From Bacillus sp. AFS055030 (lineage in GTDB: Bacteria > Bacillota > Bacilli > Bacillales > Bacillaceae_G): a DNA stretch of 57,320 nt. The notes below the pieces were generated by a model that saw only the letters and a list, made by a program, of their open reading frames with translations, searched no databases and was not told the DNA's origin. Location of the stretch: positions 1 through 57,320 of the forward strand of contig NZ_NUGT01000006.1 in NCBI RefSeq assembly GCF_002574545.1, written 5' to 3'. Each line of letters begins with the position of its first letter. Position 1 is the stretch's first letter. The position numbers and the translations under genes are program-made. This document shows positions 1 through 57,320 of this stretch, piece by piece.

Positions 1-315
1 TTCTTCTGTTCCCCATTGTAATAATGTCATGCTATTTAATCCGGTATGTACGGAAACAGCAGTACGGAAAGCTGTATCTCCTCGCTCTAATTCCTCGCAA
101 ATGATTGCTAAAGTATTATAGTCCATTCCAACTCCACCATATTGCTCAGGAATACATACGCCCATTAGTTCTAAATCAGCAAGTCTTTTTAAAATATTTG
201 CTTCAAAATGACCTTTTTCGTCCCATTCCTTAATGAACGGTATAATTTCACGGTCTACAAATGATCTAACTACCTTTCTGACACTTTTTTGTTCTTCTGT
301 TAATGAAAAATTCAT
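1..315 (-). CDS. Acyl-CoA dehydrogenase, N-terminal part (cut by window edge)
   Basis: Only the first 105 residues are present; the gene runs off the left edge. The start ATG (313-315) follows a strong GAGGAGGAAGT ribosome site. The visible part begins MNFSLTEEQKSVRKVVRSF and contains ICEELERGDTAFRTAVSVH, the all-alpha N-terminal domain of FAD-dependent acyl-CoA dehydrogenases; the second stretch resembles glutaryl-CoA-dehydrogenase-like members, but the catalytic half is not in the window. It starts 12 nt after the CoA-transferase stop, so the two form an operon. The inferred role is oxidation of an acyl-CoA made by that transferase. Confidence 0.88.
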   Translation of the reverse strand, partial: MNFSLTEEQKSVRKVVRSFVDREIIPFIKEWDEKGHFEANILKRLADLELMGVCIPEQYGGVGMDYNTLAIICEELERGDTAFRTAVSVHTGLNSMTLLQWGTEE

Positions 316-327
316 GTTACTTCCTCC

Positions 328-1512
328 TCAAATTGTTTTATTTCGTTTCATTTCCTCAATTTCTAATTGGGAATAACCAAGTTTACTCAAAACTTCATTA
401 GTGTGCTCACCATGCAACGGAGGATGTCTTAAAACTTCAACTGGTGTTTTTGATAATTTTAGAGGTGAACCAACTAACTTAAGATCTTTTACAGTAGGGT
501 GATTTACTTTGACCACCATATCCCTTGATCTAGCTTGTTCAGACTGCAGAGCCTCACTTACGTTATAAATGGGCCCGTTTGGAATGCCATTTTTATCTAA
601 AAGGACTTTCCATTCATCTTTACTTTTTGTTTTTAATTTATTTGAAACCAATTCTTCAATTTGATTTCTATACTGCAATCGACTAGCATTGGTCCTATAT
701 GATTCATCTAATAAAGTCGGTTCTTCAATAAGTAAAGCAAATCGATTAAACTGATTGTCATTTCCAACTGCGATCACCATCTCGCCATCGCTAGCTGAAA
801 AAACTTGATAAGGAACAATATTAGGATGATAATTTCCCAATCGTTCAGGAATAACTCCACTACATAAATAATTGCTAGCCACATTAACTAAAGCAGCTAA
901 TTGAGAGTCAAATAGTGATATATCAATTTCTTGTCCTTCACCTGTACGATTTCGGTGCTGTAATGAGGCAAGAATGCCAATACATGTAAATAACCCCGTT
1001 AATACATCGGAAATCGCAACTCCCACTTTTGTTGGCTTTTCATCCTTCTCTCCAGTAATACTCATTAAACCGGACATCGCCTGAATGATATAATCGTATC
1101 CAGGAAGTGAAGAATTAGGTCCTTTGCTACCAAATCCACTAATTGATGCAAGAATAATGTCTTTTTTAATCTCCTTCATTTCTTCATAAGAAAAACCTAG
1201 TTTCGCTAATGTTCCTGGTTTAAAGTTTTGGACAACAACATCTGCTCCTGAAATAAGCTTTTTTAAAACTTCTTTCCCCTTATCATCCTTCAAGTTTAAA
1301 GTTATACCTTGCTTATTTCGATTCGCACATAAATAATATGCACTTTCACCTTCAACAAAAGGCGGTCCCCAACCTCTTGTTTCATCCCCACTGTTAATAC
1401 TTTCAACTTTGATTACCTCAGCCCCGAGATCACCAAGGATCATCGTACAAAAGGGACCAGCTAGTACTCTAGTTAAATCAATTATTTTGACACCATGTAA
1501 TGCCCCCGACAA
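328..1512 (-). CDS. CaiB/BaiF family (class III) CoA-transferase
   Basis: Class III CoA-transferases move CoA between carboxylic acids through an aspartyl-CoA thioester. The N-terminal signature VKIIDLTRVLAGPF and the AISDVLTG segment holding the expected catalytic Asp (about residue 169) are both present, and the length (394 aa) is normal. The frame stays open to a GTG at 1521, but that GTG lies inside the GAGGTGATC ribosome site; the TTG at 1510-1512, 8 nt after GAGG, is the better start and puts the family motif near residue 8. It is first in an operon with the acyl-CoA dehydrogenase and lies downstream of the sigma-54 promoter at 1647-1664. The substrate is unknown; dicarboxylate or branched-acid activation fits. 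Confidence 0.9.
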   Translation of the reverse strand: MSGALHGVKIIDLTRVLAGPFCTMILGDLGAEVIKVESINSGDETRGWGPPFVEGESAYYLCANRNKQGITLNLKDDKGKEVLKKLISGADVVVQNFKPGTLAKLGFSYEEMKEIKKDIILASISGFGSKGPNSSLPGYDYIIQAMSGLMSITGEKDEKPTKVGVAISDVLTGLFTCIGILASLQHRNRTGEGQEIDISLFDSQLAALVNVASNYLCSGVIPERLGNYHPNIVPYQVFSASDGEMVIAVGNDNQFNRFALLIEEPTLLDESYRTNASRLQYRNQIEELVSNKLKTKSKDEWKVLLDKNGIPNGPIYNVSEALQSEQARSRDMVVKVNHPTVKDLKLVGSPLKLSKTPVEVLRHPPLHGEHTNEVLSKLGYSQLEIEEMKRNKTI

Positions 1513-1646
1513 TTTGATCACCTCTTTATCTGCTTGTCCTCCGCTAAATTTCTAGTTTCCACAAAACTAAAATAGGGACTTTTGTATTTTGGTTTCTAGA
1601 AAATTTATGGGATAGTTTGTCCTTCATTTTCTATATACCTTTCATA

Positions 1647-1664
1647 AAGCAAAAACCATGCCAA
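1647..1664 (-). promoter_or_regulatory. Sigma-54 (SigL) promoter of the CoA-transferase operon
   Basis: The minus strand reads TTGGCATGGTTTTTGCTT. It has GG at -24 and GC at -12 with exactly 10 nt between, and matches TGGCAY-N5-TTGC. It lies about 135 nt upstream of the CoA-transferase start. A near-identical element sits at 4895-4910 before the permease operon. Sigma-54 promoters need an enhancer-binding activator; none is encoded in the window. Confidence 0.82.
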
Positions 1665-1790
1665 CTTCAAAACACTATATAGATAGTATTTACAGTCCTA
1701 AATAGAGAAAAATAAAATTAAAATCCACTCAAAACGGTCAAATTTAACTCATATACATATAAAAACTGAACTGTACTATTTCAACACTCA

Positions 1791-1833
1791 AAAAAAAATG
1801 ATCCCAAAGTTAAAAATTCAACTTAATGGGATC
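1791..1833 (-). terminator. Terminator after the Glu/Leu/Phe/Val dehydrogenase
   Basis: A hairpin with arms GATCCCAAAGTT and AACTTAATGGGATC (1800-1833) is followed on the minus strand by a run of T (1791-1798). It ends the permease-dehydrogenase unit before the CoA-transferase promoter. The rest of 1522-1873 holds only that promoter and AT-rich DNA. Confidence 0.8.
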
Positions 1834-1873
1834 CCCTTTTAATTTGTAGCCATTTAGTTTACAAAGTAATACT

Positions 1874-3019
1874 TTAGCACTCTATCAAATCTCTTACCGT
1901 TGGCTCAAACAATTCACAAGCAATATCTCTTTGATATCGATTTTGCTTTTTAGCTTCTGTAAATAAGCTAAAGGTATTCTTTCTACATAATTTTTCAATA
2001 TCATCTATTACTGCCTGAGGATCAGGCTTCACTAATCCAAAAATAACGGCATCATAAAATCTAATTGCTCCTAAATTAGCCACAAAATCATTTACCACAT
2101 CAATCCCTCTTTGTTTGATGATTTTGTCACCTTCAGCAGAAATTGGAATGTTTGCAGCTTCTACGATTAAACTCGCCTTTACTTTATTAGCATTCGATAT
2201 ATTAATTACATCCTCCAAAGCCGCAGGAACCAAGATGTCACAATCTACATCTAGCCATTTTGAGTTACTTCTTACCACATAATTAGGTTCAAAAAACTCC
2301 TGGTCCATTTCTCCATGTAAATTTTTGTGATCAATTAATTTTTGAACATCTAATCCCTCTTCACAAGTAACCAGTAGGTTTGCATCCGAAATGCCGACAA
2401 TTTTATAGCCTAACTGTGATAATTTCAACGCACAACTTGCTCCTACACAACCAAATCCTTGAATAACCACTCTCGCTTCTTTATTTTTATTTTTAAACTT
2501 CCACGCTTCATCTGCGCAATATGCTACACCGTAGCCTGTTACTGCATCATTTAAAAGGAAACAATCTATTTTAGTAGCTAGTAAATTATTAAAATCTTTT
2601 ATTCCATTTTGAACACTTACATTTTCTTTCATCGATTTCGTTAATGGTATTCCTACACTAAATTCATCAAATACTCTTAGTACATCCTCATACTTCGTAC
2701 CTAAATCACTCCCTAAAGATACTCCCGCTTCTACATATGGCATCATTGCAATCAAAAATCTTCTTAATACTTCGTACGCATCCGGAGCTTTATAATCATA
2801 TGCAATACCGGCTTTACACCCACCTGTTGTGACACTTTCTGAAGCCATATACTTGTAGGCCATTGCTTCTGCCAATCGTTCTACTTCTTCTCTTGTAACG
2901 GTAGAGTGCATTCGTGTTCCTCCACCTGCATACCCTTTGACAAAGTTATGTACTACTAACCATCCCTTTGCATCTGTTACACTATCATTCCACTCAACAA
3001 CTAGGTAAGGTTTTTTCAT
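1874..3019 (-). CDS. Glu/Leu/Phe/Val dehydrogenase family protein
   Basis: NAD(P)-dependent oxidative deamination of an amino acid is the family role. The protein is 381 aa, close to leucine/phenylalanine dehydrogenases and shorter than classical GDH. The substrate loop is TTGGCKAGIAYD (residues 64-75), with the lysine at 69; SDLGT (104-108) carries the conserved Asp, and VVIQGFGCVGASCAL is the Rossmann glycine motif. The usual GGGKxGI/GGAKGGI loop is GGCKAGI here, a Cys in place of Gly/Ala. The ATG follows AGGAGG. It lies 75 nt downstream of an amino-acid permease on the same strand, so uptake and deamination are probably coupled under the sigma-54 promoter. Substrate specificity cannot be assigned. 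Confidence 0.9.
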   Translation of the reverse strand: MKKPYLVVEWNDSVTDAKGWLVVHNFVKGYAGGGTRMHSTVTREEVERLAEAMAYKYMASESVTTGGCKAGIAYDYKAPDAYEVLRRFLIAMMPYVEAGVSLGSDLGTKYEDVLRVFDEFSVGIPLTKSMKENVSVQNGIKDFNNLLATKIDCFLLNDAVTGYGVAYCADEAWKFKNKNKEARVVIQGFGCVGASCALKLSQLGYKIVGISDANLLVTCEEGLDVQKLIDHKNLHGEMDQEFFEPNYVVRSNSKWLDVDCDILVPAALEDVINISNANKVKASLIVEAANIPISAEGDKIIKQRGIDVVNDFVANLGAIRFYDAVIFGLVKPDPQAVIDDIEKLCRKNTFSLFTEAKKQNRYQRDIACELFEPTVRDLIEC

Positions 3020-3094
3020 ATTATTTAGCCTCCTTAAAGATTATCATTTGTAATAGTTTGCTTATGTCAGAATCTAAGGTAATATATTTACGGT

Positions 3095-4522
3095 TCAAAT
3101 ACTTGGCTGTGGCGGTACTTCTCCGTGTTCATTCTTCATTGCAATCTTACCTTTATTTTTTCCATGCCGTAGAAAGTAATAAAGATAACTTACACCCATA
3201 AAGCTTAAACCACCTATTAAAGAAGATCGTTGTGTAGGATCAAAAGCCATAAATATGATGGAAATTCCACATAAAACTAAACATAAAATCGGTATTAATG
3301 GAAATAGTGGAACTTTGTACTTTAACTCCTTAACATTTCCTCCATTTTTAATAAATTGTCTTCTAAAGTTATATTGTGACAAGGCAATTGCCATCCAACT
3401 AAATGTACCTGCTAGTCCAGTTACAGAAAGCAAAACGACAAACACCGTTTGTGCAGATATTACACTTGTAAGTAATGAAACTAGTGCAAAAAGAAGACTA
3501 AACAATACTGCATTAAACGGAACTCCTCGAGAATTTACTTTACCTAAAGCTTTAGGTGCCATCCCACTTTTTGACAGGGACCATAGCATGCGAGAACATA
3601 CATATAATCCAGAATTACCTACAGATAGTAACGCCGTTAAAATAACGAAATTCATAATATCAGCTGCATATGGAATACCTACATGATCAAATACCGCAAC
3701 AAATGGACTTTCTACTACTCCTGCTTGCCTCCATGGAATTAAAGCAGCTAAAACGAAAATTGCTAACACGTAAAAAATCAGGACTCGAAAAATAATGCTA
3801 CGAATCGATTTAGGAAGAGTCTTTTCTGGCGATTGACTTTCACCAGCTGCAATTCCAACAACTTCTGCCCCTTGAAATGCAAATACTACTGCCATCATAG
3901 TTGAAAATATAGCTGAAAACCCATGTGGGAAAAGTCCACCATCTTTAGTAAAGTTAGTAAACAAAGGTGCCGAACTCCCTTTATGACCAAACCCAAAAAT
4001 AGTAGCTGCTCCAATCAGTATAAAAGCTATTACTGCAAATACTTTTATTCCCGCAAACCAAAACTCTGCCTCTGCGTAACCTTTTACACTAAGAATATTT
4101 AAACCCAACAAAAGAACGATAAACACAAGACACCAGATCCAAACAGGTACATGAGGAAACCATCTTTGCATCAATATACCAGCCGCAGTAAATTCTAATC
4201 CAACCGTTGTTGCCCAACTAAGCCAATACATCCAGCCAATTGTGAACCCTGTACCGGGACCAATATATTTAGTAGCATAAGTCTTAAATGAACCCGTCAC
4301 TGGCATTGTAATTGACAGCTCCCCTAAACAAACCATTACAAGATACATGACCAATCCACCAAATAAATACGCAGCAATCGCTCCCCCTGGACCAGCCTGA
4401 TTGATCGTAAGACCTGAACCTAAAAATAAACCCGTACCGATTACTCCTCCGAGTGAAATCATAAACAAATGCCTACTTTTCATGGAACGTTGTAACTGCT
4501 CTTTTCCATTATTAGATTCCAT
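3095..4522 (-). CDS. Amino-acid permease (APC superfamily, AAT type)
   Basis: An integral membrane amino-acid importer of 475 aa with about 12 hydrophobic segments. The N-terminal signature GGVIGTGLFLGSG (residues 25-37) in the first membrane helix and GELSITMPVTGSF further on are typical of the AAT branch (LysP/MmuP/GABA-permease relatives). The start has AAAGGTGGG 6 nt upstream. It precedes the amino-acid dehydrogenase in an apparent two-gene operon. The leader from the sigma-54 promoter is long, about 370 nt. The transported amino acid is unknown; the dehydrogenase suggests a branched-chain or aromatic substrate. Confidence 0.92.
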   Translation of the reverse strand: MESNNGKEQLQRSMKSRHLFMISLGGVIGTGLFLGSGLTINQAGPGGAIAAYLFGGLVMYLVMVCLGELSITMPVTGSFKTYATKYIGPGTGFTIGWMYWLSWATTVGLEFTAAGILMQRWFPHVPVWIWCLVFIVLLLGLNILSVKGYAEAEFWFAGIKVFAVIAFILIGAATIFGFGHKGSSAPLFTNFTKDGGLFPHGFSAIFSTMMAVVFAFQGAEVVGIAAGESQSPEKTLPKSIRSIIFRVLIFYVLAIFVLAALIPWRQAGVVESPFVAVFDHVGIPYAADIMNFVILTALLSVGNSGLYVCSRMLWSLSKSGMAPKALGKVNSRGVPFNAVLFSLLFALVSLLTSVISAQTVFVVLLSVTGLAGTFSWMAIALSQYNFRRQFIKNGGNVKELKYKVPLFPLIPILCLVLCGISIIFMAFDPTQRSSLIGGLSFMGVSYLYYFLRHGKNKGKIAMKNEHGEVPPQPSI

Positions 4523-5751
4523 ATTGACCCACCTTTATTTTAGAATATTCAGAAAAAATAAAACGAAATAATAGAAAACATATTACTAAAATAGCACAAA
4601 CTTTTGTAAGCCTTTACATTTTCTAATACACTCTAAAAACACTACAGAAACTAAACAAAGAAAAGCCGAGTTAAAAAGGCTATAGATTTCGCATAAAAAG
4701 AAGAATAGAGGGTTGTCCCATTTTTTGATATTTCTCTTCTACTTAATTACGTTATTAAACAAATTTCTAGTTGCCTTTAAAACGAGTGAGTAAGAACCTA
4801 TGAATTTTTTTCTTCTAAAACACCTCCTTCTTCTGATTCATCTCTTACAGGAACAAATGAGAGTATAACCTTATCTCTCCCTACTAATCATTAAGCAAAA
4901 ATCATGCCAACAAAAAAACATGATAAAATCAATTAAAAAACCGTGCCATTCATCTATTACCTACTTACTTTATTTTAAAATCTACTCAATTTATTTATTT
5001 TAGACTCAATTATTTTTTTCAAGTAATGGTTTTCCTCAATGATCTATTTCTGTCTTTTACTTAATATTGATTCTAAAATAGTAGTTCTCTACCTTTTGGT
5101 CTCCATTTTTATACAATGCCATAAATAGATAAAATTCTACAAAAACTATGTCATACCTCCCAAGAGTTTATTAGGATATTTTAACCTTGATTTTGTTTAT
5201 GAGTTTTGTAAATTAAGTCATTAACCCTTTATTTGCTATGATTAATAAAAAAAACTCATGAATTATTCCATGAGTCTTTTGCTGCACCAATTATTAAAAA
5301 GTCTTTCTATTTAAATTGACAAAAGATGTTAAAGCGAAAACTGCTAAACTTTTTACAGTTTTATGTTTTTGTCTATTTTTCCCCATCTTTTTCCTCCTAG
5401 AAGACTTAAATATATAGAGAGACTTCCCTTTCTTAATATTCTGAAAAATCTTTCTGAACTAATCATAATCTCTAGGAAATTACTCTTCAATGGGGGGTTA
5501 TTAATGCTAGAAACTTGCAACTTTAGATTAAAAGAGGATATTTCAAAGTGAAATTTTGACAGTAAAGTGGGGTTTTACAGAGAGGGTTTTGATCCTTGTT
5601 CACTCTTTGAATCACTCATTTGTATGTTATATATGAATTTGTTTCTACTCCGGACTTTAAAACATGATACATTTTATTATAAAAAATGGAAAAATTATAA
5701 GCATGAACCTTTTGAGGAATACAAAAAAGCCAAGATATTGGAGAATAAAAT
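4523..5751. other. Long AT-rich intergenic stretch with no convincing gene
   Basis: Besides the sigma-54 promoter this holds a hairpin at 5253-5280 (ACTCATG...CATGAGT) with T-runs on both sides. On the minus strand near 4830 there is a strong AAGGAGGTG ribosome site that leads to no start codon, which may mark the ruined front of a gene. Two open frames before gerC (5363-5551 and 5567-5755) lack ribosome sites and resemble nothing I know. The second overlaps the gerC start by 4 nt, so it could be the decayed tail of a gerA or gerB gene. Confidence 0.4.
4895..4910 (-). promoter_or_regulatory. Sigma-54 (SigL) promoter of the permease-dehydrogenase operon
   Basis: The minus strand reads TTGGCATGATTTTTGC, with GG and GC separated by 10 nt. 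It differs from the 1649-1664 element by one base over these 16. The nearest gene in the right direction is the permease 370 nt away. Amino-acid catabolic operons of Bacillus (roc, bkd) are established SigL targets, which fits the gene content. Confidence 0.8.
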
Positions 5752-6936
5752 GTGAAAAAGAAATTTTTTATTTCATTTCTTATTGTAAGTATACTTTTAT
5801 GTGGTTGCTCTAACTATAAAGAATTAAACCAAATTTCGATTGTGAATGCAATGGGGATTGATTACTTACCAAAAGAAAAAAAATATCAAACAATCATTCA
5901 AATTATTAATCCTAGTGCACTTGCAACACAGCAAGGTTCTCAAGGTATTCCAGTCATTGCATTAATGGAGAAAGGTAGAACAATTTCGGAAGCTGCACGA
6001 AATATCTCAAAGAAAGGATCTCGATCAAATATTTATTCACATGTTGCCCTTGTTATTATAGGTGAAACATTAGCAAAAGAAAAATCACTGAAAAATATTT
6101 TCGATGTGTTTGAAAGGGATTCTAAAATTCGTGTAAATATTCCTGTCATTATTGCAAGAAATGACAGCGTAGATAAAATAATGAATAATATTGCACCACT
6201 TGATAAAATATCTGCTAAATCAATTGTAGGTAAAATTAAAAATACATCAGCACTTTTAGGTGAGAACCATGAAACATTAATGCATGAGGCTATTTCTGCA
6301 ATTTCTAGTAGTGGAAGAGAACCCGTCATAAATGGTGTAATTTTTAAAAATGAAACGAAAACATCACAGACACTTGAAAATATGGAACGAATCAAGTCAA
6401 GTTACGATCTTATAAATGGCATAGGGATATTTAAAGACGGAAAATTAGCCGGTTGGTTAGATGGACCACCAGCAAAATCAATCCAAATTATTGATAATCT
6501 GATCAACGAAATGAATATACAAATACCATGTAATAAAAAAGATTATGATTCGATGGAGCTTTCTCGGGTAAAATCAAAAACCAAAATAAAAATGAAGAAC
6601 GATATTCCAATCATAAATATAAAAGTTAAATCAATTGGTCATATTGACGAGGTACTTTGTAATGACAATTTTGATAAAGCAATCACTCTTCATAAATACG
6701 AAAAGTCTGCTGAAAATGTTATAAAACAATCAATCGAAAAAGGAATATCTGAAGTTAAAAAACTCGGTGGAGATGCATTTGGATTTGGTGAAAAATTATA
6801 CATGGTTAATCCAAAAGTTTATAAAAAATATGAACGTAATTGGAATGAAACATTTAAAAAAGCAAAAGTTACAGTGACTGTCGACGTTCAAATTAATAAT
6901 GTCGGAATGAGATCGAAACCATATCCTACTGATTAA
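5752..6936 (+). CDS. Ger(x)C family spore germination lipoprotein
   Basis: The C subunit of GerA-type nutrient germinant receptors is a lipoprotein on the outer face of the spore inner membrane. The 394-aa product starts with a lipoprotein signal ending LLCGC (acylated Cys19), followed by NYKELNQISIVNAMGIDY, the canonical Ger(x)C opening; GRTISEAARNISKK and SHVALVIIGE are further family landmarks. The start is GTG at 5752 with GGAG 8 nt upstream. Receptors are normally gerA-gerB-gerC operons, yet no A or B subunit precedes it, so this is an orphan subunit or a receptor that lost its partners. A terminator follows at 7086. Confidence 0.9.
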   Translation: MKKKFFISFLIVSILLCGCSNYKELNQISIVNAMGIDYLPKEKKYQTIIQIINPSALATQQGSQGIPVIALMEKGRTISEAARNISKKGSRSNIYSHVALVIIGETLAKEKSLKNIFDVFERDSKIRVNIPVIIARNDSVDKIMNNIAPLDKISAKSIVGKIKNTSALLGENHETLMHEAISAISSSGREPVINGVIFKNETKTSQTLENMERIKSSYDLINGIGIFKDGKLAGWLDGPPAKSIQIIDNLINEMNIQIPCNKKDYDSMELSRVKSKTKIKMKNDIPIINIKVKSIGHIDEVLCNDNFDKAITLHKYEKSAENVIKQSIEKGISEVKKLGGDAFGFGEKLYMVNPKVYKKYERNWNETFKKAKVTVTVDVQINNVGMRSKPYPTD

Positions 6937-7085
6937 GAGACCGCTATTTTAGTGATTGGGAAAAATAAAGATTTACAGTGTTTCGCAAATTTATAAGACA
7001 ATTATTTTCATGGTTAGAAAATATATTCAAATAGTCATAAATTACTTTTTGTTCATCATGCGTTTGTTCAATAAGTCTTCCTAAT

Positions 7086-7111
7086 GGTTGTCTAATTAGA
7101 CAGCCTTTTTT
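7086..7111 (+). terminator. Terminator after gerC
   Basis: GGTTGTCTAATTAGACAGCC forms a near-perfect hairpin, followed by TTTTTT. Confidence 0.8.
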
Positions 7112-7196
7112 AGTTCAAACAGTTCTTAAAATTAATTTTCTTACTTAAAATAAAAAGCCCTATATTACATACAAGGCCCTAAAGAATCAATTTGAC

Positions 7197-8441
7197 TTAA
7201 ACGAGCTTGCTATTTTTTCGATATCGCTCAACAATTGAGAGTGTTAAGCGATTAGCAAGTTCAACCTCTCCTCTTTCTATATAATAATCAAACAATTTAA
7301 TTTCATAATTTTCCGTTGCAAGACCATAGCCCATTTCCTTAAAGAACGGATATGCTACTGTCTCTAGATAATGATAGTATTCGTCTATTAAATGTTGAAT
7401 CTTAAATAGATGTAGTTGGAAATAGTGAAAATACATAGTATCATTTGTTTTTTTCGCTAATGCTTGGCCTTTCTTTGCTAATTTTATTAAGCTTTGTTCA
7501 GATTTTATGCCTAGCTTCGTAGCTGCATTTAAATAACCTTCTAATGTTACTAGATAATGTGGATGTGAACGATCACGTAAATCTAAGGACTGACTGTAAT
7601 AATCAAATGCCTTTTCATAGTTTCCATTCCGAAATTGTAGATAAGCATAATTATGAAGTAATTTCGCCTTTTGATCATTTAAACCTAAGTTATCAGCCAT
7701 TTCAATTAGTCTTGGATAACCAGAATCTTTTATGTCAAATGTTTCTTCTTGTTCAACTTGAATCAACATTAACATTTCAGTTTCAAGTATTCGATTAAAG
7801 CAGTTCTCCTTTCCAAAAAATTGTAATGCTTTACTAGCGTAATGGTAAGCAAGTACTTGGGAATTCATACACATGTAGGCAACAGCTAAATCATAATAAT
7901 ATTCAGGATTATTATAGTAAGTTACATTTATTTTCTTTAAATAAGAAATCGCAAGTTTATATTCACCTTGATAATCGAGATAAAATTTCCCCTTTATGTG
8001 GTAAAGCATATTCTGATCATAAGGCGAAAGTTCACGCCAACAATCCATCTCATCTATCAAAGCTTTAGCAAGAGTTTGTTCCCCAATTAATAAGTAATAT
8101 CTAGTTAAAACTAAAGTGAATAAGCGATAAAAATCTTGGATTTTCAAAAGCAAGATTCCTTCTAACTTTGTCTTTATACTTGTTGCTTTAGAATTTAGTT
8201 TTAAGATAATTGAATCATGCCATTCATTTAATAATGAATTCAAACTTAAATAGGTTTCAATTTCTACTTGCATATTTATTTGAAGTCGATTTGCTAATAA
8301 ATCAATTGTTTCATCAGATACCTCTGTAATACCACGTTCAATCTTACTTATGTGCGTACTTGAACAAATTTGATTCCCCAAGTCAGCTTGTCTTAAACCT
8401 TGAAGTTCACGGTAAAATTTTATAATTTTCCCTTGGATCAT
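7197..8441 (-). CDS. HTH-TPR transcriptional regulator, NprR/PlcR (RNPP) type
   Basis: 414 aa. Residues 1-60 form a Cro/C1 helix-turn-helix (LRQADLGNQICSSTHISKIE). The rest is helical repeat: pairs such as LLHNYAYLQFRNGNYEKAFDYY and YYDLAVAYMCMNSQVLAYHY are TPR units. This architecture and length match peptide-sensing RNPP regulators (NprR about 420 aa), which bind an imported quorum peptide and control secreted proteases. It is divergent from the giant subtilisin at 8838, a likely target. I found no convincing cognate pro-peptide gene next to it, so peptide control is inference. The ATG follows GGGAGGACAGC. Confidence 0.82.
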   Translation of the reverse strand: MIQGKIIKFYRELQGLRQADLGNQICSSTHISKIERGITEVSDETIDLLANRLQINMQVEIETYLSLNSLLNEWHDSIILKLNSKATSIKTKLEGILLLKIQDFYRLFTLVLTRYYLLIGEQTLAKALIDEMDCWRELSPYDQNMLYHIKGKFYLDYQGEYKLAISYLKKINVTYYNNPEYYYDLAVAYMCMNSQVLAYHYASKALQFFGKENCFNRILETEMLMLIQVEQEETFDIKDSGYPRLIEMADNLGLNDQKAKLLHNYAYLQFRNGNYEKAFDYYSQSLDLRDRSHPHYLVTLEGYLNAATKLGIKSEQSLIKLAKKGQALAKKTNDTMYFHYFQLHLFKIQHLIDEYYHYLETVAYPFFKEMGYGLATENYEIKLFDYYIERGEVELANRLTLSIVERYRKNSKLV

Positions 8442-8770
8442 GCTGTCCTCCCATTGTTTAACGTGATAAAGAACTTCTTTCTTTAATTTATCCTATACTA
8501 AATCGTTGTCTTTTATATTAAATCACTAATTTTGTCTTTTTCAATAATATCTTCATTCTTATCAAGTTTCATTTTGCCTTCTAACATAAAAAATAGCTAG
8601 AGATAAAGACAAAAACCCCAAAACAGATTGTTACTTTTCTAACCTTTTTAAATACTGCAAAGCATTTAAACTTAACTTTAAAGCATTTTACAGGAGAATA
8701 CTAGGTTAATAGTCCTTACAATAACCCCCTTTGCAAACTATTAATCTGATTATTAAAGTAAATAGTGTAG

Positions 8771-8809
8771 AAATTTTCCGAAAATTTAAAACAAACTTTT
8801 TGGAAGTTT
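8771..8809. promoter_or_regulatory. Tandem palindromes upstream of the protease, candidate operator
   Basis: A perfect palindrome, AAATTTTC-C-GAAAATTT (8771-8787), is followed by AAACTT-N5-AAGTTT (8793-8809). The centres are 22 bp apart, two helical turns. They lie 29-67 bp before the protease start in the 396-bp divergent region shared with the HTH-TPR regulator. Binding by that regulator is inferred only. Apart from these the region 8442-8837 is featureless AT-rich DNA. Confidence 0.4.
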
Positions 8810-8837
8810 TTAATTACACAATGAAAAGAGGAAAACT

Positions 8838-11800
8838 ATGAAAAAGGAAAAACATCGATGGCTTAGTCAAACAATCCAAAAATCAACCCCTGTAGTATTA
8901 ACATTAGGACTAATTCTCCCATCGACGCACACTGGTTTAATTCATGCATCAGCAAAAACTAAAAGTATTACACAAAGCAATGCCGAAAAAATTCTAGCAT
9001 CCTTAACGGATGAACAACGAGCGGCCTTACACAAATCTGAAGCAAAGGAACAATATGGACTCCAAGGATTTGATGAAAAAGAGCTGAAAGAAGACAAAGC
9101 GATTTCTGTTATCGTTCAGTTTAAATCAAAACCAGAACAAATAGCTGTTCTGAATGCTGCTTTGGAGGGAAAATCATTAACAAGAGAGGTAGCACAAAGC
9201 AAAGTAGATGAAGAACACACAACATTTATAAATGATCTCAAACAAATACTCCCTGCAAATAAAAGTATGCAACGATCAGCTCCATCTACTGGAAAAGGTT
9301 TAAATATAGTAGATACGCCTTATCAAATCAAGCATTCATTCAAAAATTCCTATAATGGAGTTTCCATGACAGTACCGGCAAATCAGGTTGAATCACTCAT
9401 GCAGTCAGATGTTGTACAAGCAATTTACAAGGATACAACATTTACGATCGAGCCCCCTTCTATTTTGAAGTCTAAAGGGAAATCCGGTAAACCGGAAAAA
9501 ACGGAGTCTACTGTGACTGGTGATCCTGTTTCATTTTTAGGTGTGGATAAGTTACATAAAGAAGGCATAACTGGTGATGGAGTAAAAGTAGCTGTTATTG
9601 ATACAGGTATTGACTACAATCATCCTGACCTAAAAGATGCCTACAAAGGCGGATATGACTTCGTAAATAATGACAATGATCCGATGGAAACAACCTATGA
9701 AGATTGGAAAAAATCAGGATCAGCTGAATTTGATGCAAACGGTTCTGCCTATTACACGGAACATGGTACACATGTATCTGGTACAATCGCTTCACAGGCA
9801 AAAAATAATAGTGATATTTCCGTAAAAGGTATAGCTCCAGACGCGGACCTTTATGTATACCGTGTATTAGGTCCATACGGTTCTGGCATTTCCTCAAATA
9901 TTATTGCTGCAATCGATCAAGCAGTAATAGCAGATATGGATGTTATGAATCTTTCATTAGGTGCTGCTCTTAATGATCCATATTTTCCAACTAGTACAGC
10001 GATTAACTATGCTGTTTTAAGTGGTGTAACAGCAGTGGTCGCAGCTGGAAACTCTGGACCTGGGTTCTATTCAATAGGATCTCCAGGTTCAGCGGCTTTA
10101 GCACTTACTGTTGGTGCTAGTGATGTTTCCATGCCAATTACAACTTTAAAGGGCAATATCGGAACTGAATCTTCAATTGAACTACAAACGATGGCAAGAA
10201 GTTTTTCCGATGATCTAACAACATTCAAAGGGAAAAGTCTTGAAATGGTTGATGTTGGATTAGGTGGAGATGCTGACTACGCAAATAAAGATGTAACAGG
10301 CAAAATCGCATTAGTTGAACGCGGTTCCTATGCACTAGTTGATAAAATTAAATTTGCAAAAAAATATGGGGCAAAAGCAGTTTTACTTTATAACAATGTA
10401 GAAGGTCATGTTGGAGCATATCTTGGCGAGGCAAGTGGTTTTATTCCTACTTTCTCTGTAACGCAACAAGATGGGCAGGTCTTAAAGACGAAAGTAGCTG
10501 CAGGTAATAACAAGTTTACCTTTACGGATGTAACAGTTTCTAAAACTGAGGGAGATAAGCTAGCTGATTTTAGCTCACGTGGTCCGGCATTAAAAACGTT
10601 TGATGTAAAGCCAGAAATAGTTGCACCTGGTGTGAGTATTCTGTCCACTGTACCTGCTTATATTACTAACTCAAGTACATCAACTGATTACTCAGGTGCT
10701 TATGCTCGAATGAATGGAACATCAATGGCAACACCACATGTAGCGGGTATATCGGCATTAATGTTGCAAGCAAATCCAAACCTACAACCAAGTGATATCA
10801 AAACTCTATTAATGAATACAGCTGAACCACTAAATGGAGACTATCTTACTTTTGAGCAAGGGGCAGGAAGAGTTGACCCTTACGAAGCAATTCATCCTAG
10901 TATGAAAGTTCAAGTTCAAGATGAAACGCTTATTCCTTATGGAGAAGAAATGATCAGTATAGAAGAACAAACAGGTGGCCTAAGCTTTGGTGAGCTTTAT
11001 ACAGGTACTGATCATTCAATTAAGAAACCAATCACTTTGCAAAACTTTAAGAATGAGAATAAAACCTTTAGTGCAAATGTTCATTTCCAATTAATTAAAG
11101 GTGGCTCTGATCCAACAACAAATGGCGTAAAATTAGCGATTAATCCAGTGATTCAAGTAAAGAAAAATGAAACGAAAAAAGTTAACGTATCGCTTACTTT
11201 TCCGAAAACAGCAAAAGAAGGCATCTATACTGGTTATATTATCCTAACAAACCAAAAAGATAAAAACGAGCAATATCGTGTCCCATTTAGTATACGAGCA
11301 ATAGAAGAAGGCTTTTATGGATATGCGTTAAATAAAGCCTCTACTACTCTAGAGTATAGAATTTCGCAAACAGAACCGATGGGAATGGCTTCTGGTAATG
11401 TTTCACCTACACTATCTTTTATAATGAAAACACCTATGAAAAAAATGGATATCGTGTGGCAAGATGGAAAAACAGGTCAAGATCTAGGTTATGCAACATC
11501 AATTGATCTTTCTAAACTTAATCCAGATACATGGATTATTTCAATGCTTAGTATACTTGGTAGTTATTATCCATTTACTGGTGATCCTGATCATCCGATT
11601 TCTAGTATTGCTCAAAACGCAAAACCAGGTTACTACAAGATAAAGTTGATTTCAACTTCATTGACGGGTAAAACTTTTACAAGCTATCTTGATCATTATG
11701 TAGATATTGAACAACCAGAAGTTACTACTTCTTTAGATCAAGAATCACCATTTCACGAATACAAACCTGGCCAAGCAAGTTATCCATTTTCAATGCAAGT

Positions 11801-13031
11801 AACCGATCCACAGGTGAAGGAAATGCAAGATGCGGGTATGGATGTAGATTTAACCGATATTGCCTTCCAATATTCATTTATTAGCTCAGCTGAATCCAAT
11901 CCTATATCCATGGATAAAGATGGAAAGTTTACTGAAGATATTGTTATGCATCCAGAATACCCAGTTCAAAGTTTTACAGTAAAAGGTAAAGATGTGGCTG
12001 GAAACAGTCCTGTAAAAAAACAATTTTATTTTATCAAAGAAGGTACACCAAACGCTTATATCACCAGCCCACTCAATGAAGTAACGATGGGGGATACGGT
12101 AAAAGCAACTTTAAAATTAGATAATATTTCTTCACTATCATCGGCAAGTTGGACTTTCGCTAATCTAGATAAAAACTTTGAGATTGTCGATGCTAAACCA
12201 AATGCGGAGTTAAGTCAATACGGAGATGCAAAAGTGACTCTTACGAATTCAAGTAGTCCAACTGTAAAATTGGATCTACCATCAGCGACTCAAATAGACG
12301 ATAAAGTGGCTGCTGTCGATCTTACTTTAAAAGTGAAGGATACTACTTTTAGTACATCTATTAAACTAGACCCAACAGTTACGATTAACACATCAGAAGG
12401 CAGTACAAATTTAATTAAAGCAGGCTATACATGGGGATTATTATCTTCCTTCTCTGAACTAGAAGGTCCGATAAATGTTGAAGGATTTTTAAATCCAGGT
12501 ACAACAAATATATATAAAAATGTGGATTGGCCAAACTCAGGTGCATCCATTAAACTGACACAATCAAATGGAAATGTATTTGATATTACGAAGAATTTAG
12601 TAAAGGATATTAATCGATTTAAAATTTCAAAATTACCTCTAACTGGCGATTCATGGACATGGGAATTCACTTTACCTGGTCACTTTATGGTCAAAATCCC
12701 GGTGATGTCCGGTTTGGAATATAAAGGCACTCTCTATGGTCAACAAAAGATACTCATCAGTAACTACTTTATTAAACAAGCAGTTGCTGGTGATGTGAAT
12801 CAAGATAATGTAATTGATGTTTTAGATGCATTATACATCCAAACATATTGGGGCACTAGTAAACGAGAGGCAGATATTAACTTTGATGGAAAAGTTGATG
12901 CTACTGATCTGAGTTTTGTAGAAAAGAATTATCTGAAACAAAATCAATATGTAGAAAATGCACCTGAACCTCAAAAACAATATAAAACTGCTACTTTAGA
13001 AAGCATTAAAATTGCTTTAGGCGTACAATAA
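8838..13031 (+). CDS. Secreted multidomain subtilisin (S8) with PA insert and C-terminal dockerin-like module
   Basis: 1,397 aa extracellular serine protease. A signal peptide (cleavage near HASA-K40) precedes an I9 prodomain (about 85-205). The catalytic domain carries Asp255 (VIDTGIDYNHPDL), His309 (HGTHVSG) and Ser629 (GTSMATPHVAG), with Asn of AAGNSGP for the oxyanion hole and a PA domain inserted at about 430-560. Fn3-like and beta-rich repeats follow. Residues 1319-1368 hold two calcium loops, GDVNQDNVIDVLDAL and ADINFDGKVDATDLSF, of dockerin type I, then a conserved tail ending IALGVQ. This resembles the Vpr/minor-extracellular-protease group but is much longer. A second copy of the dockerin module lies at 38487. 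No cohesin is visible, so the module may serve calcium-dependent stability. Confidence 0.93.
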   Translation: MKKEKHRWLSQTIQKSTPVVLTLGLILPSTHTGLIHASAKTKSITQSNAEKILASLTDEQRAALHKSEAKEQYGLQGFDEKELKEDKAISVIVQFKSKPEQIAVLNAALEGKSLTREVAQSKVDEEHTTFINDLKQILPANKSMQRSAPSTGKGLNIVDTPYQIKHSFKNSYNGVSMTVPANQVESLMQSDVVQAIYKDTTFTIEPPSILKSKGKSGKPEKTESTVTGDPVSFLGVDKLHKEGITGDGVKVAVIDTGIDYNHPDLKDAYKGGYDFVNNDNDPMETTYEDWKKSGSAEFDANGSAYYTEHGTHVSGTIASQAKNNSDISVKGIAPDADLYVYRVLGPYGSGISSNIIAAIDQAVIADMDVMNLSLGAALNDPYFPTSTAINYAVLSGVTAVVAAGNSGPGFYSIGSPGSAALALTVGASDVSMPITTLKGNIGTESSIELQTMARSFSDDLTTFKGKSLEMVDVGLGGDADYANKDVTGKIALVERGSYALVDKIKFAKKYGAKAVLLYNNVEGHVGAYLGEASGFIPTFSVTQQDGQVLKTKVAAGNNKFTFTDVTVSKTEGDKLADFSSRGPALKTFDVKPEIVAPGVSILSTVPAYITNSSTSTDYSGAYARMNGTSMATPHVAGISALMLQANPNLQPSDIKTLLMNTAEPLNGDYLTFEQGAGRVDPYEAIHPSMKVQVQDETLIPYGEEMISIEEQTGGLSFGELYTGTDHSIKKPITLQNFKNENKTFSANVHFQLIKGGSDPTTNGVKLAINPVIQVKKNETKKVNVSLTFPKTAKEGIYTGYIILTNQKDKNEQYRVPFSIRAIEEGFYGYALNKASTTLEYRISQTEPMGMASGNVSPTLSFIMKTPMKKMDIVWQDGKTGQDLGYATSIDLSKLNPDTWIISMLSILGSYYPFTGDPDHPISSIAQNAKPGYYKIKLISTSLTGKTFTSYLDHYVDIEQPEVTTSLDQESPFHEYKPGQASYPFSMQVTDPQVKEMQDAGMDVDLTDIAFQYSFISSAESNPISMDKDGKFTEDIVMHPEYPVQSFTVKGKDVAGNSPVKKQFYFIKEGTPNAYITSPLNEVTMGDTVKATLKLDNISSLSSASWTFANLDKNFEIVDAKPNAELSQYGDAKVTLTNSSSPTVKLDLPSATQIDDKVAAVDLTLKVKDTTFSTSIKLDPTVTINTSEGSTNLIKAGYTWGLLSSFSELEGPINVEGFLNPGTTNIYKNVDWPNSGASIKLTQSNGNVFDITKNLVKDINRFKISKLPLTGDSWTWEFTLPGHFMVKIPVMSGLEYKGTLYGQQKILISNYFIKQAVAGDVNQDNVIDVLDALYIQTYWGTSKREADINFDGKVDATDLSFVEKNYLKQNQYVENAPEPQKQYKTATLESIKIALGVQ

Positions 13032-13050
13032 TCTATCTTTCTTATATTTA

Positions 13051-13085
13051 CAAAAGCCCCCTATGCTAATTGGGGGCTTTTTTGT
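13051..13085 (+). terminator. Terminator after the S8 protease
   Basis: AAAAGCCCCC...GGGGGCTTTTTT forms a strong GC hairpin with a T-run, 20 nt after the stop. From 13086 to 13390 I see no gene; the open frame there starts inside the hairpin and lacks a ribosome site. Confidence 0.9.
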
Positions 13086-13390
13086 AATGCAAAAGATTGT
13101 AATCAATATTGAAAAAGCACGAACACTCAGGTTTTTAGATTTTATTTTATATCAAATTTTTACAAATTCCCGGGAAATATCTACAAATTTCTTAAATATA
13201 TATTCTGGTTTTGATGCTATATACGTTATGACTATTAGAGAACTATTACCCGTCCATTATCTAGTTATATGTCACTTTCCAAGGAATTTCTGCTGTATCG
13301 TTTTGGAACTTTATTTTGTTAAGTTTACGAATTTTTACTATTAAAACCACTGTTGAACTAATATCAATTCGTATCAGCAAACGATATAAA

Positions 13391-13429
13391 ACAAAAAGCC
13401 GATACAGCCTTATGCAAGTATCGACTTTA
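13391..13429 (-). terminator. Terminator after the MerR-like gene
   Basis: The minus strand has AAAGTCGATAC...GTATCGGCTTTTTG, an imperfect hairpin with a T-run. Confidence 0.7.
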
Positions 13430-13474
13430 TAGTAATTTTTACAAGCTTTGCATAAAAAGAGTTTAATAGATCCT

Positions 13475-14188
13475 TTATTTTTTAAATAAAGAGAATAGCC
13501 ATGCCCATTTTTCTTTCGGCTTTTGAATCACAACTTCTAAACGTCTATTAAAATCATCTTGTGAACGCCATTCTTTTCTCTGTTCTTCTCGCATATTTTG
13601 TATTTCTTCTTGTAAAAAATCAATTTTTTGTTTTTCTTGTTCGAGTAATGTCTCGTATTGGATTTTTTGTTGTTCGGCTAATTTTTCAATTTTGATATAA
13701 GTTTTTTGAGATGAATTACCAATATTTGCACTTATATCATGATGATCTTGTTGAAGCCTGGAAACGGCCGTTTTAAGTTCAGTCATATCATTTTTCAATT
13801 GAAGATTCATTTCACGTGCAGCTGCGAGTTCACTAACTAAAAACTTAAAAAACTCTTTTAGTTGATTTGGGTCATGTGGTAAATTTTCATATGTATCGGT
13901 ATCGGATATCGCAATTTGTGTTTCATCCAAACCCTCTAATCTTTCTTTTTGTTGAAATACGAGGTCTTTTGCAGTCTCTTCCAGTGGCTTATCTGAATCG
14001 CGTAACGCTATAAGCACTCTTATATCAGATTGAACAAATATACGCCGATCCCCATCTTTCAAAAACTCATATCCATTTCGTTCTAAAATTTGTCCATACT
14101 TTCGAACAGTAGGTGTTGCAATCCCCAGTTCTTCTGCTACTTCCTTGGACGAAAAAGCTCGTTCATTCGGTTGTATATCACTTCGCAT
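13475..14188 (-). CDS. MerR-type HTH protein with long coiled coil (RacA/DUF3967-like)
   Basis: 237 aa. Residues about 10-60 are a MerR-like winged helix (AFSSKEVAEELGIATPTVRK, then KYGQILERNGYEF). Residues about 115-215 are charged and heptad-rich (QQKIQYETLLEQEKQKIDFLQEE), a coiled coil, and the tail WAWLFSLFKK is amphipathic. The architecture matches RacA and DUF3967 proteins that bind DNA and attach to membrane or partition machinery; a DNA-anchoring role is inference. The start at 14186-14188 is fixed by AAAAAGGAGG 7 nt upstream; 14 further in-frame residues upstream have no ribosome site. It is a single gene facing away from the ATP-grasp gene's terminator. Confidence 0.75.
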   Translation of the reverse strand: MRSDIQPNERAFSSKEVAEELGIATPTVRKYGQILERNGYEFLKDGDRRIFVQSDIRVLIALRDSDKPLEETAKDLVFQQKERLEGLDETQIAISDTDTYENLPHDPNQLKEFFKFLVSELAAAREMNLQLKNDMTELKTAVSRLQQDHHDISANIGNSSQKTYIKIEKLAEQQKIQYETLLEQEKQKIDFLQEEIQNMREEQRKEWRSQDDFNRRLEVVIQKPKEKWAWLFSLFKK

Positions 14189-14366
14189 ATCGAACCTCCT
14201 TTTTAACAAATATGAAGTATTTTTAGGCATATTGCAACATATATCGCTATTATACTAAAAACTAGTAAGGATTTCCTATTTTAATAGCTTTAAGAATATC
14301 GCTATTACAAAAGCATTTCCAAGAAAAAAGTTGGAAACGGCAAAAGTTACTAAAAAATCTAAACAT

Positions 14367-14407
14367 AAAAAGGCCCAAACCCTGTTTTCACTTAAGTTTG
14401 AGCCTTT
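14367..14407 (-). terminator. Terminator of the SAM-riboswitch operon
   Basis: The minus strand has AAAGGCTCAAAC...GTTTGGGCCTTTTT downstream of the ATP-grasp gene. Confidence 0.75.
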
Positions 14408-14421
14408 AGTATCAATGCAAA

Positions 14422-15378
14422 CTAAGACGCTGTTGTGGTACTGTATTTTTCTTCCAGAGTCTTCTTTAGGTATAAAGCTAATTCTAGCATGCCAAATTTT
14501 CCAGCTTTTGCTTCGGCATCAGAATTATAGTTTGTGTTTGTATTGATATCGTAAGTATAAATTTCACCTTCAGCATCTCGTATAAATTCAATTCCGGCAA
14601 CTTGTATCCTATTTTTTTCTAAAACTTCTTTATATTTCTCTATAATTTTGTCGTCGAAACCTTCAACAATTTGGAATTTAGGCTTCTCTTCTACTTCTTC
14701 TCCTACCGGACAGAATAAATCACCAATTTGGCATGCATCCGCTGGACATAGTTCAAAACCTTCTGAAGTATCTACTTTAACAGCATAAACAAAGTTTCCA
14801 CCAACAAACTCGCAACGAGTGATGTAGCTTTCAGGTGATTTGATGTATTCTTGAATAAGTGTAATACCATCGACTGGTTCTTCAAAAGTCGGTCCTTCGA
14901 CATAAGCTTTTAAAGCTTCAACACTATGGAATAATTGGACACCCAAGCCTTTACCAGCACGATTATGCTTTGTGATAAACGATTGTCCCACAAAGCTATT
15001 AGCTGCTTTAAGAATGTTTTCTTTCCCAACAGCTGCAATCGTTTTTGGAGTTTTAACACCATACTTATTTAGCTCTAAGTATTGTAGTACTTTACTAACT
15101 TCTAACTTTAGCGCATTCGTTCCATTTAACACCGTACGACCATGTGCTTCAAGCCAAGCTAATACTTGATTAGTAAATTCAGCTGCAAAACGATGATCAC
15201 GTGTATGAGATGAAGCACTCATTCGGCTATAAAAGATCCCTTCTGGTGGTTCTGTTGATAAATCTACCGTACCTTCGTCTAAATGCCATTCCTCATAAGG
15301 AACGCCAAGCTCCTCTAATCTTTTTGTTAAATGAATTGTCCACTCACTGTTTTCATGTATTACGTAAACCTTACTCAT
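14422..15378 (-). CDS. ATP-grasp ligase, RimK/glutamate-ligase-like
   Basis: 318 aa cytosolic enzyme of the ATP-grasp fold, which joins a carboxylate to an amine or thiol through an acyl phosphate. Visible landmarks are SFITKHNRAGKGLGVQLF (nucleotide-binding lysine and glycine loop), TLIQEYIKS, VAGIEFIRD and YTYDINTNTNYN, the Mg-binding acidic/Asn motif. The substrate is not predictable. The gene sits 13 nt after the monooxygenase and closes the SAM-riboswitch operon, so the product is expected to be made when methionine/SAM is low, for instance in sulfur salvage. Ribosome site AGAAGGGG. Confidence 0.82.
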   Translation of the reverse strand: MSKVYVIHENSEWTIHLTKRLEELGVPYEEWHLDEGTVDLSTEPPEGIFYSRMSASSHTRDHRFAAEFTNQVLAWLEAHGRTVLNGTNALKLEVSKVLQYLELNKYGVKTPKTIAAVGKENILKAANSFVGQSFITKHNRAGKGLGVQLFHSVEALKAYVEGPTFEEPVDGITLIQEYIKSPESYITRCEFVGGNFVYAVKVDTSEGFELCPADACQIGDLFCPVGEEVEEKPKFQIVEGFDDKIIEKYKEVLEKNRIQVAGIEFIRDAEGEIYTYDINTNTNYNSDAEAKAGKFGMLELALYLKKTLEEKYSTTTAS

Positions 15379-15391
15379 TTTATATCCCCTT

Positions 15392-16441
15392 CTAGCTTTT
15401 TATTAAACTACGTTTTTGTTCTACTAATGGCATAACCTGCTTAGAAAAGCGTTCCATCTCTTCTAGTTGAGGTGAAAATTGTAATAATAATAAGTCTAAG
15501 CCAGCTTCTTCATATTGTAAAATTCGATCTGCAATTTGCTCAGGTGTTCCTACTAGATTTGGTCTAAGACCACGATTAGAAACAGAGTAATCTTGCAATT
15601 GGATTTGTTGTTCTAATTGTGATTTTGTCGTGAAGTCTTTAAATCCAGCATAACCACTTGAATCTTTCACAGTCGTAATTTTCTCTAGTTCAGCCAAAGC
15701 TTCTTCTTCTGTATCTCTACAAATAACATACGCGGCCATACCGAAAGAACTTAATGGTGCATTGCCAGTTTGTTCACGACGTACCTTCATATCTGCTATT
15801 TTCTGTTTAATTTCTTCAACTGTTCCCCCGTGCATAACATATGCGTCACATTTTTCAACAATTGTTTGCTTCCCTTTTTCACTTTCCCCACCTGCATACA
15901 GAATCGGGTTTGGTCTTTGAACAGGTTTTGGAGCAAGCTTCGTGTCTTTTAAATCGTAATATTTACCAGAATAATTGAATGTTTCTTCTGTCCATAGCCC
16001 TTTAAGTACGTCAATAAACTCATCTGTACGAGCATAACGCTCATCATGTTCTGTAAAAATACCGCCATATTGTCGAGCTTCCTCTGCCCACCAGGCTGAT
16101 ACAACATTAAGTGTAAAACGACCGTTACTGATATGATCAATGTTTGCAGCCATTTTTGCTGCTACTGCTGGATTATGGAAACCTGGACGAATTGCAGTCA
16201 TAATTTCGATTTTTTCCGTCACAGCAGCTAATGCCGCTGCTGTTGACCACGCTTCAAGGGAATCGCTCTCTGGTCCTTTAATATCGTTTAAATATAACTC
16301 AGCAATTAAAGTAGTTGAGAAACCCCATTTTTCAGCCGACTGAATGACTTCCTTTGCATAATCAAAAGTAGGTGGCATATTTTCATCTTCTACATTACGT
16401 AACCAGCCCCCAAAAATCGGTAACCAAAATCCATATTTCAC
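15392..16441 (-). CDS. LLM-class flavin-dependent monooxygenase (SsuD/SfnG-like)
   Basis: 349-aa FMNH2-dependent TIM-barrel monooxygenase. The opening KYGFWLPIFGGWLRNVEDE is close to dimethylsulfone/alkanesulfonate monooxygenases (SfnG, SsuD); IMTAIRPGFHNP, NVVSAWWAEEARQYG and YAGGESEKGK are further family segments. Such enzymes release sulfite from organosulfur compounds. The frame extends 12 codons upstream, but GAGGAG sits 8 nt before the GTG at 16439-16441, which is taken as the start. Lying between metQ and an ATP-grasp gene downstream of a SAM riboswitch, it most likely serves sulfur acquisition for methionine. No own flavin reductase is adjacent. Confidence 0.88.
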   Translation of the reverse strand: MKYGFWLPIFGGWLRNVEDENMPPTFDYAKEVIQSAEKWGFSTTLIAELYLNDIKGPESDSLEAWSTAAALAAVTEKIEIMTAIRPGFHNPAVAAKMAANIDHISNGRFTLNVVSAWWAEEARQYGGIFTEHDERYARTDEFIDVLKGLWTEETFNYSGKYYDLKDTKLAPKPVQRPNPILYAGGESEKGKQTIVEKCDAYVMHGGTVEEIKQKIADMKVRREQTGNAPLSSFGMAAYVICRDTEEEALAELEKITTVKDSSGYAGFKDFTTKSQLEQQIQLQDYSVSNRGLRPNLVGTPEQIADRILQYEEAGLDLLLLQFSPQLEEMERFSKQVMPLVEQKRSLIKS

Positions 16442-16532
16442 TATTAATCTCTCCTCTATTATACTACAGTTTTCCAATAGATTAAGTTGGATTTATAATT
16501 AAAAACTCTTTCTCTAAACTAAAGACTATTCA

Positions 16533-17369
16533 TTATTTTCGTTCAAGCATCCACTTAGGTTTTCCGAATCCATTAAATTGCTCATCAATTGTTTTTTCAA
16601 AATCGCTAGATTCTACAGCTGCTTTAATGTCTTTTGCAAAAGTTGAGTCCGCGTCTTTTGTGTTAACAACAACTCTATTTCGATAAAGATCTGGCATATT
16701 TTCAAGTGCCAATGCATCAGATAATTTCATTTTTGCTGCAAGTGCAAAGTTACCTGGTACAAGTGATACATCTACACTTTGTACTGCTCTTGGTAGTTGT
16801 GCTGCTTCAATTGGTTTGAATTGAAGTTTTTTAGGATTATCCTTTATGTCCTTTTCAGATGCTGTTAAAGGATCAACTTTTGGATCAATTTTAATTAATT
16901 TCGAATCCTCTAAAACACCTAATGCTCTTGCAAGGTTTACAGGATCATTAGGGATTGCTATTGTTGCGCCATCAGCAATTTTATCAACAGACTTAAACTT
17001 ATTCGAAAAAACACCCATCGGTGCTGTTGGTACTACGATCAACTCAGACAACTTCAAATTATGCTCTTTTGCAAAATTCTCCATATAAATTTTATGTTGG
17101 AATAGGTTAGCATCTAAATTACCATTTCCTAATGCGATATTTGGTTGAATATAATCACTAAACTCAACAACCTTTACTTTATAACCTTTCTTTTCAAGAA
17201 TAGGCTTAATTGCATTTGAAACCATGTCACTGTATGGTCCAGAAGTCGCACCAATTGTGATGTTCTTCTTATCCGTATTATTTTTTGACGAAGTTTTATC
17301 TGTCTTGCCACATGCTGCAAAAAGGTTTATAGACAATAGAAAGACTAAAGCAAGTAGTAATTTTTTCAT
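16533..17369 (-). CDS. metQ: Methionine ABC transporter substrate-binding lipoprotein
   Basis: 278 aa, NLPA/MetQ family. The lipoprotein signal ends LFAAC (Cys20). The mature part begins NITIGATSGPYSDMVSNAIKPI and includes ANLFQHKIYMENFAKEHN, IAIPNDPVNLARAL and VSLVPGNFALAA, all typical ligand-site segments. It delivers methionine to MetNP in the membrane. Order metN-metP-metQ on the minus strand, with 34 nt to metP. Confidence 0.95.
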   Translation of the reverse strand: MKKLLLALVFLLSINLFAACGKTDKTSSKNNTDKKNITIGATSGPYSDMVSNAIKPILEKKGYKVKVVEFSDYIQPNIALGNGNLDANLFQHKIYMENFAKEHNLKLSELIVVPTAPMGVFSNKFKSVDKIADGATIAIPNDPVNLARALGVLEDSKLIKIDPKVDPLTASEKDIKDNPKKLQFKPIEAAQLPRAVQSVDVSLVPGNFALAAKMKLSDALALENMPDLYRNRVVVNTKDADSTFAKDIKAAVESSDFEKTIDEQFNGFGKPKWMLERK

Positions 17370-17403
17370 TTGATTGATCCTCCAAATCAGAAATAGTATG
17401 TAC

Positions 17404-18066
17404 TTAACGCTTATCTACTTTTCGGGCAATTAGATCACCTGCAAGTTGAATTAGCTGAACTAAACAAATTAACACAACAATTGTTGTTAACATGACAGTA
17501 TTATCGTATCGATAGTAACCAAAGCGAATAGCAAGATCTCCTATCCCCCCACCGCCGATAATTCCAGCCATAGCAGAATATCCAATTAAACTAATCGTCG
17601 TAAGTGTAATCCCTTGAATAATACTTGGACGAGCTTCAGATAGTAATACATCTTTTATAATCATCCAAGGTGTTGCTCCTACCGCTACTGCGGCTTCGAT
17701 GATCCCTTTATTTGTTTCTCTTAGAGATGTTTCTACGATTCTAGCAAAAAACGGAATCCCAGCAACAGATAAAGATACACTAGCAGCCGTTGGACCAATT
17801 GTACTTCCTGTTAGAAAATTCGTAATTGGTAAAAGTGCGACTAGCAAAATAATAAATGGGATGGAACGAACCATATTCACAATAAATCCTAAAATAGATT
17901 TAAGTCCTCTATTTTCTAAAAATAAATCTTTATCTGTAACAAATAAAAGAATGCCAAGTGGGAGTCCAATAATGATGGCAACTGCAAGAGCAATCAGCAC
18001 CATATATATCGTTTCAAAAAATGCTTTATCTAAATCAGGCAGTAACGTTAATAGCGATTCGATCAC
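17404..18066 (-). CDS. metP: Methionine ABC transporter permease
   Basis: 220 aa with five or six membrane helices. The BPD_transp motif EAAVAVGATPWMIIKDVLLSEARPSI is the EAA loop that contacts MetN. The GTG start at 18066 is preceded by GGAGG; it overlaps the end of metN by 32 nt, implying translational coupling. Also called MetI. Confidence 0.95.
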   Translation of the reverse strand: MIESLLTLLPDLDKAFFETIYMVLIALAVAIIIGLPLGILLFVTDKDLFLENRGLKSILGFIVNMVRSIPFIILLVALLPITNFLTGSTIGPTAASVSLSVAGIPFFARIVETSLRETNKGIIEAAVAVGATPWMIIKDVLLSEARPSIIQGITLTTISLIGYSAMAGIIGGGGIGDLAIRFGYYRYDNTVMLTTIVVLICLVQLIQLAGDLIARKVDKR

Positions 18067-19069
18067 CTAAAATCACCTCCAAGTTGTTTGTTCGATCTTG
18101 AATATACGCAATTGCTTTTAATACTTCTGCTTGTTCTCCTGAAATCTCCATTATAAAAATTCCGAGTGGAGTTTCTTGAATATACTCAATTTTCCCATGA
18201 AGAATATTCCCTTTTACCTTAAATTGTTGAAGCATATCAGACACAACGGATTCTTCCGCTACATTTCCTTTGAACGTTATTTTGATTACTGTTCCCTTGC
18301 TGTTTTTTAGCAAATGTTCAGGTAGTTCAAATTGTAAAATCGTGTTAATAAAGTCCTTTGTTAAAGCCTCTTTTGGTTTTGCGAATATATCGTATACTGG
18401 GCCAATTTCAATTATTCTGCCATCTTGCATTACAGCAATTCGGTCACAGACATCTTTTACAACATCCATTTCATGTGTAATAAGAACAATCGTTAATCCT
18501 AGTTCTTTGTTTATTTTTCTAAGTAATTGTAGGATCGATTTTGTTGTGCTTGGGTCAAGCGCTGATGTTGCTTCATCACAAAGAAGTACATGCGGTTCAT
18601 TTGCTAGTGCTCGAGCAATCCCGACACGCTGCTTTTGACCACCACTAAGCTGGGAAGGATAAACATCCCTTTTATCAGAAAGGCCAACTAATTCAAGTAA
18701 TTCCAGTACCCTTTTTTCAATTTCCACCTTGGATTTGTTAGCAGCTTTTAAAGCAAATGCTATATTCTCAAACACAGTTTTAGAAGAAACTAAATAAAAG
18801 TGTTGAAAAATCATGCCAATTTTCTGACGCTCTTTCCTTAACTCTTTAGTTGAAAGTGAATTTAAATTCACACCGTCAATATATACATTTCCCGAAGTAG
18901 GCTTTTCTAAAAAATTTAAACATCTTAGAAGTGAACTTTTCCCTGCTCCGCTATATCCGACTATACCGAATATTTCGCCTTTTTCAATCGTAAGAGAGAC
19001 ATCATGTACGCCTATAATTGTATTTTTTTTCGTTTTATACTCTTTTACTAGATGATCTACACGAATCAT
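18035..19069 (-). CDS. metN: Methionine ABC transporter ATP-binding protein
   Basis: 344 aa. Walker A GYSGAGKSS (38-46), signature LSGGQKQRVGIARAL and Walker B VLLCDEATSALDP are intact. The C-terminal NIL domain (about 265-344) is the methionine-sensing regulatory domain of MetN. It is first gene of the operon, 24 nt after the riboswitch terminator, with AGGAGG upstream. Confidence 0.96.
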   Translation of the reverse strand: MIRVDHLVKEYKTKKNTIIGVHDVSLTIEKGEIFGIVGYSGAGKSSLLRCLNFLEKPTSGNVYIDGVNLNSLSTKELRKERQKIGMIFQHFYLVSSKTVFENIAFALKAANKSKVEIEKRVLELLELVGLSDKRDVYPSQLSGGQKQRVGIARALANEPHVLLCDEATSALDPSTTKSILQLLRKINKELGLTIVLITHEMDVVKDVCDRIAVMQDGRIIEIGPVYDIFAKPKEALTKDFINTILQFELPEHLLKNSKGTVIKITFKGNVAEESVVSDMLQQFKVKGNILHGKIEYIQETPLGIFIMEISGEQAEVLKAIAYIQDRTNNLEVILGDRIAINVTA

Positions 19070-19092
19070 GAATAACCTCCTATTAGTTTTAG

Positions 19093-19252
19093 GTAAAAAA
19101 AAGCCTCTTTCATTCAGAAAGAGGCATCGGAAACAATTGTTTTCGACTTATCTTTCAGAATGAATTCATTCTGCAGGAAGTGGCACCGTTCCTTAAAAAG
19201 GAGGTTGCCGGACGTCATAGGGCCTGATCCCTCAGTCACTCTCGATAAGTTT
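19093..19252 (-). ncRNA. SAM-I (S-box) riboswitch with terminator
   Basis: On the minus strand the leader reads CTTATCGAGAGTGACTGAGG, then CAGGCCCTATGACGTCCGGC, AACC, GGTGCCACTTCCTGCAG and the closing GATAAG. These are the P1, kink-turn, P3 and P4 landmarks of the S-box. It ends in a terminator hairpin GCCTCTTTC...GAAAGAGGC (19103-19125) and a T-run to 19095. SAM binding should terminate transcription of metN-metP-metQ, the monooxygenase and the ATP-grasp gene. Confidence 0.95.
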
Positions 19253-19412
19253 GAGTTATGTAATTTCTTTAAAAGAATCATAAATCCTAGTAAACAGATT
19301 GTCAATATGCGAATTCAAACGTTTTTATTAAGATAACGCTTTCATTGTTGGATTTATTAGAAAAAATAAAATTTTAAAATTTTTTTGATTACTGAATATT
19401 TAATACATCGTT

Positions 19413-19566
19413 CTAATTCTTTTTAATTGGATAAATTTCTTCCCCATAATCATGATTTGGAAAATATGAACTCTTAATAGGAAAATCAGTAACTAATTTC
19501 TCACCAAACAAACCATACTTTTCCCAATATCTCGTTTTAAATTCAATCAAAAAATAGATAATCTTT
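19413..19566 (-). pseudogene. Remnant of a flavin amine oxidase-like gene (C-terminal end)
   Basis: About 48 codons remain, ending at the TAG at 19413-19415. They read FLIEFKTRYWEKYGLFGEK and then LVTDFPIKSSYFPNHDYG. This resembles part of bacterial flavin monoamine oxidases (WEKYGLxGG.xVTDLPxR.xYYP). Upstream the frame is stopped and no FAD-binding half is present. Family assignment is from memory of the motif and is tentative. From 19570 to 19775 I see only AT-rich DNA. Confidence 0.4.
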
Positions 19567-19775
19567 TAAACACTAGTCGATTTCAATTGATTTATAATTC
19601 ATGTTATCTATATCTAAAAAAAGCTAATCTAAGTTCTGTGCATTTAGCTAGTTAAAATATAAAAGGTAATGCAATCCTTTTTAATATGAGACATTGCTCA
19701 TATAAATAAATAGTATAAAACAATCCAAAGGTTCCATAATAATTTTCGTACCTACCTCTTTATAAGGAGATTAGT

Positions 19776-20327
19776 ATGAATTTATTTGAGAAGGGAAGTA
19801 AATTTATAATGGGAGTATAAAGTGGCAATCCACAAAATGAGCCTTTACATTACGGAGAAGTATACGGTCTATGGAGTCATCTATCAGCTACTAAAGCTGG
19901 TGTAGATACGTACCAAGTTTATATTAACCATACTGGTGATGAAGAGTTAAGAGCATTTTTAAAACAAGTAATTGAAAATTCAATGAAACCTGCAATAAAA
20001 GAAATTGAGGAAGTTCTTTTACATAATGATATTGCAGTTCCTCCTACTCCATCAGAACGACCAGAAGCCGATTTAGAACAAATTCCAGCAGGAGCTAGGT
20101 TTCAAGATGCTCAAATCGCTTACATGGTTGCTGCTGGAATAGCAGCTGGAGTATCGGCCGATGCTGCATTAATGAGCCAATCAATTCGTGAAGATATTGG
20201 CACTATGTTTGCTAGTTTTGGGGCAAAAAAAGCAAAAGATGGAGCGGCACTACTACAAATCATGAAAACTAAAGGTTGGTTAGTTCCACCACCTCTTCAT
20301 TTTGAAACAAAACAACAACAACATTAA
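19776..20327 (+). pseudogene. DUF3231 family protein interrupted by a nonsense codon
   Basis: A full-length DUF3231-like frame starts at an ATG (19776) with AAGGAGA before it and runs 183 codons. Codon 15 is TAA (19818-19820). After the stop the same frame continues with SGNPQNEPLHYGEVYGLWSH, TYQVYINHTGDEELRAFLKQ and PIAGARFQDAQIAYMVA-like helical sequence without other damage. Only the last 114 aa could start at an internal ATG (19983), which has no ribosome site. DUF3231 proteins are found in spore-formers and some are coat-associated. It is a very recent pseudogene, a sequencing error, or a read-through case. A terminator follows at 20335. Confidence 0.75.
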
Positions 20328-20334
20328 GAAATTT

Positions 20335-20362
20335 GTCCACCTATTAAATAGGTGGATTTTTT
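20335..20362 (+). terminator. Terminator after the DUF3231 frame
   Basis: TCCACCTATT-AAATAGGTGGA is followed by TTTTTT, 8 nt after the stop. Confidence 0.88.
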
Positions 20363-20421
20363 ATATATGAACAGAATATATGTGAAACAAATTTCTCATA
20401 ATAAGTTCAGGAGGGATTTCT

Positions 20422-20868
20422 ATGAAACATATAAAAGCATTTGTCATTAAATTTATTGCCTGTCTTGCATTACTATATATAATTTTAGGTATCGGATACG
20501 ATATGGCATTTAGAAATGTATTTCTAATAACGTTAGTTTTAGGGGTAATCGCATATATCGTTGGTGATATGTTGATCTTATCTAAAACAAATAATACAGT
20601 AGCAACAATAGCCGATGTAGGAATAGCATTCTTAATCATTTGGTATATGGGATCTAAATTAACATATGGTGGTAGCATGTTTACACCAGCTTTAATTTCT
20701 GCAATTGGAATAGGTTTGTTTGAAATCTTTTTTCATAAATATGTTTATAATCATGTTATTAAAAATACAGAGCATCGAGAGAATGTATCAACTGGGAATT
20801 TACGTTATCAAACAGAGGCATCAGAAGAATTGACTCCTGATATTAAAGAAGAAAAAATTAAAGAATAG
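20422..20868 (+). CDS. YndM family (DUF2512) membrane protein
   Basis: 148 aa with four hydrophobic segments (about 7-27, 33-53, 60-80, 86-106) and a charged cytoplasmic tail. The sequence YDMAFRNVFLITLVLGVIAY and the following IVGDMLIL are typical of DUF2512/YndM proteins of spore-forming bacilli. Function is unknown. AGGAGGG stands 6 nt before the ATG. It is monocistronic, between terminators. Confidence 0.85.
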   Translation: MKHIKAFVIKFIACLALLYIILGIGYDMAFRNVFLITLVLGVIAYIVGDMLILSKTNNTVATIADVGIAFLIIWYMGSKLTYGGSMFTPALISAIGIGLFEIFFHKYVYNHVIKNTEHRENVSTGNLRYQTEASEELTPDIKEEKIKE

Positions 20869-20870
20869 CC

Positions 20871-21128
20871 TCATATAGTCGATTTTTCTATATATTTTTT
20901 TTCTTCGATTTTAATCAAATATAACAAGTATTTTTTATTACTAAATATCATTTGCATGAAAGAGAAACTTAAGGTTTCTCTTTTTTTATTCGTAGGTCCC
21001 CATATTAATAAATCTTCATCTTCATGAAAAATCGTGGCAGCATTGTTGATACTTTCTTGATTGTTTTCATTTATTGACCCCTTATATCTAGTTTTTGACA
21101 GTGCTTTAGTATTTAGTGGACGAATACT
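20871..21128 (-). pseudogene. Possible gene remnant, open frame without start
   Basis: The minus-strand frame stays open for about 85 codons without a start codon. Its first part, IRPLNTKALSKTRYKGSINE and then NNAATIFHEDEDLLIWGPTN, looks protein-like. The last third runs through the hairpin at 20960-20988 and may be chance. I do not recognise the family. The rest of 20869-21469 holds no gene. Confidence 0.25.
20960..20988 (+). terminator. Terminator downstream of yndM-like gene
   Basis: AGAGAAACTTAAGGTTTCTC is followed by TTTTTTT, 90 nt after the stop. Confidence 0.75.
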
Positions 21129-21469
21129 TTAACCACATAAGTATTGATTAAAATATTATTATTAAAACATAAGTATAAACTATTTCTTTGTCAGTTAAAC
21201 TTTTGCTAAGTCATTAACATTTTAAAAACAATTACACGAATTATCAAATTGATTAATAACCGTTCATTTAATAAAAAATATGTGATATTCTTATCTATAC
21301 ACACTCTTTTATAAATAGGCATTTTGACCGAACTACCCAACCTATTTATAAGGAGTTTTTTCATGTTCAAAAAGGAACTTTTTCACTTTTTTTTATTGAC
21401 ATAAATATTGTTAATTTAATTACCACAATAAATAGACATGACAAATATTAACGAATACTGAATAAGGAG

Positions 21470-22915
21470 ATGTTTTTTAAGTTGTATAAAGAAGAACAAC
21501 CATTTTATCTAAAAACATGGTTTCTTATACTAATGTTTTTTATGATTCCACCAGCATTTTTAATACTTCTATGGTTGAAAACACGCTCAAAAAAGCTGAT
21601 AGTAGGAATGGGAGTTTTCTTTGTTTGTCTAGTTGTATCAATTACTTTTATCACAAGTAAAAATGGAAGTAACGTTTCTTCTGTTGACACTTCAGCTAAA
21701 AATGAAAACAGCTTTGAATTTAATAATTCAAATGAAGTAACATTAATAATGTCTGCAACAAAAACTTCAAAAGAACAAGCTGCAGCTATATTAAGTATTC
21801 TTAATAAAGTAGGTTTAGAAGATATTAAAAGTGTTGAGCACGATGACTTATTAGATCACTCTGATAGAACAGGGTATAGAGTAGGAACTTCAAAGTTGAA
21901 CAATGTTATCTTATACTTGAATAATCAAAAACAAATACATTCTGTTAGATTTGATGGCAATGACCTATACGTTGCTAATAAATCCAATTTAAAAAATCGT
22001 GAAATTAACGTAAGTCTACCACCGTATAATCTAAAAGGAGACGGAACAGACGAGACTAAATCCATACAAGCATTATTAAATCTTGCCAAAACTAGAGGTT
22101 CGGTTCACTTGTATTTCCCAAAAGGTGTATATTCTATGAGTGGTTATTTACGTTTATACAAAAACACGACCATTAGGATGCACCCAGAAGCTGTCATTAA
22201 GCGTCTAGGAACAGGTTATAAAGTATTTATCAATGGACAGTTGGGAAACAAATCATACGCAAATGGTTATAACGGCGAGGGAAATATTCATTTTTCTGGA
22301 GGAACAATCGATCTAAATTCTCAAGATGCTCCAGTAGGGGTAGATAAAAATATTAGTGCATTTGATTTAGGGCACGGAAAGAATATCTCTTTCACAAATT
22401 TAACAGTTAAAAACGGTCAAAATGGTCATTACTTCCAAATCTCATCTAGTGCTAATGTTCGGTTTAAAAACTGTACATTCAAAGATGTTTACCATAATTC
22501 TTCAACTAATGATATGAATTATGAAGTGATACAAATTGAAGTTGCGACTAAAAAAAGCTTTCCAACATTTGGGGGCTATGACAGGACTATATCAAGAAAC
22601 ATAGTTATTGATAATTGTATATTTGAAAATGTTATTCGTGCTATCGGTACCCATAGTGATGGGACATATGGAACAGGAGCAGTTATCTATTCAAAAAATG
22701 TTAGAATACAAAATTCCAAGTTTATATACTCTATTGACAACATGTTAAATTTTACTGCATTTGATAATCTAGTGATGAAAAACAACAGAATTGAATATGC
22801 AGGTGGATATGGTATATATGCTTTCCGTGTAAAAAATAGTATGATTACTGATAACATAATTATTAATACACAAAAAAAAGGAATTCTCACAAGGAATTCT
22901 ACGATAACAAGATAA
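21470..22915 (+). CDS. Membrane-anchored right-handed beta-helix (pectate-lyase-like) protein
   Basis: 481 aa. Two N-terminal hydrophobic segments (about 15-36 and 42-62) anchor it, followed by a linker and a small domain (about 85-165). A beta-helix starts at NLKGDGTDETKSIQALLNLA, the entry motif of pectate-lyase-superfamily (Pect-lyase_3) proteins; later coils include INFTAFDNLV-type and NSMITDNIIINTQ repeats. Such folds cut or bind polysaccharides; no catalytic residues could be assigned. The ATG at 21470 touches the AAGGAG ribosome site, so the TTG at 21482 is an alternative start. Its neighbours are surface-polymer genes. Confidence 0.8.
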   Translation: MFFKLYKEEQPFYLKTWFLILMFFMIPPAFLILLWLKTRSKKLIVGMGVFFVCLVVSITFITSKNGSNVSSVDTSAKNENSFEFNNSNEVTLIMSATKTSKEQAAAILSILNKVGLEDIKSVEHDDLLDHSDRTGYRVGTSKLNNVILYLNNQKQIHSVRFDGNDLYVANKSNLKNREINVSLPPYNLKGDGTDETKSIQALLNLAKTRGSVHLYFPKGVYSMSGYLRLYKNTTIRMHPEAVIKRLGTGYKVFINGQLGNKSYANGYNGEGNIHFSGGTIDLNSQDAPVGVDKNISAFDLGHGKNISFTNLTVKNGQNGHYFQISSSANVRFKNCTFKDVYHNSSTNDMNYEVIQIEVATKKSFPTFGGYDRTISRNIVIDNCIFENVIRAIGTHSDGTYGTGAVIYSKNVRIQNSKFIYSIDNMLNFTAFDNLVMKNNRIEYAGGYGIYAFRVKNSMITDNIIINTQKKGILTRNSTITR

Positions 22916-22941
22916 ATAAAAAATTTCAAAAAAATAACATC

Positions 22942-22980
22942 CAACCTTCTCTTTCGATTGAGAATCAAAAGAGAAGGTTG
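22942..22980. terminator. Hairpin between convergent genes
   Basis: CAACCTTCTCTTT and AAAGAGAAGGTTG are perfect 13-bp arms. On the minus side it is followed within a few bases by a T-run; on the plus side there is none. It may end transcripts from either gene. Confidence 0.6.
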
Positions 22981-23065
22981 AATGTTCAAGGTCTTTTCGC
23001 TAGTAGCATATTATAGCCAAATAATGTGAATCTCCTTTATAAATTTATATTTATTTGATGTTGAA

Positions 23066-23120
23066 GAAAAATAGACATTATTCTATTTACAATACTTGTA
23101 AAAGAATATGTCTATTTTTC
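23066..23120 (-). terminator. Bidirectional terminator after the TagF-like gene
   Basis: AAAAATAGACAT...ATGTCTATTTTT with further inner pairing (TTTACAA/TTGTAAA) gives a long hairpin with A/T tails on both sides. Confidence 0.8.
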
Positions 23121-23152
23121 TTTCTTATTTATCAATAAATTGGTTAACTATT

Positions 23153-26100
23153 TTAAATTTTATTTTTAATTTTCATTATTTCTTTAAATGTTCTTTCTGA
23201 ATTCTTTCTATCCACGTATTTGAAATATTTCTTCCTCATCTTTGCGTATTCATCTTTCTCTTTAAAATCATTATTAATATAATAATTAATATTTGATAAT
23301 AATTCATTAATATCTTGAGGAGCGTCACCAAACAATTCAGTCTCTAAATCTAGATAGCTTCCTTGATATTTAGAATACTCATCTCTGTCAAATTGATAAA
23401 AGATAGTTGGTTTTTTCATATAGTAGAAATCCCAAGAAACACTTGAGTAATCTGTTATTAACAAAGAACTTTCCATCATCATTTCATTAATTTTAACTTC
23501 TCCAAATTGATGAGTTACAATATTCTTGCCACCAAAATGAAATTTATTGCTATATTCAAGAAATTTAGGATGAAGCATAAAATGAAGAGTAATATTATTT
23601 TTTTCTAGCAAGTTATTCAATTCCTTAGATTCTAATACTTCCTTATATTTCTTGTAATAAGTACTATTTAAAAATTCCGCCTCAATTACTCCATCCATCC
23701 AAGATCTCCAAGTTGGCATCATAAATATTTTTCTATTCTCTTGTGTAGATTTATCTTTCAATACATCCCATCTAGCTAAACCTGTAACCATTATTTCTGA
23801 ATCTTTGTAATCAAAATATTCTTTTATTATATTTTTTTCATAGTCAGATACTACTTCAAAAAGCATAATAGGATTGTTCTTTTTCTTTTTAAAGACATAA
23901 TCTACCTTCTTTAAAGCGATAACTCCGTGTTGTAAAAATATAAGTTTCTTTTTATCTAAATTATCCTTTAATTTACCTTTTTGAATACGAATATCATAAC
24001 CATGTCCTTTTGATTCTGATGAAATCAATAATTTAGCTGCGTACATATAAAGCATATATTTAAAGCTCATAAAATTCAGGATATTTTTTCTCTGATGTTT
24101 AATATCTTTATAATCTATCGCATCTTTTTTGATAATATAATAAAAGTTTTCTTTCTTTTTGTTTTTATAACAATAATTAAAAAACTGATATCCATTATCT
24201 TGGGCAGTTGACGCATTTTTTTCAAAACCTAACCAAATATCTTTTTTATCAAAATAACCCTTAAATGTCTTGTAAACATGGTATGCCAATTTTTCTTTGA
24301 AGCGATTTATTTTATTTTCATATACTTCTCTTTCTCTAAAACAAAGCGCATAAGAGTTATCAGCAGTAATGTAAGGATAAATCATAAAATTATCAGCCAA
24401 GTCAATTTCGTTCTCATTTATATTATTATCTATATGATTTTTTACAGATTTAATTGGATTTTTCACTCTAATTGGATATATTTTATCGGCTACTTTAATG
24501 TTTATAAATATATCCCAATAGAAAGGAATCAAATAATACTTAGCAGGATCAATTAATAGTAGTAACTGACAATTATTTTCCTGTTTTTCTATAGTTTCCA
24601 CTGGAATCTCATATTTCATATCAATAGCCTTATTTCTAAGCATTATTGTTCCAGATTCTACAGTGTAATTCTCCACGCCAACATCTGTTAATTTAACCTT
24701 TATATCAATTAAATTATCTTTGACTTGACTTCCAATAACTTTAACATTACAATCCAACTGCTCATTACGGATTTTATTTTCTTCATTCCAAATAAGTGAT
24801 ATTTCATTTTTTAATGTTAAATATGGTACTGCTTCAAAACTTTTTTCTTCTGTTACCTTATTTAAAGATGAGAAATATCGAGAATACTTATTCTTTACAC
24901 TACTAGAGAAGCAGCCAACTTTCCCATAAATAATTACTTCACTTTTATACAGTTCAATAAATAAATCCCATCTAGAAGATTTACTTTCTAAACTATCGAT
25001 AAATTTATTAAATTCTATTTCCACTTTATTTTCTTCTTGTATGTCAAAATCTAAATCAACTCTCTCTTTAGTTCTTCGTTCTTTTAAATAAAATTTTATT
25101 TTGCTTTCATCTGAATTACTAAAGTTTTCGAGGTTAAAGTTCATTTTACTTCCGTTTACACTAAGTTTATTACAAGAATAATTAATATTAACAAAGTCAT
25201 AACGAATCTTGTAATATTGTTCTAAACTTGACACTTGAAATATCAATTCATTATGAACTGACCAATAGGGAATCAATACGTTATCTCCCGCTAAACTTAA
25301 TGGTTCTTTATATTTGTCACTTTTTAAAGAAATATAGTTCTTCGTATAAAAACCTATATAAGAATATGGATTAATAATATCCCCTAATTCATCTTTTATG
25401 GAAGTGTTCTCATGCAAGACCATGATAAATCTATAGCGATTTCCAACAATTGTATCTATATCTTTTTTAATAATAATATTTGGTAAAATTATTTGGTCTT
25501 CAAACAATTTAACGTCATCTATTCTTGTAAAATATCCATTGGTAATATCTTCTAAGAATAGGTATACTCTTTTATTTTTAAGGGGTGTTTGAAGCTTCAA
25601 CATAATCTCATCATTATTTAGATTATATTGTTCAATAAACAGTATTTCCTTATCTCCTACTTCTCCAAATTGCTTTATGTATAACAATGGATTTGATGTA
25701 AGAGATACTTCTTGTTTTGCGTTAGTATAACAAAAGATGTTTGTATTATCAGCTAAACTACTCAATATTTCTTCATTATTAACTAATTTTGCTTCATATA
25801 ATATTTCATCTTTTAAGAAGGAAACTTCTAATACACAACTTCCCAAATCCATTAGATCCACATCAAAGGAAATCTTATATGAATTATGTTCATCTAGGAT
25901 TTCTAATTCCTCAACAGGGATACGAGTATCCTTATTTTTCAATGAAAAAAATAATTCTGTATTTACATGTTCTTTTGGTAGAGTGAATTGAAGTTTATTT
26001 TTCGTCAGTAAGATATCCTTTATTGGCAATCGTATATTGTTCTTCTTATAAAATTCCTTTACTATCGTTATGTAATCGCCTTTTATTAAAGATATATCAT

Positions 26101-26458
26101 TATCCTTTGTTATATAGAATTTAAATCCATTACTACTGTGAGTAAAATAAAAAGGCGTTGCTTTTACACTTTTAAAATCAACTTTACTATCTTTAAAATT
26201 TGGACGAAACAACCTACCCTCTTGATTTGAAATAAATAAATCATATCTGTTCAGTCCAGTCTCTATTAATTCAATTTTATTATATGGTAAAACCAATTCA
26301 CTACCTTTACTTTCAAATTTAATAGGAATTCTATACTCTTGTTTATTTTTCCTATTTCTCAAAACAAAGAAATGAAACTCATCAAAATTACTTTCAACTA
26401 GTTTTATTCTTATAGAATCTTCCTTAATAAAAAATGCATCTAAGTCAATTTTTTTCAT
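23153..26458 (-). CDS. TagF-like CDP-glycerol glycerophosphotransferase with large N-terminal region
   Basis: 1,101 aa. The last 380 residues are a glycerophosphotransferase domain: ISSESKGHGYD, KLIFLQHGV, MMPTWRSW, and LLITDYSSVSWDFYYMKKP, where the His and the Asp/Ser loop bind CDP-glycerol. It polymerises or primes glycerol-phosphate (teichoic-acid-type) chains at the inner membrane face. The first 700 residues are beta-rich, without a recognised domain, and resemble the accessory repeats seen in long TagF/TagB relatives. The frame reaches back 6 codons to an upstream ATG without ribosome site; AAAGGAAAG 9 nt before the ATG at 26458 favours this start. Neighbours are the beta-helix protein and a DUF6270 gene. 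Confidence 0.87.
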   Translation of the reverse strand: MKKIDLDAFFIKEDSIRIKLVESNFDEFHFFVLRNRKNKQEYRIPIKFESKGSELVLPYNKIELIETGLNRYDLFISNQEGRLFRPNFKDSKVDFKSVKATPFYFTHSSNGFKFYITKDNDISLIKGDYITIVKEFYKKNNIRLPIKDILLTKNKLQFTLPKEHVNTELFFSLKNKDTRIPVEELEILDEHNSYKISFDVDLMDLGSCVLEVSFLKDEILYEAKLVNNEEILSSLADNTNIFCYTNAKQEVSLTSNPLLYIKQFGEVGDKEILFIEQYNLNNDEIMLKLQTPLKNKRVYLFLEDITNGYFTRIDDVKLFEDQIILPNIIIKKDIDTIVGNRYRFIMVLHENTSIKDELGDIINPYSYIGFYTKNYISLKSDKYKEPLSLAGDNVLIPYWSVHNELIFQVSSLEQYYKIRYDFVNINYSCNKLSVNGSKMNFNLENFSNSDESKIKFYLKERRTKERVDLDFDIQEENKVEIEFNKFIDSLESKSSRWDLFIELYKSEVIIYGKVGCFSSSVKNKYSRYFSSLNKVTEEKSFEAVPYLTLKNEISLIWNEENKIRNEQLDCNVKVIGSQVKDNLIDIKVKLTDVGVENYTVESGTIMLRNKAIDMKYEIPVETIEKQENNCQLLLLIDPAKYYLIPFYWDIFINIKVADKIYPIRVKNPIKSVKNHIDNNINENEIDLADNFMIYPYITADNSYALCFREREVYENKINRFKEKLAYHVYKTFKGYFDKKDIWLGFEKNASTAQDNGYQFFNYCYKNKKKENFYYIIKKDAIDYKDIKHQRKNILNFMSFKYMLYMYAAKLLISSESKGHGYDIRIQKGKLKDNLDKKKLIFLQHGVIALKKVDYVFKKKKNNPIMLFEVVSDYEKNIIKEYFDYKDSEIMVTGLARWDVLKDKSTQENRKIFMMPTWRSWMDGVIEAEFLNSTYYKKYKEVLESKELNNLLEKNNITLHFMLHPKFLEYSNKFHFGGKNIVTHQFGEVKINEMMMESSLLITDYSSVSWDFYYMKKPTIFYQFDRDEYSKYQGSYLDLETELFGDAPQDINELLSNINYYINNDFKEKDEYAKMRKKYFKYVDRKNSERTFKEIMKIKNKI

Positions 26459-27049
26459 TTTCACTTTCCTTTTCATATAAAATTAGACGAATAATAATGA
26501 GTAATCTCTATGAAAACTCTATAAATAAGTACTGAGAACATTGTTATAATTTAAAAGATTATTTGAGTCATCACCAAATGTACATATGGAAGACAACTTC
26601 CACATTATATAGCAAACGATTCATAGTCTATAATTAAGTGATTGAAAAAAGTAGTCAAGTTTTACATACTTTTTCATTTCTTACTCCTTTAAATGTTACA
26701 ATTTCTTAATATCATTCTTTTTAGTAATACTATTCCTTGACCATAAAAGCTTTATGTAAATGTCTTTGAGCTACATATAGTCTTCTTTTGCCCATAGTTT
26801 TTCAAGATTGAAAACTTACTTAAGCAACATTCTTTTCTAATATAACAGTTATGATTGTAACATAATTTTATAATCCATAAAAAATAAATCACTAACTGTT
26901 ACACTTTATTCTTTATCACTACTAATCAATAACTTCTTACCTTTCCCACTAGATAAATAAATCTTTGTGAATGTCACAGCTTAAGATCCAACCAAGACAA
27001 TTCTTACAATTTTAGTTAGTAATTTAAATGATTTCAAATAAATAAAAGT
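26459..27049. other. AT-rich intergenic DNA
   Basis: I see no gene in these 590 bases. They presumably hold the promoter of the glycerophosphotransferase gene. Some inverted GTAACA/TGTTAC elements occur near 26880-26930, of no clear meaning. Confidence 0.4.
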
Positions 27050-27640
27050 GAGGCTGTCTCAAAAGCTCGTTGAATAACGACCTTTTGAGGTAGTTTTTTC
27101 ATTTTTTCAATTTTTAAAGAGTTTTTATAAACTTGGAGGTTTTAGGAGAGGAATATCCAACTATTATTCTGTTATTTTTTCAGTTTTTTGGAACGAAAAT
27201 GCCGAACGAAAATATTTTTTGGGGCATTTGCCTCAATTTTGGTACCATCAAGAGAATAGTCTTCAAGTTTTACAAGACCTTCTGTTCGAAGAAGATCAAC
27301 AATTGAAAAGAATGTTTCATAATTTATTTCTTCTATACTTTACTACGGAATTCGGGTTGTTGTTCACCCGAAATCCATATGAAAACAATATTCTCTCTCA
27401 GTTGTTCCGCAATTTGACTAGAAGAATACCTACGATTTGAATAAGCGTAAGGATAACTTTTAATATCATTTTTGAATGATATGGCGGACAAGCACCACCC
27501 GGATGAAAAGTTTGAAAAGATAGTAGGATCCATTTGATCGAATGCAGTGTCAATAAACACGCAAGATGATTAGTAGGAATAAAACCTCAATGTCCATTGG
27601 AAAAGTCAGCTGGTTCATGTTATACTGTTTTTTTCAACTA
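27050..27640 (-). mobile_element. Decayed IS1182-family insertion sequence
   Basis: The transposase start is recognisable on the minus strand: MNQLTFPMDIEV begins at 27618, then IPTNHLA in a shifted frame, then AFDQMDPTIF, SNRRYSSSQIAEQLRENIVF and WISGEQQPEFRS, then in a third frame YETFFSIVDLLRTEGLVKLE and DYSLDGTKIEANAPKNIF. At least three frame changes are needed, and the C-terminal two thirds, with most of the catalytic core, are missing. The end GAGGCTGTCTCAAAAG at 27050-27065 looks like the terminal inverted repeat of such elements and is part of an inverted CTCAAAAG/CTTTTGAG pair. No matching repeat was found at the other end. Confidence 0.8.
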
Positions 27641-27789
27641 GCTAAATCTGCTTCCATAAAACAGGAACCAATTTACATTGGTACAACCACAAATAAGATT
27701 TAAGATTTGTTAGGAGAGCTCAATTAATTTATCACTATAAATAATGTCAAAAATATCCATGCATATATAAAAGGGGGATAAAAATAAAA

Positions 27790-28578
27790 ATGGGCAAAAT
27801 CAAAGTATCAATTATTGGCTCTTGTGTTTCTAGAGAAGCATTTACTACCAATAATAATCCTGATTACAAAAAAATGTATGAAATAGGCCCTGTTTCGTTT
27901 CAGACATCTATTATAAGTTTTATTAGCAAGCAGGTAGAAAAAGGAATAATTGAATTTCCTAAAGAACTATCTGAATATAAAAAAGGTGTTTTAACTAGCG
28001 ATATATACAAAAACATTAGAAACGAAATAGTTCAATATCAACCAGATTATTTAATTTTGGATCTTTATGCTGACGTGCGTTATGGTATAGTAAAAACAGG
28101 AGATACATTTATTACAAATAATCCTTCAACATTACGCAAAACAACATTCTATAAAGAAAAAAAACACGATTATCACATTCATTCAAACAATAAATTCAAT
28201 GAGTTCTTTCCAATATTTAAAGAAAAGTTTGCAGAATTTATTACATGGAAAAATGAAAACTTACCAAATACTAAAATAGTTTTAAATAAATTTAGATTTA
28301 CAAAAGATTATGCCAAAGGGAATAAGTTATACGAATTTGACCTTAATAAGTATCCCTATCTAGACAAGGAGAACAACAATTTCGAAGTTATAGAGAAATT
28401 CCTTGAAGAAAATTATGATTTAAGAATAATTAACAACCTTAATGTTGATTATATTGGGGATGGCCAGCATCCTTATGGTGTAAATCCGTGGCACTTAGAA
28501 AAATCATATCAAGTGAATGTTATGAACGAAATAAACAAAATCGCTCTATCTGATTTTGTAGAGAATGTTTTTATTTAA
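27790..28578 (+). CDS. DUF6270 domain protein, SGNH-like
   Basis: 262 aa. It opens with IKVSIIGSCVSREAF, the GSCVSRD-type motif of DUF6270, and continues with PDYLILDLYADVRYGIV, typical of the family. The Gly-Ser-Cys segment after a first beta-strand recalls SGNH hydrolases, and NPWHLEKSYQ near the end could supply a catalytic His. DUF6270 genes are often found among capsule or teichoic-acid genes, which agrees with the nearby TagF-like gene; modification of a surface polymer is inference. GGGGG lies 12 nt before the ATG, a longer gap than usual. Confidence 0.8.
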   Translation: MGKIKVSIIGSCVSREAFTTNNNPDYKKMYEIGPVSFQTSIISFISKQVEKGIIEFPKELSEYKKGVLTSDIYKNIRNEIVQYQPDYLILDLYADVRYGIVKTGDTFITNNPSTLRKTTFYKEKKHDYHIHSNNKFNEFFPIFKEKFAEFITWKNENLPNTKIVLNKFRFTKDYAKGNKLYEFDLNKYPYLDKENNNFEVIEKFLEENYDLRIINNLNVDYIGDGQHPYGVNPWHLEKSYQVNVMNEINKIALSDFVENVFI

Positions 28579-28596
28579 ATAATAAAAATCAAAGTC

Positions 28597-28630
28597 AAGT
28601 CACCTTAATCAAGGTGGCTTTTTATTTTTC
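28597..28630 (+). terminator. Terminator after the DUF6270 gene
   Basis: CACCTTAATCAAGGTG is followed by GCTTTTTATTTTT. Confidence 0.85.
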
Positions 28631-28772
28631 AAGGCAATAGAACTGGAGAGTATATCCCGAAGTAACGCGGGAATGATTGGTGCTAAATTATTCAAGCTTT
28701 TAGTAAAAACTAGACGTTACAATTATTAGCTTAAAATATTTTGTAAGGCATTTTACCTGAGATACCCTTAAA

Positions 28773-28808
28773 TAAAAAAATGATCCTCTTCTCGAAGATC
28801 ATTTTTTG
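28773..28808 (-). terminator. Terminator after the DUF202 gene (end of the catabolic strand run)
   Basis: AAAATGATC...GATCATTTTTT is a short hairpin flanked by A and T runs, usable in both directions. Confidence 0.8.
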
Positions 28809-28837
28809 CTAGTTCATGATAATAATACTTTTAAAAT

Positions 28838-29227
28838 TTAAAACAATCCCCATACATCTAAATAATAGGCACCGAAAATAAGAAAAATAAGAATTGAAGC
28901 TACTGATAAATAAACAACCAATATCCTTGAAAACTTAAACGTCTGATTATTAATATCATTTCCCTTGATAAAATAACTGAGTGTTGAAATGATTAAAGCA
29001 AAAATTCCAACTATAATCGATGATAATCCAATAATCTTTGATAATACGCCTCCTATTTTTGCACTAGAAGCCAGAGTTGAAAAATGAAGATTAGTGATTA
29101 AAAAGCCAATTCCCATTATGGTTATACTTGTTCTAACCCAAGCAAGATAAGTTCTTTCATTTGCTAAATGCTGTTGTATATATTTAGAATCAATTGTTTC
29201 TTTCTGCTTTTCTAATGCATTATTCAT
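28838..29227 (-). CDS. DUF202 (YidH-type) membrane protein
   Basis: 129 aa with three membrane helices. The motif NERTYLAWVRTSITIMGIGF (start of helix 1) defines DUF202. Function is unknown. The frame extends 12 codons upstream, but CAGAGG stands 7 nt before the ATG at 29227. It lies 42 nt downstream of the MFS transporter and may be the last gene of the alkyl-sulfate transcript. Confidence 0.85.
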   Translation of the reverse strand: MNNALEKQKETIDSKYIQQHLANERTYLAWVRTSITIMGIGFLITNLHFSTLASSAKIGGVLSKIIGLSSIIVGIFALIISTLSYFIKGNDINNQTFKFSRILVVYLSVASILIFLIFGAYYLDVWGLF

Positions 29228-29269
29228 ATTCATACCTCTGTTTCTATATCTCTTTTGAATCAACCCTTC

Positions 29270-30541
29270 TTATAGGTTTACTAGCTTATTATCCTTTCTT
29301 GTTGAAATTTGTTGATCTCTGTTTCCGAAAAGGAATATTAATAGCGCTGCAATTACCATTGCAATTGACATTCCATAAATTGCGATGTTATATCCACCTG
29401 CTGCATTTGCACCATAATTTTGAATAAGTTTCCCAAAAATAATCGGAGTAATAATTCCCGATGAGGTCATTAATCCAAAATACGTTCCTGTCATAACTCC
29501 TCTTCGCTGTGGGAGTATACTAACTACAATAGCTGGACTAAGTGTGTTTATCGTAATCACAAGTGTATTTACGAAAGAAAATACGATGATAATTGAAGCA
29601 GATCCATTCATAAGTGGATACAATAAGTACAAAATTCCTGCTAGCAAAATAATAATTGCAGAAAAAAATATACGCGATTTCCATAAACTTTTTGTTTTTT
29701 TGTATAATCGATCTGAAATGATAGATAGGAACATTGCTAAAATTGCCCCGATTAATCCAGAAATAGCAATAACTGATGCTGACTGTTGTTCAGATAACCC
29801 TTTTACTTTCATTAAATATACAGGATTAAACGTAAGTCCAAAGACAATGAATGAATAAGCAATAAATGCAATTAAAGTTGTAAAGATAAAAATAGGAGAT
29901 CGTAAAGCTTTCCAAGCATCTTTTCTATTATTATCGTTTATGTTTTCCATCGTACTAACTTCTTCTTCAAACGTAACAGTTGGTTTCATTCTTCCTAACC
30001 AAAGCCAACAAATGAACCAAACAAAGCTTAAAATACCAGAAATAAAAAATGCCTGTCGCCAACCGTAATTTAATATTAAAGAAACGATAATAGGAGCTGT
30101 AACAGCTATCCCAACAACATTTCCAAAATTAAAGATGGAGATGGCGAACCCACGTGATTCCGGCTTAAACCATTTACTTATATGACTAATTGCAGTTGCT
30201 TGAAATGCTCCTTCTCCTGCACCTAATAGTATTCTACTAATAATTAGAATTGGTAGACTTGATGCAAACAAAGCCAAAGATTGTGCGATTGTCCAAACAA
30301 TTGCCATAATAGCAAGTAATTTCCCAGTACCAATTCGATCCGATAAAGAGCCACCTACTATACCAAATATTGAAAATAACCAAAAAAAGCTGCTGCTTAA
30401 AAGACCAAACTCGGTAGAGCTTACATTCAAATCCTTCATAATAGGAATTCCAGCTAAACCTAAAATTGATTTGTCAGCAAAATTAATAATAGCCATAATA
30501 AAAAGTGAAAATAAAATGATCCATTTCGCCCAACTTTTCAT
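29270..30541 (-). CDS. MFS transporter (anion:cation symporter-like)
   Basis: 423 aa with 12 membrane segments. The A-motif is GGSLSDRIGTGKLL between helices 2 and 3, and RILLGAGEGAFQATAISHIS in helix 4 is typical of the ACS/hexuronate-type branch, which carries organic anions. CTGGAG precedes the ATG. It is 137 nt downstream of the alkylsulfatase on the same strand. Uptake of the sulfate ester, or efflux of sulfate or fatty acid, would fit. The gap carries a CTGCACAA/TTGTGCAG hairpin and a short Cys-containing open frame without ribosome site. Confidence 0.85.
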   Translation of the reverse strand: MKSWAKWIILFSLFIMAIINFADKSILGLAGIPIMKDLNVSSTEFGLLSSSFFWLFSIFGIVGGSLSDRIGTGKLLAIMAIVWTIAQSLALFASSLPILIISRILLGAGEGAFQATAISHISKWFKPESRGFAISIFNFGNVVGIAVTAPIIVSLILNYGWRQAFFISGILSFVWFICWLWLGRMKPTVTFEEEVSTMENINDNNRKDAWKALRSPIFIFTTLIAFIAYSFIVFGLTFNPVYLMKVKGLSEQQSASVIAISGLIGAILAMFLSIISDRLYKKTKSLWKSRIFFSAIIILLAGILYLLYPLMNGSASIIIVFSFVNTLVITINTLSPAIVVSILPQRRGVMTGTYFGLMTSSGIITPIIFGKLIQNYGANAAGGYNIAIYGMSIAMVIAALLIFLFGNRDQQISTRKDNKLVNL

Positions 30542-30678
30542 TCAAACTCCAGCCTCTCAACAAATCTATACTTTTTCAATAAACCAGTAATCACAACTTT
30601 GGAAAACACCTGCACAATCAAACTTTTCGAACATGGCTTGTGCAGATGCTTGTTTACATTGATTATTTTTTCTATTTA

Positions 30679-32583
30679 TTAAGGAGTTACGATATTTATA
30701 TAGCGGTCAAACTCATCTAAAAGTGATAAAAATTCGTTCAATTTTGTTTGATCACCTGAAATAATCAATTTTCCTGCTCCAACTGCTTGTTCAGGTGAAA
30801 GAAGACCAAGGAAAGTTCCATAAAATGCGAATTGATCAATTGTTAATGAAACATCTGCCTTGTCATCTAACGTATTTGCTCTAGAAAATAAAACAGAATT
30901 TTCCAAATTCAACGTAAATAGCTGGTTAGTGTCTGACAGGGTTACATTTATCGTTATTTTTCTACCCTCTGCTTTTGGACCGTTTATTTTTACTGCTATT
31001 AATTTTAAGAATTCGTTGACCGGCATATTCTTAATGATCCCTGATACATCTAATGGAGAATTATCTTTATTAATTCCATATCTTAGTTCTGATGCGCCAA
31101 CAAGATAAATATTGCGCCAATTAGCTGATTCAGCTTGATACCCTAATTGTTCAAATGCATCTGCTAATAAATTTTTAGCTTCTGAATTTTTTGGGTCAGC
31201 CATTATGACATTTTTTAATACTTGAGCTACCCAACGATATTCACCTTTTTCAAAATCAGCTTTAGCTTGTCTCAAAATAATTGCTGCTCCACCCATGTAT
31301 TCTACATATTTTTGACCAGTTTCCACTTGTGGTAATGGATCCAAATCAGAAGGATGAGCACTATAATATCCTAAATAATAATTGTAAATTCCCTTTGAAT
31401 TATGCTTTAAAGTTCCATAATACCCACGATTTCCCCAGTAAGTATCTAATTCTTTTGGAAGTTTGATTATTTCAGCTATCTCATCCATTGTATAACCATG
31501 ATTTGCTAAGCGTACCGTCTGATCGTGCATATATTTATATAAATCACGTTGAAGTTTTAAATGATTGATTGCATTATCCTTCTCCCATATAGGCCATGCA
31601 TGAATCATTAGTAATGCATCGATTTCTTCATTTTCAAATAATAAGATTGTTTTATCGAGTGAATTCGCCCAATGTAATGCATCTCTCGTTTTTGCTCCTC
31701 TTACTGTATAAATTTGATGCATCAATTTATTGGCATTCTCTGATACAAATAATAGTTTGTAATCCCTAATATAAAAATGCATTTCAGCTGGTGCTTCTGT
31801 GTTTGGTGTTAATAAAAATTCAAATGTTACACCATCTACTTCCATCGATTGGACTTCATTTCTTATTTCTACATTTGGTAACTGAAAACTCATAGTACCT
31901 GAACCCATTGTTGGTCCAATACCTACTGATACGGAGCCTTTTATACCGTCTGGTAAATCTTTCCCAAACTGATACTCTGCACGACGTGCCATGATTGTAC
32001 CTAAAAGTGCATTCTCACTTAACGCTTCTTCTATAAAATATTGAGGAACGATAATCGGAATATTAGGATTTTCAGCATATTTAAGCACAGCTTGAATACC
32101 GCCAAAATGATCAGCGTGACTTTGACTGATTATGATCGCTGTAACTGGCTTTTGTGGTCGATGTTTATAATATAATTCCATAGCGGCTTTAGCTGATTCA
32201 TTACTTCCTAAAGCATCAACTACAATAACTCCCTGCTTTCCTTCAATAAAAATGTTAGTGACATAAGATTGTCCACGAACTTGATATACTCCTTCTACAA
32301 CTTCAAACAAACCAGATATAGCCTGTAATTGTGCATTTCTCCATAAACTAGGGTTCACAGTCTCAGGAGCACTGTCATTTAAATAGTTTAACTGTTCAAT
32401 GTCCCAAACGACTTCCCCAGAATCATCTTTAATAATCTTTGCTTCTAGTGGTGCAATAAATCCCCTGTTTGCATCAATGAAGTCCTGTCGATCATTAAAA
32501 TTTAGAGTATCATAGACTGATAAATTAACATCTTTTGTAAAAGAAGTTGCGGGTTTTGATTGAATTAGCACTTTATTTGTCAT
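30679..32583 (-). CDS. Alkylsulfatase (SdsA/BDS1 type, metallo-beta-lactamase fold)
   Basis: 634 aa, the full family layout: MBL-fold catalytic domain (about 95-350), dimerisation domain (about 370-500) and C-terminal SCP2-like lipid-binding domain (about 520-634). It hydrolyses alkyl sulfates such as SDS to alcohol and sulfate. The zinc motif reads SQSHADHFGG (153-162) where SdsA1 has HSHVDHFGG, so the first His is Gln154. SENANKLMHQIYTVRGAKTR matches the AENAT...LRGAxVRD segment. No signal peptide is seen, so a cytosolic enzyme is likely. The ATG at 32583 has TTGGAGG 5 nt upstream; the TTG four codons earlier lies in the ribosome site. Confidence 0.9.
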   Translation of the reverse strand: MTNKVLIQSKPATSFTKDVNLSVYDTLNFNDRQDFIDANRGFIAPLEAKIIKDDSGEVVWDIEQLNYLNDSAPETVNPSLWRNAQLQAISGLFEVVEGVYQVRGQSYVTNIFIEGKQGVIVVDALGSNESAKAAMELYYKHRPQKPVTAIIISQSHADHFGGIQAVLKYAENPNIPIIVPQYFIEEALSENALLGTIMARRAEYQFGKDLPDGIKGSVSVGIGPTMGSGTMSFQLPNVEIRNEVQSMEVDGVTFEFLLTPNTEAPAEMHFYIRDYKLLFVSENANKLMHQIYTVRGAKTRDALHWANSLDKTILLFENEEIDALLMIHAWPIWEKDNAINHLKLQRDLYKYMHDQTVRLANHGYTMDEIAEIIKLPKELDTYWGNRGYYGTLKHNSKGIYNYYLGYYSAHPSDLDPLPQVETGQKYVEYMGGAAIILRQAKADFEKGEYRWVAQVLKNVIMADPKNSEAKNLLADAFEQLGYQAESANWRNIYLVGASELRYGINKDNSPLDVSGIIKNMPVNEFLKLIAVKINGPKAEGRKITINVTLSDTNQLFTLNLENSVLFSRANTLDDKADVSLTIDQFAFYGTFLGLLSPEQAVGAGKLIISGDQTKLNEFLSLLDEFDRYINIVTP

Positions 32584-32620
32584 AAGAACCTCCAAGAGTT
32601 GTTATAAAAAAAGTTTAAAA

Positions 32621-34138
32621 TTAATTAACTTCCATTTGTTCTACAATTAAAGCTCTCTTTAGTATTTTTCCTGTACTATTCTTTGGTAGCTCATTCATAA
32701 ATTCGATTTGTTTCGGTAGTTTGTATTTAGCTAGTTTGTATTTGCAGAAATGCAAAATGTCATCGTTCGTTATGAATTCTTCATTAGACACAACGAAAGC
32801 TTTTACAATTTGACCGTAATCTTTATCAGGAATTCCAATTACTGCCGCCTCTACGATCGCCGGATGTTGATAAATAACTTCCTCTACCTCTCTTGGATAG
32901 ACATTATATCCACCTACAATAATCATGTCTTTTATTCGATCAACAATATAGATGTAACCATCTTCATCCATCTTTGCTAAGTCACCTGTATAAAACCAAT
33001 CATTTTTAATGACCTTAGCTGTTTCTTCAGCCATACCAAGATAGCCAATCATAACATTTGGACCTTTTACAATTAATTCACCTATTTCTCCTCTTGGCAC
33101 TTCAAATCCGTTTTTATCAACAACCTTATTAATTACACCAGGAATGTTTATTCCAACAGAACCCTGTTTTTTCTCTCCTTTTAATGGATTAAATGCCGTA
33201 ACAGGAGCTGTTTCTGAAAGACCGAATCCTTCGAGAATGATAGTCTTATATTTTTCTTCAAACCTTTGAAGTAACTCGACAGGCATAGATGCTCCACCTG
33301 AAAAACATGCACGAATCGAAGCGAAATACTCAGCTGAATATTCTTCTAACTGTAATAAGAAGTTATACATCGTTGGAACACCAGCAAATAATGTCACTTG
33401 CTCATTAAAGATTGTATTTATCACTTCACTCGGACTGAATCTTGGGACGATTACTATATTTGCTCCACACATGATTGAAGTATTAACACAGATTGATAAA
33501 CAGAATACATGGAACATTGGAAGAACAGCTAAAATACGATCATTTTTATTAAACTCGACCAATTCTACAATTGATTGCGCATTTGAAATTAAATTACGAT
33601 GAGACAACATTGCACCTTTTGGTTTACCGGTTGTCCCAGACGTATATAAAATGACAGCAAGATCTTCTTCTATAATTAGTGGGAATTCATTGTCATTTGA
33701 CTTCTTATCAAGCAATTGCACCCAACTAAGTTCTGCTTTATTCGATTCCACATAGTACAACATTTCAATCTGTTTTAACTCTAGTTTAAGAGAATCAATG
33801 ATTGTATCCATAGTAGAATCCGCAATAACAGCCTTTGCTTGGCTATTCGATAAGATAAATGAGATTTCGTCTTTGGTAAAGATTGGGTTTACCGGAACAA
33901 CGACTCCACCTGCGCGTAGAATCCCATAGTAAGCAGTGACAAATTCTGGACAATTCCCTAATATCAATGCTACTCTATCACCTTTTTTGATTCCATCTTG
34001 TATTAATATAGATGCAAAATTTTCAACTTGAGAAAGTAATTCACTATATGTAACATCTTTATTTTTAAATGTAATTGCATTATGATTTGGAAATTTCTCT
34101 GCACTTTTTTTTAAACTTTCATATAAATTCAAACTCAT
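32621..34138 (-). CDS. Long-chain acyl-CoA ligase (AMP-forming)
   Basis: 505 aa ANL-superfamily enzyme that activates a fatty acid through an acyl-adenylate. The P-loop LYTSGTTGKPKGAMLSH (164-180), GFGLSETAPV, YTGDLAKMDEDGYIYIVDR and the C-terminal lysine motif NSTGKILKR are all intact. In this operon it would activate the acid made by the aldehyde dehydrogenase for beta-oxidation. The frame extends 12 codons upstream, but CAGGAGG lies 7 nt before the ATG at 34138. 37 nt to the sulfatase. Confidence 0.92.
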   Translation of the reverse strand: MSLNLYESLKKSAEKFPNHNAITFKNKDVTYSELLSQVENFASILIQDGIKKGDRVALILGNCPEFVTAYYGILRAGGVVVPVNPIFTKDEISFILSNSQAKAVIADSTMDTIIDSLKLELKQIEMLYYVESNKAELSWVQLLDKKSNDNEFPLIIEEDLAVILYTSGTTGKPKGAMLSHRNLISNAQSIVELVEFNKNDRILAVLPMFHVFCLSICVNTSIMCGANIVIVPRFSPSEVINTIFNEQVTLFAGVPTMYNFLLQLEEYSAEYFASIRACFSGGASMPVELLQRFEEKYKTIILEGFGLSETAPVTAFNPLKGEKKQGSVGINIPGVINKVVDKNGFEVPRGEIGELIVKGPNVMIGYLGMAEETAKVIKNDWFYTGDLAKMDEDGYIYIVDRIKDMIIVGGYNVYPREVEEVIYQHPAIVEAAVIGIPDKDYGQIVKAFVVSNEEFITNDDILHFCKYKLAKYKLPKQIEFMNELPKNSTGKILKRALIVEQMEVN

Positions 34139-34230
34139 TACTAAGCCTCCTGATCTCTCAAGTAATACCAGCAATATGAAAATAATTGAGGCACCATCAT
34201 CACTTTTGAAGGTGCCTTTTAACTTTAAAA

Positions 34231-35439
34231 TTATGAATTCACTAAGTTAGAGCCAACAACTTCATTTGAAATTTTTGCAATTACTTCAGGCGGAATTTTG
34301 AAGAATATTCCACAGGGATCGCTATGAACTAGTGTAACAATATTTGCCATATTATCCACATTCACCCTAAAGTCAGCAAACGTGCTTGGTAAGCCAACTT
34401 TTTCACGCAGATTACGAATGAATAATACAACTTCTGCTAGACATGCTTCTTTAGTCTCCGGTATATTTTTTAGGCCAAGCGCTTTTGCAAAATCATTAAT
34501 TCGCTTTAAATAAAATGGTGCTAATGATTCCATTACATTTGGCAATAACACTGCATTTGCAAGTCCATGAGGAATTCCGAATTTTGCCCCAAATACATGT
34601 GCTATATTGTGAACCGGAATCGCATTAACAGAAAGACTGAAAGCAGAAATTGCCATTGCACTAGCCATTAACATATTAGATCGAGAAGCAAGATTTCCCC
34701 CATCATGAACAGCTGTAGGCAAATTTTCTACAATCATTCGAATTGATTGAAGTGCGTATGCATCTGTCATTGGATTCGATTGAGGAGAGAAATATGCCTC
34801 AATTGCATGAGTTAACGCATCAAATCCTGTAAATGCAGTAATTTTTGGAGGCAAACCGATTGTAAGTTCTGGATCTAAAATTGCCATATCAGGGCTTATA
34901 AATGTATTTAGGATATTCGTTTTAATTCCGATCTTTTCATTGAATACTACAGCGATTGGTGACACCTCTGCCCCAGTACCAGCCGTTGTTGCAATTGCAA
35001 CGTGAGGAATTGGGATATACTGAGCTTTTGGCCAAAATTCCATTACATTTCCTACAAGAAGTTCATCACGAATATCATGAACTTTATTATGTAACATCCA
35101 TTTAATTGCTTTTACTGTATCTAAAACGCTTCCGCCACCAACAGCAATTAATGCATCTCCATTACATTCTTTATAGAACTTAGCTCCGCGGTTTATGATT
35201 TCACCTTTAGCATCCTGTTCAATCTCTTCAAAAACTCCTACTAACTGTACTGCACTAGGAATCTCTTCAAATAGTTCCTTAATTTTATCTGTAATTCCCG
35301 CCTGAGTTATTCCTTTATCAACGTAAAGAACTGCTCTTTTACCGCCAAGTCCTTTAATCATTTCTGGTAACATTGAACGAGCTCCAGCCCCACTGTTTAC
35401 AACTGTACGAACCGAAAACTGGAAAAATGATGTTATCAA
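34231..35439 (-). CDS. Iron-containing (group III) alcohol dehydrogenase
   Basis: 402 aa NAD(P)-dependent enzyme. GGGSVLDTVK (101-110) binds the nucleotide; metal ligands are predicted as Asp207 and His211 (FDALTHAIEAY), His281 (HNIAHVFGA) and His291 (GIPHGLANA). It would oxidise the fatty alcohol released by the alkylsulfatase. It starts with TTG at 35439, 7 nt after AAGG. Same strand and close spacing (92 nt to the ligase, 57 nt from the aldehyde dehydrogenase). Confidence 0.92.
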   Translation of the reverse strand: MITSFFQFSVRTVVNSGAGARSMLPEMIKGLGGKRAVLYVDKGITQAGITDKIKELFEEIPSAVQLVGVFEEIEQDAKGEIINRGAKFYKECNGDALIAVGGGSVLDTVKAIKWMLHNKVHDIRDELLVGNVMEFWPKAQYIPIPHVAIATTAGTGAEVSPIAVVFNEKIGIKTNILNTFISPDMAILDPELTIGLPPKITAFTGFDALTHAIEAYFSPQSNPMTDAYALQSIRMIVENLPTAVHDGGNLASRSNMLMASAMAISAFSLSVNAIPVHNIAHVFGAKFGIPHGLANAVLLPNVMESLAPFYLKRINDFAKALGLKNIPETKEACLAEVVLFIRNLREKVGLPSTFADFRVNVDNMANIVTLVHSDPCGIFFKIPPEVIAKISNEVVGSNLVNS

Positions 35440-35496
35440 GGGATCACCTTCTCTTTTCTATATTTTTTTTATAATCGTAAATCTCAAATCTATTTT

Positions 35497-37014
35497 TTAT
35501 AATAAAATACCGTACCAAGGTTTTTGGCTTAATTCCGGAGTAAGTGAACAATGAACATGTTTTACTTGCGTGTATTCGTCTAACGCATATCGGCCAAGCT
35601 CACGACCAAATCCACTTTGTTTATATCCTCCAAATGGTGCGTCACTTCTTAACATATGCCAGTCATTAATCCAGACTGTTCCCGCCTTTAAATCTTTTGA
35701 AATTTGAAGTGCTTTATTTACGTCTTTAGACCAAATACCAGCTGCTAACCCATAAATCGTATCATTAGCAATTTCAATTGCTTCTTCAATCGTAGAATAT
35801 CGAATGACACAAAGAACAGGACCAAAAATCTCTTCTTGAGCGATTTTCATTTTATTATTAACATCCGCGAAAATCGTTGGTTCAACAAAATATCCATTAT
35901 CATATCCCTTACCTGTTAAGCGTTTACCACCACAAACTAAACGAGCTCCTTCTTTTATTCCAGCTTCAACGTAAGATAAAACAGTTTGTAGTTGTTGTTC
36001 TGAAGCCATTGGCCCCATTCCAGTTGTCATATCAAGCTGGTTTCCAATCTTAATTGAAGAAGCCAACTTCGCTAATCGATCAACTACTTCATCATAGATT
36101 GAATCATGTACTAAAAGTCGCGTTCCTGATTCGCATAGTTGTCCGGAATGAAGACAGAAACCAAATAAGCTACCAGCAATAGCAATATCTAAATCAGCAT
36201 CTGGTAAAACGATAGATGGTGATTTTCCTCCTAATTCTAGAGTGACTCTTTTAACTGTTTTAGATGCTAACTCCATAATTCGTCTTCCTACTTCAGTAGA
36301 TCCCGTAAATGCAACTTTATCTACAAAAGGATGCGTTGCTAACACTTCTCCAACAGTAGCACCCGGTCCAGATACAACATTGAAAACACCTGCCGGGATT
36401 CCAGCTTCAGTAGCTAATTCTGCTAGTTTCAAAGTGGACAGTGGAGTATTTGATGCCGGTTTTACAATAATAGAATTCCCCATTGCCAAAGCTGGGGCAA
36501 TTTTCCACATTGCTAAAAGCATCGGTAAATTCCATGGTGTAATAGCTGCTACAACACCTAAGCCTTCTCGCCATACTTGATTATTACTAGGTCCTGGAAA
36601 AGGTAGTACAGGTAAAGATTCAACAAATGGATACTCAACAGTAAATTTCGCTGTTTGCTGAAGTAAATCGACTAAATATAAAATATCCAAATTTGAGATT
36701 CGTCTTACAGTAGCTCCAGAACTAATAGATTCCAAGAATGCAAGTTCCTCCGAATGTTCAACAATCTTATTCCCGAAATTAATTAAGATTTGTGCTCTTT
36801 CTTTTGGTGATTTCTTTGACCAAACTCCTGAATCAAAAGCATTTCGAGCAGAATTAATAGCTGCTTCGGTATCTTCTTTACCTGCTTTAGCTACAAGAGA
36901 GATTACTTCCCCATTTGCAGGATTTTTCACACTAAACGTTTCACCACTTTTTGCAGGTGTCCACTGTCCATCAATATAAAGAGGAAATTCCAATAATTTT
37001 TGAATCGTTTGCAT
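35497..37014 (-). CDS. NAD(P)-dependent aldehyde dehydrogenase
   Basis: 505 aa, complete. Catalytic Cys294 (HSGQLCESGTRL) and general base Glu260 (VTLELGGKSP), Asn162 (TPWNLP) and Lys185 (IVKPAS) are present. It converts an aldehyde to the acid; in this operon the fatty aldehyde from the Fe-alcohol dehydrogenase. It is first gene of the transcript, with AGGAGG before the ATG, and faces a divergent LysR gene across 291 bp. Confidence 0.94.
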   Translation of the reverse strand: MQTIQKLLEFPLYIDGQWTPAKSGETFSVKNPANGEVISLVAKAGKEDTEAAINSARNAFDSGVWSKKSPKERAQILINFGNKIVEHSEELAFLESISSGATVRRISNLDILYLVDLLQQTAKFTVEYPFVESLPVLPFPGPSNNQVWREGLGVVAAITPWNLPMLLAMWKIAPALAMGNSIIVKPASNTPLSTLKLAELATEAGIPAGVFNVVSGPGATVGEVLATHPFVDKVAFTGSTEVGRRIMELASKTVKRVTLELGGKSPSIVLPDADLDIAIAGSLFGFCLHSGQLCESGTRLLVHDSIYDEVVDRLAKLASSIKIGNQLDMTTGMGPMASEQQLQTVLSYVEAGIKEGARLVCGGKRLTGKGYDNGYFVEPTIFADVNNKMKIAQEEIFGPVLCVIRYSTIEEAIEIANDTIYGLAAGIWSKDVNKALQISKDLKAGTVWINDWHMLRSDAPFGGYKQSGFGRELGRYALDEYTQVKHVHCSLTPELSQKPWYGILL

Positions 37015-37081
37015 TTAAAAACCTCCTAAAATATTTATTCATTAAATAAGTTTGAATTACAGTAACAACTGACCTCCTTTA

Positions 37082-37096
37082 AAGAAAACGCTTGCA
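37082..37096. promoter_or_regulatory. Candidate cre (CcpA) site
   Basis: AAGAAAACGCTTGCA matches WTGNAANCGNWNNCW at all but one defined position (A for T). It lies about 70 bp upstream of the aldehyde dehydrogenase start, in the promoter zone of the operon. Glucose repression of a catabolic operon would fit; not proven. Confidence 0.5.
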
Positions 37097-37124
37097 AATC
37101 AAAAGAAATTTTTAGAAAATATTA

Positions 37125-37259
37125 TTAAGGATTTACCTTAATTAAAAAATTAAGAATTATCTGAATTAATTGTATAACTACACTTTTACTAAGTAAAATT
37201 ACGTTTTGTAATACCTTGTCCGCATTTTTTAATACCTAAAATTAGTGGTTTCTATTACC
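37125..37259. promoter_or_regulatory. Candidate LysR operator elements
   Basis: A perfect inverted repeat TTAAGG-ATTTA-CCTTAA lies at 37125-37141. Closer to the LysR start, the heptamer TAATACC occurs at 37209-37215 and 37230-37236, and as TATTACC at 37253-37259. The steps are 21 and 23 bp, so the copies sit on about the same face of the helix. LysR-type regulators usually bind the divergent promoter at recognition and activation sites. Confidence 0.42.
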
Positions 37260-37305
37260 CAAATTTTTTTCTAATATAGTATTCTTTTTAAAAGGTGGTC
37301 ACCAT

Positions 37306-38214
37306 ATGCACATTCAAAAACTTAAGATTCTTTCTGAAGTCGCTAAAACTGGGTCTTTTTCTATTGCAGGTCAAAATCTTCATATAACTCAATCTGGCAT
37401 TAGTCAAGATATAAAAAAAATAGAAGATGAATTAGGAATAAAAATTTTCGATCGCTCTCGCTATGGGGTAGTTCTATCACATGAAGGAGCTAAAATTGTA
37501 AATAAAGCAAATGAAGTATTGTTAAAATATGAAGAAATGATCGAAGAGGCAAGAATCATTTTAGAAATACATTCTGGAAATTTAAGGGTTTCAACGATAC
37601 CTGCTTTCTTTACTTATTTATTAAAACCATTAATTGAATTTAAGAATTTATATTCAAATTTAAACATTGAAATTTTAGAAAATATAACTGAGCATACAGT
37701 TGAAGCGGTTCAACAAAATAAAGCTGAGATTGGACTTATATGCATATACGAAAATATCTTGAAAAGCATAGAGCTCTTAAATTTTGAAAGGATTCTTGAG
37801 GGGACACTAAAGGTTTATGTAAGTAGCAATTCTCCTTTTGCTAAAAAGAAAAAAATAACACCTGAGGAAGTCCTTCAACAGCCGGTAGTATTATACAATG
37901 GTGATTATATCAATTGGTTCGTTAATAATTTTCAACTAAAATTTGGAAAAATGAATATTCTTTTTTCTTCAAATCAAACGGAAGAATTATCACGACTAAT
38001 CTCCGAAGGATTTGCAATTGGTTTTGCACCAGATTTTGCGACGAAAAGTAACCCTTATGTTATTGAAGGCAAAATGGTTGAAATTGAGCTGATAAACTAT
38101 GAACCTGTAAATGTTACACTTGGAATTATTTATAGTAAGAATAGAGCTCCTTCAAAAATAGAGAAACACTTAATGAAGTTTATTAAATCCGAATTAGAAT
38201 ACTATATAAGTTAA
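37306..38214 (+). CDS. LysR-family transcriptional regulator
   Basis: 302 aa. The winged helix-turn-helix spans residues 1-60 (KTGSFSIAGQNLHITQSGIS, then LGIKIFDRSRYGV), followed by a periplasmic-binding-protein-like effector domain (about 90-295). AAAGGTGG stands before the ATG. It is divergent from the alkyl-sulfate operon, the usual placement of a LysR regulator and its target; the inducer (an alkyl sulfate, alcohol or fatty acid) is inference. A hairpin follows at 38260. Confidence 0.92.
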   Translation: MHIQKLKILSEVAKTGSFSIAGQNLHITQSGISQDIKKIEDELGIKIFDRSRYGVVLSHEGAKIVNKANEVLLKYEEMIEEARIILEIHSGNLRVSTIPAFFTYLLKPLIEFKNLYSNLNIEILENITEHTVEAVQQNKAEIGLICIYENILKSIELLNFERILEGTLKVYVSSNSPFAKKKKITPEEVLQQPVVLYNGDYINWFVNNFQLKFGKMNILFSSNQTEELSRLISEGFAIGFAPDFATKSNPYVIEGKMVEIELINYEPVNVTLGIIYSKNRAPSKIEKHLMKFIKSELEYYIS

Positions 38215-38259
38215 TAAGCATCATTTATAATTTCTACGTCATAACAAATATCCTCGTAA

Positions 38260-38306
38260 AAATAAATAGTCCGACGAATCATTTAGATTCTCTGGACTAT
38301 TTATTT
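38260..38306 (+). terminator. Terminator-like hairpin after lysR
   Basis: AAATAAATAGTCC and GGACTATTTATTT are perfect 13-nt arms. A second inverted repeat ACCCGAATAAT/ATTATTCGGGT lies at 38404-38446 on the far side, facing the dockerin fragment. Confidence 0.65.
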
Positions 38307-38486
38307 CAAATTGTTTTATTTAGAAACTATTAAACATAATTTTACTTATCTTTTCTCAATCTCATGTTTATAAAAGAGTGTTAAAAGCCCAGGACATAAA
38401 ATCACCCGAATAATTGACTCTATCTTAAGTGTCTATTATTCGGGTAACATATTATTTTAAGCTAAGTACTTTTCTATCATTATTTT

Positions 38487-38808
38487 TTATTGAATCCCTA
38501 ATTCTTTCTTAATATCCGCTAGTGTAAGACCTTTATATTTCTTTTTCGGTGTTGGAGCATTAGGAACTACATGATTTTGTAGTCCGAAGTTCTTTTCTAC
38601 GAATGCAAAATCTTTAGCGTCTACATTTCCATCAAAGTTGATATCTGCGCTTCGTTTGTTTGTTTCCCAATATGTTTGGATTGCAAGTGCATCCATTATA
38701 TCGATTACGTTATCTCCATTCACATCTCCAGCTTTTAATGATCGAGTAAGTAAACTGTCTTTTTCTCCTCGAATGGTTTTCCCATCTTTAAAGACTTTTA
38801 AAGTACCG
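38487..38808 (-). pseudogene. 3' fragment of a second dockerin-bearing secreted protease gene
   Basis: The encoded end aligns with the last 82 residues of the S8 protease at 8838-13031: 54 of 82 positions are identical by eye, including both calcium loops (GDVNGDNVIDIMDAL and ADINFDGNVDAKDFAF) and the tail (LADIKKELGIQ against LESIKIALGVQ). No protease domain is present. Similarity ends near 38806, exactly where a tyrosine-integrase 3' end begins on the other strand. The open frame could start at an ATG (38822) inside that integrase sequence, without a ribosome site and without a signal peptide, so I call it a fragment rather than a gene. Confidence 0.8.
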
Positions 38809-38963
38809 ATGTAAATGAACATCCAAAAATTGTATCAGAGAGATTAGATCATAGTAAAACAAGTGTTACTCACGATTTATATAGTCATGCATTACCTGAT
38901 ATGCAACATGATTCTGCTTTAAAATTAAAAAAAGCTATGAAAATTGTTGCATCAAAAAAATGA
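38808..38963 (+). pseudogene. 3' fragment of a tyrosine recombinase (integrase) gene
   Basis: 51 codons read DVNEHPKIVSERLDHSKTSV, then THDLYSHALPDMQHDSALKL, ending in TGA at 38961. This is the C-terminal end of phage/ICE integrases (HPKIVSERLGHSxIxxTLDxYSHxxP), including the His of the first motif and the catalytic Tyr of DLYSH. The upstream catalytic part is gone, replaced by the dockerin fragment. It is followed by a decayed hairpin (near 39029-39050) and the tRNA-like repeat, the normal order int-att. Confidence 0.85.
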
Positions 38964-39064
38964 ATGTGGTCATTTGGTCATTTAACATTAATAGAAGAAT
39001 TGCTGGAAAATAGAAAAAAAGCCCTAACCCCTTGTTCCCCCAAAGGATTAAGACTTCTCTTATG

Positions 39065-39089
39065 TATGATCCAACTAGACTTGACCCAG
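39065..39089 (-). repeat. Copy of the tRNA-Val 3' end, candidate attachment site
   Basis: The minus strand, read in two parts, is CTGGGTCAAGTCTAGTTG then GATCATA. It matches the 3' end of the tRNA-Val gene (47887-47912) at 23 of 25 positions with one single-base gap, in the same orientation. It covers the T-loop, T-stem and acceptor 3' strand; no other tRNA part is here. It is about 100 nt after the integrase fragment's stop, where att sites normally lie. Confidence 0.7.
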
Positions 39090-39220
39090 AAATCAAAAGA
39101 GATAGATTTACTATTATTAAAACAATAAATAACGTATTAAGGCAGAATTAAAAGGCATGAGCCCTGTTAAATACCGAGTTCATGCCTAATATTATGGGGT
39201 CACTACAAATTAAAAACTAA
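39090..39220 (+). mobile_element. IS3-family transposase remnant (C-terminal end)
   Basis: RIKAELKGMSPVKYRVHA followed by TAA (39187-39189) is the typical end of IS150/IS3 OrfB transposases. Upstream codons (39100-39132) resemble IxYYNNK but contain three in-frame stops. TTATGGGGTCACTACA just after the stop resembles the right-end sequence of such elements. No left end is present. Confidence 0.72.
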
Positions 39221-39225
39221 CCCTT

Positions 39226-39408
39226 TTAATAATATTTACCTTTTCCCACTTTTTTCATTATTTCATCGAATCTTTTTAATGTGGGGGACTCTTTAATATC
39301 TGGTAAATTATATAGCCTCTTCAATGCTCTTTGAGTAGCACGTTGACTAACTTCATCCAAAGAAAGTTGATTTTTTTGACCATTATTTTTCAAATAAAAT
39401 ACGGACAA
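39226..39408 (-). CDS. Small hypothetical protein
   Basis: About 60 aa, basic, ending MKKVGKGKYY, with a helical charged middle (SQRATQRALKRLYNL). Not recognised. An ATG at 39417 directly touches the AGGAG ribosome site (no spacing), so the TTG at 39406-39408, 9 nt after it, is the better start. The start region lies in a strong RNA hairpin (39400-39448). It is 67 nt downstream of another small gene on the same strand. Confidence 0.5.
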   Translation of the reverse strand: MSVFYLKNNGQKNQLSLDEVSQRATQRALKRLYNLPDIKESPTLKRFDEIMKKVGKGKYY

Positions 39409-39448
39409 GATAACCATCTCCTAAATGATTTTATCTTATCCGTATTAT
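39400..39448 (-). promoter_or_regulatory. RNA hairpin presenting the ribosome site of a small gene
   Basis: On the minus-strand RNA, AATACGGATAAGATAA (39448-39433) pairs with TTATCTTGTCCGTATT (39415-39400): 15 Watson-Crick pairs and one G-U wobble. The 17-nt loop contains TTAGGAGATGG, the ribosome site, while the likely TTG start codon is in the stem. Because the single imperfect pair is G-U on this strand and C-A on the other, the minus-strand RNA is the more likely functional form. Translational control is inference. Confidence 0.5.
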
Positions 39449-39475
39449 ATGAAGTCTTGCCTAATTCGATACAGT

Positions 39476-39667
39476 TTATTTATTTTGGGCAAATCTTTTC
39501 TCAAGTTGTTTCATTGCAAAAGAACTTTCAGGTTTAGAATTCCTTAGCCGATCTATCGCCCTTCGTACATGATGGGATGTATTAAAAGTTTCATTGGTTT
39601 GCGACGATTCAGCAGCTGAAAAAACTAGTACTTTTTTCGCACTCTTTTTTGTATCACTTCTATCCAC
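39476..39667 (-). CDS. Small hypothetical protein
   Basis: 63 aa, hydrophilic and basic, beginning MDRSDTKKSAKKVLVFSAAE and ending KQLEKRFAQNK. No family recognised. The GTG start at 39667 is supported by GAGGAGGG 7 nt upstream, one of the better ribosome sites of the region, so it is probably a real gene. It is followed by the hairpin-controlled small gene. Confidence 0.55.
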   Translation of the reverse strand: MDRSDTKKSAKKVLVFSAAESSQTNETFNTSHHVRRAIDRLRNSKPESSFAMKQLEKRFAQNK

Positions 39668-39732
39668 TTTCCATCCCTCCTCACTATATTACTTACTTTT
39701 ATACTAACATAAAATTAGCGTTTTTTTTAATA

Positions 39733-40647
39733 TTATGCTAAATCATATGCACCTTGCTGTAAACTTATTTCCAATTCTAAGCGATTAGTAAATTGTTTTA
39801 TCATGTTTTCTATATATTGGATAACAAAAAAATCATTTGCACCAAAAAGATATGAATTACTATGTAAATAAACAAGATAATACGGATGTGCAGGACTTGC
39901 GTTTAAAGCCATACGATAGACTCTAATAGAATGTCCTCCTTCATCTACCTCTTTTGATAGGCCATTTTGTGAGTAGGAATGCTTAACAACTTTTTGAATG
40001 TGATCCGGAAGTAAATCAATATTACGTAGTCCATTATTATTTACCTCAATAGCTCCCGCATTTATTATGATTCCAAGGTAATCCCTAATGGTACTAGTAT
40101 AAACATTTAAAAACATTTGAATAACATTTTCACCGTTAATCGTTCCATTTGGAGAAATACTTAACGAAAAGTCTGTATACATTTCCTCACTACTCATCTC
40201 CAAAATCGATGAAGTCCTTGCTTGGTCAATTTGAATTTGACGTAATAATTCTTCTCTTGCGGAATCTTTCGTTTCTTGAACAAGCCTCTTACCTTCAAAG
40301 CCCCAGAATTTAAGGGTTTCCCAACTCATGAATGGCAGTTTAACAATTATAGCCACCAATCCAGCAAGACCCAAAAAAACCGCCCAGTTTAACAAAATAA
40401 GATTCCCTTTATTGTTTCCAAGCTGTGATTTTACAGCTGCAAGATCTTTCATAGGACTTGGATTCATTAGCAAATTCCAATTTTGTTGCACTATAAATCC
40501 TAGAATAATTAAATAAGTAAGCCAAAGAATAACTACCCTAACAGACCATAAGTAAGAAATACCTTTTTTAATCTCATGTTTTTCGCTAAACTTGGTCCCA
40601 AAAATCCCAATTAGTATACCGATTAATATCAAGAGAATATATTTCAT
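39733..40647 (-). CDS. Hypothetical membrane protein with cytosolic C-terminal domain
   Basis: 304 aa. Three hydrophobic segments (about 3-20, 36-57, 83-105) are followed by a soluble region from residue 115 with a helical linker (RLVQETKDSAREELLRQIQI) and a mixed alpha/beta domain (about 150-300) of GAF/PAS-like size. No family is recognised and no catalytic motif seen. AAAGGAG precedes the ATG. The shape suggests a membrane-attached sensor, but this is only architecture. Confidence 0.7.
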   Translation of the reverse strand: MKYILLILIGILIGIFGTKFSEKHEIKKGISYLWSVRVVILWLTYLIILGFIVQQNWNLLMNPSPMKDLAAVKSQLGNNKGNLILLNWAVFLGLAGLVAIIVKLPFMSWETLKFWGFEGKRLVQETKDSAREELLRQIQIDQARTSSILEMSSEEMYTDFSLSISPNGTINGENVIQMFLNVYTSTIRDYLGIIINAGAIEVNNNGLRNIDLLPDHIQKVVKHSYSQNGLSKEVDEGGHSIRVYRMALNASPAHPYYLVYLHSNSYLFGANDFFVIQYIENMIKQFTNRLELEISLQQGAYDLA

Positions 40648-40879
40648 ATTATCTCCTTTTTAGTCTTTACTATCTTAATAGACGTTTTAGGTAATTAATC
40701 AAACTCTTTCGAAAATATACATTATTAGTCTAAATTATACATTAATCATTGAGCTTTTTCTATCTCAATTGGTAAATCCTACTAAAATATTTTTAACGAT
40801 TCGGTTTACATACTGATATCGTTTTGGTCCGACATGAATTCGTTATTGATAATTTTTTGGGGGATATTTTTAGACATAA

Positions 40880-40945
40880 TAAAAACCCCCAATAGTAGAC
40901 TACCTATCCTTTTACGGATGTTTTTTGGTGTCTACTATAAGGGGA
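40880..40945 (-). terminator. Terminator after the AGCS symporter
   Basis: The minus strand has TAGTAGACACC...GGTAGTCTACTA followed by TTGGGGGTTTTTATT; the loop contains a smaller CATCCGT/GGATA hairpin. The remaining bases 40648-40879 hold the promoter of the membrane-protein gene and nothing else I can see. Confidence 0.75.
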
Positions 40946-40976
40946 TCATATTATAAGTTGCCCTTTTCCACAAAAA

Positions 40977-42443
40977 TCAGCCAGTCTTTTTATCACTGTT
41001 AGAATTTTGATATTTATATTCTTTCTCCCAGAAATCAGCATTTTTTATACCAAGTTTCGCAGGTTCAAAAACAGGATCTTTTCCAGCTTTTAACTGTGAT
41101 TCGTAATCTTTAAGTACTTTTAATGTTGGTTTCGTTAAAAGTAGGATTGCAATGATATTTAACCACGCCATACTTCCTACACCAATGTCACCCAATCCCC
41201 AAGCTAGACTTGCAGTTTTTACACTTCCATAGAATGTCATCACACAAATTAGAACTTTTAAAACATACTCAGTCCATACACGATTTGTTTTACTATTAAT
41301 ATAGGCAAGGTTCGTTTCTGCCATGTAGTAATATGCCATAATCGTCGTAAATGCAAAGAATAATAACGAAATTGCAACAAAAGGAGCGCCAAAGCCAGGA
41401 AACATGGATTCAACAGCAGCTTGAGTATAACCTGGACCAGGTTCTATATCAGCAAGATTGTTAACTATTTTTGTTTTACCTTCAGGAGTAACATTGTACA
41501 TTCCTGTAATCAAAATCATAAATGCCGTAGAAGAGCAAACTAATAAAGTATCTACATAAACTGAAAAAGCTTGAACAATACCTTGTTTAGCAGGATGAGA
41601 TACTTCTGCAGCAGCAGCGGCATGTGGACCAGTCCCTTGACCGGCTTCATTAGAATATATTCCACGTTTAACTCCCCAAGAAATAGCGGCACCTAGGATT
41701 CCTCCAAATGCAGCATCTGTACCAAAAGCACTTGAAAAGATCAGCTTTAAAATGCCTGGTAGTTCAGAAATATTTAATACTATAATAATAATAGCTACTA
41801 AAATATAACTAAGCGCCATAAATGGCACGACAAATTCAGCTACACGAGCTATACGTTTTACTCCTCCAAATATAATGAAAGAGAGTAAAGCAACTAAAAC
41901 AATACCCGTTATCGAAGGACTAATTCCGAAGGCGCTTTCAACACCTTGGGCAATACTATTTGCTTGTACACCAGGTAAAAGTAAACCTGTCGAAATAACT
42001 GTCACAACCGCAAACAAGATTGCATACCATTTTATTTTTAGCCCTTTTTCTATGTAAAACGCAGGGCCACCTCGGAATTGACCATCCTTTTTTGACTTAT
42101 ACACTTGTCCTAAAGTTGATTCAATAAATGCCGATCCAGCTCCCAAGAAAGCCATCACCCACATCCAGAAAACTGCTCCTGGTCCACCAAAGGCAATCGC
42201 TGTTGCAACTCCGGCAATATTTCCTGTTCCTACTCTTCCTGATAATGCAAGATTCAACGCTTGAAAAGATGAGATACCTGCTTCTGATTTTCCACCTTTG
42301 AACATTAGTTTGAAAATATCTTTCATATGCCTTATTTGCAGAAATCTAGTTGCTAAAGAATAAAACAAACCTACTCCTAAACATAAATAGATAAGTGCTT
42401 GACTCCAAATTATACCGTTTAGCCAGTTTACTATTTGCTCCAT
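40977..42443 (-). CDS. AGCS-family sodium:alanine/glycine symporter
   Basis: 488 aa with about 11 membrane helices. Family hallmarks are ALSGRVGTGNIAGVATAIAF near residue 70, GPGAVFWMWVMAFLGA and the YSNEAGQGTGPHAAAAAEV motif. It imports small neutral amino acids with sodium (AlsT/DagA relatives). AGGAGAG precedes the ATG. It is monocistronic. Confidence 0.95.
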   Translation of the reverse strand: MEQIVNWLNGIIWSQALIYLCLGVGLFYSLATRFLQIRHMKDIFKLMFKGGKSEAGISSFQALNLALSGRVGTGNIAGVATAIAFGGPGAVFWMWVMAFLGAGSAFIESTLGQVYKSKKDGQFRGGPAFYIEKGLKIKWYAILFAVVTVISTGLLLPGVQANSIAQGVESAFGISPSITGIVLVALLSFIIFGGVKRIARVAEFVVPFMALSYILVAIIIIVLNISELPGILKLIFSSAFGTDAAFGGILGAAISWGVKRGIYSNEAGQGTGPHAAAAAEVSHPAKQGIVQAFSVYVDTLLVCSSTAFMILITGMYNVTPEGKTKIVNNLADIEPGPGYTQAAVESMFPGFGAPFVAISLLFFAFTTIMAYYYMAETNLAYINSKTNRVWTEYVLKVLICVMTFYGSVKTASLAWGLGDIGVGSMAWLNIIAILLLTKPTLKVLKDYESQLKAGKDPVFEPAKLGIKNADFWEKEYKYQNSNSDKKTG

Positions 42444-42887
42444 ATCATCTCTCCTTTTACTTGATTTTTTTCTATTATATTACAGGGTATTGATTAAAAA
42501 AAGGAATATTTTGTATTTTTTCAATATTCCAAAATAAATATTTAGTCAATTACCTTATTTAATCATCTAGTATTATGTTAAAAAGAGATAGGTTTAATAA
42601 CCAATAGTTTGATAGGTTAATAAGAAAAACTGGTTGGGATTGGGATATGATTACTAATCTTCTATAATAATTCAACATCTATAATGTGATTATCACTAAA
42701 TACTTCAATTTTAGTGTCCGTCTTCGCTTTGTTTTCTATTGCATAAATAAAAACAAACAGTCACTTTATGACTGTTTGCAAGAAATTCACTCTATTATCA
42801 CTAAGAAGGAAATTTATAAACCATAAATCTTTGTATTTGGGATTCGGATTTGACAATTATAATTAACTGATATGTATCATCAATGAA
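42444..42887. other. Intergenic region with terminator of the ABC-exporter operon
   Basis: The only feature is a hairpin at 42751-42779 (AAACAGTCA...TGACTGTTT) followed on the minus strand by TTTGTTTTTATTT, which ends the operon at 42888-46246. The rest is AT-rich and carries the symporter promoter. Confidence 0.6.
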
Positions 42888-43583
42888 TTATACTAAATCT
42901 TTCTTTTCTATGTTTCGAATTGAATAGTATCCGATATACAAACCGATCAATCCTAGTGATAAAGGAACTGCTATAATTGAAAATAAGGTAAAGTCCTCAC
43001 TTGTTGAATTTAAGATTGTAGCAATCAGAATTGAAGATACAATGGTTGCAGGCGACGATTTACGATGCATGCCAAAGAACAGAGGAATAAGACTGATACC
43101 TGCTGTCGCAATAGCATTCATAAAAGCAGTCAATAAATGTCTTGAGATATCTTCTAATTCGATTGCTCCCGGTAGAATATTAAAATTCACGTCCGCTAAA
43201 TGAACGAGGCCATCTAGATATAATGTTGAAAACAAGACGTTGACAAAAGTAAAAACAAAAACGATTGTTAACTTTGCGGAAATAATTTTTTTACGTTTAA
43301 TGGGATAAGTGAATAATACATCTATTGATTTATTTCTAAATTCATCTATTATTAATTTCACAATAATTACTGATGCAAAAATTGTAAACGTTGTCCGTAC
43401 CATTGCACCTATTATGCTGACCGCCATATCGAAACTTTCAAAAGGTATTATTTTCTCACCGTCTATCTCTATAAAAAACATCATACTGAGAAGTGCAATA
43501 AATGCGATATTGCAAATAGAAACAGCTTTCCAGTAGTGCCATAATTTAAATTTTTTTATTTCAAGATTAATAAGTTTAAGCAT
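42888..43583 (-). CDS. ABC-2 type transporter permease (BcrB-like)
   Basis: 231 aa with six hydrophobic segments and the soluble loop DEFRNKSIDVLFTYPIKRKK typical of antimicrobial-peptide or bacitracin exporter permeases. It overlaps the ATPase gene by 8 nt. Together they should form a two-component exporter regulated by the adjacent kinase and response regulator. Confidence 0.85.
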   Translation of the reverse strand: MLKLINLEIKKFKLWHYWKAVSICNIAFIALLSMMFFIEIDGEKIIPFESFDMAVSIIGAMVRTTFTIFASVIIVKLIIDEFRNKSIDVLFTYPIKRKKIISAKLTIVFVFTFVNVLFSTLYLDGLVHLADVNFNILPGAIELEDISRHLLTAFMNAIATAGISLIPLFFGMHRKSSPATIVSSILIATILNSTSEDFTLFSIIAVPLSLGLIGLYIGYYSIRNIEKKDLV

Positions 43584-44499
43584 GGATTACACCCCCATTG
43601 ATCATCTTTAAGAAATAATCTTCTAATGTATTCTCTTTTTTATTGATTGACTCCACTAATACACCATTTAACACAAGGGTTTTAGATATCTTCCCTTGAA
43701 CCGTGTTCAAGTCATAGATACGAATGGTAACCTCATCGAGTATTTTAAAATTCGTTATATACAATAATTCTTTTATGACGTATGACGCTTTTTTCACATC
43801 ATTCGTTTTTAATTCTATATACTCTGTATTTTGAAGACGAATTGTCTCCATTAATACTTCTTCTACTAACGTTCCGTCCTTGATTACTCCGATGGTATCG
43901 GCAATTTGTTCGATTTCTCCAAGAATATGGCTGGAGATTAATAGTGTTATTCCATAATCCTTACTTAACATTTGAAATAGATTTCGAAATTCCTTAATTC
44001 CTACAGGGTCTAAGCCATTTGTTGGCTCATCTAAAATAAGGATTTCAGGCTTTGTAATAATTGCTCTAGCTAAGCCAAGCCTCTGCTTCATCCCTAAAGA
44101 GAAATCTTTGACAGCTTTTCCTTCAAAATTTTTTAGTTGTACCATGTCAAAAGCCGTATCAATCGCACTTTTGTTGTAGTAACCCATATAATCGGAGTGT
44201 AGCTCTAAGTTTTCCCGTGCTGTTAACTTGTCATAAAAAACAGGATATTCAATTATGCTCCCCATGCGCTTCAATATTTCATAAGATTTTGGGGTTATTG
44301 TTTCGCCAGAAATAATAATTTCCCCACTCGTTGGTTTGATTAAGTTCATAATCATTTTCATAACGGTTGTTTTTCCTGCACCGTTCGGACCTAAGAAGCC
44401 ATATATTTCACCTTTTTTGACATGCATATTCACATTGGAAACGACCGTGGTTCCTTTATAATTTTTAGTAAGATTATTTGTTTGAATTATATAGGTCAT
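43576..44499 (-). CDS. ABC transporter ATP-binding protein (BcrA-like)
   Basis: 307 aa, the length of bacitracin-resistance ATPases. Walker A GPNGAGKT (37-44), signature FSLGMKQRLGLARA, Walker B ILILDEPTNGLDP and switch His (SSHILGEIEQI) are intact, followed by the typical C-terminal extension of BcrA-type proteins. GAAGGAG lies before the ATG at 44499; a 10-codon upstream extension has no ribosome site. Substrate: an antimicrobial peptide by analogy. Confidence 0.9.
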   Translation of the reverse strand: MTYIIQTNNLTKNYKGTTVVSNVNMHVKKGEIYGFLGPNGAGKTTVMKMIMNLIKPTSGEIIISGETITPKSYEILKRMGSIIEYPVFYDKLTARENLELHSDYMGYYNKSAIDTAFDMVQLKNFEGKAVKDFSLGMKQRLGLARAIITKPEILILDEPTNGLDPVGIKEFRNLFQMLSKDYGITLLISSHILGEIEQIADTIGVIKDGTLVEEVLMETIRLQNTEYIELKTNDVKKASYVIKELLYITNFKILDEVTIRIYDLNTVQGKISKTLVLNGVLVESINKKENTLEDYFLKMINGGVIHA

Positions 44500-44596
44500 A
44501 TTTTTAACTCCTTCATCTTTTGATTTCATTCTATCGATGAATGTTTTCTTTTCTCTTAACCATTTCTTACAAAATTCTTAAGTATTACAATTTCGA

Positions 44597-45532
44597 CTAA
44601 TACGTCATACGCTTCAATTCAATGGTGAAAGTGGTCTTGTGATTTGGGATGCTTTCTAATGCAATCTTTCCACCCAGTTGTTCGACTAATCTTTTCGTTA
44701 TAGTTAAACCTAATCCGCTACCTTGATAGAATTTATTTCTTGAATCTTCCATTGTGTATAATCGTTCAAAGACTCGATCTTTACCATTTTCCAGAATGCC
44801 CTTTCCCCGATCGAAGACGTCTATGTAAACCTTATCCTCTGTACTTCTTAGGTGTAACCCAATTACCTTTCCATCTGAACCATATTGAAGTGCATTAGAG
44901 ATTAAATTATTTAAAATCCGCTCAACCGCTCCTTTATTTCCCCAAATAAAATTCTGTTCATTCGGAATATTAATAGATACGTCAAATTCTTTTTTTGTTA
45001 GTATCTCATAATAATCCAGTATTGTTTTTTTGCAAATCTCTCCTAATTCGATTTTGGACATTTCAAGATGAACATCATTGGATTCAAGTTTAACAAGATC
45101 AAAAAAGCGATTGATTAACTCTAAAACTTCTTCTGCTTTTAAATGAACAGTTTGTAATAAGGATTTTTCTTTTTCTTGATTGATTGTTTCATCGTGTAAA
45201 ATGATTTCAATATAACCTAAAATGACAGTAAGGGGCGTTTTTAAATCGTGCGAGATATTCGAAAGCATTTTTCTCATTGAGCGTTCAACAGAATGAAAAT
45301 TGGCCACTGTTTTCTGGTTGTGTTCTAATAGGCTATTGATTTGAATTAATAAAGATTTCATTTGAGAGTTGCTTGTGTAAAGTAGAACATTTTCATCAGT
45401 TTCTTGTTCAATGATGGATTGAAGCTTCTTTTCGACATAGGAAATTTCTTGATTCGCCACTCTTTGATGTTGAACTAAATAAATATTAAAAATTAAGGAA
45501 GCTACTAGAAATAATACAAGAATATAAATCAA
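44597..45532 (-). CDS. Sensor histidine kinase of the ABC exporter operon
   Basis: 311 aa. One N-terminal membrane helix (1-20), a coiled-coil linker, HisKA with His95 (SNISHDLKTPLT) and HATPase with NLISNALQYG, DRGKGI and GSGLGLTI. There is no extracellular sensing domain, as in kinases that sense through their ABC partner. It starts with TTG immediately after the response regulator stop (TAATTG), with GGGGGAA upstream. Confidence 0.92.
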   Translation of the reverse strand: MIYILVLFLVASLIFNIYLVQHQRVANQEISYVEKKLQSIIEQETDENVLLYTSNSQMKSLLIQINSLLEHNQKTVANFHSVERSMRKMLSNISHDLKTPLTVILGYIEIILHDETINQEKEKSLLQTVHLKAEEVLELINRFFDLVKLESNDVHLEMSKIELGEICKKTILDYYEILTKKEFDVSINIPNEQNFIWGNKGAVERILNNLISNALQYGSDGKVIGLHLRSTEDKVYIDVFDRGKGILENGKDRVFERLYTMEDSRNKFYQGSGLGLTITKRLVEQLGGKIALESIPNHKTTFTIELKRMTY

Positions 45533-46246
45533 TTAAAATTCCCCCAATTTATAACCAATCCCCCATAAAGTCTTTACATATTTTGGATTAGAAGGATTAT
45601 CTTCTATTTTTTCTCTGAGACGTCGAATATGTACATTAATAACATTTTCATCACCATAGTATTCTTCTTGCCAAACAAGACTGTATACCTGTGCTTTTGT
45701 AAATACTTGATTTGGTCTTGTAATAAAGAGTTTTAATATATTAAACTCTTTTAACGTAAGCTTTAAGTCATGACCACATTTTTTTACAGAATAATTTTTC
45801 ATATCAATGATCAAATCACCTAGTTGAATAGTTTCTTCTTGGTAAGTCGGATTTACCACTTGATTGGTTAAGTCCATATAATGTTTTTCTCTTCTAAGAA
45901 TGGCTTTCACTCTAGCGACAAGTTCAATCATTGAAAAAGGCTTTGCAATGTAATCATCTGCACCAAACCCTAGACCTAACGCTTTATCGACGTCTTCTCC
46001 TTTTGCAGACATAATTAAAACTGGGATCATGCTTTTTGTTCTTATAATCTTTAAGCATTCCATCCCATCAATTTTCGGAATCATAATATCAAGTAAAACT
46101 AAGTCAAATTTTTTCACTTCTACTATCTGTAATGCCTCTTCACCATCAAAGACGGTGGAAACTGCATACCCATGTTTCACCAAAGTATCCTTTAACATCT
46201 CACTAATGTAATGATCATCTTCTACAATTAAGATTCGATTGTTCAT
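45533..46246 (-). CDS. OmpR-family response regulator
   Basis: 237 aa. Receiver domain with Asp9/Asp10-Asp11 acidic pocket and phospho-acceptor Asp53 (LVLLDIMIPKIDG), then a winged-helix effector (NVHIRRLREKIEDNP). First gene of the RR-HK-ATPase-permease operon. AAGGATGGG precedes the ATG. An inverted repeat at 46303-46335 (TACTCC...GGAGTA) upstream is either a terminator of the relic gene behind it or an operator. Confidence 0.94.
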   Translation of the reverse strand: MNNRILIVEDDHYISEMLKDTLVKHGYAVSTVFDGEEALQIVEVKKFDLVLLDIMIPKIDGMECLKIIRTKSMIPVLIMSAKGEDVDKALGLGFGADDYIAKPFSMIELVARVKAILRREKHYMDLTNQVVNPTYQEETIQLGDLIIDMKNYSVKKCGHDLKLTLKEFNILKLFITRPNQVFTKAQVYSLVWQEEYYGDENVINVHIRRLREKIEDNPSNPKYVKTLWGIGYKLGEF

Positions 46247-46492
46247 AATCCCATCCTTAACTTTTATTCTGGTTTTTCATAAAAACTATATTAATAAACT
46301 AAAATACTCCCAAGATAAAAATATCTTAAGGAGTAGTTGTAGAATACAATATTTCACATGTAAATTACTCCACTTTTGAAATCCAGAGTAATTTTTATTT
46401 TTTGATATTCTACATACACATTCTATATGTGACTAGCTTTAGTTGCTTAAGAAGTAATCGTAAAATTTTTTAACTTTTGGCTGAAAATGTGG

Positions 46493-46755
46493 TTATATCC
46501 CAATGTTTCGAACTTGTTTTTTATTTGCTTTCCAACCAGTCTTTTTAAGTTCTTTAGCGATCAAAATATTAAAAAATCCATCTCCGACCAATACAATATC
46601 ACAATATCAGTATGGTCTTGGGCATATTTTATTAATAATTTTGATGCTTTTTCAGCTCTAATTTTTGCGTCATTCAATGACTCGCAGTTACTTGAATAAC
46701 CACAAAACCATAGACATCTCAAAATTACTGCCCAAAAACCGGGTTTTAACCTCAA
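46493..46755 (-). pseudogene. Histidine phosphatase family gene remnant, frameshifted by an 8-bp duplication
   Basis: The minus strand encodes WFCGYSSNCESLNDAKIRAE and KASKLLIKYAQDHTDI, then, in another frame, VLVGDGFFNILIAKELKKTG and WKANKK. Together they match the C-terminal half of histidine phosphatases (VLLVGHGxMNRxIAKELxxxGWKG). The frame change coincides with a tandem duplication of ACAATATC (46593-46600 and 46601-46608); deleting one copy restores the frame. The catalytic His of VGHG is Asp here (VGDG), and the N-terminal half with RHG is missing, so the gene was dead before or after the duplication. Confidence 0.75.
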
Positions 46756-46976
46756 TCCAAACAAAATTGTAAAAGGAGAGTTAATAAACTCCTAAAAATT
46801 AATTACTGACTGATTAATTTTACCATATTTTGGAATACATTTAGTTATTATTTAAAACCTCTTGTTCAAGTAAACTGCCATTTCGTTGCATAAGAAAAAT
46901 TAAGTAGAAAATTCAGAGATTGGAATTATTCATAAATCATTTATAATTTTTTTTGCCCCCTAATAGCGAGATTTTA

Positions 46977-47114
46977 GGTAGATCCAAAACTTAAATAACA
47001 GACGAATTTATCAGCGCCTATAACGAATGGAAAAAAGGCAATATAATAGCGGTACAAGCAATGAAAGATAGCTACCTGACTAAAGCTACATTTTACAGAT
47101 TAGTAAAACCATGA
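46977..47114 (+). pseudogene. 3' fragment of a serine recombinase (resolvase) with nonsense codon
   Basis: The frame reads GRSKT-stop-ITDEFISAYNEWKKGN, then IIAVQAMKDSYLTKATFYRL and VKP before TGA. This is the C-terminal DNA-binding helix-turn-helix of resolvase/invertase proteins, which begin GRPK and end KKxTFYRxVK. The catalytic domain is absent and TAA at 46992 interrupts even the remaining piece. Confidence 0.8.
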
Positions 47115-47190
47115 AAACAAATAATATTTATAAAAGTTAAAAAGAGGTAATTTCAATTGAAAAAGTATACTTAAGTTTCAATTATTAATC

Positions 47191-47568
47191 ATGTCGGGGA
47201 ATGGCCAATATTACGATACTCCAAATTCAACCATCCGTAATAATGCTCAAAATGATGGCTTCAAAATATACATTAAATTTGATGAATATAGAAAAGAGGC
47301 ATTTATAAATAATTATGATAATACAGTATTTATTGAATCGGTCACTGTTTGGTTACTTGAAAACTCTAACGAAGGATTCGCAGCTCGAGATGTATTAGAA
47401 ATACTTCTAATAGCCGCTCATAAACCTATATTTAATAAAGAATTAAGAATAGATGAACGAACTAAAATTAAAGTTGATGAAATGCTACAACAAGAAACTA
47501 ACCAAACCGCTATCGATAATGAAAAAATTAATGGAATGTCTGTTAAAACCATAATTCAGAAAAAATAG
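47191..47568 (+). CDS. Hypothetical protein
   Basis: 125 aa, acidic N-terminal half and helical C-terminal half (ERTKIKVDEMLQQETNQ). No family recognised. No ribosome site stands before the ATG; a good AAAGAGGTAA lies 40 nt upstream and leads into a 5-codon TTG frame, so the start may have been damaged or the gene lost its front. Its place beside the recombinase relic suggests cargo of the former element. Confidence 0.45.
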   Translation: MSGNGQYYDTPNSTIRNNAQNDGFKIYIKFDEYRKEAFINNYDNTVFIESVTVWLLENSNEGFAARDVLEILLIAAHKPIFNKELRIDERTKIKVDEMLQQETNQTAIDNEKINGMSVKTIIQKK

Positions 47569-47851
47569 TTAAAAAAGTATTTTTTACAGTATAAATCACC
47601 AAAATATTACTTAAGAGAAACAACAGGTGGGATTTGTACGATTTGTTTTGTAGTATTCCCCCATAATAAGCTAGATCAAATCACGACGTGTTTAGGCGTA
47701 CTACACCGAAATAGCTTACCGTTTCATAGGAAGATAGTAACTATATTTAAAAACCAGTAAATTGTTGAAATTTTCTTTTGTATGGAACTGTTTTATAAAC
47801 ACAATATTCTGCCCCGATTAGCTGTTCTGCCATTAACTCTTCTCTGTTATA
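47569..47851. other. Unassigned stretch, partly higher in GC
   Basis: Bases about 47620-47730 are richer in GC than their surroundings and suggest a foreign relic. On the minus strand a 28-codon frame (47747-47833) reads MAEQLIGAEYCVYKTVPYKR and on, with a weak ribosome site. I could not identify it. Confidence 0.3.
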
Positions 47852-47884
47852 AAACAAAAAACCTCTTGATATACAAGAGGTTTA
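47852..47884 (-). terminator. Terminator of the tRNA-Val gene
   Basis: The minus strand has AAACCTCTTGTATATCAAGAGGTTT followed by a T-run in halves: arms ACCTCTTG and CAAGAGGT, then TTTTGTTTT. Confidence 0.85.
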
Positions 47885-47888
47885 GATA

Positions 47889-47961
47889 TGATCCCAACTG
47901 GACTTGAACCAGCGACCCCTACCCTGTCAAGGTAGTGCTCTCCCAGCTGAGCTATGGAATC
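47889..47961 (-). tRNA. tRNA-Val (anticodon GAC)
   Basis: The 73-nt cloverleaf reads GATTCCA (acceptor), AGCTCAGCTGGGAGAGC (D-arm), CTACC-TTGACAG-GGTAG (anticodon arm, GAC at the centre), GCTGG-TTCAAGT-CCAGT-type T-arm and TGGGATC (acceptor 3') plus discriminator A. CCA is not encoded. It is a single gene with its own terminator, and its 3' end is repeated at 39065-39089. Confidence 0.95.
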
Positions 47962-48094
47962 GTAATATTTAAGGAGAAATACTTCTCTCTTATTAAGTCT
48001 ATTATACTGTTTTGTCTCCTACTCTTCAACCAATATTTAACAAAAAATTTCGAATTTAATCCACTAGAATATAGATTTCATTTTGAAAAAATAC

Positions 48095-48289
48095 TCATCT
48101 ATCTGATTTTGCTTCTATTTCGTTTATTGTATGCATTAGATCTTTCCATCTCATATCTTTGTCTCTTGGTATATTGCTTAATAGAATACTTCCAACTACA
48201 ATTGTTAAGAACAATAGTAACACACCCACACTAAATACAAATGTCTGAACTTTATAGTTTTTAACGATTTTAATTATTCTACTTTTCAT
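48095..48289 (-). CDS. Small single-span membrane protein
   Basis: 64 aa: a basic N-terminus, one membrane helix (FVFSVGVLLLFLTIVVGSIL) and a charged tail (DKDMRWKDLMHTINEIEAKS). TTGGAG lies 9 nt before the ATG at 48289. Not recognised. It stands alone between the tRNA and the DUF6944 gene. Confidence 0.6.
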   Translation of the reverse strand: MKSRIIKIVKNYKVQTFVFSVGVLLLFLTIVVGSILLSNIPRDKDMRWKDLMHTINEIEAKSDR

Positions 48290-48500
48290 AGGCGATCGCT
48301 CCAATAGTTAAATATTAATATTCCTTAACCATAAATGGTGAAGATGTACTCCCTTTATTATTAATATTTTCCTGATTGCCTATTATGTAAACAAAAATTT
48401 AGAATATCAGTACTATTATTATTTTCACAAGATTATTTTAAGTTCCTTGGTCATTCTTTTATGTATTTAGAACTAACATCCACACTATAGCTTATTTTTG

Positions 48501-49706
48501 TTAGCTCTTTTTCTTTCTCTCTGTATATTCCGAGGTTTTGCTTTTCTTTTGATTTGATTCGACCCTATTTTCCTCAGAATTTTTTCTCTTTTTATTTCTT
48601 CTTTTGGAATTCTCGTTCTCTTCTAGTTCTTTTTTCTCCTGTTCCTTTAGTTTTGCATTCACCTCTAATAACTCTTTTTGTTCAGAGTAGACGGATATGA
48701 TTGAACCGCCAGCTTGAATCCAACTTCCGCTATATTTTAATAGCAATGCTAATTCTTCGTATTCTTTAATTAATGGGTTTGTTTCGGTTTCTTCTGCAAC
48801 TTGTTGGAGTACATTAAAAATGATTCCATCTGATAGTTCACTTGGCACGCTTTGTTTGCTAGAAATTGATTCATCCTGTTGTCTTGGAATTATTTCATCT
48901 GGTTCTTCAGGTTCGTAATCTGGTATTCTACCAAAAAGATATTCTATTTCTTCATTAGACGATTCACTTGATCGATCATATATTTTTTCATTTTCCTCTT
49001 CCATCTCATTTGTAAGTTTAACGGTATCATCTTCTGGCAATCTACCTAGAGATTCTTGCAATTCATCAAAAATAATTCCGTCCGAAAGTTCACTAGCATC
49101 TGATTCTGGTGCACTGCCATGATATTCTTGAAGTACGTCAAATATGACCCCATCTGATAAATCGCTAGGTTCTCCTACTTGCCCGGTGGTTTCTTTTAAA
49201 TAGTCTTTTAAATCTTCTATTTCTAGCTCTACGACCCCTCCTAATACTTGTAAAGTGTTTCCAATCGATTGTAAGAGATTCCCCATAAATCCAGATACAT
49301 CAAATTCTTCTTGGCTTACTTCTTCTAAGGCTGCAATTAATCCCCCAAATGCTTGTTGGGCATTCCCTATCATATTTAGTTTTATTGCTCGATCGACATT
49401 TTTTTCTTCTTCTTCTTTTCCTTCCTCCGCTTCTGCAGCTAATAAACTAAATAATACTGTGACATTACCTGATGCTTGGATAATTTCCCCTGAATCTTCT
49501 AATATACTTGGTTCGCCTAAAAATGCTTCTATTATGTTACCGATTGCTTGAAAGGAATTCCCACCAAAATCTAGATGAAAACTGATATCCTCCCATCTTT
49601 TTCGGTTTTCTCCTTTTAATCCTCTCATGGGTGTACTACTAATTGCTGAGCTGATTGTTCCAATGGCATTCACCCAGGCCCCAATTACCTCCATAACTTG
49701 GCTCAT
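48501..49706 (-). CDS. DUF6944-like repetitive protein
   Basis: 401 aa. The N-terminal 165 residues and residues 310-345 are built from helical repeats with G-x-x-x-Q-A-x-G cores (GNSFQAIGN, GEIIQASGN, GNAQQAFGG, GNLLQSIGN, GSWIQAGGS). Between them is an acidic linker carrying LSDGVIFDVLQ (183-193), LSDGIIFDELQ (207-217) and LSDGIIFNVLQ (291-301). The C-terminus is highly charged. This resembles DUF6944 proteins of Bacillus, whose function is unknown. No signal peptide or membrane span. The ribosome site is weak. Confidence 0.75.
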   Translation of the reverse strand: MSQVMEVIGAWVNAIGTISSAISSTPMRGLKGENRKRWEDISFHLDFGGNSFQAIGNIIEAFLGEPSILEDSGEIIQASGNVTVLFSLLAAEAEEGKEEEEKNVDRAIKLNMIGNAQQAFGGLIAALEEVSQEEFDVSGFMGNLLQSIGNTLQVLGGVVELEIEDLKDYLKETTGQVGEPSDLSDGVIFDVLQEYHGSAPESDASELSDGIIFDELQESLGRLPEDDTVKLTNEMEEENEKIYDRSSESSNEEIEYLFGRIPDYEPEEPDEIIPRQQDESISSKQSVPSELSDGIIFNVLQQVAEETETNPLIKEYEELALLLKYSGSWIQAGGSIISVYSEQKELLEVNAKLKEQEKKELEENENSKRRNKKRKNSEENRVESNQKKSKTSEYTERKKKS

Positions 49707-49805
49707 AATAAAACACCAATCCTTGATATGTCATTTAAGATTAGTATATTCATCTATGATGTTTAAACGTTCCATTTAGGGAAATGTAATTGAGCCCTAA
49801 TAAAT

Positions 49806-50462
49806 TTATCCCACTTTCTTCTTAAACCATTCAATTTTTGATTTTTCGCCTACAATAAAAATTAAATCACCACTTTGAAAAACTACATCTCCAATTTGTG
49901 ATACCATTGGCTCACCGTCGCGGATGATTAAGACAACAGTTATGCCATATTTCATTGAAAAACTCATTTCTCTTAGTGTTTTGCCAACTAATTTCTCAGG
50001 GATGACTGTTTCAACTCCCGCAATATTTTTGGTAATTTCGATGTATTCGATGATTCCACTCATCGCTTCCATACGTGCTGCTTTATGTCCAGCTTCTTCT
50101 TCTGGATAAATTACTAAATCCGCTCCAATACTTTCTAAAATGCCACCAACTTCACGATTATTTGCTTTACATATAATCCTTTTTACATTTCTCTCTTTCA
50201 ATCTTCTCGTAATTAAGATAGATGCTAATGAATCCGTTCCAATTGCTACAAATACTGCATCAAATTGACTGACATGTAAATCCTCTAAAATAGACTCATC
50301 ACGCAAATCACCAATAACTGCATATTCTGTGTATTCTTCTAATTGATCTAACGTTTTTTTATCTATATCACATACAACTACTTCATGACCTAACCGATCA
50401 AATTCTTTTACAATGCCTCGCCCAAAACGTCCAGCACCTATTACTAAATATTGCTTTGGCAT
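49806..50462 (-). CDS. KtrA/KtrC-type potassium channel regulatory subunit
   Basis: 218 aa. RCK_N Rossmann domain with VIGAGRFGRGI (7-17) and acidic VVCDIDKK for the ribose, and an RCK_C domain (about 140-218) that in Ktr proteins binds c-di-AMP. It gates the membrane subunit encoded 14 nt upstream. GGAGGAG precedes the ATG. Confidence 0.94.
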   Translation of the reverse strand: MPKQYLVIGAGRFGRGIVKEFDRLGHEVVVCDIDKKTLDQLEEYTEYAVIGDLRDESILEDLHVSQFDAVFVAIGTDSLASILITRRLKERNVKRIICKANNREVGGILESIGADLVIYPEEEAGHKAARMEAMSGIIEYIEITKNIAGVETVIPEKLVGKTLREMSFSMKYGITVVLIIRDGEPMVSQIGDVVFQSGDLIFIVGEKSKIEWFKKKVG

Positions 50463-50476
50463 ACATACACTCCTCC

Positions 50477-51793
50477 TTACCCAATAGCTAAGTCTTTTTC
50501 AACATATTTTAATTTTTGATTCTCAACTCTTAATACAAAATAAATTAGCGTGAAAATCCCAATTCTACCAATAAACATTAATAAAATTAATATTATTTTT
50601 GACATAGTATGAATATTTGCTGTAATCCCTAATGATAATCCGGTATTTGTAATTGCCGAAATGACCTCTAGTAAAATAAAATCTAACTGAAATGGTTCAA
50701 AAATTGATATTGTTATCGTTGCTACAGTGATTAATATAATAAAGCTCATCGCTATAACAAATGCACGGTCAACAACTTCCTTCTTTACACTTGTTCTAAA
50801 AATAATTGTATCCTCTTGTGACTTAATAACTGAAAACATTTTTGCTGCTAATACCGAAACTGTCGTTAAACGAATCCCTCCTGCTGCACTCGATGAAGCT
50901 CCACCAATATACATTAATACTAAAATGATTAAGATTGCTGGCAATGTTAGTTCACCAATATCAAGAGGTGCATATCCTCCATTTCGACTAGTTACTGATA
51001 AAAATAATGAATTAGTAAGTTGATCAAAGAAATTTAATTGTTTAAACGCATGTCCTTTTTCTAAAAGCCAAAATACAATTGTTCCAAGAACCATAAATGA
51101 AAAATGCAAACGCATATTGATCCTTGTAAATAAGGATTTTTTCTTATTGTATTTATAGATATACTCCATAATCGTTGGATATCCTAGTCCACCTATAAAA
51201 ATTAATACTGCCGTTACAATTAACACTAAATTATTTTTTTGGAATGAAATTAAACTATTTCCAAATAAATCAAAACCTGTATTTGTAAAACTTGCAATTG
51301 AATGGAAAGCAGTAACTAATAAAGTTTCTAATGCAGTATCATATTTCCCTCTAAATTGACTATAAAAAAAGAGACCGCCTAGAAATTGAAAAAATAAAGT
51401 TGTATATAAAACTGACAAACTTAATCTTCTAATTGACTTAATGCTGCTTTGGTTTTGGTCCTTTGATACAACTAGTAAATTTGAAATCGTCATCCGAATA
51501 CCAAGTATCATAAAACCATAACTAATAAATACAACAATTCCAATTGCACCAATTTCCATTTGGATCATTAATAGTATCTTCCCCCAAACATTAAACGTCT
51601 CAACTAAGTTAACTGTTGTTAATCCAGTTACACTAATAGCACTCGTTGAAACAAATAAACTATCGATATAATTGATAGGCGAAATTCGCGTAAAAGGAAG
51701 ATAGTATAAGAATGAAAATAAAAATATAATGATTATATAAGAAATAAATATGTAATGGAGAGGATTTTTGGCTTTTTTCTTCTTTTTTTTCAT
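50477..51793 (-). CDS. KtrB/KtrD-type potassium uptake membrane subunit
   Basis: 438 aa TrkH/KtrB family. Four pore repeats with selectivity-filter glycines are visible, such as STSAISVTGLTTV, ASFTNTGFDLFG, TSRNGGYAPLDIG and SAITNTGLSLGI. Sodium-dependent K+ uptake with the RCK subunit downstream. In B. subtilis the gene order is regulator first; here the membrane subunit comes first. Confidence 0.94.
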   Translation of the reverse strand: MKKKKKKAKNPLHYIFISYIIIIFLFSFLYYLPFTRISPINYIDSLFVSTSAISVTGLTTVNLVETFNVWGKILLMIQMEIGAIGIVVFISYGFMILGIRMTISNLLVVSKDQNQSSIKSIRRLSLSVLYTTLFFQFLGGLFFYSQFRGKYDTALETLLVTAFHSIASFTNTGFDLFGNSLISFQKNNLVLIVTAVLIFIGGLGYPTIMEYIYKYNKKKSLFTRINMRLHFSFMVLGTIVFWLLEKGHAFKQLNFFDQLTNSLFLSVTSRNGGYAPLDIGELTLPAILIILVLMYIGGASSSAAGGIRLTTVSVLAAKMFSVIKSQEDTIIFRTSVKKEVVDRAFVIAMSFIILITVATITISIFEPFQLDFILLEVISAITNTGLSLGITANIHTMSKIILILLMFIGRIGIFTLIYFVLRVENQKLKYVEKDLAIG

Positions 51794-51880
51794 ATGTAGC
51801 TCTTTTTCTCCTTTAATTGCTTAATAAAAATATATGGAATATTTTTCAAATCGCTATTATCTATTCTACCTATTTTTAGT

Positions 51881-51918
51881 TAAAAAACAAAAAAACTTTC
51901 AAACGAAATGAAAGTTTT
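51881..51918 (-). terminator. Terminator after the EamA transporter gene
   Basis: AAAACTTTCA and TGAAAGTTTT form a hairpin followed on the minus strand by TTTGTTTT. Confidence 0.8.
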
Positions 51919-51938
51919 GAAAGCCTTATTGAAATTAT

Positions 51939-52853
51939 TTAAGCTGATGAAGAATTATCTTTTTTGACTTGTATTGATGTTACTTCTTTTTGTTGTTGAT
52001 ATAAGTACAAGAATACACTCACAATAACGATTGTACCCCCAATTAACTGAAACGAGGTTAACATTTCGTTAAGAAGGAAAAATGCTAAAATAGATGCACC
52101 GACTGGTTCACCGAGTATACTCATTGAGATCGTTGTAGCATTTACATAATTTAATAAATAGTTATTTATGATATGTGCTAATGAAGGAATAATGGCAGAT
52201 GCGATAAAAATGATCCAATCTTTTGATTGGTAATGAAAGAAATTATCCATCGTTACGAGATTATAGATTGTTAAAAATGCAGCCGAAAATGCGAATACCC
52301 AAAAACTATACACCCAATGAGATGTATTTTTTACGGTTGTTTGTCCAACCATTAAATAGAGTACTGCAGCAATTACACTTAAAAATGAAAGAATATCACC
52401 TTTAAACGCTGACATACTTAAGCCGATATCACCGAATCCTATTAGACATACACCAATAATAGCAATAATCATACATATTTTAGATTGCATAGACGTACGT
52501 TCTTTAAAGACAAAGAATCCAAGAATCATTGCAACTAATGGCTGGAGAGCTAGTATAATCGTTGAGCTCGCCACTGAAGTGAAAACTAATGAACCATACC
52601 ATAAAATAAAATGGACTGCTAACATTAAACCACCTAAAGCAAATGATTTATAATGTGATTTTTTTAAAGCTTTTAATTCATTTTTTCGCTTCAATACAAA
52701 TGGAAGCATCCATATACACGTAAACCAGAGGCGATACATGCTTAAAACAGATGGAGAAGCATTTGTCCATTTCGCTAATATAGCTGAAGTTGAAATTGCA
52801 ATAATGGACAAAAATAATAGAGACATCATTGCATTAGGTTGTTTTTTATTCAT
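51939..52853 (-). CDS. EamA/DMT-family transporter
   Basis: 304 aa with ten membrane helices in two EamA repeats (about 10-145 and 155-290). STSAILAKWTNASPSVLSMY starts repeat one and LGEPVGASILAFFLLNE is the conserved end of repeat two. A metabolite exporter or importer of unknown substrate. AAGAGGTG precedes the ATG; divergent from yjcH. Confidence 0.9.
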   Translation of the reverse strand: MNKKQPNAMMSLLFLSIIAISTSAILAKWTNASPSVLSMYRLWFTCIWMLPFVLKRKNELKALKKSHYKSFALGGLMLAVHFILWYGSLVFTSVASSTIILALQPLVAMILGFFVFKERTSMQSKICMIIAIIGVCLIGFGDIGLSMSAFKGDILSFLSVIAAVLYLMVGQTTVKNTSHWVYSFWVFAFSAAFLTIYNLVTMDNFFHYQSKDWIIFIASAIIPSLAHIINNYLLNYVNATTISMSILGEPVGASILAFFLLNEMLTSFQLIGGTIVIVSVFLYLYQQQKEVTSIQVKKDNSSSA

Positions 52854-52969
52854 GTTTCACCTCTTTTACACTTATTTTGTAAGCGTTTAATACATTTTAC
52901 TTTTCTAAATTTTTACTATGAAGTAACATCTAATTATATCATCCTAGGGAAAAGAAGAGGAGACATTTT

Positions 52970-53698
52970 ATGATTCAAACAAATGGTACTAGAGAAGAAC
53001 ATACATTATATAGTGAACACATCAAAAGAGAAATTACATTTACAATATACTATTCAAGCATGTACACACCGTTAATAAAACATCACTTATTAATTGCCCA
53101 AGATGGACAAGACTATTTTAATTTAGGAAAAGTTCATCGTGTAATTGAAAAATTAACAAAAGAAGGTTCAATTCAACCTACAATCATTGTAGGAATTCCA
53201 TATTCTTCACCAGAGGAGCGTTTTAAACTATATCACCCTTCTCAAGTTGGACAAAAAAATTATATTCGTTTTTTAGCTGAGGAATTACTTCCATATTTAG
53301 ATGATCACTTACCTTTACTTGGCTTAGCCCATAGCAGAACATTAATCGGTGATTCATTAGGTGGTACAGTTTCATTACAAGCTGCTTTTACATATCCTAA
53401 TACATTTGGACAAGTCATTATGCAATCACCATTTGTGAACGATGATGTGATCGAATTTTTAAAGAAAACAAAATTAAATTCAATTCTATCCATTGTTCAA
53501 ACTGTTGGAAAACAAGAAGAAAATGTTTTCACACCGAGTAAGCAATGGGTTAATTTTGTCAAAGGTGGATTACAATTAAAAGATTATCTAGCTAAATTCC
53601 CTGTAGAATTACATTATGCAGAATATGATGGGGACCATACATGGACAAACTGGGAAAAGCAGCTTGAAGACGTATTAAAAATTAGTTTAGCAAAATAA
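52970..53698 (+). CDS. yjcH: Alpha/beta-hydrolase fold esterase, YjcH family
   Basis: 242 aa. Nucleophile Ser129 in LIGDSLGGTVSL and a late His223 (GDHTWTNW) fit the catalytic triad of enterochelin-esterase-like (esterase D) hydrolases. It is followed by yjcG and yjcF homologues exactly as in B. subtilis, supporting the name. Substrate unknown. AGGAGAC precedes the ATG. Confidence 0.85.
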   Translation: MIQTNGTREEHTLYSEHIKREITFTIYYSSMYTPLIKHHLLIAQDGQDYFNLGKVHRVIEKLTKEGSIQPTIIVGIPYSSPEERFKLYHPSQVGQKNYIRFLAEELLPYLDDHLPLLGLAHSRTLIGDSLGGTVSLQAAFTYPNTFGQVIMQSPFVNDDVIEFLKKTKLNSILSIVQTVGKQEENVFTPSKQWVNFVKGGLQLKDYLAKFPVELHYAEYDGDHTWTNWEKQLEDVLKISLAK

Positions 53699-53811
53699 TT
53701 CATGAAACTTAGCGATTTTCAAAAAATTTGGTATAATTAATATTAGGTATTTTTCCTTCGTTAATTTTTTCAAATTAAAATATATAGTATCGAAAACAGG
53801 AGGTAATTTTT

Positions 53812-54327
53812 ATGAAATGTGGCGTTGTTATTTTCCCATCTAATTTCGTTCAAGATAAGGCTAATGAGTATAGAAAACGTTTTGATCCAGCTTATACGTT
53901 AATCTCTCCTCATGTAACAGTAAGAAGTGGATTCGAAATAAGTGAAGACCAACTTCCAACGATTATTTCACAATTAAATGAAATTGCGAGTCAAATTGAA
54001 CCATTCGAATTGGAAATTAATAAAGTAAGTTCTTTTGCACCAGTAAATAATGTCATTTATTTAAAAGTTACACCTGTTGAGGCATTAAAAGAGCTTCATG
54101 AAAAAATGCACTCTGGCGCGTTCCCAGAAATAAAAGACTATGCATTCGTACCGCATATTACAATTGGTCAGCAACTACAAGATGCTGAATTTGCTGATAT
54201 TCTAGGTCAGTTACGCATGATTCAATTTAATTACAATGAAGTAGTAGATAACTTTAAACTAGTTTACCAATTAGAAAACGGTGCTTGGGAAGTATATGAA
54301 ACATTTAAATTAGGAGCAAAAAAATGA
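53812..54327 (+). CDS. yjcG: 2H-phosphoesterase superfamily protein YjcG
   Basis: 171 aa. Two H-x-T signatures, HVTVRSGF (His34, Thr36) and HITIGQ (His115, Thr117), form the active site of 2H phosphoesterases (2'-5' RNA ligase-like). Length and motifs match YjcG. AGGAGGTAA precedes the ATG; its stop overlaps the yjcF start by 4 nt (ATGA). Confidence 0.92.
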   Translation: MKCGVVIFPSNFVQDKANEYRKRFDPAYTLISPHVTVRSGFEISEDQLPTIISQLNEIASQIEPFELEINKVSSFAPVNNVIYLKVTPVEALKELHEKMHSGAFPEIKDYAFVPHITIGQQLQDAEFADILGQLRMIQFNYNEVVDNFKLVYQLENGAWEVYETFKLGAKK

Positions 54328-54755
54328 GCTTTCGCACTATAGTAGCTCAAACAGATGAAAGTATACAAGACGCTCTTAAAGTACGAGTAGAAGTTTTTGT
54401 AGAGGAACAACAAATTTCAAGAGAATTAGAGTTTGATGGCCTAGACGAAAAATGTATACATTTTGTTTCATACGATGGAGAACAACCGATTGCTGCAGGT
54501 CGACTTAGAATAATTGAATCGACTGGTAAAGTTCAGCGAATCTGCGTTTTAAGTAACTATCGAGGAAAAAAAATTGGGAATGAAATTATGTACTTAATTC
54601 ATAAAACTGCAAAGGAAAAAGGATTAGATCAATTAGTCCTACACGCACAAGAATCTGCAATTCCTTTTTATGAAAAATTAGGTTATAAAATCTCTTCCGA
54701 ACTATTTTTTGAAGCTGGCATTCCACATGCAGAAATGAAACTAAAATTAAATTAA
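54324..54755 (+). CDS. yjcF: GNAT-family N-acetyltransferase YjcF
   Basis: 143 aa. VFVEEQQISRELEFDGLD at the front and the acetyl-CoA loop RICVLSNYRGKKIGNEIM are typical of ElaA/YjcF-type GNAT enzymes. Coupled to yjcG by an ATGA overlap. Substrate unknown. Confidence 0.92.
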   Translation: MSFRTIVAQTDESIQDALKVRVEVFVEEQQISRELEFDGLDEKCIHFVSYDGEQPIAAGRLRIIESTGKVQRICVLSNYRGKKIGNEIMYLIHKTAKEKGLDQLVLHAQESAIPFYEKLGYKISSELFFEAGIPHAEMKLKLN

Positions 54756-54762
54756 ACAAACT

Positions 54763-54794
54763 AAAACTATGATTCAATTGAATCATAGTTTTTT
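54763..54794 (+). terminator. Terminator after yjcF
   Basis: AAAACTATGATTC and GAATCATAGTTTTTT are perfect arms with a T-run. Confidence 0.92.
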
Positions 54795-54937
54795 CATGGG
54801 GATTTGGAAACTATGTGTTTAATGTATTTCGTTCAATCCATATGAAAAGATAATTTATTCCCATTAAAATTCACTTTTCGTACACAAATCTTTTTGGTAA
54901 CATAGATGAGTCTGCTTTAATTTTAAGGGGGAAAATA

Positions 54938-57232
54938 ATGAAAATTGCAAACTATCAAAATCAATCAATCTATTTACCTGAATTCCCTCGTTCAAGATAT
55001 GAGGAAATATATCAAGCCAGTATTCGTGGGGAAGTTAAATGTGTTAATTGCCACCAAAAATTAAGTTTCACTTTAACTATTTATGATATTCCTCATTTTT
55101 ATCATATAAACAAAGAGCAAAATCTAGCATGTAAAAATCATAACGTAGAGTTGGAGCAAGAAATAGTTGCTAGATTTGAACATAATCATTCTACTACCGA
55201 AAATACGAATGATCGTATTATTAAACTACCTACTCAACGTTCAATCTCAAATACAGCTACAATCGAAAAAACAGATGAAAATCAATTTATTAACAGATTA
55301 CCTTTTTACAATATCCCACCATATAAAAAAAATGAACAAAAGACGGATGAATTTGTAATCAATCAAATTTCATTAGATTCACAGCAATGGAAGGCTGTTA
55401 CACATATCGGTTCACCATTACTTGTACTTGCTGGTGCTGGAAGTGGTAAAACTCGAGTCATAACAACTAGAGCAATGCATTTAATGAATAACGGTATCCT
55501 CCCTCATGAAATGATGCTCGTAACATTCACATCAAAAGCTTCTGCAGAAATGAAAGAAAGGCTGAAAGGTCTAGGTTACCCTATTCAACAGATGGAAATT
55601 GGTACGTTTCATAGTATTTTCTATAAAATGCTTTTACGATTCAATCGTGCAAAATGGGATTCGAGTCGTTTAATTAAATCAGATTTTCAAAAGGAGATCA
55701 TGTTAAAGCAAATTGGTCGACGACTTGAAATTGATGAAAAGTCATTTGCTTACGACCAGGCTATTCAACAAATCGGCTTATGGAAGAACTCTTGTATTTA
55801 TCCACATGAAATTAGATCAAAAGATGCTTGGGAAGAACAAGTCGCTTCTCTTTATGAAGGCTATGAATCTTTAAAAAAACAAAATGGGCAATTTGATTTT
55901 GACGATATGTTACTCGGTTGCTTTGAAATGTTAAATGAAAATAATGAATTACTTTTACATTATCAAAATCGATTTAAATGTTTATTAGTGGATGAGTTTC
56001 AAGATATTAATAAAATCCAGTTTAATATTCTAAAAATCCTTTTTCAACATACCGAAAATATTACGGCTGTTGGTGATGACGATCAATCAATTTATGCTTT
56101 TAGAGGAAGTGACCCGAGGTTTATCTTAGATTTTAAAGAGCATTTCCAAGGATCTAAAATTTATCATTTAAGTGAAAATTATCGCTCCACCCACGGGATC
56201 GTATCATTGGCAAACGAAGTCATTAAGCCTAATAAAAACCGTTTTGTAAAATCAATGCATGCCCAATATGATTACGATCAAGTACCTTCATTCTTCTTTC
56301 CATACGATGAAGAAGAAGAGGCAACGATGATTATTAATGATATTAAAGAAAAAATTAATAATGGTGCAAATCCAGGACAATTTGCAATTTTATATCGCAC
56401 AAATACTGCTTCAAGGGCCGTTTTTGAGCGATTAATTGGAACAAGCTTACCATTTACAATCGACCAAGATGGTGACTCATTTTATGATCGACCGATTATT
56501 CGAAAAATGATTTCTTTCTTACTATTAATAGGGGATGAGGATCACCAAGGAGCATTAAAAGAAATATTACCTGTCTTTTTCCTAAAACAACAAGCATTTC
56601 AAGATGCAAAGATGAACAGTGTATTACAAAATCTATCTTTCTTAGAAGCCTTTACGACGATTAAAAGTGCGGCGCCATTTCAAATTAAAAAAATTGAAAA
56701 CCTGATTAAAACTTTACGCTATTTAAAACATGCATCTCCTTTAGAAGCAATTGAGCGAATTGAAGAAAGTTCAGCATTTACTGACTATATTAAAAAGCGT
56801 GGAAATGAATCGAATAAAATCGAACGACCTTCTGATGATTTGAGAGATTTAAAGGTCGTAAGTAAAAATTTCAAATCAATTAGAGAGTTTGTGGAACACG
56901 CATTTCATATCTCTGCTAAATTTAAAGAATATAAGCAGAAAAAAAATCAATCATCACAAGGGAATATTTCGCTTTTAACCGCTCACCGATCAAAGGGATT
57001 AGAATACGATTATGTCTATATTCTCGGTGTAGTAGACGGGGGATTCCCTCATGATTATGCTTTAGAATCTTTAAAAAATGGTAACTTAGATCAACTAGAA
57101 GAAGAACGTCGTCTTCTATATGTTGCTTGTACACGAGCTAGAAAGCTATTATACTTATCGATTCTTCAAAAAAGAAGAGGAAAAAAAGCTAATTCATCTA
57201 GATTAATTCGACGTTTTATTAATAAGAAATGA
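54938..57232 (+). CDS. yjcD: UvrD/Rep-family DNA helicase YjcD
   Basis: 764 aa superfamily 1A helicase. Walker A AGAGSGKT (165-172, Lys171), Walker B VDEFQD (Asp352-Glu353), motif III VGDDDQSIYAFRGSDPRFI, motif IV ENYRSTHGI, motif V LLTAHRSKGLEYDYVYI and motif VI YVACTRARKLLYL are all intact. Residues 30-70 carry CVNC (35, 38), HFYH and CKNH (Cys65, His68), a likely zinc site not found in UvrD or PcrA and reminiscent of the CoiA N-terminus. The position after yjcHGF agrees with yjcD. AAGGGGG precedes the ATG. Confidence 0.92.
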   Translation: MKIANYQNQSIYLPEFPRSRYEEIYQASIRGEVKCVNCHQKLSFTLTIYDIPHFYHINKEQNLACKNHNVELEQEIVARFEHNHSTTENTNDRIIKLPTQRSISNTATIEKTDENQFINRLPFYNIPPYKKNEQKTDEFVINQISLDSQQWKAVTHIGSPLLVLAGAGSGKTRVITTRAMHLMNNGILPHEMMLVTFTSKASAEMKERLKGLGYPIQQMEIGTFHSIFYKMLLRFNRAKWDSSRLIKSDFQKEIMLKQIGRRLEIDEKSFAYDQAIQQIGLWKNSCIYPHEIRSKDAWEEQVASLYEGYESLKKQNGQFDFDDMLLGCFEMLNENNELLLHYQNRFKCLLVDEFQDINKIQFNILKILFQHTENITAVGDDDQSIYAFRGSDPRFILDFKEHFQGSKIYHLSENYRSTHGIVSLANEVIKPNKNRFVKSMHAQYDYDQVPSFFFPYDEEEEATMIINDIKEKINNGANPGQFAILYRTNTASRAVFERLIGTSLPFTIDQDGDSFYDRPIIRKMISFLLLIGDEDHQGALKEILPVFFLKQQAFQDAKMNSVLQNLSFLEAFTTIKSAAPFQIKKIENLIKTLRYLKHASPLEAIERIEESSAFTDYIKKRGNESNKIERPSDDLRDLKVVSKNFKSIREFVEHAFHISAKFKEYKQKKNQSSQGNISLLTAHRSKGLEYDYVYILGVVDGGFPHDYALESLKNGNLDQLEEERRLLYVACTRARKLLYLSILQKRRGKKANSSRLIRRFINKK

Positions 57233-57251
57233 GATTGAATTTAACTATTGT

Positions 57252-57288
57252 TCAAAAAATAAAGGTGAGCATTTTTTACTCACCTCAG
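57252..57288 (-). terminator. Terminator of a convergent gene beyond the window
   Basis: AGGTGAG and CTCACCT arms at 57264-57286 are followed by a T-run (TTTATTTTTTG) only on the minus strand, so it probably ends a minus-strand gene lying to the right; it may also stop yjcD. Confidence 0.6.
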
Positions 57289-57320
57289 TGTGTAGACAAT
57301 GTACAAAAAACTTGATTTTC

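Follow-up and report, generated by a model that had tools for sequence, protein, structure and literature searches.

The closest described system is the slfRCHSL operon (SLF module) of the Psychrobacter plasmid pP62BP1, in which genes for an aldehyde dehydrogenase (ALDH), an alcohol dehydrogenase, an alkylsulfatase and a fatty-acyl-CoA ligase are co-transcribed beside a divergent regulator and confer SDS breakdown, according to the excerpts of two reports used in this study (PMC3346939, PMC10779009). In these excerpts, the alcohol step is assigned to a GMC flavoprotein, the regulator is an AraC-type repressor with dodecanal as inducer, and the sulfatase, made with a signal peptide, has the canonical THxHxDH motif. 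Use of SDS as sole carbon source by the host was first claimed, but the host was later reported to be incapable of using alkyl sulfates in this way in minimal medium; thus, slf is a precedent for breakdown, and growth by this pathway is not proven. LaoABCR and SdsA-SdsB of Pseudomonas are likewise described as oxidizing the released alcohol by dedicated enzymes, where alkyl-sulfate genes tend to be scattered over the genome (excerpt of PMC10779009).

The operon analyzed here belongs to the genome of a Gottfriedia, a relative of Bacillus from soil (Bacillaceae), and lies in the window, the whole 57,320-nt stretch of DNA analyzed. All genes were found at the positions given by an earlier note on this DNA, and the family of each was confirmed by Pfam:

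37306..38214 (+), LysR-type regulator, divergent
35497..37014 (-), ALDH, first operon gene (PF00171, 505 aa; motifs ELGGKSP and GQLCESG)
34231..35439 (-), iron-dependent alcohol dehydrogenase, Fe-ADH (PF00465/PF25137, 402 aa, TTG start)
32621..34138 (-), AMP-forming acyl-CoA ligase (PF00501; longer ORF to 34174)
30679..32583 (-), homologue of SdsA-type (type III, metallo-beta-lactamase-fold) alkylsulfatases, here called Q-type (ORF to 32595)
32107..32127 (-), coding for the altered zinc motif SQSHADH (Gln158 when numbered over the 638-aa ORF, Gln154 when numbered from the ATG)
29270..30541 (-), MFS transporter, proposed importer of the anionic substrate
28838..29263 (-), DUF202 protein, last operon gene

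Coordinates and Pfam thus bear out the arrangement proposed earlier, with four enzyme genes head to tail followed by MFS and DUF202 genes. Starts with good ribosome-binding sites were read from the sequence at ATG 34138 for the ligase, preferred over TTG 34174, and at ATG 32583 for the sulfatase; with them, the first four genes are separated by 57, 92 and 37 nt, in agreement with the 37-92 nt reported before, and the gap between the sulfatase and MFS genes is 137 nt. As in slfRCHSL, sulfatase, alcohol dehydrogenase, ALDH and ligase genes share one strand beside a divergent regulator, and the same route to acyl-CoA is proposed. However, an Fe-ADH takes the place of the GMC enzyme and a LysR protein that of the AraC repressor, and the five-gene slf module, on a plasmid of a Gram-negative, has neither MFS nor DUF202 genes. 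A LysR gene, sdsB, lies by the Pseudomonas sulfatase gene. A compact alkyl-sulfate gene set of this kind is already known from another bacterium, Psychrobacter, but the key enzyme here has an altered metal site; the earlier claim that a whole route in one operon is rare was overstated, since slfRCHSL had been described and tested (excerpts of PMC3346939 and PMC10779009). No such operon in Bacillaceae was found among the best matches in open-licence PMC papers searched by title and abstract start.

The sulfatase, the sole SdsA-family match in the window's genome, contains the metallo-beta-lactamase, Alkyl_sulf_dimr (PF14863) and Alkyl_sulf_C (PF14864) domains and aligns over its full length with the solved alkylsulfatases YjcS, SdsAP, Pisa1 and SdsA1 (E < 1e-147), a similarity that already fixes its predicted fold; in a plasmid search, it was about 44-45% identical over its length to yjcS-annotated genes. 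The canonical zinc ligands, in SdsAP His192, His194, Asp196, His197, Glu303, Glu322 and His367 (PMC5426288), are conserved at six of the seven positions, but Gln158 replaces the first His of HxHxDH, which reads QSHADH instead of HSHADH. Accordingly, the label "SdsA-type" given in the earlier note holds for homology and domains and not for the complete ligand set, and the protein is a homologue and variant of the type III enzymes rather than a canonical member. At the SdsAP positions Tyr246 and Gly263, which bear on primary versus secondary substrates (PMC5426288), the alignment places Phe and Gly; the Gly agrees with SdsAP, and the pair differs from the Ser233/Phe250 of Pisa1-type secondary alkylsulfatases.

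Gln at the first motif position was found in all 18 distinct members of one clade (SH-aLRT 99) and in none of the 66 other homologues. Each locus contributed a single protein to this count (the later one where two matches qualified), provided that the match spanned 400 residues or more; a protein came from 136 loci, and 84 were distinct after removal of those sharing the last 250 residues. It covers, among Pseudomonadota matches, only the best ones that became loci, and leaves outside the plasmid-search matches, a split His-type gene of one genome (G003, L046/L049) and the Neobacillus pocheonensis gene (L016, L080, L088), which is broken by stops and whose first piece still reads SQSHIDH. All 18 Q-type proteins, whose genes are open over their length, retain the remaining six metal ligands and the putative catalytic His. 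The residue after this His is always changed from Asn to Gln together with the His-to-Gln switch, a second difference from SdsA1, SdsAP, YjcS and Pisa1, and the loop reads SENAN where other homologues mostly have AEN or AED. The sulfatase is under purifying selection (dN/dS 0.13-0.15 in four comparisons).

With one of seven zinc ligands replaced, alkyl-sulfate activity cannot be taken from homology alone, and the change could mean that sulfatase activity is lost or altered. Nevertheless, the Q-type B3 metallo-beta-lactamase GOB carries the same replacement at the equivalent first motif position and is active in mono- or di-metal form (excerpt of PMC10318434), although it belongs to another subfamily with another substrate and other remaining ligands. 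By this analogy, the change at the second metal site is probably tolerated, with a second metal that binds more weakly or can be exchanged, rather than abolishing activity. Neither a Gln-variant alkylsulfatase nor an assay of one was found among the best matches in open-licence PMC papers, by title and abstract start. No detail on operons or residues was drawn from PMC6107682 or PMC3725421.

Recurrence of the gene order in other Bacillaceae, proposed earlier as a check, was looked for, and the core order was found in several genera. ALDH, Fe-ADH, sulfatase and MFS genes occur in the same order on one strand in all 13 close relatives obtained from a scan of genome contigs (L002-L014), more than chance would give. 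The divergent LysR gene is present in 12 of them, the remaining locus (L002) ending before its position, and the ligase in 10: it precedes ALDH in two (L008 and L013) and is absent from the operon position in L009, L010 and L011. Two Q-type loci outside this core group pair the sulfatase with non-homologous enzymes for oxidation and CoA activation; the alternatives seen at other Q-type loci are a Zn-ADH, a different ALDH, and an ADP-forming CoA ligase or another AMP ligase, and one locus adds acyl-CoA dehydrogenase, thiolase, enoyl-CoA hydratase and ETF genes. Protein families, conserved order and these other loci all support the linear route from ester through alcohol, aldehyde and acid to acyl-CoA suggested in the earlier note. 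The gene histories are mosaic: silent distances agree for LysR and ALDH (r 0.83) and for sulfatase and MFS (r 0.77), but not across the two pairs (r -0.05 to 0.17). A division into two functional modules was rejected, because agreement simply declines the farther apart two genes lie in the operon, a pattern expected from recombination.

Searches of the PDB with phmmer gave the corresponding parts of BdhE (9ldl) as the closest solved chains for both ALDH and Fe-ADH, which are fused in BdhE, according to the excerpt of PMC12454647, and encoded by separate genes here. The best ALDH matches are BADH-type and BdhE enzymes. With 552.5 bits, the ligase exceeds the cutoff (476) of the long-chain-fatty-acid--CoA ligase family NF004837; among solved chains, it comes closest to malonyl-, feruloyl- and fatty-acyl-CoA synthetases. 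These mixed matches, together with the BADH/BdhE-like ALDH, do not indicate the chain length of the substrate. Choline sulfate, considered on account of the BADH-like ALDH, is not favored, as choline-O-sulfatase activity was not detectable in SdsA1 and Pisa1 (excerpt of PMC5870055).

No evident signal peptide was found in the Q-type sulfatase, in contrast to SdsA1, SdsAP, YjcS, Pisa1 and the slf enzyme. In 12 of the 18 Q-type proteins, the conserved core is preceded by no more than 12 residues, and in the other six the mean hydropathy over 12 residues does not exceed 1.43 even with the longest start, whereas eight Gottfriedia His-type paralogues have 28-54 residues there and values of 1.7-3.4, by what is a crude measure. 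Among solved chains, the MFS protein is closest to the D-galactonate transporter, vesicular glutamate transporters and sialin. A transporter gene was found near the Q-type gene in all 18 distinct loci (17 MFS, one TRAP); in L063 and L064 the MFS genes lie about 8 and 3.7 kb away and are only 31-35% identical. Four other Q-bearing Gottfriedia genomes searched (G005, G007, G011 and G012) gave MFS matches of 78-90%, whereas three genomes devoid of a Q-type gene (G001, G002 and G004) gave none at E 1e-40; G025 had zero matches to the MFS query and carries TRAP genes instead. One of these three, the Gottfriedia genome G001, encodes a canonical His-type paralogue, whose N-terminal segment is hydrophobic, in the order LysR-SdsA-ALDH-FeADH-ACS; no transporter gene adjoins it, its operon partners are 90, 82 and 70% identical, and it shares the cre-like string described below.

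Several putative control elements were located around the operon:

37083..37097 (-), predicted cre-like (CcpA) operator TTGCAAGCGTTTTCT, conserved, upstream of ALDH
37169..37211 (-), conserved block with TTACAAAACGTAA (T-N11-A, 37199-37211), candidate LysR site only
37197-37169 (-), promoter-like TTTACT-N17-TACAAT reading into ALDH, candidate promoter only
30606..30649 (-), hairpin in the sulfatase-MFS gap, possible partial terminator or processing site
28775..28807 (-), terminator-like hairpin with U-rich 3' arm after DUF202 (z -4.4)
38260..38306 (+), predicted terminator-like hairpin after lysR

The 14-nt cre-like string TTTGCAAGCGTTTT is invariant in all nine aligned LysR-ALDH intergenic regions, one of which (L012) is one base off the cre consensus, and recurs in L054; L010 and L011 have a near or full match of different sequence, and none was found within 2 mismatches in L008 and L013, both of them rearranged. 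Chance alone would give a window about one match (mean 0.96; 26 of 100 shuffles reached the two seen), so it is only conservation that supports this candidate site, which would point to carbon use. Judged by energy alone, the hairpin in the sulfatase-MFS gap is weak in the window (z -0.9, with 32 of 200 shuffles doing as well), but the stem persists when 12 relatives are folded together, with only one of 10 pairs changed on both sides; the fold used 12 of 14 aligned sequences, omitting L010, without the stem, and L033, where it seems to be present. Given this hairpin in most relatives and the 137-nt gap, expression of the MFS and DUF202 genes may be attenuated compared with that of the four genes before them. 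In the same gap, a short ORF was considered and dropped, as its frame is not conserved among relatives while the hairpin is, and a hairpin between Fe-ADH and ligase (34189-34217) proved unsupported (z -1.5, 16 of 200 shuffles as good).

Taken together, these data partly support the earlier interpretation and favor, with a probability of roughly 0.6, an import-then-cleave operon for the catabolism of an organic (alkyl) sulfate ester as carbon source, whose substrate, transport, location, catalysis and regulation we infer. The MFS protein would import the anionic ester, from which the cytoplasmic Q-type hydrolase would remove sulfate to yield a primary alcohol; Fe-ADH and ALDH would oxidize this to the acid, and the AMP ligase would convert it to an acyl-CoA for beta-oxidation. 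Activation of the operon probably falls to LysR, and CcpA would repress it under better carbon supply.

A different starting compound is unlikely: the Q-type protein may have ceased to be an alkylsulfatase and hydrolyze some other anionic ester, which the operon would take to acyl-CoA by the same oxidation steps. Fixation of the zinc-ligand loss in one well-supported clade, the coupled Asn-to-Gln change with the SENAN loop, and nearby transporters that could move small soluble anions fit this idea, but identity to yjcS-annotated genes with the same domains, and retention of the other metal ligands, speak against it, as does the canonical paralogue of G001, whose matching operon context suggests that both enzymes yield the same type of product.

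We consider it rather improbable that a secreted SDS-type sulfatase feeds fatty alcohol from a long-chain surfactant to the dehydrogenases. The short or weakly hydrophobic N-termini of the 18 Q-type proteins, set by the same crude measure against the eight His-type paralogues, and the transporter gene at every Q-type locus disagree with this scheme, despite the slf precedent, with its SDS substrate and the SlfS signal peptide (excerpts of PMC3346939 and PMC10779009), and a ligase exceeding the long-chain family cutoff. Very little credence is given to a decaying or dispensable sulfatase in an operon whose live function is general alcohol or aldehyde oxidation: the stops in Neobacillus pocheonensis would agree with it, but not the low dN/dS, the 18 open genes, or the lack of a second SdsA-family match in the window's genome.

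We tentatively suggest, as a possibility below even odds, that the Q-type proteins form a distinct Bacillota branch of alkylsulfatase-fold hydrolases, cytoplasmic and coupled to an anion importer, whose His-to-Gln switch, coupled to Asn-to-Gln beside the catalytic acid, would give a mono-metal or non-zinc (e.g., iron or manganese) site acting on organic sulfates that are short and soluble, or on a different naturally occurring anionic ester, not on detergents. If the import-then-cleave reading is true, operon-encoded alkyl-sulfate catabolism would extend to Gram-positives, and a single genus would hold two solutions, a secreted canonical enzyme that cuts outside the cell versus import followed by Q-type cleavage inside. 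The two enzymes would then provide a natural His/Gln pair for testing the weight of the second metal in C-O bond cleavage by alkylsulfatases.

The window sulfatase aligns over its full length with the solved type III alkylsulfatases YjcS, SdsAP, Pisa1 and SdsA1. The zinc ligands reported for SdsAP are His192, His194, Asp196, His197, Glu303, Glu322 and His367 (PMC5426288), and at these positions the window protein carries Gln158, His160, Asp162, His163, Glu267, Glu286 and His332 (638-aa numbering). Among 84 distinct homologues, the first ligand position is Gln in 18 (Q-type) and His in 66 (His-type), and the 18 Q-type proteins form one clade in a quick tree (SH-aLRT 99). The residue right after His293, which we take to be the putative catalytic His, is Gln in 18/18 Q-type and Asn in 66/66 His-type homologues; protonation of the sulfate by a His has been described (PMC3920027). 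Gln158 would bind the metal equivalent to SdsAP Zn2, the one that the authors of that study describe as more easily lost (PMC5426288). The change at the first motif position is shared with B3-Q metallo-beta-lactamases such as GOB, reported as active enzymes with a natural His-to-Gln substitution and one or two metals possible (PMC10318434). The dN/dS values of the sulfatase, 0.13-0.15 in four comparisons, speak for a working protein.

The alkylsulfatase-type operon with a divergent LysR gene, as claimed in the earlier note, was confirmed in the window:

Minus strand, in this order: aldehyde dehydrogenase (ALDH), iron alcohol dehydrogenase (Fe-ADH), AMP-forming ligase, SdsA-type alkylsulfatase, MFS transporter, DUF202 protein
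Divergent from the operon: LysR regulator gene

Counted from ATG starts with good ribosome-binding sites, the gaps among the first four genes are 57, 92 and 37 nt, and terminator-like hairpins lie 3' of DUF202 and 3' of lysR. Judged by its neighbours, the host is a Gottfriedia genome, and the nearest sulfatase relatives belong to G. acidiceleris and related 'Bacillus sp.' records. A scan of genome contigs yielded 23 loci, 13 of them counted as close relatives (L002-L014), and a same-genus search covered 12 further genomes. The same gene order, which the earlier note proposed to seek in other Bacillaceae, was found, with ALDH, Fe-ADH, SdsA and MFS on one strand in 13/13 close relatives, under the record names Gottfriedia, Bacillus, Peribacillus, Neobacillus, Rossellomorea and Paenibacillus. 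Within the stretch available, a divergent LysR gene was visible in 12 of these 13 loci; the ligase gene was present in 10 (ahead of ALDH in L008 and L013) and absent from this position in L009, L010 and L011. The SdsA family is sparse in wider samples, with a homologue at E 1e-60 in 5/398 genomes sampled from the class and 35/397 from the order; in the phylum of the Bradyrhizobium locus, 53/349 sampled genomes carried one. Silent distances among ten Gottfriedia-type loci indicate a mosaic operon (window 29270-38214), the histories of LysR-ALDH and SdsA-MFS being different. In Neobacillus pocheonensis (L016, 8001-9890) the Q-type gene is in pieces, and the surrounding cluster ORFs look by eye like beta-oxidation genes.

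When the region between LysR and ALDH was aligned for the window together with eight relatives, three features proved common to all nine: a T-N11-A element, a pair resembling a promoter, and a 14-nt string, TTTGCAAGCGTTTT. The consensus of cre, the CcpA operator, is WTGNAANCGNWNNCW; it was fully matched in eight of the nine regions, L012 being off by one base. The 14-nt string also occurs upstream of the His-type operon of genome G001 (L054), and sites of other sequence were found in L011 (full match) and L010 (one mismatch); no match within two mismatches was detected in L008 and L013, the loci that begin with the ligase gene. Since chance alone would give about one cre match per window, the weight of this putative site rests on its conservation, and it would fit a carbon-use role. 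By contrast, a methionine-type ABC gene elsewhere in the window is headed by a SAM riboswitch (19145-19251). This riboswitch, the ABC ATPase with a NIL domain that follows and a luciferase-like monooxygenase gene beyond (15392-19251) are possibly a sulfur-acquisition cluster. The stretch 23153-28578 encodes a 1107-aa protein bearing a CDP-glycerol glycerophosphotransferase domain, with a DUF6270 protein close by, perhaps for cell-wall polymer synthesis. At 38487-38990, a dockerin type I domain occurs in a 111-aa ORF that adjoins, on the other strand, an apparent phage-type integrase C-terminal remnant recognised by eye; a second dockerin lies close to the end of a subtilase of 1397 aa (8838-13031).

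In 12 of the 18 Q-type proteins no more than 12 residues precede the conserved core, and in the other six the mean hydropathy ahead of it is at most 1.43; in eight Gottfriedia His-type paralogues this segment is 28-54 residues long, with values of 1.7-3.4. The hydropathy values come from a crude averaging measure and not from a trained signal-peptide predictor. Many more distant His-type homologues likewise lack a hydrophobic N-terminal segment. SlfS, the sulfatase of the Psychrobacter plasmid module slfRCHSL, has a predicted signal peptide, whereas none is evident in the Q-type enzyme. Two His-type SdsA paralogues (L055, L057) have a GerA-type germination gene on one side and an amino-acid permease gene on the other, and ORFs of similar size flank SdsA in L060 and L061.

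A transporter gene lies near the Q-type gene in all 18 distinct loci. The nearby MFS is at least 65% identical in 13, counting the window, and 43% identical in L010 and L011; in L063 and L064 it is 31-35% identical and about 8 and 3.7 kb off, respectively, and L062 has TRAP genes. At E 1e-40 no MFS match was found in G001, G002 and G004, genomes without a Q-type gene; matches of 78-90% were present in G005, G007, G011 and G012, all Q-type bearers, and none in G025, which bears a more distant Q-type gene and has TRAP genes instead. In G001 a His-type gene belongs to a LysR-SdsA-ALDH-FeADH-ACS arrangement (ACS, acyl-CoA ligase), its partners being 90, 82 and 70% identical, and the next gene encodes a subtilase, not a transporter. 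The nearest solved relatives of the window MFS are the D-galactonate transporter, vesicular glutamate transporters and sialin. Together with the N-terminus comparison and the constant transporter neighbourhood, this suggests import followed by cleavage inside the cell for Q-type systems.

The interpretation in the earlier note, a linear route from alkyl sulfate to acyl-CoA, is partly supported, and its oxidation and activation steps are backed by the neighbours of distant Q-type genes. In G025 (L062), TRAP genes, an ADP-forming acyl-CoA ligase, a zinc alcohol dehydrogenase and another ALDH precede the Q-type gene; in G353 (L063), it lies near a zinc alcohol dehydrogenase, an AMP-forming ligase, a different ALDH and ETF subunits, as well as acyl-CoA dehydrogenase, thiolase, family III CoA transferase, thioesterase and enoyl-CoA hydratase genes. 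Different enzyme families supplying the same steps count as good evidence for an alcohol as the Q-type product, one that is then oxidised and activated. The supposed rarity of the whole route in one operon was overstated, this being a known idea from slfRCHSL, which comprises an ALDH, a GMC alcohol dehydrogenase, an alkylsulfatase, a fatty-acyl-CoA ligase and an AraC regulator. The published work on this module showed that its genes are co-transcribed, that it decomposes SDS when cloned in E. coli, that its regulator SlfR acts as a repressor and that dodecanal is an inducer (PMC3346939, PMC10779009). Growth with SDS as the only carbon source is mentioned in the 2012 paper as data not shown (PMC3346939), and the 2023 paper describes the strain as unable to use alkyl sulfates as sole carbon source in minimal medium (PMC10779009). 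The Gram-positive operon has another alcohol dehydrogenase and another regulator than slfRCHSL, and the two also differ in transporter, predicted location and zinc site; the most interesting point lies in the Gln-type metal site rather than in the operon as such.
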